Positions 1 through 39,246 of a stretch of DNA of 39,246 nucleotides are shown in pieces. Where the stretch lies: positions 1 to 39,246 of the forward strand of contig JACCUI010000247.1 of the NCBI GenBank assembly GCA_013811945.1, written 5' to 3'. The translations under genes and the position numbers were made by a program. Position 1 is the stretch's first letter, and each line of letters opens with the position of its first letter. Source of the stretch: Pyrinomonadaceae bacterium. Its GTDB lineage: Bacteria > Acidobacteriota > Blastocatellia > Pyrinomonadales > Pyrinomonadaceae. The notes beneath the pieces were generated by a model. That model worked only from the letters and a program-made list of their open reading frames with translations. It had not been told where the DNA came from and did not search any database.

Positions 1-141
1 AGTCTGCATTAAGCACTGAGCGGGTTTGTAGTCAGCGCATGACGCTACGCTGGAGCGGGGCGCGCTGCGCTTTGCCCACCTTCCCAACCTGCAAATCGTC
101 TCCGCTTGAGTGGCCCATTCGATACTAATGACTTCCGTCTT

Positions 142-163
142 GAGCGGTAAGAACGTTCCGCTC
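142..163 (-). terminator. possible hairpin terminator after the hydrolase
   Basis: A six-base stem, GAGCGG paired with CCGCTC, encloses a 10-nt loop just downstream of the hydrolase stop codon on the minus strand. No clear T-run follows, so intrinsic termination is only possible. The rest of positions 1-172 holds nothing I recognise. Confidence 0.3.
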
Positions 164-172
164 TACAGCCTT

Positions 173-1018
173 CTATTGGCTTGAGCTTTTCTTCGCTCGA
201 TGGGTCGCACTGGTGCTTCTCAAGTCGCGCAATATTCCCGCCAAAAGTTCGTTGAAGCGCACCGGATCCTCGAGCATGGGATAATGCCCAACGCCCTTCA
301 TGATCAAAGCGTCGAACTGTGGCGCATACTTGCGGTTCCCCTCCAGGTTCGTGGGATATAGATCGGAATTGATTGTCCGTATCGGTGCCTTGATCATTCG
401 CATGGTTGGAATGGGATCGTACCGCGAGGCTGCCTTGATAATCGGCATTCCAAGCTCTGGAGCCATCGATACGGCTTGGGAGAGGACCCGCTCTTTGACG
501 GCCGCGGGGGTGCCAGGCGCGAAGAGATACTGATTCGCGTACTGCGTGATTTGGCCCTTGTAGTCGGCTTGGATCTGGGTAACCATGGCCTCGATCTGTT
601 CGGCGGACATCTTCTGCTCCACGTTTTGCAATGTGTCGACTGGGACAATTGCAACTACGCGCTCCGGCATCCGGCGCGCCGCCTCCAGAGCCACTGGCCC
701 ACCCATGGAACTCCCGATCAGCACGACCCGCTTCAGACCGAGTTTTGCCACCACTCTCTTAACGTCTTCGCCGTAACTCTCCATAGACCAGTCGGTCCTT
801 CCCTTGCCCGACTTGCCATGGCCGGGCAGGTCGATGGTAACCACTCGATGATTCTTAGCGAAGAAGGCGACCTGGTTTTCCCACAGAGTCCGGTCACAAC
901 TCCAGCAGTGAATAAACACCAACCCCGGCTCGCCCTTCCCTTTAACTTCGTACTGAATAGGAACCCCGTCCGCGGCAGTCACAATAGAGGCCAGCAATAA
1001 GATCACACTTAACAACAT
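173..1018 (-). CDS. secreted alpha/beta hydrolase
   Basis: An alpha/beta-hydrolase-fold enzyme of 281 residues from the preferred start. The frame extends 16 codons further upstream (to 1066). I chose the Met at 1018 because an AGGAAGG-type ribosome site lies just before it and because it opens directly into a signal peptide (MLLSVILLLASIVTAADG). The nucleophile elbow G-S-S-M-G is visible (Ser about residue 104 from this start). An oxyanion-side FIHCWSCD stretch, a TIDLPGHGKS strand-turn and a C-terminal GVGHYPMLEDP with the catalytic His are also present. The exact substrate cannot be read from the sequence; esterase, lipase and haloperoxidase-like enzymes share this pattern. It lies 84 bp downstream of the ABC ATPase on the same strand, so it may be co-transcribed with the efflux cluster. 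Confidence 0.85.
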   Translation of the reverse strand: MLLSVILLLASIVTAADGVPIQYEVKGKGEPGLVFIHCWSCDRTLWENQVAFFAKNHRVVTIDLPGHGKSGKGRTDWSMESYGEDVKRVVAKLGLKRVVLIGSSMGGPVALEAARRMPERVVAIVPVDTLQNVEQKMSAEQIEAMVTQIQADYKGQITQYANQYLFAPGTPAAVKERVLSQAVSMAPELGMPIIKAASRYDPIPTMRMIKAPIRTINSDLYPTNLEGNRKYAPQFDALIMKGVGHYPMLEDPVRFNELLAGILRDLRSTSATHRAKKSSSQ

Positions 1019-1102
1019 AAGCCCTTCCTTTCGGAGAACATAAAAAGACAAAAACCTTAACGCCATCGTCGCGCTTTATGAGCCCGTAATTGAGAGGATG
1101 GC

Positions 1103-1801
1103 TCAGTCTGCCGCTGAAAGAGCGCCGTCCAGCAACAGGCCCTTTTCCAGATGGCGCTCGTGCGTTGCGTACGCGGCAGCATGCGGATCGTGAGTGACCA
1201 TTATGATCGTTTTCTTCATTTCCCGATTGAGCGTGGCGAGGATGTTTAGTATTTCCTCGCCTGAGCGCGCATCGAGATTACCGGTTGGCTCGTCGGCGAG
1301 GAGCAGATCGGGATCAGCAACAATGGCCCGCGCAATAGCGACACGTTGTTCCTGGCCCCCCGACAATTGACGCGGTTGGTGGTGCATACGATCGGAGAGT
1401 CCGACCAACTCGAGGGCTGTGTGAACATTCTCGCGGCGCTTAGCTTTTGATAACTTGGTCAGCAGCAGCGGCAACTCAACATTCTCAAACGCCGTCAACA
1501 CGGGAATAAGATTGAACGTTTGGAAGAGGTATCCCACGTGGCTATTCCGCCAAACGGCAAGCTGGCTCTCTTTTAACCTCGCCAGATCGGTTCCCAGCAC
1601 GTTAACCTCACCCTCAGTACAGCGATCAATGCCGGCCAGCAGATTTAGCAGGGTGGATTTGCCCGAGCCGCTGGGCCCCATCAGCGCCAGAAACTCTCCC
1701 GGCTGGATGTCAAGATTTACATTATCGAGCGCCACCACCTCGAAGCCGTCACGGGCGAAACGCTTACTAACTCCGCTAACTTGCACTATCGGTCCAGACA
1801 T
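1103..1801 (-). CDS. ABC transporter ATP-binding protein (LolD/MacB/DevA type)
   Basis: The ATPase subunit of a type VII (MacB-like) ABC system, 232 residues, a full-length single nucleotide-binding domain. Visible motifs are Walker [10 protein letters not shown] (residues 42-50), Q-loop Gln94 in LFQTFN, signature LSGGQ (146-150) followed by EQRVAIARA, Walker [13 protein letters not shown] (167-178) and switch His204 in MVTHD. The short LolD-like length and the ADEPTGNLD form place it in the LolD/MacB/DevA/FtsE group, which powers periplasmic mechanotransmission rather than drug passage through the permease. The two permeases and adaptor upstream are its obvious partners. A hairpin (1841-1900) separates it from the adaptor gene. 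It is the only ABC ATPase in the window, so it is also the only local candidate to drive the orphan permeases further right; that link is speculation. Confidence 0.95.
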
Positions 1802-1840
1802 AATTCTTTAAACCTTATAGTCGCAGATTACACCAAGGAA

Positions 1841-1900
1841 TTTAGAGTTCAACCTTTAGGTTGCGGTTTCGCAGCCACAAACTAAAGTTTGAACTCTAAA
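1841..1900. repeat. large inverted repeat between adaptor and ATPase genes
   Basis: Arms 1841-1866 and 1875-1900 (26 bp each, about three mismatches) flank an 8-nt loop. The outermost 12 bases, TTTAGAGTTCAA and TTGAACTCTAAA, pair perfectly. In the transcript this is a long stem 21 nt after the adaptor stop codon and 40 nt before the ATPase start. It could stabilise the upstream message, reduce ATPase expression, or be a REP-like element copy. Confidence 0.8.
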
Positions 1901-1920
1901 CTTCCGGACTCAATCTAAAG

Positions 1921-3297
1921 CTAGTTGCCTATTTTCACGCGATCGCCATCGTTCAACTTGTCGGCGCCAGCCGTGGCAATCGACTCGCCACCGCTCAAAC
2001 CTTCCAGCACCTGAAAGAAACCCCCGGTCTCTTCACCCACGTGGATTGATCGCAACTCGACCTTGTTGCCTTTGATAACGAATACAACCTCTTTTCCATC
2101 TTTTCGAACCACTGCGTCTTTGGGGACCAATACCCGTGAAGCAGCTCTCTCCCCGGCCGGTGTGGCGTCCGCGAGAAAATTAACGCGCGCATTCATCTCA
2201 GGCCGCAACTGGTCATCCGGATTCTCGACTTTTACCTTCACTTGCACCGTAGCTTTTGCCCGATTCGCTTCCGGGGCAATCTCCGCAATAAAGCCAGAGT
2301 ACTTTAGATTGGGAAAGGCCTCCGGGATTATTTCCGCGCGCTGATCCATCTTCAATCTAGCGAAGTCCGCTTGACTTATATCCAGCTCGATCTGGAGATC
2401 ATTCAGATCGGCAAGAGCCACCACGGAGGTTCGAGCACCCGATTCACCAATGGCGGATGGGGTCACCATCTCACCGGTTTCCACTATTCTCTGCAGCACC
2501 GTTCCAGAAACCGGCGCTTTGATTTGGGTGTCGCCCAGTTGAGTTTGCGCATAGTCCAAGGCAGCTCTCATCTGCTGAACTTGGGCGGCCCCAGCGCGAA
2601 TCTCTTCCGCACGTGGCCCAATATCGGTTATGGCGCTCGCCTGCCGGGCGGCTTCAACCAGAGCTCGCGCAGTGTCGCGTTGAGCAGTTGTTTGATCGAG
2701 TTCGGATTTAGATGCCACGCCGGCACGGTAGAGCTTATCGGTGCGCTCGTATTCAGCTTCCGCATTGGTGAGTGTGGCCTGGGCTTGCAAGACTCCTGCT
2801 CTGTCCTTCAATTTCTCTTGTGGTCGCGAACCAGCGCGCAATTGATCGAGGCGGGCTTGGGCGGCAGCAAGATTGGCTCGCGCCTGATTAACCTGCGCGC
2901 GAAACTCATTGTCTTCGAGGCGCACGAGTATCTGCCCCTGCTGGACCCGGTCGCCTTTCTCTACTCCAATCCACTTCACGCGTCCCATCACTTTCGCGCC
3001 TACAGCGATCTTGTGGTGAGCGACTACATATCCAGAGACAGACAGGACAGTGCCGGCTCGCGAGCTTCCACTGTTTTCCACTTTCACCTCGGCCGCGGAA
3101 ATAGACTTCGGTGCCGAAAAGAAAAAGACGTAACCAATCGCCAATAGGGCGATGACGGCGGAGAGCGCAAGCAAAAGGAGCTTTGGTGAACGGTGTCCGG
3201 ATCCAGGAGAGTCGCCCGGGCCGCGATCAATCTTCAGGCTTCTCAAGCGCTGATTGAGGTTCTCCTGGTCTTCCTGAGTTTTGGGGTTAGTAACCAT
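1921..3297 (-). CDS. periplasmic adaptor (membrane fusion protein, HlyD/MacA/DevB type)
   Basis: The adaptor of an ABC efflux pump, 458 residues, which would bridge the inner-membrane permease to an outer-membrane channel. A charged N-terminus is followed by one transmembrane anchor (about 40-61). The first half of a lipoyl domain (about 97-128, with GDRVQQGQILVRLED) comes next, then a long Ala/Gln/Arg-rich coiled-coil hairpin (about 131-255). The second lipoyl half follows (TQIKAPVSGTVLQR, about 257-270), then beta-barrel and membrane-proximal domains. An AAGG-type ribosome site lies before the ATG. It sits 48 bp after the second permease gene in the same direction. No outer-membrane TolC homologue is present in the window. 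The transported substrate cannot be inferred. Confidence 0.93.
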   Translation of the reverse strand: MVTNPKTQEDQENLNQRLRSLKIDRGPGDSPGSGHRSPKLLLLALSAVIALLAIGYVFFFSAPKSISAAEVKVENSGSSRAGTVLSVSGYVVAHHKIAVGAKVMGRVKWIGVEKGDRVQQGQILVRLEDNEFRAQVNQARANLAAAQARLDQLRAGSRPQEKLKDRAGVLQAQATLTNAEAEYERTDKLYRAGVASKSELDQTTAQRDTARALVEAARQASAITDIGPRAEEIRAGAAQVQQMRAALDYAQTQLGDTQIKAPVSGTVLQRIVETGEMVTPSAIGESGARTSVVALADLNDLQIELDISQADFARLKMDQRAEIIPEAFPNLKYSGFIAEIAPEANRAKATVQVKVKVENPDDQLRPEMNARVNFLADATPAGERAASRVLVPKDAVVRKDGKEVVFVIKGNKVELRSIHVGEETGGFFQVLEGLSGGESIATAGADKLNDGDRVKIGN

Positions 3298-3345
3298 CCC
3301 GATTCCTTAAAAACGTGAGTTGTTTATGGATGTCTCTTTCTCACT

Positions 3346-4509
3346 CTACGATGCACGAAGGGCATCGACAATTTTGAATCGTGACGCACGAATAGACGGC
3401 AGCAGCGAGCCAAGCAAGCCTATTCCCACACCGAAAATTAAGGCCATTACCATCAGGTCCGGAGTGACGCGGAAGTTAAAGGCAATCTCACTGAAAGTGG
3501 CAAAGTTGCTCGTGCCTGTCGAAACGAAGTTCAGCGGCAGCGCCAGCAGAATGCCAATTCCAACACCTAGTATAGCGATGGCCAGCGATTCCAAAACGAA
3601 AGCTACAAGAATGCTTAGACGACCGAAACCCAATACTCGAAGCGTGCCTATTTCTTTTGTGCGCCTGGCTACGGCCGCATACATCGTGTTCATGCCCGCA
3701 AATCCGGCACCGATCGCCATTATCAAGGCAAGGAAGACGGCCAGGTATTTGAGAAGACTCGAGGCATTGCCCTGCTGGTCCTCATAAAAGATTCGCTCAG
3801 CCATCGCCTTAAGATGGAGTTTCTGATCTTCAGAGATTCGCTTCGCCAGAGCCTCCAGGCTAGGCTGGTCTTTCGCGCGCAACAGGACTGAAGTGAAGGA
3901 ATCACGTTTTGTAGCGGTTGCCAAAGAGTTCACATCCACCCAAATCTCCGATTCAAAAGCTTTGCCCCCTGCTTCGAAGAGACCCACGACAGTATAGTCT
4001 GTGGCCTGCACGCGAAATTTATCTCCTACGTCCAGACCTTGAAATCGCTCAGCAATGCGCCGGGAAACTATCGCCTCGCTAAGTCCGGCGTGAAACATGC
4101 GACCTGAAACCTGGTTAAAACCGGATCGCAGTTTGGTTGACATTGGTCCGATGCCCCGAATGATAACGTTCGATCCCTGACTCATTCCCTTTCGCGCTTT
4201 ATAAATGAGTGTCATAGACTCCGGGGCGGCCAGTGGTTGATCACCCTCTCGCACGATACCGTCGAGGAACTTCAGATCGTTAAGGTTTTCTCGGGTCACC
4301 GAGCTGTTTAGTTCGGCAGTACTTCCTTCGCGCAGCACAATAAGATTCAGGGGTTCTCCGCTGCTCGCCAGAGTCAGATCGATGCCCTTGGCCAGGGCCA
4401 TCACCATCAGGAATACGCCCACCGTGAGGCCAATCGTGACTGCGGTCGCTAACGTACTCGATTTGCGCACCGTAATATTGCGAAAATTGTATTTTAGAGG
4501 TAGCGCCAT
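3346..4509 (-). CDS. FtsX/MacB-type ABC permease, second of a pair
   Basis: An inner-membrane permease subunit of 387 residues with the four-helix MacB/LolC/DevC architecture. There is one N-terminal transmembrane helix (about 16-40), a large periplasmic region (MacB-PCD-like) and a C-terminal FtsX domain. The FtsX domain has the cytoplasmic coupling stretch ARRTKEIGTLRVLGFGR followed by three helices. Its ATG overlaps the preceding permease's TAA by one base (TAATG), which suggests translational coupling. With its neighbour it probably forms a heterodimer, as LolC and LolE do, rather than a MacB homodimer, because the ATPase is a separate protein. Confidence 0.92.
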   Translation of the reverse strand: MALPLKYNFRNITVRKSSTLATAVTIGLTVGVFLMVMALAKGIDLTLASSGEPLNLIVLREGSTAELNSSVTRENLNDLKFLDGIVREGDQPLAAPESMTLIYKARKGMSQGSNVIIRGIGPMSTKLRSGFNQVSGRMFHAGLSEAIVSRRIAERFQGLDVGDKFRVQATDYTVVGLFEAGGKAFESEIWVDVNSLATATKRDSFTSVLLRAKDQPSLEALAKRISEDQKLHLKAMAERIFYEDQQGNASSLLKYLAVFLALIMAIGAGFAGMNTMYAAVARRTKEIGTLRVLGFGRLSILVAFVLESLAIAILGVGIGILLALPLNFVSTGTSNFATFSEIAFNFRVTPDLMVMALIFGVGIGLLGSLLPSIRASRFKIVDALRAS

Positions 4510-5645
4510 TATTCAGTGCTCCGCAGGGCTTCTGCGATGGTCATGCCAGACACACGAAACGCCGAATAGCTAACGCTGATGACGCCCACCAGCAGTGAGA
4601 TCCCCAAGGCGAAGAGCAGAGTAGGCCCAGTAGGCACGAACGATTGGAAAGGGATATACAGACCAAAGTCGATTGAACTGAATAGAACCATAGCTGCTCC
4701 GATGCCGATTAGCGCGCTGAGGGTGGTAACCAGCAACGCTTCCCCGAGAAGCAGTCCGGCAATCGTCCCTCTCTGGAAACCGAGGGCCTTGAGCGTTCCC
4801 ACTTCCCTGGTGCGCTCGCGCACTGTCATCGCCATGGTGTTGGCCATCACCAGCAGCAACGAAAAGGTAATCGCCCCCATAATCCCGTACATAAACTGCT
4901 TCACTCCGCCCATCATGGCTTCAAAGCTCATAGCAAACTCGCGCTCACTTTCGGTCTTGGTCGGTGCATCAGTGTTAAGAAAAATAGAATCTACCGCCTG
5001 CGCGATCCGGGGAATATCATCCGCTGAGTTTGCCAGAATGCTGAACGTCCCGACCTTGTCTTTGGCCCATTCCGGCGTTGACTCGTTCATATACTCGTGA
5101 TGGAAATAGAGTGTCTTCTCGTCGCCTCCCGTGCAAATTCCTCGAACTATGAATTCCAAACTCCTGTCATAAATCGGACTTCGGAGCGTAATGCGCTGGC
5201 CCAGGCTGAAACCGTATAGCTTGACGAGCTTTTGGCCTACTACGGCTCCCTGCCTGTCGCTGATGAACGCTTGCCAATCGGCTTCAGACATCTTTAGCTC
5301 GGGGTAGTTTGTCCGTAACTTGGTCGCATCCACCGCAAAGTTTGCGAAGAAGTTTTTCTCGTCCTGGTAAATTCCTCCAAACCAGCTAAACGGCATAACG
5401 TCTTTCACGCCTGGGACCGAGGTCATTCGTTGTTGGTGGGCTGCGGGAAGATCGAAGGTCAAGGAAACTGAATGCCGGGTCCACAAGCGCAGCGGGCTGG
5501 CTTCGGCGCTGCCCCTCGAAGACTCGGTCAATATAGTTGCCAGGGTAATAATCAAGAACAGGGATACGACAATACTCGAACCCGTAAGGAGTGTGCGTCG
5601 CTTGTTACGCAGGATATTCTTCAAAATAAGTTTGGTGAACTTCAT
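4509..5645 (-). CDS. FtsX/MacB-type ABC permease, first gene of the efflux cluster
   Basis: An inner-membrane permease of 378 residues, paralogous to the next gene. The N-terminal helix (about 20-42) follows a basic LRNKRR stretch. A periplasmic domain follows, then the FtsX domain with VRERTREVGTLKALGFQR and three C-terminal helices (about 255-280, 305-330, 343-365). A strong AGGAGGGA ribosome site lies upstream of the ATG, which agrees with it being the first cistron. The gene order (permease, permease, adaptor, ATPase) matches MacAB/DevBCA-like tripartite exporters. No regulator is adjacent. Confidence 0.92.
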   Translation of the reverse strand: MKFTKLILKNILRNKRRTLLTGSSIVVSLFLIITLATILTESSRGSAEASPLRLWTRHSVSLTFDLPAAHQQRMTSVPGVKDVMPFSWFGGIYQDEKNFFANFAVDATKLRTNYPELKMSEADWQAFISDRQGAVVGQKLVKLYGFSLGQRITLRSPIYDRSLEFIVRGICTGGDEKTLYFHHEYMNESTPEWAKDKVGTFSILANSADDIPRIAQAVDSIFLNTDAPTKTESEREFAMSFEAMMGGVKQFMYGIMGAITFSLLLVMANTMAMTVRERTREVGTLKALGFQRGTIAGLLLGEALLVTTLSALIGIGAAMVLFSSIDFGLYIPFQSFVPTGPTLLFALGISLLVGVISVSYSAFRVSGMTIAEALRSTE

Positions 5646-6142
5646 AAAAATGTCCCTCCTGCTTTGTCCTCACCAGTAACTCGAATGGCGGGTGCCCTGA
5701 TCGACACTCCGCCGGGATAGTCAGTGGATTTTATTGGTACTAATTTACGATACCCGGCTCAATTGTCCAACCGACGCGCGTTATATCAATGGGATACGCA
5801 GTCTAAATCCTGAAAGTTCAAGAGTGGTAGGCACGCTATTAATGAAGAATTTACAATTCTTAACAAATGTACTCGCAGGTTACACCGAAGGGACCAGGAG
5901 CGATCAATTTTTCGGGGCCAGCAGGCACGAAAAAAAACCGATCCATGAAACTACACGAACCTGCGATGGATATTCTAATCCGAGTTTTTTGTGAGATTTC
6001 GTGGATCGTCTTACTTATTCCATTACGCTAACCACTTTTTCAGCCACCCTTCAGAAGATTCAACTTATTAACGAAGGGCCAGGGAGGGCCTTTCGACCCG
6101 CCTGGCCGATCTCCTATGGCCTCGAAACAAGTGTAGTCCCCC
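5646..6142. other. AT-richer spacer with no recognised gene
   Basis: About 500 bp separate the efflux cluster's 5' end from the end of the small membrane protein gene. Short plus-strand frames at 5734-5994 and 6001-6312 have no recognisable motif or ribosome site, and I do not call them genes. A GGCCAGG/CCTGGCC inverted repeat (6077-6083 and 6101-6107, 17-nt loop) lies 36 bp beyond the membrane protein stop codon and could act in termination. The promoter of the efflux cluster should be in the left part, but I could not assign its boxes. Confidence 0.5.
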
Positions 6143-6538
6143 TTAGATCGCCGCCGTTACTGACTTCCGCAACCCTAAGTACTCCAGTCCGGCAAGCACT
6201 GCCACGCCCAAAGCTTGCGCGACGACGAATGCATAACCCAATTCAGTGGGAGCCACCCAGCCGGTCAGCAACAGGAGGAAACTATCGGCGGTCCAGAGGG
6301 CGTTTGCAATGATGACAGCCCAGACGACTGACGGCGAGAGAGTTTCGCGTGTTGCCAGGTAAACGAGAAAGGCTGCAAACGGCAGCAGGCTGATTCCCGC
6401 GTACCGCAGGAGTTCAGTTGGCAGTCCTAAATATTGGTCAAGAACGACGGAGCCGAAAGTCATCAACAACCCCGTCCCCACGCAAGTTGCGGCGTCGACA
6501 AACAGAACGCCGCGTAGCAAAGTTGAATTATTAAACAT
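6143..6538 (-). CDS. small four-helix integral membrane protein
   Basis: A 131-residue hydrophobic protein with four predicted transmembrane helices at about 6-29, 43-65, 69-93 and 99-123. I do not recognise catalytic or ligand-binding residues, and the family is not identified. A good ribosome site (GGAGG, about 9 nt from the ATG) supports the start. It is transcribed divergently from an XRE/MmyB-type regulator with a 17-bp palindrome between them. This arrangement suggests that it is the regulator's target. Confidence 0.75.
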   Translation of the reverse strand: MFNNSTLLRGVLFVDAATCVGTGLLMTFGSVVLDQYLGLPTELLRYAGISLLPFAAFLVYLATRETLSPSVVWAVIIANALWTADSFLLLLTGWVAPTELGYAFVVAQALGVAVLAGLEYLGLRKSVTAAI

Positions 6539-6637
6539 AGCCTTGAGCCTCCAGAATCACTTAGGCAATTAGCCTTCGGTCCAGTAACCGTTATCCTTGC
6601 CTGCGTTGCATGATTTCCTATGCTCAGCGACAAAACA

Positions 6638-6654
6638 ATTACCTCCGAGGTAAT
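6638..6654. promoter_or_regulatory. 17-bp perfect palindrome, candidate operator
   Basis: ATTACCTC-C-GAGGTAAT is a perfect 8-bp dyad around a single base. It lies in the 153-bp divergent intergenic region, 38 bp from the regulator's ATG and 100 bp from the membrane protein's ATG. XRE-family dimers commonly bind such short dyads. Assignment to this regulator rests on position only. Confidence 0.6.
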
Positions 6655-6691
6655 GGAGCAGCTTTTTAAGTTGTGATACCGTTCGGGCCGA

Positions 6692-7500
6692 ATGAGCAGC
6701 GTTAGCACTCAACCGGTTGGGAATTTGTTGCGGGATTGGCGCAAGCGAAGGCATTTAAGCCAGCTTGACCTTGCCTGCGAAGCTGAGATTTCTTCGAGGC
6801 ATTTGAGCTTTGTCGAAACCGGGCGTTCGCTGCCGAGCCGTGAGATGGTTCTGCGTCTGGCCAAGCAACTAGAGGTGCCTTTGCGCGAGCGCAACGCCCT
6901 GCTGATGGCTGCGGGATATGCACCGGTCTTTAGAGCGCGGTCGTTCGAAGACCCGATGCTTCAAGCTGCTCGCAAAGCTGTGGATTTAGTGTTGGCGGGA
7001 CATGAGCCTTATCCGGCACTCGCCGTGGACCGTCACTGGACTCTTGTTGCATCCAACCGCGCCGTTGCATTTTTGCTGACGGGAGCTGAGCCGTCATTGC
7101 TGACGGCACCGATAAATGTCCTCCGCCTTACTTTGCACCCAGGAGGCCTGGTGCAGCGGATAGTTAATCTACTCGAATGGCGTTCTCATCTCCTCGCGCG
7201 CTTGCAGCGTCAGATTGAGGCGAGCGGCGATGCGATTCTGGTAGACCTCTTGAACCAACTTAGGGCTTATCCAGTGCCGAGCGAGAATAAGCTCAAGTCC
7301 AAGCCGAGATCGACTATGCTGGAGTGGCTATTCCTTTCCAGCTTGCCACCGAAAGCGGAATTCTCTCTTTCCTCAGCACGACCACCGTTTTCGGCACGCC
7401 GGTCGACATTACTTTGTCTGAACTAGCGATGGAATCGTTTTTCCCAGCCGATGCTGCTACCTCAGATGCCTTGACTCGAAATCTTGGGTGCGGTGATTAG
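6692..7500 (+). pseudogene. XRE-family regulator with MmyB-like ligand-binding domain, frameshifted
   Basis: The N-terminus (about residues 10-65) is a helix-turn-helix of the XRE type with LRDWRKRRHLSQLDLA and SSRHLSFVETGR. A MmyB-like sensor region follows, with HWTLVASNRAVAFLL. The first frame closes at 7426 with a low-complexity basic tail unlike this family. Reading one base earlier from about 7300 gives AEIDYAGVAIPFQLA, then FLSTTTVFGTPVDITLSELA and MESFFPADAATSDAL, ending at TAG 7498-7500. This is the expected conserved C-terminus of MmyB-type regulators. A single-base deletion (or 2-base insertion) between about 7285 and 7303 therefore breaks the gene. The repaired protein would be about 269 residues. 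It could be a real pseudogene or a sequence error. No strong ribosome site is visible at the ATG. Confidence 0.85.
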
Positions 7501-7639
7501 TCCAGCTAACTCATTAGGTTTCCTGCGGTCAACTCAACTAGCGCTGGTCAATCGTTTCTCTCATATCAAACTAACTCACCACCCAACTTCGTCGTAACTC
7601 TATCTTAGATTAAACTAGGTCTGGCCCCGGTCCCCTATC

Positions 7640-9541
7640 ATGAAAGCCGCCCCCGAAGAGACCATTGCACACTACCGTATTATGGAACCGCTAGGCGCGG
7701 GCGGCATGGGCGCGGTTTACAAGGCCTATGATAAAAAACTTCATCGTGTCATTGCACTCAAACTCCTAAAGCCGGAACACCTCTCTCAACAAGACCGCCG
7801 TCGCCGCTTTTTTCAGGAAGCGCGCGCAGCTTCCGCCCTGAATCATCCGCACATACTCACCGTATACGAAGTTGGAGAGGAGGACGGCAAGCCTTACATA
7901 GCGATGGAGTATGTAGAAGGCGAAACGCTGCGTCAAAAGATTAGCTCCCGCGCGTTTCAAGTTAAGGAGAACCTGGAGATTGCCTTACAGATTGCCGAAG
8001 GCCTAGCCAAAGCGCACGAGGCGGGAATCATTCACCGAGATCTGAAACCCGAGAATCTAATGATTAGACGGGACGGCTACGCGAAGATCCTCGACTTCGG
8101 TCTGGCGAAACTCATCGCCCAGCGGGAGCGGGAGTTCGCAGCCGATAGCGGTCAGAAGACCCTGCTACGAGTCCAGACCGAGTCCGGAACTATGATGGGG
8201 ACTGTCAACTACATGTCGCCGGAACAGTTGCTGGGCCAACGCGTAGACCGCCGCTGCGACATCTTCTCTTTCGGGGTGGTTCTCTGCGAAATGCTGACCG
8301 GCACCTGTCCCTTCGTCAACAGGAACCGGATTGACACGATGCATGCGATTCTCCACGGAGAGCCGCAAATGTTAGACGAGAACAAAGCCGAACTACCCCT
8401 CGATCTTCGACGCATTCTGGGAAAGGCCTTGGCCAAAGCGCCCAAGGATCGCTATCAAACCGTTAGTGAGCTGGCGAGGGAACTAACCGCATTCAAGCGC
8501 AATCTCGACCTTGGCAAGGTGACCCCCGCGGGGGTTAAGACCAAACTAGTCCTGGCCCGGGTCGCGTCCGCCTCGCGGGCCGACCGAATAGACTACGCCA
8601 AAGAACTCAACGAATCTCAATTCAAAGCAGTGATGACTACCGCAGGCCCGCTTTTGATTGTGGCCGGTGCGGGTACTGGAAAAACACGCACTCTGGTTTA
8701 TCGCGTGGCGCGTTTGGTGGAGACAGGAGCGCGCCCGGAGTCAGTGCTGTTACTTACCTTTACTCGCCGGGCTGCGACCAGCATGCTGGCGCGTGCAGCT
8801 TCTTTAGCAGACGCTCGCTGCCAACGCGTGTCAGGCGGTACTTTTCATTCGTTGGGCCACTCAGTCTTACGAAAATTCTCCGAGCTTTCAGGTGTTGACC
8901 GCAACTTTACCGTGCTGGATCAAAGTGACACCGAAGACCTGATTGATCTGCTGCGCCGGCAGAAGAAACTAACCAAGGACCGGCATTTCCCTCGCAAACG
9001 CACCATCTGCGCCATCTTCAGCATGATGGTCAACAAAGTCAGCCCCCTGAAGCAAGTGCTTAGTCAGGATTACCCGCAGTTCGTCGACGAGCGTAAAGCC
9101 CTCGAAGAATTGTTTAAAGGTTTCGAAGAATTCAAGCGCACTCGCCACATGCTCACCTATGACGACTTGCTGGTGCGGCTCCGCGAAGCTCTCGAAGGAA
9201 GCGCGGATTTGCGCCGGCAGCTTTCAGATCAGTATCGCTACATAATGGTGGATGAATATCAGGATACCAACAAACTTCAAGCTCAGATTGTGCGACTGAT
9301 GACTGCCACTCACGATAACGTCGCCGTAGTCGGCGACGAGTTTCAGTCAATCTATTCCTTTCGCGGCGCCAGCCATAAGAACATGCTGGAGTTTCCCAAA
9401 CTCTTCCCTGCCGCGCAGATCATCAAACTGGAAGAGAACTTTCGGAGCACTCAACCGATTCTCGACGTGGCCAACGCAATCATTGAAGACGTCAAAGAAG
9501 GTTACTCGAAGCGATTGTTTTTCGCGCATCGAAGGGGGTGA
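7640..9541 (+). CDS. Ser/Thr protein kinase fused to UvrD/Rep helicase (N-terminal part)
   Basis: A 633-residue product with two unrelated domains. Residues 11-290 are a complete Hanks-type kinase: glycine loop GAGGMG (19-24), Lys41, alpha-C Glu60, catalytic HRDLKPEN (132-139), DFG (152-154) and SPE (193-195). Residues from about 318 are a superfamily 1A helicase: Q-motif LNESQFKAV, Walker A AGAGTGKTR (342-350), motif Ia LLTFTRRAA, DEYQD Walker B, motif III GDEFQSIYSFRGA and motif IV LEENFRST. The linker (about 290-317) is short and has no membrane helix, so the kinase is cytoplasmic, unlike many bacterial receptor kinases. The frame ends at 9541 just after motif IV, and the helicase continues in another frame. 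A fused kinase suggests phosphorylation-controlled DNA repair or unwinding; this is inference. Confidence 0.9.
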   Translation: MKAAPEETIAHYRIMEPLGAGGMGAVYKAYDKKLHRVIALKLLKPEHLSQQDRRRRFFQEARAASALNHPHILTVYEVGEEDGKPYIAMEYVEGETLRQKISSRAFQVKENLEIALQIAEGLAKAHEAGIIHRDLKPENLMIRRDGYAKILDFGLAKLIAQREREFAADSGQKTLLRVQTESGTMMGTVNYMSPEQLLGQRVDRRCDIFSFGVVLCEMLTGTCPFVNRNRIDTMHAILHGEPQMLDENKAELPLDLRRILGKALAKAPKDRYQTVSELARELTAFKRNLDLGKVTPAGVKTKLVLARVASASRADRIDYAKELNESQFKAVMTTAGPLLIVAGAGTGKTRTLVYRVARLVETGARPESVLLLTFTRRAATSMLARAASLADARCQRVSGGTFHSLGHSVLRKFSELSGVDRNFTVLDQSDTEDLIDLLRRQKKLTKDRHFPRKRTICAIFSMMVNKVSPLKQVLSQDYPQFVDERKALEELFKGFEEFKRTRHMLTYDDLLVRLREALEGSADLRRQLSDQYRYIMVDEYQDTNKLQAQIVRLMTATHDNVAVVGDEFQSIYSFRGASHKNMLEFPKLFPAAQIIKLEENFRSTQPILDVANAIIEDVKEGYSKRLFFAHRRG

Positions 9542-10529
9542 GCAGCCGGTAGTGGTAAGCGCGCGTGACGAAAACGAGCAATCGCAGTTCGTCGCGGAGC
9601 GGATCGAAGAATTGCGCGAGCAGGGCATCCCCCTCAGTGAAATCGCCGTGTTGTTTCGTTCCAGCTCCCACTCGTTCGACCTGGAAATAGAATTGGCCAA
9701 GCACGGAATTCCGTTTCGAAAATTTGGCGGCATCAGGTTCGCTGAATCGGCCCACATCAAAGACGCGTTGGCATTCCTGCGTGTCGTGGTAAAACCTTCC
9801 GACACGCTGTCCTGGTTTCGGGCGCTCAAACTGATAGACCATATTGGTGACGCGACGGTCTATCAGATACTCGATCATCTCGATGTGGAGCGAAAAGAGT
9901 TTAGATCCACGAGAACCAAAGAGGGTCTGTTTCGAAAACTACATCGGTTCCCGGCGCGGGCAAGCTACCAGGCCCAGCTGGGAAGGCTGGCGCGTGTTTT
10001 GACCAGCGTCCTTGAAAGCAAATCGCCGGGTGAGCAACTCTCGACCGTGCTGCGGTTCTATCGGCCCTTGTTAAAAACCAAGTACGACGACGCTCCCCGG
10101 CGCGGTCGCGACCTGGAACATTTGCAAGCCATCGCTAAGCGATACAAGACCTCTTCCAGGTTGTTGGATGACGTGGCGCTCGATCCTTCAGATGCAACGC
10201 AGAGAAGTGTTGCCAGGCGGAGCAGCGGTTTCGTTACGCTTTCGACAGTGCATTCGGCGAAGGGTCTGGAGTGGGACAGTCTGTTTGTGATTTGGATGAC
10301 GGACGGCTGGTTTCCCTCGTCCCGATTCCAGGACGAGTTCGATGATTTTGAGGAAGAGCGCCGGTTGCTATATGTTGCGACGACGCGGGCAAAGCGAGAC
10401 CTTCACTTCGTATATCCACTAAACGTCTACCGAGGCCCGGAGAGCGACTCCCTTCCGGCGCTCTCGCGGTTTCTGGTACCAATTTCACATACGATTCTCC
10501 CGCGTGCCTCGCTGCTCGGAGTTGAATAA
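9483..10529 (+). CDS. UvrD/Rep helicase, C-terminal part of the kinase-helicase gene
   Basis: This frame carries the remaining helicase region: a 2A domain beginning near QPVVVSARDENEQSQFVAERI, motif V FVTLSTVHSAKGLEWDSLF, and motif VI ERRLLYVATTRAKRDLHF. The ATG at 9483 lies inside sequence already used by the preceding frame, so it is not a believable natural start. The frames join if one base is removed, or two added, between 9518 and 9540, where T5 (9518-9522) and G5 (9534-9538) runs occur. The repaired gene, 7640-10529, would encode about 962 residues. As written, neither half is a complete helicase, because motifs I-IV and V-VI are separated. Confidence 0.85.
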   Translation: MKTSKKVTRSDCFSRIEGGEQPVVVSARDENEQSQFVAERIEELREQGIPLSEIAVLFRSSSHSFDLEIELAKHGIPFRKFGGIRFAESAHIKDALAFLRVVVKPSDTLSWFRALKLIDHIGDATVYQILDHLDVERKEFRSTRTKEGLFRKLHRFPARASYQAQLGRLARVLTSVLESKSPGEQLSTVLRFYRPLLKTKYDDAPRRGRDLEHLQAIAKRYKTSSRLLDDVALDPSDATQRSVARRSSGFVTLSTVHSAKGLEWDSLFVIWMTDGWFPSSRFQDEFDDFEEERRLLYVATTRAKRDLHFVYPLNVYRGPESDSLPALSRFLVPISHTILPRASLLGVE

Positions 10530-10532
10530 AGT

Positions 10533-10788
10533 GAGCATCCCTGATAAGCATAATTACGCTGAAAGCGTTCGCAAATTGCAGCCCAGGGTGCTTCAACCCT
10601 GGGTCTATGCACCGCCCAAATAATGCTAACGCCGTAGGTGTTTGTTAGAGTGCGCACAACATACCGACTTCGCGAACTCTTTCAGGGTTAAATGTTCTTG
10701 AGAAAACGGAGTCCCAGGGTTGAAGCAACCCTGGGCTGCAATTTGCGAAGCTTTCAGCGTAAAAACGTTATGCCTTTCAGGTATGCTC
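10533..10788. repeat. REP-like inverted doublet with CCCAGGG hairpins
   Basis: Arms 10533-10603 and 10713-10788 are near-identical in inverse orientation over about 70 bp, with small indels; the 48 bp nearest the spacer align almost without gaps. Each arm ends in its own hairpin, CCCAGGGTTG-CTT-CAACCCTGGG in the right arm and a copy lacking one T in the left. The spacer is 109 bp. The doublet fills most of the gap between the helicase and TPR genes. The arrangement resembles REP doublets (BIMEs) or a MITE, and no transposase is nearby. Confidence 0.85.
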
Positions 10789-10865
10789 ATGCTCGCTACG
10801 CTCGCCCCGATGCCTGGTTGATCTTCCCCGGGGCCCGGCTTGTCAATCAACTTAGGAGAATTCAG

Positions 10866-12686
10866 ATGAGATACGTGATGATTGCGCTAACTCTTCTTAT
10901 CCCGATTGCCGCACTCGGTCAACACATTCACACCCCAAAGGTATCGGAAGCTGCATCGTTGGCCTCAGGACTAGGCGAAGTTAATCATCCGGTGTCGACG
11001 GCCAATCCGGAGGCACAAAAGTTTTTCAATCAAGGGCAGGCCTATGTGTACGGCTTCAATCATGAGGAGGCCGTGCGTTCGTTCAAGCGGGCCGCCGAAC
11101 TCGATCCACAATTGGCCATGGCCTCCTGGGGGATTGCGGTTGCGCTCGGTTCAAACTACAACCTGCAAGCCGACGCAACCCAACTAAAAGAGGCTTATAC
11201 AAATCTGCAACAAGCTCTGACCCTCTCGCTGAAAAGTTCGGAACATGATCGTGCTTATATTGAAGCCCTTGTTAAGAGGTATTCCAACGACTCGCAGGCC
11301 GACCGGCAAAAACTCGCCCTTGACTACAAGAACGCAATGGGCGAGCTGGTCAAACGTTATCCTGACGACTTAAACGCAGCTACGCTTTACGCCGAAAGCA
11401 TGATGAACCTGCGACCCTGGAAACTGTGGTCCTCTGACGGCAATCCGGCCGAAGGTACGGTGGAACTTGTCGCCGTTCTCGAAGAGGTGCTGCGCCGTGA
11501 TCCAAACCACATCGGTGCCAATCATTACTACATTCACGCTGTAGAGGCTTCGAGAAGTCCGGAGCGAGCGTTGCCGAGCGCGGCGCGGCTCGGAAAACTT
11601 GCGCCTAAGGCCGGACACCTGGTTCATATGCCTTCTCATATTTACATACGCACGGGCGATTACCACGAGGCGGCACAGGTAAATGCCGATGCAATCGTCG
11701 CGGATCGTGAGTACATCGCATCGAGGGGTGCCCAAAACGTCTATTCGATGATGTACTACAACCACAACATCCACTTCCTGGCAGCCGCCAACGCGATGAA
11801 AGGGCGGTTTGCGGACTCAATCAAAGCCGCGCGCGACCTCGAGGCCAACGTTAAGCCCCATCTCAAGGCGATGCCGATGCTGGAAATGTTTATGCCCTAC
11901 ACCTCGGTGGCCCTGGTTCGGTTCAGTAAGTGGGACGAAATATTGAAGGCACCGCAGCCCGATCCCGAAACGAAGATCACGACTGCCTTCTGGCATTTCG
12001 CGCGCGGTACGGCTTTCGCGGGAATGAATAAACCGGCCGATGCCGACTTGGAGCTGAAAGCCTTTCAGTCAGTCGTCAAAACCATTCCGGCAGACGCAGG
12101 TGTTGGTAACAACAGCGCTCACGATGTTTTGAAAGTTGCGGAACAGATGCTCGCCGGCAAAATCGCCATGGCTCGCGGTGATAAACAAACCGCACTTGCG
12201 TTATTGCGGAAAGCAGTCGAAGCCGACGACAGCGTCAGTTACAACGAACCTGCTGATTGGGATTTGCCAGCACGCGAATTGCTGGGCGGCGCTTTGCTAA
12301 CGAATGGCGAATATGCGGAGGCGGAGAAAGTGTTTCGAGCCGAGATCGCCAAACACCAGCGCAACGGGCGCGCTTTATTCGGTCTGGTTGAAAGCTTGAA
12401 GCGACAAGGCAAAGTCAGTTCTGCACAAATGGTCCAACGCGAATTTGATAGGGCCTGGGAAACTGCGGACACTAAACTAACCGTGGAGCATCTCTCGGGC
12501 ATGAATGCGAAAGCAGGATCGGTATCGCGAAGTAGTTCGGAAGCAGCGTGGCGCTTCTCTGACATACGACTTAAGACCGGCGTGCGGCTGCATTTTGCGG
12601 AGCAAGGCGACCCGGCCGGTCAACCGATCATCATGCTGCATGGGTACACCACTCCTGGTTTTCTTACAGTCGTATCCTGCCGCTGA
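10866..12686 (+). CDS. secreted TPR-repeat protein with fused remnant of a hydrolase domain
   Basis: The start at 10866 is preceded by TTAGGAGAATTCAG, a good ribosome site, and opens with a signal peptide (MRYVMIALTLLIPIAALG). The frame extends upstream into the REP element, which I take as chance. The body is helical and repeat-rich: TPR-like units begin near FFNQGQAYVYGFNHEEAV (about residue 55) and recur with spacing of roughly 34 residues or multiples, followed by a MPSHIYIRTGDYHEAAQ segment seen in a family of secreted bacterial TPR proteins. From about residue 565 (12558) the frame enters an alpha/beta hydrolase N-terminus (LKTGVRLHFAEQGDPAG, then IIMLHGYT) and stops after 606 residues at a frameshift. 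A periplasmic scaffold role is likely; ligand unknown. Confidence 0.8.
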   Translation: MRYVMIALTLLIPIAALGQHIHTPKVSEAASLASGLGEVNHPVSTANPEAQKFFNQGQAYVYGFNHEEAVRSFKRAAELDPQLAMASWGIAVALGSNYNLQADATQLKEAYTNLQQALTLSLKSSEHDRAYIEALVKRYSNDSQADRQKLALDYKNAMGELVKRYPDDLNAATLYAESMMNLRPWKLWSSDGNPAEGTVELVAVLEEVLRRDPNHIGANHYYIHAVEASRSPERALPSAARLGKLAPKAGHLVHMPSHIYIRTGDYHEAAQVNADAIVADREYIASRGAQNVYSMMYYNHNIHFLAAANAMKGRFADSIKAARDLEANVKPHLKAMPMLEMFMPYTSVALVRFSKWDEILKAPQPDPETKITTAFWHFARGTAFAGMNKPADADLELKAFQSVVKTIPADAGVGNNSAHDVLKVAEQMLAGKIAMARGDKQTALALLRKAVEADDSVSYNEPADWDLPARELLGGALLTNGEYAEAEKVFRAEIAKHQRNGRALFGLVESLKRQGKVSSAQMVQREFDRAWETADTKLTVEHLSGMNAKAGSVSRSSSEAAWRFSDIRLKTGVRLHFAEQGDPAGQPIIMLHGYTTPGFLTVVSCR

Positions 12687-13353
12687 TGGATACAAAATAT
12701 CCCGTCTACGCTCTAGACCAACGCGGTCATGGTGATTCCGATCGGCCGAAAAACGGTTATAGCATCCCCACCTTTGCCGCAGATGTGTTGGGCGTTTATG
12801 GACGCCAAGAGTTTGAAGCAGGCTACGATCGTAGGTCACTCCATGGGGAGTTTCATCGCGCAGCATGTAGCCGTCCGGGCGCCTGAACGGGTCAATCGGC
12901 TGGTCCTTGTCGCTTCCGCCACCCATTCGCAATGATGTCGTCCTCGAACTTCAACAAGCGGTCAACGGGTTTACGGATCCCATTCCGCCAAAAGTTGTGC
13001 GCGAGTTTCAAGCCGGTACCGTCTTCCAACCTTCGCCTGAAGAATTCATGACACGCCTACTGAGCGAGAGTTTGAAACCGCCGGCGCGAGTATAGCGCGG
13101 AGTGATGACGGGGATGCTCGGCCCCTGATGCCAAAGCCGAACTAAACAAAATCAAAGCACCTACACTCATTCTGTGGGGCGACGAGGAGACTATCTTCCC
13201 GCGAGCCGAGCAGGAGGCTTTGAGGTCGTCGATTCCTAATGCGGCTCTGAAAGTTTATTCAAAAACAGTCACGCTCTTCATTGGGAACGACCGGAACAGT
13301 TCGCCAGGGACCTTGAGGCGTTCTTAAGCCAAAGCACCTGGCTAGCGGCTTGA
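12558..13353 (+). pseudogene. alpha/beta hydrolase, heavily degraded
   Basis: A whole alpha/beta hydrolase can be traced through three frames. It starts in the TPR frame (VRLHFAEQGD, IIMLHGYT). It then shifts near 12655 to WFSYSRILPLMDTKYPVYAL and DQRGHGDSDRP, and near 12792 to AFMDAKSLKQATIVGHSMGS with the nucleophile Ser. It shifts near 12922 to IRNDVVLELQQAVNGF, and near 13126 to DAKAELNKIKAPTLILWGDE with the acid residue. A last shift near 13262-13268 gives HALHWERPEQFARDLEAFL with the catalytic His, ending at TGA 13351-13353. A Trp codon of the motif VWRGVM also reads TAG (13093-13095). Five shifts plus one nonsense codon mean that no functional enzyme is made. Confidence 0.88.
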
Positions 13354-13439
13354 ACTCAGTGGGAGTATTTGAAGAACAAGCGAGGGCGAAAATATGGGCG
13401 CAAAGAACCTCGCGGAATTGAATACCTGGAGATGTTGCA

Positions 13440-15103
13440 TTAAATCCTCGGTCGTGAGCGTTCGATGATGACCTCAAAATCCGTGTCTGCGGGAAGCGTC
13501 CCGAGGACGAGACCGGCGTCGCCCGCCAGACGAGAAGCACAGAAAGCGTCGGCCACTTCCTGCGGGGCGTGTCGAACCAGAAGTGAGCCTTGCAGGGCCA
13601 AAGCTAAAAATTCGGCAAGGGGCGCGCACGCGTTTCGAGTTGGGTCGAGTCGGCCAGTTCGCGCTCAAGTCTATCAGCGAAGCCGTCGCAGTGTTTGTTC
13701 CCGCCGCGCGCCGCGCGAATTTCTTGTAAGACCATCTCCAAAGTGACGGCGTCCTTTTTCACCGCGCGCAACATTTCAAGGCACTGCACATTGCCCGAAC
13801 CCTCCCAGATCGAATTCAGTGGCGCGTCACGATAGAGGCGCGGCAATGGAGACTCCTCGACGTAACCGTTGCCGCCGAGGCATTCGAGCGCCTCGGCCAC
13901 GACCGCGACAGCGCGTTTCGTGATCCAGTATTTGCCGACGGCGGTGGCGAGGCGTGCGAACCGGCGCTGCCCTTCGTCGTGCGGCGACTCGTCAAAGCCG
14001 CGCGCGAGGCGCAACGCCAGTGCCGTCGCTGCCTCCGTTTCGAGGCAAAGGTCGGCCAGCACGTTCCGCATCAACGGCTGATCCAACAACCTCTTCCCGA
14101 AAGCGTGACGGAACGTGGCGTGGTGCAGCGCCTCGGCCAGGGCGCGGCGCATGGTGGCCGCCGAGCCGAAGGCACAGTCGAGGCGTGTATGCCGCACCAT
14201 CTCGATGATCGTCGGCACGCCGCGCCCCTCTTCGCCGACCATCCGCGCCCACGCGCCGCGGAACTCGACCTCGCTCGAAGCGTTGGAACGATTACCCAGC
14301 TTGTCTTTCAGCCGCTGCAGGTGGAAGCCGTTGTGCCCGCCGTCCGGCAGCAAGCGCGGCAGCAGGAAACAGGACAGACCTTTATTTGTCTGTGCGAGAG
14401 TCAAAAAAGCATCGCACATCGGCGCGGAGCAGAACCACTTGTGTCCGTTGAGTTCGTACTCTTCGCCCGCTCCGCTTTTCCCCAGCGGCACGGCGCGCGT
14501 CGTGTTGGCTTGCACGTCTGAGCCGCCTTGCCGTTCCGTTAGCGCCATTCCAAACAGGACGCCGCGTTTCTGCGAGGCAGGGACGAAGCGCGGATCGTAC
14601 TCGTCGGAGAGAATGCGCGGCAGCCACTCCGCGGCCAATTCGGGCTGAAGCCGGAGCGACGGCACCACCGCGAAGGTCATCGTCAGCGGGCAACTCGCGC
14701 CCTCGTCCACCTAATGCCGCAGCATGTTCAGGGCAGCGCGGACGACGTGTGCGCCCGCACGCCGGCTCGTCCACGGCAGCGAGTGGTGCTCGTTCGCGAC
14801 GCCAATTCGCATCAACTCGTGCCACGCCGGGTGAAAATCAACCTCGTCGACCCGGTGCCCGAAGCGGTCGTGCGTCCGCAGGACGGGTGGATGACGGTTC
14901 GCCAGTTCGCCCAGGCGTAAGGTCTCGGAGCGTCCCATCAGCGCGCCGAACTCGCTCACCTCCTCTTCGGCCCAGTCGCCGCCTTCGCGCCGCAGAGCTT
15001 CCCGCAGCGGCGCGTCGTGCGCGAACAAATTGTAGTCTTCCAGCGGCGGCGGTTGATTGAAGACTTCGTCGGGCTGTCGGTCGGCGAACCCGGGCTGCGA
15101 CAT
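13440..15103 (-). pseudogene. aidB: AidB-type acyl-CoA dehydrogenase, interrupted
   Basis: The N-terminus matches the AidB subgroup: VFNQPPPLEDYNLF, LGELANRHPP and VDFHPAWHELMRIG. The frame meets TAG at 14711-14713 exactly where AidB proteins have a Gln (LNMLRH-stop-VDEGASCPLTMTFA), so CAG to TAG is the simplest reading. The same frame resumes with LTERQGGSDVQANTTRA, LKDKLGNRSNASSEVEF, RHAFGKRLLDQPLMR and PLNSIWEGSGNVQCL, the FAD and acyl-CoA dehydrogenase core. It ends early at 13604. One base shifted near 13610, it continues AEFLALALQGSLLVRHAPQ and DAFCASRLAG to TAA at 13440-13442. The full length of about 554 codons fits AidB (about 540). A GAGGAG ribosome site precedes the ATG. E. coli AidB is an alkylation-induced flavoprotein; this copy is probably dead. 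Confidence 0.88.
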
Positions 15104-15340
15104 TCGAATCTCCTCAGCTGCGAATAAAAAGAAAGCTTAATCCATCGGGCATTCGATTCCCCGCAGTAGCTCGCTTTCGGCCTCTTAGACGATCTCGAAG
15201 ATGCGCGGGACGTGAAGACGACCGGCGGCATCTGTATCGGCCCAGCGAAGACGGCGCTTGAATTCTATGAATTGAGCAGGCATCTGTGTGTCACTTTTCA
15301 CTCCCTAGTAAGAGCACCCTGCCGGGCGCACCAAAGAGAA

Positions 15341-15368
15341 GGAGAGCCTTAGTTGAAGAAGGCTCTCC
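15341..15368 (-). terminator. rho-independent-like terminator of the TonB receptor gene
   Basis: A perfect 10-bp stem, GGAGAGCCTT and AAGGCTCTCC, with an 8-nt loop lies 26 bp after the receptor's stop codon. On the minus strand it is followed by the pyrimidine tract TTCTCTTT, consistent with intrinsic termination. Confidence 0.75.
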
Positions 15369-15393
15369 CTCATTTTCAGACTTTGGGCGTCGC

Positions 15394-18300
15394 TCAGAAG
15401 TTAAGGCGGACGCCGAACTGGAATGTCCGCGCCGTTGCCGCCGAAGTGAATCCCAGCGGTATCGTTGGCGCGCGACCTTCAATGCCCTGCGCGGTTATTG
15501 TGGTGAGCGCCTCGCGTTCGGAGAGCGGCAGGGTGCCGACGATATTATTGATGCCCGCGAAGTTGGTGTGGTTGAGAAGATTGAAGCCTTCCGCCGTCAC
15601 CTCGAAAGACCTGTTTTCGCCGAAGGGGAAGCGGCGGGCGAGCCGCGCGTCAAAACTGTAGAAGGCTTCGCCGCGTCCGCTGTTGCGCCCCACCGTGCTG
15701 GGCCGATCCGTCTGGGAGCGCCCGTCGCCGTTGGCGTCGAAGCCGAGCAGCAGATTGAACGGACGGCCCGAACCGGCGATGAAGATCGGCGAGAAAGTAA
15801 AATCACGTAAGAATTTATTACGCGACGAGCTTTGAAAAACGCCGCTGAAGACGGCGCGATGGCGCTGGTCGAAGGATGATAGCGCGCGGTCGAGGCGCAG
15901 GTTCAAAGGATTCTGCGCGGAGAAGTCCGAGTTGAAGTCAGTCACTTCGTCAATTGCTTTCGAGAAGGTGTAGTGCGCGTTAAGGCTGAAGCTGTTCGCA
16001 AAGCGACGTGTCACGGCGAGCGTCCCGGCGTGATAGAACGAGTTGGCCGAAGATTCGTATTGGTTATCCTGGAGTCGTAAGAAATTGATGAAGTCGCCGC
16101 CTGGCACGCGACGGAACGTCGGCCCTCCATTAGGATTGTTCAGATTGGGAGCTCCTGTCTGCCTGAATTGATTGAGGTCACGATTGCGCGTCAGGTGGAG
16201 GCCGCGCGTGAAGAGATAGCCGAGGTCCAACGAGAAGCCGCCGCCCAGATCGCGCTGAACTCCGAAGCTGGCTTGATAAGTGGTCGGCGTTTTGTAGTTT
16301 GGGTCTTCGCGGAAGCGCACCTCAAGCGGAGCGCCCGGTCTGGGTACGACGCCAAGCGTGGCGAGGTCAGCCACCGTCGCGGTCCGCGTGAAGCCGTTCG
16401 TGAGCGCGAGAAATCTTTGATAGACGGCGAACGAAGAGGGCAGCCCCAACGCGGCGGAGGTGGCGGTCGCCAGCACGATATTGATGTTGCTCGGATCGCC
16501 GCGCGCGCTCAGTTCGGTGGTCACGTTGGCGACGACGTTGATGACATAGCCGGAGAAAATCCCCGCGCCGCCGCGAATCACGGTCTTGCCGTCCGAGAAC
16601 GGGTCCCACGAGAAACCGACACGCGGTTGGAAATCATTCTTATCAGTGGGAATAAAAAACGGTTCGTCGTTGATCGAGTAGCGCAGGCCGTAACTGAAGG
16701 TCAGGTTCTGCCGCGCCTTCCATGTGTCCTGTCCGTAGAAGCCGGTGCGGACGGCGTAGGAGTCAGCGGATGTTTCGCCGAAGCCTTGCTGGTAGACGAT
16801 GGGCAAATTGAGATTGAACGCCTGTAGCGAGTTGATGGGCGTGCTCAAAGCAGGAAGCAGCGCAGGATTGTTCGCGGTCAGGAACGCGGTCAACTGCGCC
16901 AGCACTGGCGGGCCAAGAGCAGGGTTCAGCGCAATGATGTTGCCGAGCGGAATGTTCGGGCCGAAGTTAAAGCGTCCGCCGAAAAAGGTCTGGTTGTTGG
17001 TGGAAACATCCTGCACGAGCACCGAGCCGCCAAACTTCAAGGTGTGATTACCTACGACATGCGTCACGTTGTCATAAAAATCGTAGTGCCTCTCAATGGT
17101 CTTCGACGGCAGGAAGATGTCGCGCCCGAAATTGCCGAAGCCCTCGATGTTGAACTCCGGGCCGATTGCGTCGTTCGGGATGACGGTCAGACGGTGGTAG
17201 AGATACTGCGCCTTAAACTCGTTGACCGTGCTGGCACTGAATTGATACGTGTGTGAGATGATCCCGCTGCCGCTGAAGATGTCGAGGGTACGACCGCGCG
17301 AGACGGCGGTGAGCGCTCCCGCCGCCTGATTCTCCGAGAGCTGGTCGTTCAGGCTGAGGCGCGCGTAGGCGTTGTTGCGGTTGCTGAAAGAGTGGTCAAC
17401 TCGCGCGGAAAACAGCGTCTGCTTCTCTTCAAACGGAAACTGCCCGCTGGAACTGTTGAAGAGGTTGACAGTGCGCGGGTAGCTGGCGGCTGTAGTTGTC
17501 AAAGCGGCGCGCAATCCGGCGGCGGCAGCGGCAAACGGCGTCCCGGCTTGCAGGAAATTAAATAGCGAGTTTTGCGAGGCGGTGAGCTGAAAGATCGAAG
17601 GATCGTTAAGCAGGTTGACGAACGTCGTCTGATTCTGGCTGAACCGGTCGAGCGCCAGGAAGCCGAACGTCCTATCGCGCTTGATGGGGAAGCCGAAGGA
17701 GCCGCCGTACTGCTGGCGGCTGAACGGCGACTGGCCACTGGGCGCGAAGTCGAAGGCATTGCGCGCGTCGAACTTGTCGTCGCGGAAGAGGCCGAAGACG
17801 CTGCCCGAAATGCGGTTCGTCCCCGTCTTCGAGACAATGTTGACGATTCCGCCCGAAGACGTGCCGAACTCGGCCGTGTAGCTGTTGCGGTTGACCTCAA
17901 ACTCCTGCACGGCCTCCTGCCCGATGGCCTGAATCACGCCGCCCGCCGCGTCAATCGTCTCCGCTCCGTCCACCGCCACATAGTTGCCGCGCCCGTTGTT
18001 GCCGCCGAAGGAGAGGCCGGATTGTGGAGTTTGCGCGACGCGAAAGTCAGAAGAATCGGCGAGGTTGTCGGAGTCGTTGACGCCGGGGGTCAAAAGCGCG
18101 TAATCGAGATAATTGCGGCGGCTAATCGGCAGGTTGGTGATCTGCTTGGCGTCAATCACCGAAGATTGCTGGGTGCGTCCGGTGTCTATCACCTCTGTGC
18201 CCGCCACGACATCAATGCTGGCTGCGACGCCCGCCGCCATCAGTTGCACCGGGAGGTTAGACTGCTGTCCGACGTTGAGAGTCACGTGCGTCGTGCTCGT

Positions 18301-18579
18301 TCCGAAATTGGCGGTCGCGGCTTCAACCTTTAATTCGTAATCGCTCGGCGGCACGGCGAGAAACACGTACTGGCCTGTGGCGTCCGTGGTGGCGGTTCGG
18401 CTTGTACCTTTGTCCACGTCAGTGAGGGTGACGGTGGCGCCGGGAACTAAACCTCCATTCAGATCAGTAACCTGTCCCCGCAGCTCCGCCGTCGAGCTTG
18501 AGGCTTGAGAAAAAACAGGCACAGCTCCGGCGCTAAGCACTAAGGCAAACAACAAAGAAATCCTGGTTAACCTTCTCAT
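15394..18579 (-). CDS. TonB-dependent receptor with carboxypeptidase-regulatory-like domain
   Basis: A large outer-membrane protein of 1061 residues. It has a signal peptide (1-25, ending VFSQA) and then a carboxypeptidase-regulatory/CNA-B-like beta domain (about 30-115) containing [20 protein letters not shown] and [20 protein letters not shown] plug follows (about 120-250, with [20 protein letters not shown]), then a long beta-barrel region ending in the aromatic residue Phe (FQFGVRLNF), as outer-membrane barrels usually do. This is the Oar-like receptor type expanded in Acidobacteriota, usually linked to uptake of glycans, peptides or metal complexes; the ligand cannot be read here. An AAAAGGAG ribosome site lies 8 nt before the ATG. 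By eye the gene is GC-richer than the ADOP region, like the neighbouring aidB. Confidence 0.93.
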
Positions 18580-18837
18580 CGAAAGATCTCCTTTTAGGGG
18601 GCGGGATCATGGAGGCAGCGCTCCGAGATTCCTGCATGCAACTGTGCCAGCGCTCAATATTGCAGCGACGTACTATCCGAAAGTTAAGCCCGGTTTATCA
18701 ACTTCTGGATAGAAGAAAATTGAAACAAAGCCCACTGTCGAATAATGATGGCGCCGAACGGTCGAAAAGTGTCGGAAAAGTCCTAGAAAAGTACTATTAG
18801 GCTAGAAAAATGTCAAGCTTATTTAGGTTTGGAAATG
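18580..18837. other. upstream region of the TonB receptor gene, no gene seen
   Basis: About 260 bp of lower-GC sequence lie upstream of the receptor. They should hold its promoter. I see no convincing boxes, operator or RNA gene. With the adjoining relic and repeat it makes up the 650-bp gap between the receptor and the histidine kinase. Confidence 0.4.
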
Positions 18838-19095
18838 CTAGGCGGTTTGGCGTCCGTCTTCGTCGTAGTGATGCTCGAGCGCGACATAATTGTGGTGGCA
18901 GTGACTGTGAGTTCAGGTTTGAATGGCTCACGATGATTGAACTCTTATTGAAGACCTTCAACAGACGCGGCATCATGATCTCGCCGTTTCTCATCGCGGA
19001 GCTTTGCGCCCACTTCAAGTCTTTCCAGTGCGCCGCGAATTCCGGCGTCCCTTCACCGAAGTATGCTAAATCGGGGGGCGGCAGTTCGTTCAGAC
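18838..19095 (-). pseudogene. relic of an RtcB-family RNA ligase
   Basis: Minus-strand reading from about 19095 gives RLNELPPPDLAYFGEGTPEF, then WKDLKWAQ and AMRNGEIMM. After a frame change near 18908-18925 it gives CHHNYVALEHHYDED, ending at TAG 18838-18840. The order and spacing of DLAYF-EGTPEF, WAQ-NR-MM and CHHNY-EHH match the middle of RtcB-type 3'-phosphate RNA ligases, where CHHNY is highly diagnostic. Only about 85 codons survive, with both ends missing. The 5' side abuts the inverted repeat at 19096. No activity is possible from this fragment. Confidence 0.65.
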
Positions 19096-19226
19096 GCCGG
19101 GCAGTAGCCCGACTGTTAAGGAGAGCTCCTCAAGACGCCCCAGACACGCAGACAGCTCGAACAACCACCTCACCATTCACCCAATTTTGATGAGCCCTCC
19201 TTAACAGTCGGGCTACTGCCCCGGCG
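19096..19226. repeat. inverted-repeat element next to the histidine kinase 3' end
   Basis: Arms GGCAGTAGCCCGACTG plus TTAAGGAG (19100-19123) and its complement (19197-19220) pair perfectly over 24 bp. The match extends outward to 19096 and 19226 with one unpaired C. The spacer is 73 bp. It lies 11 bp after the histidine kinase stop and directly abuts the rtcB relic, so it may terminate the kinase message and may mark the breakpoint that removed the rest of rtcB. Confidence 0.85.
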
Positions 19227-19236
19227 CGGACAGCAC

Positions 19237-20643
19237 TCACAGCGGCAATCTCAAACGCGCTTCGCAACCTCGCAAGTCCCGACGATTTTCGAGAGTTAGC
19301 GTGCCGCCATGCGCTTCGGCAATCTGCCGCGAGAGGACCAGGCCGATGCCTGAGCCTTCCACTTTCGTAGTAAAGAACGGCACAAAAAGGTTCGCCGTGT
19401 TGGCGAGGCCCAGTCCTTCGTCAGTGACCCAAACATCGAGTTTACCGTTGGTTTGGGTCCAGCCGGATTTTACTGCTCCGCCAGTTTCGAGCGAAGCATC
19501 CACAGCATTCCGCACCAGGTTGATTAGCAACTGTTCCAACTGCGCGCTGTCACCTTGCACCATTATCTCAGGCCCGGCAACCACGCTAACCGGCAGCCTG
19601 GTCTCCAGGCTGGCGACGCGCCGGACCAACTCTCCCACACTTAGTGGTTCGAAGCGGGGCTGCGGCAAGCGCGCCAGTTTTGAATACGACTCGACAAAAC
19701 GCGCCAGGGACGAGGCGCGCGACGAAATGACGTCTAACCCACGCTGCATGTCTTCGCGATAATCAGCGGGCTCAGGTTGGCGGTCGAGCAGATCGGCAAG
19801 ACTACCGGCCACCGACTTGATGGGCGCCAATGAGTTGTTCAACTCATGGCCCAACACGCGCAAGAGTCTTTGCCAGGCAGTGCGCTCTTCCTCACGCAGC
19901 GTTTGACTGAGGTCGGTTAATACCAGCAACTGATGCGACACACCACGCTCGCGGAAGGTGCTGCGGCGAATGTCCCAACGACCGACACCGCCAGGAAAAA
20001 TCATCTGCATCGTCTGCGGACCGTCAAACTCGCGCTCCAGACAAGCCTCCAATCCAAGTTCGCTGCTGGTCCGCCCCAGCAGCCGCGGCGCCGGCTGTGA
20101 CAGCAACCGCTCACCGGCTCGATTGACCAGACGCAGACGCCGATCACCGTCAAAGGCGAAAACCGCCACATCGATCTCGGACATCACCGTGCGCAGCAGC
20201 GCCGTCGCTTCGAGGGCCCCCAGTCGTTGGTCGCGCAATGTCTGTCCTAATTCATTCACCTCGATCATCACCTCGCCCAGCGCGTCACCACTTCCCGCGC
20301 GCCTTCCACGGATAGAAAAATCGCCTTCGCGAATTGCTGCAAGAATGTTGGACAGGGTTTGCAGCGGTCGAATGATGCGTTGCTTTAGGTTGATTGCGAT
20401 ACCCAGCCACAGGAGCACGAGCAGGAGATCGACAGTCCACTGAGTGCGGCCAGAATAACCGTCAAGCCACAGCAGCAACGCACATAAGGACACCGCGGGA
20501 AGGCCAGCCAAGACTGCCAGGATCGTAATCCGGCCCTCGAATCTCAGACGTCCGCCGCTTTTGAGCCCCGGGTCAAGAGTAGTGATTATCGACGTATGTT
20601 TAGGTGGTTCTGGATGGGCGCTCACATCGTTATGATAACCCAT
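19237..20643 (-). CDS. NtrY/NtrB-like sensor histidine kinase
   Basis: A membrane sensor kinase of 468 residues. Two transmembrane helices (about 38-61 and 70-86) enclose only a very short loop, so a large periplasmic sensor is absent. A HAMP-like segment follows (about 88-140), then a PAS-like domain (about 145-250). Next come the dimerisation and phosphoacceptor helix GHELNNSLAPIKS with His266, then the ATPase domain: N-box Asn379 (LLINLVRNAVDA), G1 DEGLGL (408-413), FVPFFTTK and G2 GSGIGL (430-435). The HELNNxLxPI form is typical of kinases paired with sigma-54 activators. Its start overlaps the end of the response regulator gene by 14 bp, so the two are translationally linked partners. 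Confidence 0.93.
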   Translation of the reverse strand: MGYHNDVSAHPEPPKHTSIITTLDPGLKSGGRLRFEGRITILAVLAGLPAVSLCALLLWLDGYSGRTQWTVDLLLVLLWLGIAINLKQRIIRPLQTLSNILAAIREGDFSIRGRRAGSGDALGEVMIEVNELGQTLRDQRLGALEATALLRTVMSEIDVAVFAFDGDRRLRLVNRAGERLLSQPAPRLLGRTSSELGLEACLEREFDGPQTMQMIFPGGVGRWDIRRSTFRERGVSHQLLVLTDLSQTLREEERTAWQRLLRVLGHELNNSLAPIKSVAGSLADLLDRQPEPADYREDMQRGLDVISSRASSLARFVESYSKLARLPQPRFEPLSVGELVRRVASLETRLPVSVVAGPEIMVQGDSAQLEQLLINLVRNAVDASLETGGAVKSGWTQTNGKLDVWVTDEGLGLANTANLFVPFFTTKVEGSGIGLVLSRQIAEAHGGTLTLENRRDLRGCEARLRLPL

Positions 20644-22006
20644 ACTTCTGCAAGCGGCGGTAGAGAGCGCTACGGCTCAAGCCCAGGGCTTCGGCGGCCC
20701 GATTAGCGTTTCCTTCGAAACGTGCAAGAGCTTTTTCAATCAGCAGGCGCTCCGCTTCTTCGAGGCTCATCTCTTCCAAACGCGCTGAGACACTGGCGTC
20801 TCGTGAGGTTTGTAGGGCCAGGTCAAAAGCCGTCACCGTCATGCCCGGGGTCATCAACACAGCCCGCTCAATAACGTGATCCAATTCTCGGACATTCCCC
20901 GGCCACGCGTGTTGGCGTAAAGCTTCGACTGCTTCACGGCTGAAGCCCTCAACCGGTCGCCGGTAATGCTCACGATGCTGCCGTAGGAAATGTTCGGCGA
21001 GCGGCGGAATGTCGTCGAGTCGTTCACGGAGCGGCGGCAGATGAACTTCGACCGTGTTCAAGCGAAACAACAGGTCTTGACGAAACCTGCCCTTGGCGAC
21101 GTCGACATTGAGATCAGAATTCGTAGCCGAGAGCACCCGCACGTCCACCTTTTGCGTTTTCGAAGAGCCGACTCGTTCAAACTCGCCGGTCTCCAGCACC
21201 CGCAACAGTTTCGGTTGCAGGTTGAGTGGGACGTTGGCGATCTCGTCGAGAAACAACGTGCCGCCATCGGCCAGTTCGAACCGCCCCACGCGATCCGTCT
21301 TGGCGTCGGTAAACGCGCCACGCACGTGCCCGAAGAGCTCGCTTTCGAAAACACCTTCGGCAAGCGCTCCGGCATTCAGAGAGACAAGGGGCTTTCGGGA
21401 GCGGGCAGAGTTAGCTTGCAGCGCTCGCGCGACCACCTCTTTGCCCGTACCGTTTTCGCCGGTGATCAAAACGTTGGCGTCGGCCGGGCCAATACGCTCG
21501 ACCAGCTTGAGCACCTCTTTCATCGCCGGAGATTCCGCAATTATTTTTGGTTGCTCGGCAGTGGTACCGGCGGCCGTGTCGCGCAGCGCCAGGTTCTCCG
21601 CCTCCAGTCGCTGGCCCCGCCGAAGGGCTTGCGCCAGTTCAACCTGAGTACGCAATACCGCTAACAATCGCGCGTTGTCCCAGGGCTTTTGAATGAAGTC
21701 GCGCGCACCGCGGCGCATTGCCTCGACTGCCAGATCCACATTCCCCCACGCGGTCATCACGACGATTGGGATAGTGGGATCGTGTGACTGAATTCTGCTC
21801 AGCAGCTCTAGTCCCTCGCTGCCGGAGGTGGTGTCGCGCGCGTAGTTCAGATCAATCAGGACGACGTCCAGTTCCTGCGAATCTATGGCCTTGAGCACGG
21901 CGGCGGGAGACGAGGCAGTTTGAATCTCGAAGCGCTCGCCTTTCAACAGCAGACGCAGCGCGGCAAGCACATCAGGTTGATCGTCAGCAATTAGAATTCT
22001 AGGCAT
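20630..22006 (-). CDS. NtrC-family sigma-54 response regulator
   Basis: 458 residues in the classic three-domain order. The receiver (1-120) has acidic Asp8/Asp9, phosphoacceptor Asp52, Thr85 and Lys107. The AAA+ sigma-54 interaction domain has Walker A GENGTGKE (183-190), the sigma-54 contact loop as GAFTDA (230-235; GAFTGA is the common form), Walker B LFLDEIA (251-257) and an arginine-finger region LLFRLN. The C-terminal Fis-type helix-turn-helix contains NRAAEALGLSRSALYRRLQ. It is the first gene of the two-component operon. Targets are unknown. The ADOP array starts just upstream of it on the same strand, so control of the array is possible, but I saw no clear -24/-12 box to support this. 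Confidence 0.94.
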   Translation of the reverse strand: MPRILIADDQPDVLAALRLLLKGERFEIQTASSPAAVLKAIDSQELDVVLIDLNYARDTTSGSEGLELLSRIQSHDPTIPIVVMTAWGNVDLAVEAMRRGARDFIQKPWDNARLLAVLRTQVELAQALRRGQRLEAENLALRDTAAGTTAEQPKIIAESPAMKEVLKLVERIGPADANVLITGENGTGKEVVARALQANSARSRKPLVSLNAGALAEGVFESELFGHVRGAFTDAKTDRVGRFELADGGTLFLDEIANVPLNLQPKLLRVLETGEFERVGSSKTQKVDVRVLSATNSDLNVDVAKGRFRQDLLFRLNTVEVHLPPLRERLDDIPPLAEHFLRQHREHYRRPVEGFSREAVEALRQHAWPGNVRELDHVIERAVLMTPGMTVTAFDLALQTSRDASVSARLEEMSLEEAERLLIEKALARFEGNANRAAEALGLSRSALYRRLQKYGLS

Positions 22007-22015
22007 CGGCCTATA

Positions 22016-22189
22016 GACTTTGTACTTTGTGCTTTGTGCTTTGTGCTGTGCTTATTCTTATACCACGCGGCAGCTGGTGAATCCTGGCTACCCATCACTC
22101 GCGGCTTGAGTGAATCGCTACTCAGAACCCACCCGCTACCCGCGTGGTATAAGAACAAAGCACAAAGTACAAAGCACAAGCACAAAGTC
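22016..22189. repeat. inverted repeat whose arms are CTTTGT heptads
   Basis: Arm 22016-22070 contains four tandem heptads, RCTTTGT (22017-22044), then TTCTTATACCACGCGG (22055-22070). Arm 22140-22189 is its inverse, with CCGCGTGGTATAAGAA (22140-22155) and matching ACAAAGC-type heptads. The unpaired centre is about 69 bp. The left arm ends only 10 bp upstream of the response regulator's start codon, so transcription through the element would place a long stem in its leader. Confidence 0.85.
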
Positions 22190-22200
22190 TGAGAAGCGAT

Positions 22201-22228
22201 CGACAATTGGCAGTCGCAAATCACGAAT
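22201..22228. repeat. heptad repeat at the 3' end of the first ADOP gene
   Basis: Four degenerate 7-nt units, CGACAAT, TGGCAGT, CGCAAAT and CACGAAT, end 4 bp from the first ADOP gene's stop codon. They share the period and the trailing AAT with the units near the other ADOP stops. Confidence 0.55.
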
Positions 22229-22232
22229 CTCT

Positions 22233-24625
22233 TTATTCATAACGGAGCGCAATCAACGGATCGACCTTGGTCGCGCGTCGTGCTGGGAGATAGCAGGCCA
22301 GGAACGCGACTACGATCAGCACCAAAGAGACAGTTGCAAACGTACGGACATCGGTGGGTGTGACTCCGAACAGCATCGACGTCATCAGCCGGGTCAGCGC
22401 AAAGGCCCCTGCCAGTCCAGCGGCAGTGCCAATCAGAGTGAGCGTCATGCCATTTCTGACAATGAGCTTGAGGACGTCACTGGCCTGCGCGCCCAGGGCC
22501 ATGCGAATCCCAATTTCCTGTGTCCTTTGCGTAACGGCATACGACATGACGCCGTAAATTCCAACCGCCGCCAGCACCAACGCCAGGCCGGCAAATATCG
22601 CCAGTAGCAGCATATTAAAACGTCGCGCGGCGAATGAAGCAGCCGCGACCTCATGCATAGTTTGCACTTTAGTTAGCGGAAGCTGGGAATCGACTCTCCA
22701 GATCTGCTCCTTAACAGCTTGCGTCATACCTGAAGGGTCAGACTGGGTGCGAGCGACCAGGGTCATCCACCGCTTCCACGGCGCCGCTTGTGGATAGGGT
22801 GATAGAGTCCTGGTAGCTCCGGCAGATCGAGGCCGAAGTGTTTGACGTCACCCACAACGCCGACAATCGTGATCCAGTGTACTTCCGGGTCGCGTGCCCA
22901 GCGAATACGTTTGCCGAGCGGATCTTCGCCAGGAAAATACTGGTGCACCAGTGCCTCGTTGGCGATCCCCACCAACGGCGCTTTGTCAGCGAAATCCTGA
23001 GGCCCGAAGTCTCGTCCCGCCCGCAGCGGAATCTGCATCGTGCGAAAGTAGTCACCCAACACGCTGCGCGTTTCCAGACTCGGTTCATCACCGGACGCAA
23101 TTGGCGGACGACCGTCGATCAGGAAATTATGATCCAGGGAGTCGCCGCTAAGCGGCAATTCGCTAACCATTGCCGCCCGTACCCCCGGCAACGAATTAAT
23201 TCCTTCTAAAACCCGTTTACGAAACTGAGTCTGTTTAACAATTTCCTGGTAGCGCGCTTCAGGCAATTCAACTCTCATCGTCAGGAGCCGATCGGGATTG
23301 AAACCGGTTTCGATCGAGCGCAACTGCCAAAACGTCTTTATCAACAAGCCGGCAGCGACGAGTAGGATCAGCGCGACCGCCAGTTGGACGACGACAAAAG
23401 TGCTGCGCAGACGTTGTCTCGCCCCGCCGGTGGTAGCGTTGCGCCCACCTTCCTTGAGAGCTTCATTGACGCCGCGCGAGGCTGCCCAGGCTGGTAGCAA
23501 GCCGAAGATCACACCTGTGAGTAGCGATATTCCGAAGGTGAAGCCCAGAACTCGCCCATCCACTCCGATCTCCTGCAGGCGAGGTAAGTTTTCCGGCTTC
23601 AGCGCTACCAACAGACTTGTTCCCCAGACTGCGAGCAAGACTGCCACTGCGCCGCCGGCAACCGCGACCAATACGCTCTCCGTCAACAACTGTCTAATCA
23701 ATCGCCAGCGTCCAGCGCCGAGCGCTGCGCGAATAGTGAACTCGCGCTCACGCTCAGCGGCGCGCGCCAGCAGCAGGTTGGCGAAGTTGGCACAAGCGAT
23801 TAGCAGCACCAGACTCACCGCTGCAAACAAAACCAGGAGGGGGGTGCGAGACTGGCCCACGATGCGCTCGTGCAATGGAATCAGGACCGTGCTGCGGTTC
23901 TTATTGTCTGCCGGATACTGATTGGCAAGATTCTGATCAATTACCTGCATCTCAGAGCGCGCTTGTTCAACGCTCACTCCAGACGCCAGGCGGCCGAAGG
24001 TGCGAAGGAAATGCACGCCACGAAAATTAGCAGCAATGGGATTGGCCACGCGGACGGGAACCCAGGCCTCGGTGTTGTCCCGCGGACTGTCGAATCCCGC
24101 GGGCATGACTCCTATGATCGTATAAACATTGCCGCTGAGGGGCATCGTCTTGCCGATAATCTGTTGGTCACCGCCAAACTCCCGTTGCCATAATTCGTGG
24201 CTTAGCATGACGACGCGTGGGCCCCCTGTTTTGTCGTCGTCCGCAGTGATGAAGCGTCCCCGCTCTGGCTGCACACCGAGCATTTGAAAAAACCCACCGG
24301 TAACCATGCCTATCTGAAATTGCACGGGCTCGCCGCCGGCAGTGTAATCAAGTGGCTGCGCCACAAGACCGCCGAACTTAACGAAGGCGCGACTCTGCGC
24401 TTCGATATCCGCGAGGTCCGGAGCAGATTGATTGGAACGAAGGGTCATCAAGCGATCTGGCTCAAGATAGGGCAATGGAAGCAGCAAGACCGCATTGATC
24501 ACGCTGAAAATTGCGCTATTCACGCCGATGCCCAAAGCGAGCGTGATGATAGCGACTGCCGTAAAGCCCGGCCGCTTCAGCAAACTACGGACGCCATAGC
24601 GAATGTCCTTGATTAGTGTTTCCAT
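22233..24625 (-). pseudogene. ADOP-family orphan permease 1, frameshifted
   Basis: A MacB/FtsX-duplicated permease. The amphipathic N-terminus METLIKDIRYGVRSLLKRPG leads into the first helix. A periplasmic MacB-PCD-like domain follows, then the first FtsX unit with LLIACANFANLLLARAAERE and LGAGRWRLIRQLLTESV. The second half has its own PCD and FtsX units and ends [20 protein letters not shown]. The frame closes at 22763 after [14 protein letters not shown], while the rest continues in another frame from 22766. Inserting one base near 22781-22786 restores [17 protein letters not shown] and a single protein of about 797 residues, the normal size. This may be a real single-base deletion in a CC run or a sequence error. 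If real, the gene makes only the N-terminal 620 residues. Confidence 0.88.
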
Positions 24626-24778
24626 GGGATTGTCTCACTTTCTCAGTTGACAATCGGCTGCCAGAGCGGCGGTGGCCCATGCAATTAGCGAGCGTGAAAA
24701 CTTTCTCGAGTTTTCCATGAAACGGTTAATACCAACCGCCACGTGGTCGGTTACTCAACTTAGCTAAGCGCCTCACTT

Positions 24779-24966
24779 ACAGAACCGGGAGCGATAGCGA
24801 CCGCACTCAACTTCCACGAGCATTCCGCTGCGGATTAGAACAAACTCAGCATGTCGTTACGCTCACAAAATTTCTATTCTCGCGTTCTCTTCTCAAAGGA
24901 GATCTACCGGGCCGTTCAGTGATCATGGCGCTGGTTGAGTGCGGTCGCTACCGCTCCCGGTTCTGT
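24779..24966. repeat. inverted repeat pair (AGAACCGGGAGCG family)
   Basis: Arms 24779-24811 and 24934-24966 are 33 bp each with one mismatch; the core reads ACCGGGAGCGRTAGCGACCG. They enclose about 122 bp in the 419-bp spacer between ADOP 1 and ADOP 2. A related half-copy (GCGCGCGGTAGCGACCGG) occurs near 33325 in another ADOP spacer, so this is a dispersed repeat family. Confidence 0.85.
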
Positions 24967-25013
24967 ATTCCCCAGTTGAGAGACACTGGTTTACTGTTCC
25001 TTCTTTTTCAATC

Positions 25014-25034
25014 CGCAATTCGAAATCCGAAATT
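25014..25034. repeat. heptad repeat at the 3' end of ADOP 2
   Basis: Three tandem 7-nt units, CGCAATT, CGAAATC and CGAAATT, end 10 bp from the stop codon of the permease gene at 25045. Confidence 0.65.
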
Positions 25035-25044
25035 CCCATTGCCC

Positions 25045-27480
25045 TCATTCATACCTGAGCGCCACCAACGGATCGACCTTCGCGGCTCGTCGCGCGGGGA
25101 CGTAACAAGCTACGAGCGTGATCAGAAATAGGCCAATCGCTACCACCGCAAAGGTGGTCTTGTCCGTTGCGGTTGTCTCGAACAAGAGAGTGACGATCAA
25201 TCGAGTCAGCCCGAACGAGGCAATCAGGCCTGCGCCCACTCCGAGCACGGCCAGAATGACTCCCTGCCTCACTACGAGCTTAAGCACATCGCGTTCTTGC
25301 GCACCGAGGGCCATGCGCACGCCGATCTCGTGAGTGCGCTGCAGCACGGAATAAGACATGACGCCGTAAATCCCCACCGCCGCCATCACCAGGGCGACAA
25401 ATGCAAAGATCGTCAGCAGCGTTGTGTTGAAACGCGATCGCGCCAGAGACTTAGCGAGTAAACCTTCCATCGTGCTCAACTCACCGACCGGCTGATCCGG
25501 ATCGAGGTTGCGAATTATGGACCGGGCGGCCGGCACAACGTTCGTTGCCTCGCCACGCACGCGCATCACGATTGTCATCGAGGAATATGTCAGCTCCGGA
25601 TGCGGCCAGTAGGCCATTGGCTCGACTTCCAAATCCAGGCCCATATGTTTGTGGTCGCCTACGATGCCGACAATCTCGGTGGGAACGTTTGCGTCTTTCA
25701 TATTGATCGTCACTCGCTTGCCGAGTGGATCCTCACCTGGCAGATGCTTCCGCATGAACGCCTCGTTTACGAGGACCACGTGGCGCTCTTCGGTAGCCTC
25801 TTGCGCCGTAAAGAGACGGCCTCGCTTCAGAGGGATCTGCATTACCTGGAAATAATTTGCATCAGTCACGCAGACCCCCGTAGTCAACTTCTGACCTGGA
25901 GGCAGCTTTGGCCGGCCCTCAATCTCCATCGACGTGCCGGAATATTGCCCGGCAAACGGAAGCGTGTTGATTGCCCCCGCGGCTTCCACTCCAGGCAGCG
26001 TCTGCACTTGCTGCACAGCTTGCTGGAAGAAACCAATGATCTTGCCATCGGAGTCGTACTTTCTCGTTGGCAAACTCACCCGCATCGTCACCAATTCCTT
26101 TGAATTGAATCCGGGATCTACTGATTGCAGTCGATTCAGGCTTTTCACGAGCAGGCCAGCGCCAACAAGGAGCACCAGGGCCAATGCCACCTGGGTAACA
26201 ACAAAGAGGTTTCGAAACCGATGACTTCGCGCGCTGCCTCCAATATTCTTTCCGCCTTCCTTGAGCGAATCTTGCAGATCAAAGCGCGTAGCTTCCAGAG
26301 CTGGTACCAGCCCGAAAACAATGCCGGTAAGCAGCGACACGCCGAAGGTAAAGGCCAGCACGGGCAGGTTGACGCGTACATCACGAAGATCCATCAGCGC
26401 AGGGGGGCTAAGAGCGATGAGCGCTTTCGTTCCCCACCAGGCCAACAAGAGACCAAGAGCGCCGCCCACCGCCGACAGCAGCACGCTCTCAGTAAGCAGT
26501 TGCCGCGCGATACGCCAACGACTGGCGCCGAGCCCGGCTCGCAAGGCAATCTCTTTTTTCCGAGCGGAGGCGCGGGCCAACAGCAGGTTTGCTACGTTGG
26601 CGCACGCAATCAGCAACACAAAGCCAACCGCCCCCAGCAGAATTAGTAGCGGCCGTCTGATGTCGCCGGTAAATTGCGTGCGGAGGGGAACGACATTCAC
26701 ACCCCATAGAGTATTGAACTCGGGATACTGTTTTTCGAGTCTGGCTCCAATCAGGTTCATTTCCTGCTGCGCCTGTGCGGGCGTAACACCAGGCCGCAGT
26801 CTCGCCACCGCGGATGCGAACCGCCCCCGGCGCTGGCGCAATTCATTTGAGGCCTCCCAGGGTGACCAAATCTCGGCGGACTTGCGAGTCATGGAGCCCT
26901 TGGGGACGTGCCAGCTAAAGTCCGCCGGCAAGACACCGATGATTGTGTTCTGCCGATTGTTAAGAGTGACTTGGCGACCGATTACGCTGGGGTCTCCGCC
27001 AAAGCGGCGCTGCCACAGTCCGTGGCTGATTACGACGACGTTCGGTTGCCCGGGTTTACCCTCATCCGGCGCGAACGTCCGGCCTTGAATAGCACTCACA
27101 CCCAGGAGTGGAAAAAGATTGGTAGTGACGATCTGTCCTGGCACTTCTTCGGGCTCACCATCGCCCGTGAGATTTGTAGTGAGATCAAAGAACGCAGCCA
27201 TGTCGGCGAAGACGTTGTTCTGGTCCTTCCAGTCGAAGAAGTTACCCAAATTGATTACATTCTGATCGGTCTTACCGCCCTGCTTCTTCTCCCACACGAT
27301 GGCCAGTCTGTCGGCGTCTGCGTAGGGCAAGGAGCGCAGCAACACCGCGTTGACCACGCTAAAAATCGCGCTGTTTGCTCCTATCCCCAGCGTCAAAGCA
27401 ACGATCGCGACTAACGTCACTGTCGGGTTCTTTAACAACATTCGCGCTCCGAAGCGCAGGTCCTGCAATAGGGTTTGCAT
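25045..27480 (-). CDS. ADOP-family orphan permease 2
   Basis: An intact 811-residue permease. The cytoplasmic amphipathic start MQTLLQDLRFGARMLLKNP is followed by the first helix (about 21-45), a periplasmic PCD-like domain, and three helices around 275-400 with LLIACANVANLLLARASARK and the coupling stretch LRAGLGASRWRIARQLLTES. The second repeat starts near residue 435 with another helix, then a second periplasmic domain. The C-terminal FtsX unit has QRTHEIGVRMALGAQERDVLKLV, ending [20 protein letters not shown]. An AAGGAG ribosome site lies 9 nt before the ATG. No nucleotide-binding partner is adjacent, which defines the orphan class. Whether ADOPs export, extract lipoproteins or signal is not established. 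Confidence 0.93.
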   Translation of the reverse strand: MQTLLQDLRFGARMLLKNPTVTLVAIVALTLGIGANSAIFSVVNAVLLRSLPYADADRLAIVWEKKQGGKTDQNVINLGNFFDWKDQNNVFADMAAFFDLTTNLTGDGEPEEVPGQIVTTNLFPLLGVSAIQGRTFAPDEGKPGQPNVVVISHGLWQRRFGGDPSVIGRQVTLNNRQNTIIGVLPADFSWHVPKGSMTRKSAEIWSPWEASNELRQRRGRFASAVARLRPGVTPAQAQQEMNLIGARLEKQYPEFNTLWGVNVVPLRTQFTGDIRRPLLILLGAVGFVLLIACANVANLLLARASARKKEIALRAGLGASRWRIARQLLTESVLLSAVGGALGLLLAWWGTKALIALSPPALMDLRDVRVNLPVLAFTFGVSLLTGIVFGLVPALEATRFDLQDSLKEGGKNIGGSARSHRFRNLFVVTQVALALVLLVGAGLLVKSLNRLQSVDPGFNSKELVTMRVSLPTRKYDSDGKIIGFFQQAVQQVQTLPGVEAAGAINTLPFAGQYSGTSMEIEGRPKLPPGQKLTTGVCVTDANYFQVMQIPLKRGRLFTAQEATEERHVVLVNEAFMRKHLPGEDPLGKRVTINMKDANVPTEIVGIVGDHKHMGLDLEVEPMAYWPHPELTYSSMTIVMRVRGEATNVVPAARSIIRNLDPDQPVGELSTMEGLLAKSLARSRFNTTLLTIFAFVALVMAAVGIYGVMSYSVLQRTHEIGVRMALGAQERDVLKLVVRQGVILAVLGVGAGLIASFGLTRLIVTLLFETTATDKTTFAVVAIGLFLITLVACYVPARRAAKVDPLVALRYE

Positions 27481-27513
27481 GTAGTTTTGCTCCTTCGACT
27501 GCCAACCTTTAGC

Positions 27514-27578
27514 ATTGCCGATTTCCGACTGCCAATTGCCGATTCTCTACATTGCCAATTGCCGATTGCCAATTGCCA
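27514..27578. repeat. ATTGCCR heptad array upstream of ADOP 2
   Basis: Nine near-consecutive 7-nt units with consensus ATTGCCR: exact at 27514, 27535, 27551, 27558, 27565 and 27572, degenerate at 27521, 27528 and 27542, with one 2-nt slip at 27549. It starts 33 bp from the ADOP 2 start codon. Confidence 0.85.
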
Positions 27579-27672
27579 ATTGGTCCTTAGGGATCGTTTT
27601 GCTGAATTGCTGATCTTCAACCGCCGACGTAACACAGAAACCTTCGGACGCGCTCCAGTTGCCTCCTGCCGA

Positions 27673-27939
27673 CTAGTGTGGAGTCTCTCAAGTTCTAGCC
27701 ACAAATCATGCCCTAGCCGCAGAGCGGCTAAATGGTTATAGCTTATGTTGCCGGAGAGAGGTCTTAGCTCCGTAGGAGCGCAACGTGCCTCTCACTAAGC
27801 CAAATATTTCGCTCCTCCGGAGCTTCGAAGTTCTTTGCGATCCTGGTTCTATAAACATTTGGTCCCTCCGGGACTAAAGACCGGCGACCAAAAGATAGAC
27901 AGAGTATTAGTTGCGAGAAGTCTAGAGACACCACACTAG
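27673..27939. mobile_element. MITE-like element with four short hairpins
   Basis: Terminal inverted repeats 27673-27696 and 27916-27939 (24 bp, about 20 matching, outermost CTAGTGTGG and CCACACTAG) bound a 267-bp element with no coding capacity. Inside are four perfect small hairpins: TAGCCGC-AGA-GCGGCTA (27714-27730), GCTCC-GTA-GGAGC (27767-27779), GCTCC-TCC-GGAGC (27811-27823) and GTCCC-TCC-GGGAC (27862-27874). No transposase is present in the window. Confidence 0.7.
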
Positions 27940-28031
27940 CTCGCCTAGCAATTAGATTGCTGAGTGTTGACTGCATTATTGCCCACATTCAATCGCCCAT
28001 TTAAGGGGCGCTCCTTCGCGGTCACTCCAAT

Positions 28032-28059
28032 CGGCAATTGGCAATCGGAAATCGGCAAT
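28032..28059. repeat. heptad repeat at the 3' end of ADOP 3
   Basis: Four gapless 7-nt units, CGGCAAT, TGGCAAT, CGGAAAT and CGGCAAT, end 4 bp from the stop codon of the permease gene at 28064. Confidence 0.8.
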
Positions 28060-28063
28060 GCCT

Positions 28064-30472
28064 TCATTCGTAACGAAGCGCTATCAACGGATCCACTTTA
28101 GTCGCTCGACGCGCGGGCAAGTAACAGGCTATTAAGGCAGTAACAAGTAAGCAGAGAGATACGCTTACGAAGGTAAACCCGTCGGTTGGGTTGACACCAA
28201 ATAGCAAAGTTGTAATCAACCGCGTCAACGCAAAAGCGCCAAGCAACCCCGCTCCGATACCAATCAAAGCGAGGACCATTCCACTTCTTAAAACAAGTTT
28301 CAGGACGTCGCTCATCTGCGCGCCCAGAGCCATGCGAATGCCAATCTCCTGTGTGCGCTGAGTAACGTAATAAGCAGTGACGCCGTAGATGCCAATCATT
28401 GCCAGAAGCAGTGCGATGGCAGCGAACGCGCTTAACAGCAGCATTGGCGTGCGTCGGGGCGCGACCGAAGTGGCCAGCACGTCATTCATCGTCCTGACGT
28501 TAAAAACTGGTATTCCTTTATCCAGCGAACGCATCTCGTTTCGCATCGCCGCAGCAATGTTTGTTGGGTCACCGTTAGTGCGTATTACGAGTGACATGCC
28601 GGTCCAACCCGAGTCCTGAGCATAGGGCACATACATCTGCTGGCCTGGGTCGGCGTCCAGTGACTGCTTTGTATCGCCCACCACGCCTACGATCTCACGT
28701 GGAGATTCTTCGTCGCGCCAGATCGTGATGCGCCTGCCGATAGGGCTTTCACCAGGCCAAAGATGACGCGCCATCGTCTCGTTAACGATGAGCACTTTCG
28801 CCGTTTTTTCAGTGTCCTGAGCGGTGAAAGCTCTCCCACTTACTACTGGAATTTGCAGAGTGTGAAAGTAGTCGGGGGTCGCCACCAGATAAGCGGCCCC
28901 GTCGGCTTCTTCCGGAGAGGCCGGGCGGCCTTCTCGGATATAACCGCGCCCAACACTAAAAGTGTCGCCGCCGAGGGGCAGGCTGAGCACAGCGCCGGCG
29001 GACTGCACCCCGGGCAGCAGACTCAGGCGTTCTACCGCCTGATGAAGCAACTGAACACGAGGCTCACCTTGCGGGTACTTCGCGAATGGAAGCGAAACCC
29101 GCACCGTGAGGACCTGGTCTGGATTGAATCCGGCGCTAACGTCGCGCAGGCGTATGAAGCTTTTGATAAGCAATCCCGCGCCCACCAACAGCATGAAAGA
29201 GAGCGCGATCTCGGAGACCATCAGCAAACTGCGAAGCCGGTTGCGATGTCCACTGGCACCGCTGCGCAGGCCTTCTTTCAATCCCTCGTTCAGATCAGGA
29301 CGCGAGACCTGGAGGGCGGGCGCCAGACCGAACACAAGACCGGTGATCACAGTCAGTGCGAGCGTGAACGCAAGTACGCGTGTGTCGGGAGCGATTTCAT
29401 CGAACCGCGGCGTGTTGGGTGGACTTAAGGCAATCAGTAACTTCGTCAGCCATATGCTCAGCCATAAACCAATCGCGCCGCCGACGATTGAGAGCAGCAC
29501 GCTTTCGGTTAGTAGCTGCCGAACTATGCGCCACCGGCTCGCCCCCAGGGCCGTGCGTACTGCAATCTCTTTTTGCCGTGCGGTGGCTCGCGCGAGCAGT
29601 AGGTTCGCAACATTCGCGCAGGCGATCAGGAGGACGAATGCAACGGCGCCCAACAACACGAGCAGAGGGGAACGCATCTCGCCGACCAATCGTTCTCGAA
29701 GGTTCGTCAGCCTGACATTCCAGCCGCTATTCGTCTCGTTATAAGCCTGCGCCAGCCGCAGGTTGATAGTATCCATTTCCGCCTGTGCTTGGGGTAGCGA
29801 CACGCCCTGCTTGAGACGAGTGACCACGCTAAGGTACCGGTTGTCACGCCGCTCAGCAGCGGCGTCGATCGGAAAGGGTACCCACAGTTCTGATTGGGCG
29901 GGGTAGTCGAAGCCGGGAGGCATGACGCCGACTACGATGGTGTGCTTGCCGCCCAACAACAACGTGGTCCCCACCACATTTTGATCGGCTCCAAAGCGGC
30001 GCTGCCATAAGCCATGGCTGAGCACGACGACTGGCTCCCGGCCTTTTTGCGAGTCATCGGGTCCAAGCGCGCGTCCCTTCATGGCGTTGGTGCGGAAGAG
30101 GGGAAAGAAGTCCGCGCTGACTCCCGTGCCGCGCACACGCTCCGTCTCATCGCCGCTAACGATCAGAGAACCGCCGGCGACAAATCCGGCCATGCGCTCG
30201 AACACCTGATTCTGATTTTTCCAGTCTGCGAAATCAGGCACGGACATGTTGCTCTCCGTGATACCTTTAGCCGGGTTGATACCATCGAACGAAACAATCT
30301 GCTCCGATTCGGGAAAGCGCAGCGGGCGCAACAAGACAGCGTTAACGGCGCTGAACATCGCGCTATTGGCTCCGATTCCCAAAGCGAGGGTGAGCAGCGC
30401 GACCGCCGTAAAGCCTGGCCGCTTCAACAGGCTGCGCACGCCGTAGCGAATGTCTTTGAATAGTGTTTCCAT
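28064..30472 (-). CDS. ADOP-family orphan permease 3
   Basis: 802 residues from the Met at 30472. The open frame runs 21 codons further, but METLFKDIRYGVRSLLKRPG is the conserved family start, a GAGGTG ribosome site sits before it, and the extra N-terminus is Lys/Ser/Asn-rich translation of heptad repeat DNA. The duplicated layout is visible: first FtsX unit with LLIACANVANLLLARATARQ and VRTALGASRWRIVRQLLTESV; second unit with [23 protein letters not shown]; end [20 protein letters not shown]. Its N-terminus is closest by eye to ADOP 1, suggesting a relatively recent duplication. A 262-bp spacer upstream and a 583-bp one downstream suggest it may be transcribed alone. Confidence 0.93.
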   Translation of the reverse strand: METLFKDIRYGVRSLLKRPGFTAVALLTLALGIGANSAMFSAVNAVLLRPLRFPESEQIVSFDGINPAKGITESNMSVPDFADWKNQNQVFERMAGFVAGGSLIVSGDETERVRGTGVSADFFPLFRTNAMKGRALGPDDSQKGREPVVVLSHGLWQRRFGADQNVVGTTLLLGGKHTIVVGVMPPGFDYPAQSELWVPFPIDAAAERRDNRYLSVVTRLKQGVSLPQAQAEMDTINLRLAQAYNETNSGWNVRLTNLRERLVGEMRSPLLVLLGAVAFVLLIACANVANLLLARATARQKEIAVRTALGASRWRIVRQLLTESVLLSIVGGAIGLWLSIWLTKLLIALSPPNTPRFDEIAPDTRVLAFTLALTVITGLVFGLAPALQVSRPDLNEGLKEGLRSGASGHRNRLRSLLMVSEIALSFMLLVGAGLLIKSFIRLRDVSAGFNPDQVLTVRVSLPFAKYPQGEPRVQLLHQAVERLSLLPGVQSAGAVLSLPLGGDTFSVGRGYIREGRPASPEEADGAAYLVATPDYFHTLQIPVVSGRAFTAQDTEKTAKVLIVNETMARHLWPGESPIGRRITIWRDEESPREIVGVVGDTKQSLDADPGQQMYVPYAQDSGWTGMSLVIRTNGDPTNIAAAMRNEMRSLDKGIPVFNVRTMNDVLATSVAPRRTPMLLLSAFAAIALLLAMIGIYGVTAYYVTQRTQEIGIRMALGAQMSDVLKLVLRSGMVLALIGIGAGLLGAFALTRLITTLLFGVNPTDGFTFVSVSLCLLVTALIACYLPARRATKVDPLIALRYE

Positions 30473-30485
30473 GATCACCTCGTTG

Positions 30486-30519
30486 GATTTTTGATTGCTG
30501 ATTTTTAATTTTGATTGCC
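30486..30519. repeat. GATTGCY heptads upstream of ADOP 3
   Basis: Units GATTTTT, GATTGCT and GATTTTT are consecutive (30486-30506). After a 6-nt gap comes GATTGCC (30513-30519). They begin 14 bp from the ADOP 3 start codon and resemble the ATTGCC array at 27514. Confidence 0.6.
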
Positions 30520-30583
30520 GGCTTTTCGACTCCACCTTCTTCTTCTTGGCTACTCAGAGTCCTTCTCCGATCTCAGGTCCTAT

Positions 30584-30618
30584 TTCAGATCTCAGATCTG
30601 AGATCTCAGATTTCAGAT
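30584..30618. repeat. CTCAGAT heptad array
   Basis: Five gapless 7-nt units, TTCAGAT, CTCAGAT, CTGAGAT, CTCAGAT and TTCAGAT, followed by the near-inverse ATCTGAG. It lies mid-spacer between ADOP 3 and ADOP 4. Confidence 0.85.
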
Positions 30619-30703
30619 ATCTGAGTCGCCAACCGGCAATCGGCACTCTGCGTTCCGGAATCGGCACTGAGGAGTAACCACTCAGCAATCGGCACCTAGA
30701 AAT

Positions 30704-30724
30704 CGGCAATTGCAAATCAAAAAT
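30704..30724. repeat. heptad repeat at the 3' end of ADOP 4
   Basis: Three 7-nt units, CGGCAAT, TGCAAAT and CAAAAAT, end 10 bp from the stop codon of the permease gene at 30735. Confidence 0.6.
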
Positions 30725-30734
30725 CAAAATCGCA

Positions 30735-33176
30735 TCATTCATATGTCAAGGCCACCATCGGGTCTACCTTTGAAGCCCGACGCGCCGGCAGGTAGCATGC
30801 GATCAGCGCCACCGTTGTGAGCAACACCGCTATAGCCGCGTAAGTTAGCGGATCCGCCGTGCTAACCCCGTAGAGCAAGCTCGCCATCATCCGCGTTAGG
30901 GCGAATGCCACACCCAGCCCGATCGCAACGCCCAACAATGTCAATGTCATTCCTTTCCGTAACACGAGGCCGAGTATGTCGTGCCGTTGCGCGCCCAAGG
31001 CTACCCGAACGCCGATCTCTTGCGTATGCTGGACGACGAAGTAAGCCAGTACCCCGTAAATCCCAAGTGTCGCTAGCAGCAGAGCGAGAGCTGCGAAGAT
31101 CGTCAGCAACGTCATGCCCAGACGCCGCGATGCGGTCTCTTCCCCGAGCACCTCTTCCATGGTCCGAATATTTGAGATGGGTTGGGCGGGATCAACCTGG
31201 TGAATCTCGTTACAAGCAGCGGCTACAATGCTCAACGGATCGACCGTTGCGCGGATTACCAGATCGCGAGGGGAGTACCACTGCTGATCTTTGATTTGCC
31301 CGTAAGGTATATACATCTCAGCCTTGACTGGCTCGTCAACACCCATCTGACGCACATCACCAACCACGCCGACAATCGTTCTCCAGGGAATGTCGTCCTG
31401 TGGATCGCCCAGTTTAAAACGCTTGCCTACGGCATCTTCGCCGGGCCAATACTGCCGCGCCATCGTTTCGTTGACGATGGCCGCAGGCATCGCCCGTTCA
31501 TCATCACCGTCGCTGATAGAACGCCCTCTCAGCAGCGGGATTCCAATTGTCTTGAGATAGTCAGCGCTGACCTGCCTATGATTGGCGTCATAAGAGAGGC
31601 CTTCTGCGGACGCCCGTTCGACCGTGCGACCCTCAGGGAAGAAGCCGCTCGTACCGCCTTTCCAGGCCAACGGGATGCTGGTGGCATAACCCGCTGAGAC
31701 AACTCCCGGTAGGGACCTCACGCGCTCCAACACTTGCTTATAGAAAGCTGCACGCTGCGGTTGCTCCGGATACTTGTTGCGTGGCAGCACAGTGCGCAAA
31801 GTCAAAACATTTTCCGGTCGCAGGCCCGAATACTGATCCCGCAACTTGAGAAAGGTCTGAATGAGCAGCCCGGCACCGACCAGCAACACCAACGCCAACG
31901 CCACTTCAGAGACCACCATGGCGCTCCTCAATCTGTTTCCTCCGGCGTTCAGCCCGGTGCGTCCGCCGCCCTGTTTCAGTGCTCCGTTGAGATCTATCTT
32001 CGATGCTTGAAAGGCAGGAACCAAGCCGAAGACTACGGCTGTTGACAAGGCCAGCAGGAGGGTAAAGCCAAGCACTTGCAGATCCAGGTTGAGTTTGGTT
32101 GAGAGGGCCAGACCATCTGGAATCAGTCGTTGTAGGAACGCGAAACTCACCGAAGCTATTAACAATCCGCAAACTGCACCAGCGGTTGCCAACAACAGGC
32201 TCTCAACCAGCAACTGACGGACGATACGCACGCGGCTTGCTCCGAGGGCCGCTCTCACCGCGATTTCACGTTTACGGCTGGCTGCGCGGGAGAGCAATAG
32301 ATTGGCAATATTCGCGCACGCGATCAGGAGTACGAATCCGACGGCGACTAGCAATACGAGGAGGGGCCGGCGCACGTCTCCCGCTAATTGGTCACGCAGC
32401 GGTATCACGAAAGCACCAAGCCGTCCCGCCTGGTCCGGATGATCGTGAGCAATACGTTGCTGAATCATCTGAATATCCGCATTCGCCTGTGCGAGGGTGA
32501 CGCCGGGCCTTATGCGCGCAATAACAGTTAGGAAATGACTACCCCGCTGGGCCAATGTTTCAGAGGTGAAAGCTATCGGCACCCAAAGTCCAATGCGGCT
32601 TTCCATGAACTGAAAACCAGCCGGCATTACGCCGACGACCGTATACCGCTCGCCATTGAGCAGCACCTCCCGACCTACGACACTACGTTCACCGCCGTAA
32701 CGCTGCTGCCAGAGACTGTAACTAATCATGGCAACTTTGTTCGCTTCCGGCTTGTCTTCTTCCGGCAGGATGACGCGGCCTAAAACTGGCGCGACACCCA
32801 GTAGTCCGAAGAAGTTGGCGGTCACGCCATAAGCCTCAATCTTTTCCGGTTCTCCGTCACCGGTGAGGTTGAAGCTGCGCTGGTCGAAGGTAGCCATGTC
32901 CTCAAAGACCTGATTCTGTGCTTTCCAATCGGCATAATTGGCCGGTGCCGGCGTGTTGCGTGGGAAACCGGCAAAAGCAGCATCCTCCCATACCATCACC
33001 AGGCGATCCGGCTCGCGGAAGGGCAACGTTCGCAACAACACGGCGTTGACGACGCTGAAGATTGCCGTGTTCGCGCCAATGCCAAGCGCGAGGGTGAGAA
33101 CTGCAATACAGGTGAACCCTGGATGCTTCAACAGAGAGCGGACGCCGTAGCGAATGTCTTTGAGCAGTGATTCCAT
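30735..33176 (-). CDS. ADOP-family orphan permease 4
   Basis: 813 residues from the Met at 33176, preceded by a GGAAGGAA ribosome site. The nine extra codons upstream come from the spacer. It starts MESLLKDIRYGVRSLLKHPG, has a first FtsX unit with LLIACANIANLLLSRAASRK and VRAALGASRVRIVRQLLVES, and a second unit with QHTQEIGVRVALGAQRHDILGLV. It ends [20 protein letters not shown], where LTYE replaces the LRYE of the other copies. Residues around ALKQGGGRTGLNAGG mark the cytoplasmic linker between the two halves. It is divergent enough from its neighbours that recent gene conversion across the whole gene is unlikely. Confidence 0.93.
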   Translation of the reverse strand: MESLLKDIRYGVRSLLKHPGFTCIAVLTLALGIGANTAIFSVVNAVLLRTLPFREPDRLVMVWEDAAFAGFPRNTPAPANYADWKAQNQVFEDMATFDQRSFNLTGDGEPEKIEAYGVTANFFGLLGVAPVLGRVILPEEDKPEANKVAMISYSLWQQRYGGERSVVGREVLLNGERYTVVGVMPAGFQFMESRIGLWVPIAFTSETLAQRGSHFLTVIARIRPGVTLAQANADIQMIQQRIAHDHPDQAGRLGAFVIPLRDQLAGDVRRPLLVLLVAVGFVLLIACANIANLLLSRAASRKREIAVRAALGASRVRIVRQLLVESLLLATAGAVCGLLIASVSFAFLQRLIPDGLALSTKLNLDLQVLGFTLLLALSTAVVFGLVPAFQASKIDLNGALKQGGGRTGLNAGGNRLRSAMVVSEVALALVLLVGAGLLIQTFLKLRDQYSGLRPENVLTLRTVLPRNKYPEQPQRAAFYKQVLERVRSLPGVVSAGYATSIPLAWKGGTSGFFPEGRTVERASAEGLSYDANHRQVSADYLKTIGIPLLRGRSISDGDDERAMPAAIVNETMARQYWPGEDAVGKRFKLGDPQDDIPWRTIVGVVGDVRQMGVDEPVKAEMYIPYGQIKDQQWYSPRDLVIRATVDPLSIVAAACNEIHQVDPAQPISNIRTMEEVLGEETASRRLGMTLLTIFAALALLLATLGIYGVLAYFVVQHTQEIGVRVALGAQRHDILGLVLRKGMTLTLLGVAIGLGVAFALTRMMASLLYGVSTADPLTYAAIAVLLTTVALIACYLPARRASKVDPMVALTYE

Positions 33177-33188
33177 GGGTTCCTTCCT

Positions 33189-33222
33189 ATTGCCCATTTC
33201 CAATTGCAGTTTCCGATTGGCG
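33189..33222. repeat. ATTGCC-type heptads upstream of ADOP 4
   Basis: ATTGCCC, ATTTCCA and ATTGCAG are consecutive (33189-33209), then ATTGGCG follows after 6 nt. They start 13 bp upstream of the ADOP 4 start codon. Confidence 0.55.
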
Positions 33223-33449
33223 AGTTCCGCTTGTTGATAATCTAAAGATAAGACCCCGTCGCTGCCAAGTTCGTGGCAAAATGAGAAGTCTTGCTCAACT
33301 CCGAACAGTCACTCAATACGGAAGCGCGCGCGGTAGCGACCGGATGTGGAGCACTCAACTTGCCGTTCCATCTGACCAGGGTCGCATCGGGCTATTGTTT
33401 CTTAACCACCAACCTTGAGTACTGGTATCGGGTTCGCCACCACTAACCC

Positions 33450-33466
33450 AGGCGGGCTGCCCGCCT
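33450..33466. repeat. short perfect hairpin at the break of an ADOP relic
   Basis: AGGCGGG-CTG-CCCGCCT is a perfect 7-bp stem with a 3-nt loop. It lies exactly where homology of the adjacent ADOP relic ends, so it may be an inserted REP-like element or mark a deletion junction. Confidence 0.7.
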
Positions 33467-33560
33467 CAAGGCGAACGCAAGGAGGGCAACGAGGGTGAAG
33501 CCCGGACTCTTCCATAACTTATGAAAGCCGTAGCGTAAGGTCCTCCCAGAGTGTTTGCAT
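33467..33560 (-). pseudogene. N-terminal relic of another ADOP permease
   Basis: Minus-strand translation from ATG 33558-33560 begins MQTLWED. With one base shifted it continues LRYGFHKLWKSPGFTLV and ALLAFAL. This is the ADOP N-terminal signature plus the start of the first helix (compare MQTLWQDLRYGIRMLAKSPG in the next copy). Homology stops after about 31 codons at the hairpin 33450-33466; nothing of the remaining roughly 780 residues is found. It documents loss of an eighth family member from this array. Confidence 0.8.
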
Positions 33561-33610
33561 GTCGACTTCTCAAGATTGCCGATTTCCGATTGCCAGATAC
33601 CGGGTCTCCA

Positions 33611-33713
33611 ATCTCAAGTCTCAGGGTTCTCGATCTCAAGACTTGAGACTTCAGAGATCTTAGATTTGGAATCTCAGATCCTAGGTCTCAGATAATCTCA
33701 GATTTCCAATTGC
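33611..33713. repeat. degenerate TCTCAAG/TCTCAGA heptad tract
   Basis: Repeated units such as TCTCAAG, TCTCAGG, ACTTGAG, ACTTCAG and TCTCAGA occur on both strands through about 100 bp, largely 7 nt apart with slips. It is related to the CTCAGAT arrays at 30584 and 38967. With the relic, the hairpin and a half-copy of the 24779 repeat family, it fills the 693-bp spacer. Confidence 0.65.
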
Positions 33714-33833
33714 GCAGTGTTCCGGATTGCAGATCACCCTTCACTCGAACCCGAACTCAGCTGTTGCGGTTACAACCTGCCTTCAAATCGGAAGTCGCCC
33801 AATCCCCAATCGGCGATTCCGGGGAACAGCTTT

Positions 33834-33868
33834 GCCAATTCGAAATCGGTAATTCGAAATTCGAAATT
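33834..33868. repeat. heptad repeat at the 3' end of ADOP 5
   Basis: Five gapless 7-nt units, GCCAATT, CGAAATC, GGTAATT, CGAAATT and CGAAATT, end directly beside the stop codon of the permease gene at 33870. Confidence 0.8.
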
Positions 33869-33869
33869 C

Positions 33870-36332
33870 TCATTCGTAGCGCAGTGCCACTAGCGGGTTA
33901 ACCTTTGTCGCTCGTCGAGCTGGAACCAGACAGGCGACAAAGGCAACCGCAGCCAGCAACAAAGGAACGAGAATGAATGTCGTCACGTCGTAGGCGCTAA
34001 CTCCAATCAAGACGGACGACAACACTCGCGCCATTGCCAGCGACAACACAAACCCGATCACCACTCCGATTGACGCCATCTTCATTCCCTCACTTGTGAT
34101 CAGCTTCAGCACATCGGCTCGCCTGGCACCGAGCGCCATGCGAATACCAACTTCACGCGTGCGTTGGGAGACGATGTAGGCCATTACGCTGTAGAGTCCT
34201 ACTGCGGAGAGCAGCAACGCCACTACCCCAAACCCAAGAGCAAGAATTGCTGCCATGTTGGGACCCCAGAGTGCCCAGGTCATGTGCTCGTCCATCGTCT
34301 TGATCGCAAATAGCGGGATGCGGCGATCAAGCGCTTGCACTTCGTTACGAATGGGACCAACCAGACTGCTCGGATCGCCGGTGGTACGCACCATCAGCAT
34401 CATGCCGCTGGCGCCTCGCTGGGCCATCGGGGAGTAGTAGTACGGCTTGGGATCTTCAGCCAGGGTGCGGTACTTGCCGGTTCTAACCACGCCCACAACT
34501 TCAATCGCATCGGGACTGTTTGGACCGATGAAGATGCGCTTTCCAATTGCGCTCTCGCCCGGCCAAAGCATTTGCGCCATTCTTTCGTTAATAATAACCA
34601 CGCGCGGCACACCCTTCCGATCTCGCTCCTCAAAATCGCGTCCGGCGATCATGGAAATCTGCAATGTCTGGAAGTGGCCCGGACTGACTACGTTGTTCAT
34701 GATGTTGCGGCCGGGGCTGCCCGGCGCCAGTGTTTCGCCCTCTTTCAGTATTGGCCCGCTTGAATTGGAGCTATCGCTGAGCGGTACCAAACGCCCTACA
34801 CTCGCTGCCTGTACTCCGGGCAAGCTGCCGGCGCGTTCGATCAGCAGCGTGAAGAAGTTCTTTGTCCGTTCTTCGTCATAGCCCATAAGCTCGGGATTCA
34901 ACGAAACCAGCAGCACCCCCCGGGCTGCGAAACCCGGATCCATCTTCTGCGCGTTGCGAAAACTCTTGATGAAGAGTCCGCCACAGACGAGGACCACGAG
35001 GGACAAGGCCACCTGGGCCACCACGAGCGAGTTTCGCAATGTAAACCGGCGACGTTTTCCTCCCTGTCCGGCGTTCGCATCGCCCTTCAACACGGGGACA
35101 ATCTCTGGATTTGAAGCATGCCAAGCGGGCGCCAGCCCGAAGATCATTCCGGTAGCGAGCGAAACAATTAAAGTGAAGAACAGGGCGCGCGCATCCAGCG
35201 CAAAGAGATCGTTGAGCACGTTGTAGGGCAAGACGGGAATGAAGCCTTGCATCAAACCCGTCACCCAATACGCCAGCAACAGTCCGAACCCACCCCCGAG
35301 CACTGAGAGCAACATACTTTCTGTCAGCAGTTGTCGAATCAAACGCGCGCGACTGGCGCCGAGCGCGAGACGGACTCCAATCTCTTTTCGACGCGAGGCC
35401 GCCCGCGCCAGCAGCAGATTCGCCACGTTCGCGCAGGCGATCAGCAGAATGAGACCTGTGATCGCCAGCGCGATGGCCGCCCCACTCTTTATGACCATCG
35501 CGGCCTCATCCCAACGTCCGTCAAGCTCCGTCCGGACCACTACGCGTGTTGAGCTCGCTCGCTCATTTGGATACGACTGATTCAAGCGTTGCGCTATTGC
35601 AGACAGCTCGGCTGAGGCTTGGGCAAGCGTAACGCCAGGCTTTAGTCGCCCTATCAGGTTCATCCAATGGCTGCCGCGATCGCTTAACAACTCGGGCGCG
35701 CGCATGAGTTCTTCGGCCATCATCATTGGCGCCCAAAAGTCCATGGACAGACCAAACTTTGTGCCCTTGAATGATTCGGGCGCCACACCGATTACAGTGT
35801 ACGCGCGGCTGTTCAGCTCGATCGTCTTGCCGACAATTTTCGGATCAGAGGCTAGGCGACGCTGCCAGAGGCTATGACCTATAACGACGACCGGAGCCGC
35901 TCCCAGCGCCTTGTCTTCGTCGGCCGCAAATCCGCGGCCCAAAGCCGGCTGCACCCCTAACGCATCGAAGTAGTTACCACTCACCAACTGGCCCCAGATC
36001 ACATCGTTCTGGTCCCCGGTGCTGATCGCTGCCTGGGCCATGTCTTCGGCAATCAGACCGGCAAAGACCGTGTTCTGCTCGCGATAGTCCTTAAAGTCCG
36101 GATACGAGAAGCTGTCGGTCGTACCGCGATCGTCGGTGGCCTCGAAAGGCCGGACCATCTGATCAGGTTCGGGCACAGGCAAAGGGCGGAAGATAAACGC
36201 ACTGACGCCACTGAAGATCGCTGTATTCGCGCCGATTCCCAGCGCGAGCGCGAGGACTGCGACGATTGTGATGCCCGGCGATTTCGCCAGCATGCGAATC
36301 CCGTAACGAAGGTCTTGCCAGAGTGTTTGCAT
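33870..36332 (-). CDS. ADOP-family orphan permease 5
   Basis: 820 residues from the Met at 36332 (MQTLWQDLRYGIRMLAKSPG). The frame runs 18 codons further upstream without a better start, and a GGAG-type site lies before this Met. The first FtsX unit has LLIACANVANLLLARAASRR and VRLALGASRARLIRQLLTES. The cytoplasmic linker carries a basic GGKRRRFTLRNS. The second unit has [24 protein letters not shown], and it ends [20 protein letters not shown]. It is the most divergent copy by eye, with its own periplasmic sequence, but its N-terminus is the closest match to the relic at 33467-33560. Confidence 0.93.
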   Translation of the reverse strand: MQTLWQDLRYGIRMLAKSPGITIVAVLALALGIGANTAIFSGVSAFIFRPLPVPEPDQMVRPFEATDDRGTTDSFSYPDFKDYREQNTVFAGLIAEDMAQAAISTGDQNDVIWGQLVSGNYFDALGVQPALGRGFAADEDKALGAAPVVVIGHSLWQRRLASDPKIVGKTIELNSRAYTVIGVAPESFKGTKFGLSMDFWAPMMMAEELMRAPELLSDRGSHWMNLIGRLKPGVTLAQASAELSAIAQRLNQSYPNERASSTRVVVRTELDGRWDEAAMVIKSGAAIALAITGLILLIACANVANLLLARAASRRKEIGVRLALGASRARLIRQLLTESMLLSVLGGGFGLLLAYWVTGLMQGFIPVLPYNVLNDLFALDARALFFTLIVSLATGMIFGLAPAWHASNPEIVPVLKGDANAGQGGKRRRFTLRNSLVVAQVALSLVVLVCGGLFIKSFRNAQKMDPGFAARGVLLVSLNPELMGYDEERTKNFFTLLIERAGSLPGVQAASVGRLVPLSDSSNSSGPILKEGETLAPGSPGRNIMNNVVSPGHFQTLQISMIAGRDFEERDRKGVPRVVIINERMAQMLWPGESAIGKRIFIGPNSPDAIEVVGVVRTGKYRTLAEDPKPYYYSPMAQRGASGMMLMVRTTGDPSSLVGPIRNEVQALDRRIPLFAIKTMDEHMTWALWGPNMAAILALGFGVVALLLSAVGLYSVMAYIVSQRTREVGIRMALGARRADVLKLITSEGMKMASIGVVIGFVLSLAMARVLSSVLIGVSAYDVTTFILVPLLLAAVAFVACLVPARRATKVNPLVALRYE

Positions 36333-36450
36333 AACCGCGTCTCCGATTCCTTCAAATTCCCGATTGAACCCATTGCCGATTTTCAAGCGCCGACTCTCGA
36401 AGGCTCTTTCAAACTACCGATTAACTGCGCCTCGCGACCTTCTCACCAAT

Positions 36451-36478
36451 CAGCAATTGGCAATCGGCAATTGGAAAT
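36451..36478. repeat. heptad repeat at the 3' end of ADOP 6
   Basis: Four gapless 7-nt units, CAGCAAT, TGGCAAT, CGGCAAT and TGGAAAT, end 4 bp from the stop codon of the permease gene at 36483. Confidence 0.8.
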
Positions 36479-36482
36479 GTCA

Positions 36483-38912
36483 TTACTCATAACGAAGTGC
36501 AATCAAGGGATCGACTTTCGTTGCGCGTCGCGCCGGGATGTAGCAGGCGAGCAGCGCCACCGTCGTTAGCAGCAACGTAATGACCGCGAAAGTTACCGGA
36601 TCCGTCGTGCTCACGCCGTAGAGCATCGTTACCAGCAATCGAGTCAGGCCGAGGGCGGCGACCAGACCAAGCGCGACTCCTCCCAGCGCCATCTTCATTC
36701 CGTGAATTAAGACGAGCCGAAGCACGTCGCTGCGTTGCCCGCCCAGGGCGAGGCGAATCCCGAGTTCGTGTGTCCGCTGGCCAACGAGATACGAAATGAC
36801 ACCGTAGAGTCCGAGGCTCGCCAGCAGCAGCGCCACCACGGCAAAGGCGTCGAGCAGGATCATCGAGAAGCGACGGTCCGCCAGCGTGCCGGCGATCACC
36901 TCATTCATCGTTTGAGGTCTGGAGATGACATTCTGTTGGTTGTGGTTTTGTACGACGCGGCGGATCGAATCGAAAGGTACTGCTGCCGGCCCGTCGGCAG
37001 CCGCTATTACTCCCACGCCCGCAGCCAATCCCCTCATTGCGGTGTCCGAAAACTGCCTGAAGGGTTCGTAGAGCTGAGCTTGAAGCGTCTGCGCTTCGTC
37101 CGAATCGAGACTCCACTGCTTCACATGCCCAACCACCCCGATGATCTGCTGCGGCTCCTCTCCCTCCTGAAGAATTCGCTTGCCGATGGGGTCAGCATCG
37201 CCAAAGTGTTTGCGGGCAAAGACCTCATCGATCACCACGACGGGTTGAGATCGTTCATCATCCTGGTCGGTGAAGAAGCGGCCCTGCTTGAGTGGAATGC
37301 CCATGGCCGTCAGATAACCGGCCTCGACCCTGTACACCACTGCCATGTGCATTTCGCTCTGACTAGCCGGTTTGGGCTGGCCTTCGAGCCAGAAGAAAAG
37401 GTCGTCTTCGCCCTGCAAGGGAACTGCACCTGCCGAGAATGAAACTGCCCGGACACCCGGCGTCGAGCTGAGCTGATTACTGAGATCGCGCAAGTTGGCG
37501 CGAACCACTTCCGGGCTGGCCGTCATCATTGACGGAGAAAGACTGAGTCCGAAGGTCAACACATTGTCCGGACGAAACCCCGGATCGACGTTCCAGAGCG
37601 CGCTGAGACTGCGAATCATCAACCCCGCGCCTATCAATAGGACCACCGCCAGCGCCATCTCGATCGCGACCAGGACGCCCTGCGCGCGTCCGCGCCCGCT
37701 ACTCGCCCCGCGCCCGCCTTCCTTGAGTGTTTCTGATAAACGCCACTTCGAAGTCCTAAGCGCCGGAGCGAGGCCGGCCAAAATCCCTGTGAGCAGCGAA
37801 ACGGCCACCGTGAAAATCATGACGCGGGCGTCCAGCCCAACCTCCGTCGCGCGGGGTAGCGTGGTGGGCAGCACAGCGAGCGCGGCATGTGTGCCCCAAC
37901 CCGCGACCACCAACCCCAGTCCGCCGCCGGCAAGGGCCAGCAGCATGCTCTCGGTGAGAGATTGGCGGAGCAAGCGCCACCGGCCAGCGCCCAATGCGGC
38001 GCGAATGGCAAATTCGCGGGTCCTGCCGGTCGAGCGCGCGAGCAGGAGGTTACTGACATTAACGCACGCAATTAGCAGCACGAACCCGACCGCGCCAAGC
38101 AACATCCACAGGATCGGACCGATGTCCCCCACCATCCTTTCCTTTAGAGGGACGATCTTTGAGCCATTGCCTTTATTGGTAGCGGGATATGCAGTGGCTA
38201 GATCCCCCATCACTCTGTTGAGATCGGCCTGCGCTTGCTCGATGGTGACGCCTGGCTTGACTCGCCCAATCCCGTGAAGACCCAAAGCGACGGCACGGTT
38301 CCGCAGCGCCGGGTTATTCCACTGACCGATGGGCACAAACACATCGACAGTGCGATAGAGACTGAAGCTCGCCGGGAGCACACCGATAATGGTGTAGTTC
38401 TTGTCATCCAAGGTCAGGCCCTTCCCCACAACATTCTCCGCAGCACCAAACTTGCGCTGCCAAAGGTCCGCGCTGATCACGGCAACCGGTGCGGCGCCGG
38501 GCTCATCTTCCCCTGGCGCAAAGGTTCGCCCCAGCGCGGGCTTCACCTCGAGCACAGAGAAAAGGTCGGCTGAGGTCAATCTGGCGTTGACGCGCTCTGC
38601 TTCGCCTGTGCCTATCAGACTGAAGCCGAACCCGCGCGAAATGGCCATGGAGGAAAATGTCCGGTTCTCTTTTTGCAGGTCACGAAAATTAGGGTACGGG
38701 ATAGCGCCTGTTTCGAAATTCGGCTTGCTCTGGTGGAGCGTCACAAGCTGGTCAGGCTGCGGAAAGGGCAGCGGATTGAGTAGCACGCCGTTGACCACCG
38801 AAAAGAGCGCTACGTTGGCGCCGATGCCCAGCGCGAGCGTCGCCACAACTACAGAGGTGAAGCCGGGATTTTTCAGTAACATTCGCAGACCAAGTCGTAG
38901 GTCTTGAAACAT
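36483..38912 (-). CDS. ADOP-family orphan permease 6
   Basis: An intact permease of 809 residues. A strong AGGAGGGA ribosome site sits 5 nt before the ATG. It starts MFQDLRLGLRMLLKNPGFTS, slightly shorter than its neighbours. The first FtsX unit has LLIACVNVSNLLLARSTGRT and IRAALGAGRWRLLRQSLTES, with V-N-V-S replacing the usual A-N-V-A. The second unit has QRTHELGIRLALGGQRSDVLRLV, and it ends [20 protein letters not shown]. It has no ATPase partner. The spacer downstream, to ADOP 5, is the shortest in the array (150 bp), so these two are the best candidates for co-transcription. Confidence 0.93.
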   Translation of the reverse strand: MFQDLRLGLRMLLKNPGFTSVVVATLALGIGANVALFSVVNGVLLNPLPFPQPDQLVTLHQSKPNFETGAIPYPNFRDLQKENRTFSSMAISRGFGFSLIGTGEAERVNARLTSADLFSVLEVKPALGRTFAPGEDEPGAAPVAVISADLWQRKFGAAENVVGKGLTLDDKNYTIIGVLPASFSLYRTVDVFVPIGQWNNPALRNRAVALGLHGIGRVKPGVTIEQAQADLNRVMGDLATAYPATNKGNGSKIVPLKERMVGDIGPILWMLLGAVGFVLLIACVNVSNLLLARSTGRTREFAIRAALGAGRWRLLRQSLTESMLLALAGGGLGLVVAGWGTHAALAVLPTTLPRATEVGLDARVMIFTVAVSLLTGILAGLAPALRTSKWRLSETLKEGGRGASSGRGRAQGVLVAIEMALAVVLLIGAGLMIRSLSALWNVDPGFRPDNVLTFGLSLSPSMMTASPEVVRANLRDLSNQLSSTPGVRAVSFSAGAVPLQGEDDLFFWLEGQPKPASQSEMHMAVVYRVEAGYLTAMGIPLKQGRFFTDQDDERSQPVVVIDEVFARKHFGDADPIGKRILQEGEEPQQIIGVVGHVKQWSLDSDEAQTLQAQLYEPFRQFSDTAMRGLAAGVGVIAAADGPAAVPFDSIRRVVQNHNQQNVISRPQTMNEVIAGTLADRRFSMILLDAFAVVALLLASLGLYGVISYLVGQRTHELGIRLALGGQRSDVLRLVLIHGMKMALGGVALGLVAALGLTRLLVTMLYGVSTTDPVTFAVITLLLTTVALLACYIPARRATKVDPLIALRYE

Positions 38913-38933
38913 TTCGTCCCTCCTGTCATTTCC

Positions 38934-38987
38934 GATTGCCGATTCTTCTGATTGCCGATTGGCAATTTCAGATCTCAGATCTCAGAT
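38934..38987. repeat. compound heptad array upstream of ADOP 6
   Basis: GATTGCC, GATTCTT, a 2-nt slip, GATTGCC and GATTGGC (38934-38963) are followed 3 nt later by TTCAGAT, CTCAGAT and CTCAGAT (38967-38987). Both heptad families seen elsewhere lie side by side here, 22 bp upstream of the ADOP 6 start codon. Confidence 0.8.
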
Positions 38988-39095
38988 CTGAAATTTGAAA
39001 TTGAAACGCCGAACTCCGAATCCTTCGAACGTAGACTCTAAGACGCCTTCAAACCCGACTTGAATTGCACCAATCACAAATCGACAATTGCAAGC

Positions 39096-39116
39096 CGAAA
39101 TTCGAAATCCGAAATT
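39096..39116. repeat. heptad repeat at the 3' end of ADOP 7
   Basis: Three gapless 7-nt units, CGAAATT, CGAAATC and CGAAATT, end 1 bp from the stop codon of the partial permease gene at the right edge. Confidence 0.75.
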
Positions 39117-39117
39117 C

Positions 39118-39246
39118 TTACTCGTAACGAAGCGCGACCAAGGGATCGACCTTCGTAGCCCGCCGCGCTGGGATGTAACAAGCGAGCAGTGCCACGAAGA
39201 GTAAGCCCACTGAGACGATTGCATAGGTCATGACATCAGTCGGCGT
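39118..39246 (-). CDS. ADOP-family orphan permease 7, C-terminal end only
   Basis: The last 42 codons of a seventh copy, cut by the window edge. Translation gives [20 protein letters not shown] and then the family terminus [20 protein letters not shown], with TAA at 39118-39120. The array therefore continues beyond the window. Confidence 0.9.

Follow-up and report, generated by a model that had tools for sequence, protein, structure and literature searches.

Remnant of an ADOP permease gene, very probably lost by deletion, at the edge of a dispersed palindrome in a draft genome of the Pyrinomonadaceae

In REP/RAYT systems, GTAG-tagged palindromes flank transposase genes (PMC3733652); the part of that paper drawn on here names GTAG repeats for other phyla, whereas the only mention of Acidobacteria concerns a group of Y1 transposases. 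Class 3 TnpA-Y1 systems, according to the portion of a second source used here (PMC6006769), belong to Planctomycetes, Acidobacteria and Proteobacteria and have their transposase genes flanked by secondary structures; about 600 copies of such Y1-associated structures are reported for Solibacter usitatus. A literature search returned no study on ADOP gene loss or on deletions ending at REP edges (the ADOP query mostly drew papers sharing the word stem 'adop'). Here we describe what is very probably one step of gene loss caught in a duplicated row of ADOP permease genes: a short stub of a gene that we call X, of which an intact version is kept in related species.

The stretch of DNA analysed (39,246 nucleotides, hereafter the window) corresponds to C180, one of the 300 contigs in a draft genome of 3.98 Mb that is 67% complete. 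A profile search reveals a row of ADOP-family permease genes (NCBIfam TIGR03434) on its minus strand. The features are collected in Table 1, for which we placed the starts of A2, A3 and A4 within longer listed frames. A0 is a single open frame in two genomes of the same genus, G012 and G006; in the window a one-base gap relative to G012 splits the frame, so that A0 may be a second copy of the array in decay, or else the split may be due to a sequencing error. Elsewhere in the same genome (C60:16192-16783, L213) another ADOP frame is found in pieces (profile positions 1-34, 36-66 and 50-196), so that ADOP decay is not limited to the array of the window. Directly downstream of the row, on the same strand, a PAS/histidine-kinase-type ORF and a sigma-54 response regulator are encoded (19237-22006); these are possible regulators of the row. 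On the plus strand a single ORF (7640-9541) combines a protein kinase domain (residues 12-274) with a UvrD/REP helicase N-terminal domain (323-589), and is overlapped by the ORF at 9483-10529.

Table 1. Features of the ADOP row and of its spacers in the window. Positions are those of the window.
Feature	Position	Strand	Remarks
A0	22233-24625	-	ADOP gene split in two frames
Second inverted-repeat element of the same REP-like kind	24778-24967		A0-A1 spacer; both 34-nt arms present, 97% complementary; arm pattern on both strands
A1	25045-27480	-	ADOP gene
A2	28064-30472	-	ADOP gene
A3	30735-33176	-	ADOP gene; TIGR03434 1016 bits; downstream neighbour of X; orthologues adjoin X in G012 and G006
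Clear arm of dispersed GTAG-bearing inverted-repeat (REP-like) element	33308-33360		blastn matches across own genome; arm pattern at 33323-33343
Middle and degenerate second arm of the REP-like element, both inferred	33361-33449		Leads into the palindrome; by-eye comparison with other copies
Perfect palindrome AGGCGGG-CTG-CCCGCCT	33450-33466		At the joint; core of dispersed palindromic repeat
Stub of ADOP gene X	33467-33560	-	First 31 codons; one extra base breaks the frame after codon 8
A4	33870-36332	-	ADOP gene; TIGR03434 953 bits; upstream neighbour of X; orthologues adjoin X in G012 and G006
A5	36483-38912	-	ADOP gene
C-terminal end of another ADOP gene	39121-39246	-	TIGR03434 profile positions 762-803

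The stub lies in the spacer of 666 bases that separates A4 from A3. Translated on the minus strand from 33560, it reads MQTLWED(L), shifts by one base and then continues as LRYGFHKLWKSPGFTLVALLAFAL without interruption to 33467. All six ADOP proteins of the window match this spacer in tblastn, with best E-values of 1.2e-6 for A4, 9.0e-6 for A2, 9.3e-6 for A3, 1.6e-5 for A0, 0.002 for A1 and 0.003 for A5. The real scores were compared with about 1,000 dinucleotide shuffles of the spacer for each of A1-A5 and for the intact X protein of G012: none of the 1,000 shuffles reached the score of A1, A2, A3, A4 or G012 X, and 1 of 999 reached that of A5. For the G012 protein the match amounts to 51.2 bits (E 5.9e-12), against a shuffle maximum of 26.2. 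After masking of the ADOP genes, the same six queries (A1-A5 and G012 X) match the window at E <= 0.01 only in the stub and in distant permease ORFs at about 3.3-5.4 kb. The sequence-only reading had recognised in 33450-33560 an ADOP N-terminus with a one-base shift, and had proposed a comparison of full ADOP proteins with the spacer; the outcome of that comparison is significant and, by the shuffles, beyond chance. Its count of the stub as an eighth ADOP gene is also right provided that the split A0 is counted once, since A0, A1-A5 and the C-terminal end at the contig border make seven. An Rfam scan of 33000-34000 yielded one match, which at 21.4 bits is far under the gathering score of 95 and was dismissed as chance.

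The spacer was further searched as DNA in 59 genomes (own genome included), of which 26 gave matches. Besides the own locus, two strong matches span the full stretch from 33467 to 33560, namely in G012 (81 of 94 positions identical, 86%) and in G006 (80 of 94, 85%). Matches of other relatives concern parts of the stub stretch and are weaker (mostly 71-82% identity). The starts of the five paralogues in the window share 52-67 positions with the stub over 93-94 nt, thus at most 71%, with A2 being one base out of register there.

In G012 a contig of 6,850 bp (C631) carries, in order, the 5' end of A3 (match 5-401), the whole of X (725-3157) and A4 (match 3278-5996), while the remainder of the A3 orthologue is located at one end of contig C61. 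The X gene of G012 encodes 810 amino acids without a stop and scores 1031.9 bits with TIGR03434 (cut-off 622.3). In G006 the gene is spread over two contigs: A3 is followed by a C-terminal part of X of 426 amino acids on C375, and an N-terminal part of 428 amino acids is followed by A4 on C575, with an exact overlap of 133 bp between the two contigs within X. Both relatives thus keep X between the same two neighbours, and the proposal that a paralogue was lost from the array, which came with the suggestion to look for the full gene in related strains, is supported. By this synteny and by its DNA identity to both intact genes, the stub is a pseudogene of an ADOP permease (TIGR03434) orthologous to X. 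A working ADOP gene it is not: the full-length frame with MacB_PCD and FtsX is absent, 31 codons are left and the frame is broken. The remnant in the window is incapable of encoding a permease, and no function is evident for it.

A DNA search of the own draft genome (67% complete) with X did not reveal the rest of the gene at any other place. In this search the stub is the sole match of orthologue grade, the others being short or at paralogue level (64-74%). Among the best matches listed (sorted by E-value), X occurs at high identity in 2 of the 16 genomes of the genus, G012 and G006; its absence from the others may reflect either loss there or a gain of X in this group. In the direction of the genes, the array runs A4-X-A3-A1-A0 in G006. 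In G012 it runs A4-X-A3, followed on the next contig by another gene (at most about 49% identical to A1-A5 or X) and then by A0. The ADOP array turns over among relatives.

Differences between the stub and the intact genes are concentrated at third codon positions. With the extra base omitted, the stub differs from G012 X at 3, 0 and 9 first, second and third positions (9 of 12 third), and from G006 X at 3, 0 and 10 (10 of 13 third); within the same stretch G012 and G006 differ from each other at 2, 0 and 9. Most of the divergence hence seems to date from the period in which the gene was still coding, and X was probably lost recently relative to the split of these species, as far as these few sites suggest.

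At its other end the stub stops abruptly. DNA homology to the intact X genes starts at 33467, the exact edge of the palindrome, and extends over X up to codon 31, so that the earlier placement of the end of homology at AGGCGGG-CTG-CCCGCCT was accurate to the base (palindrome 33450-33466). The palindrome is not part of gene X; its core is a dispersed repeat. With at most one mismatch the core is present at 8 places in the genome (the one in the window included), against 1 per strand for a backward control. A longer pattern with CACCCC...TGGG flanks gives 29 matches (16+13) at 28 places, against 0 for the control; the copy in the window is truncated at one end and does not reach the length needed to be counted here. 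Its left flank (with changes) and core are present, and X begins in place of the right flank. Allowing for up to 3 mismatches, the longer pattern matches in 9 of the 16 genomes of the genus and is without matches in 7, including G006. Across the genus the stems of the CACCCCA..CGGGCTGCCCG..TGGG palindrome covary (AAG/CTT, ACG/CGT, AGC/GCT and AGT/ACT). The DNA of 33300-33475 folds no more stably than its shuffles do (z -0.44), and consequently we claim no structure past the short palindrome.

The palindrome adjoins a larger element with a GTAG-bearing arm, in which GTAG is set within GCGGTAGCGACCGG. The arm pattern is matched 103 times in the own genome and 295 times in G012, against 0 for the control in each case, and it has no matches in G015. 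Several copies of the palindrome are nested in an arm of a GGTCGCTACC-[palindrome]-GCTCGCGGTTCTG element, and other copies occur without that arm. Both the arm (103) and the palindrome (29) are short palindromic repeats in many dispersed copies, as REPs of the GTAG type are, and the window element with the arm at 33308-33360 is REP-like. A repeat finder reports no pair of long inverted arms for this element (33308-33449).

The A3-X spacer of G012 holds a related element (39-nt arms, 90% complementary), and that of G006 only AT-rich inverted repeats according to the repeat finder. Given that G006 also is without the palindrome family, the element does not go back to a common ancestor of the three genomes. 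In the spacer element of G012 (L066 465-643) both arms carry GGTAGCCAATGG in place of the common GGTAGCGACCGG and are still complementary, as if arms were kept alike.

In two relatives a Y1 transposase gene is surrounded by a cluster of arms, 8 of them in G005:C36 (1800-4200, L243) and 4 in G011:C80; these regions were picked for their nearby listed arms from 11 and 13 Y1 matches in the respective genomes. The Y1 gene of G005:C36 with its 8 arms looks like a REPtron for this GTAG repeat family. The own genome has 4 Y1 transposase matches. No arm is found near the two that are above the cut-off, and a fragment below the cut-off, on C179, is accompanied by two arm-like 14-mers at distances of up to about 330 bp.

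Taken together, the stretch is very probably the 5' end of the ADOP permease gene X, which once was situated between A4 and A3 and would have been removed by one deletion of about 2.4 kb starting in the palindromic element of the spacer. The deletion would have taken 2,340 bp of X together with part of the spacer, from inside the palindromic element between A3 and X as far as codon 31, and its ends would have been joined without evident homology; the single event, its direction and its extent on the spacer side are what we infer here. X is present, whole, in the same place in G012, and over two overlapping contigs in G006; the stub is closest to these two genes. The sequence-only reading had suggested a repeat-mediated deletion or insertion at the hairpin. 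The dispersed nature of the hairpin core and the related spacer element of G012 agree with this in part; an alignment of the window with X of G012 and G006 reveals no evident repeat or microhomology across the joint, and recombination between two repeat copies is thus not indicated.

For the end at the palindrome, there is about an even chance that it is coincidental and that an ordinary illegitimate deletion just happened to end there. The joint without evident repeat or microhomology fits such an event, and in a spacer that consists partly of repeats an end inside one of them is not improbable; nonetheless the end is found at the very edge of a 17-nt palindrome, and palindromes promote deletions in bacteria. 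A causal role of the palindrome is a rather doubtful reading: a Y1 transposase or a hairpin nuclease might have cleaved the REP-like element in the spacer, or replication might have stalled at the edge of the stem, after which the end would have been joined to codon 31. If such causation were general, elements of this kind in ADOP arrays (another is present in the A0-A1 spacer, Table 1) would be deletion hot spots driving the birth and death of paralogues.

It might also be argued that the insertion came first, with a palindromic element landing at codon 31 of X and the segment of the gene toward A3 being lost later. Such elements are dispersed and look mobile, and the spacer of G006 is without one. 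Yet this order of events requires two steps against one, and the related element of G012 resides in the A3-X spacer rather than in X, so that the element of the window may have pre-existed; a deletion from the repeat into the gene is therefore favoured over a fresh insertion into X, which we regard as unlikely.

Decidedly more improbable is that the joint is an assembly artefact, X being whole or broken by the frameshift alone and the assembler having jumped at the repeated palindrome. The joint at the exact edge of a repeat core that occurs at 8 places speaks for such a jump, and the draft (300 contigs, 67% complete, judged from its assembled sequence) leaves some room for it, or for a moved X in the missing third. 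Against this, the stub has its own frame break independent of the joint, no contig with the remainder of X was found, and the genes on either side stand in the order that is expected.

An origin of the stub as a stray 5' fragment of an ADOP gene that was captured at, or copied into, this place is hardly credible given the whole X between the same neighbours in two relatives, and this explanation was dropped. In its favour, the own genome has another lone ADOP-like 5' end, fused to a metallo-beta-lactamase gene. The fusion product is a 365-aa protein of the metallo-beta-lactamase fold on contig C95 (L212 69-1166, minus strand), which opens with the ADOP-like 5' end MQTRWQDPRDGARMWLKRP. Its first part was also retrieved in the own-genome search with X, by 33 nt that are 91% identical to the beginning of that gene, and gives a tblastn E-value of 1.5e-4 to A1. 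Similarity of the protein to its five best relatives sets in only at residue 15-34, and four of these begin differently where their starts were compared; it may possibly have captured an ADOP start.

That paralogues decay and are lost is nothing out of the ordinary, and the value of the present case resides in the clarity of the joint. By placing the break of the very probable deletion of X at a dispersed palindrome, it offers a countable test of repeat-promoted deletions in acidobacterial gene arrays. The role of the permeases is not clarified by the stub.

Compared with known systems, X of G012 is a full-length member of the ADOP family of duplicated permeases (NCBIfam TIGR03434; Pfam MacB_PCD and FtsX) with both MacB_PCD and FtsX domains, whereas the window copy is limited to the first 31 codons with a broken frame and is a pseudogene remnant, not a member. 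With the GTAG-tagged REP elements and REPtrons, as presented in the part of PMC3733652 used here, the repeats share their nature of short dispersed palindromes; the GTAG in the arm and, in two relatives, the clustering of arms around a Y1 gene may correspond to the tag and the transposase association of those systems. They differ in that the arms belong to an inverted-repeat element of larger size, one arm of which sometimes contains a second, nested palindrome, and in that no intact Y1 gene adjoining arms was seen in the own genome of the window. The class 3 TnpA-Y1 systems, in the portion of PMC6006769 referred to above, include the same phylum as found here, and their transposase genes flanked by secondary structures may be a further likeness.
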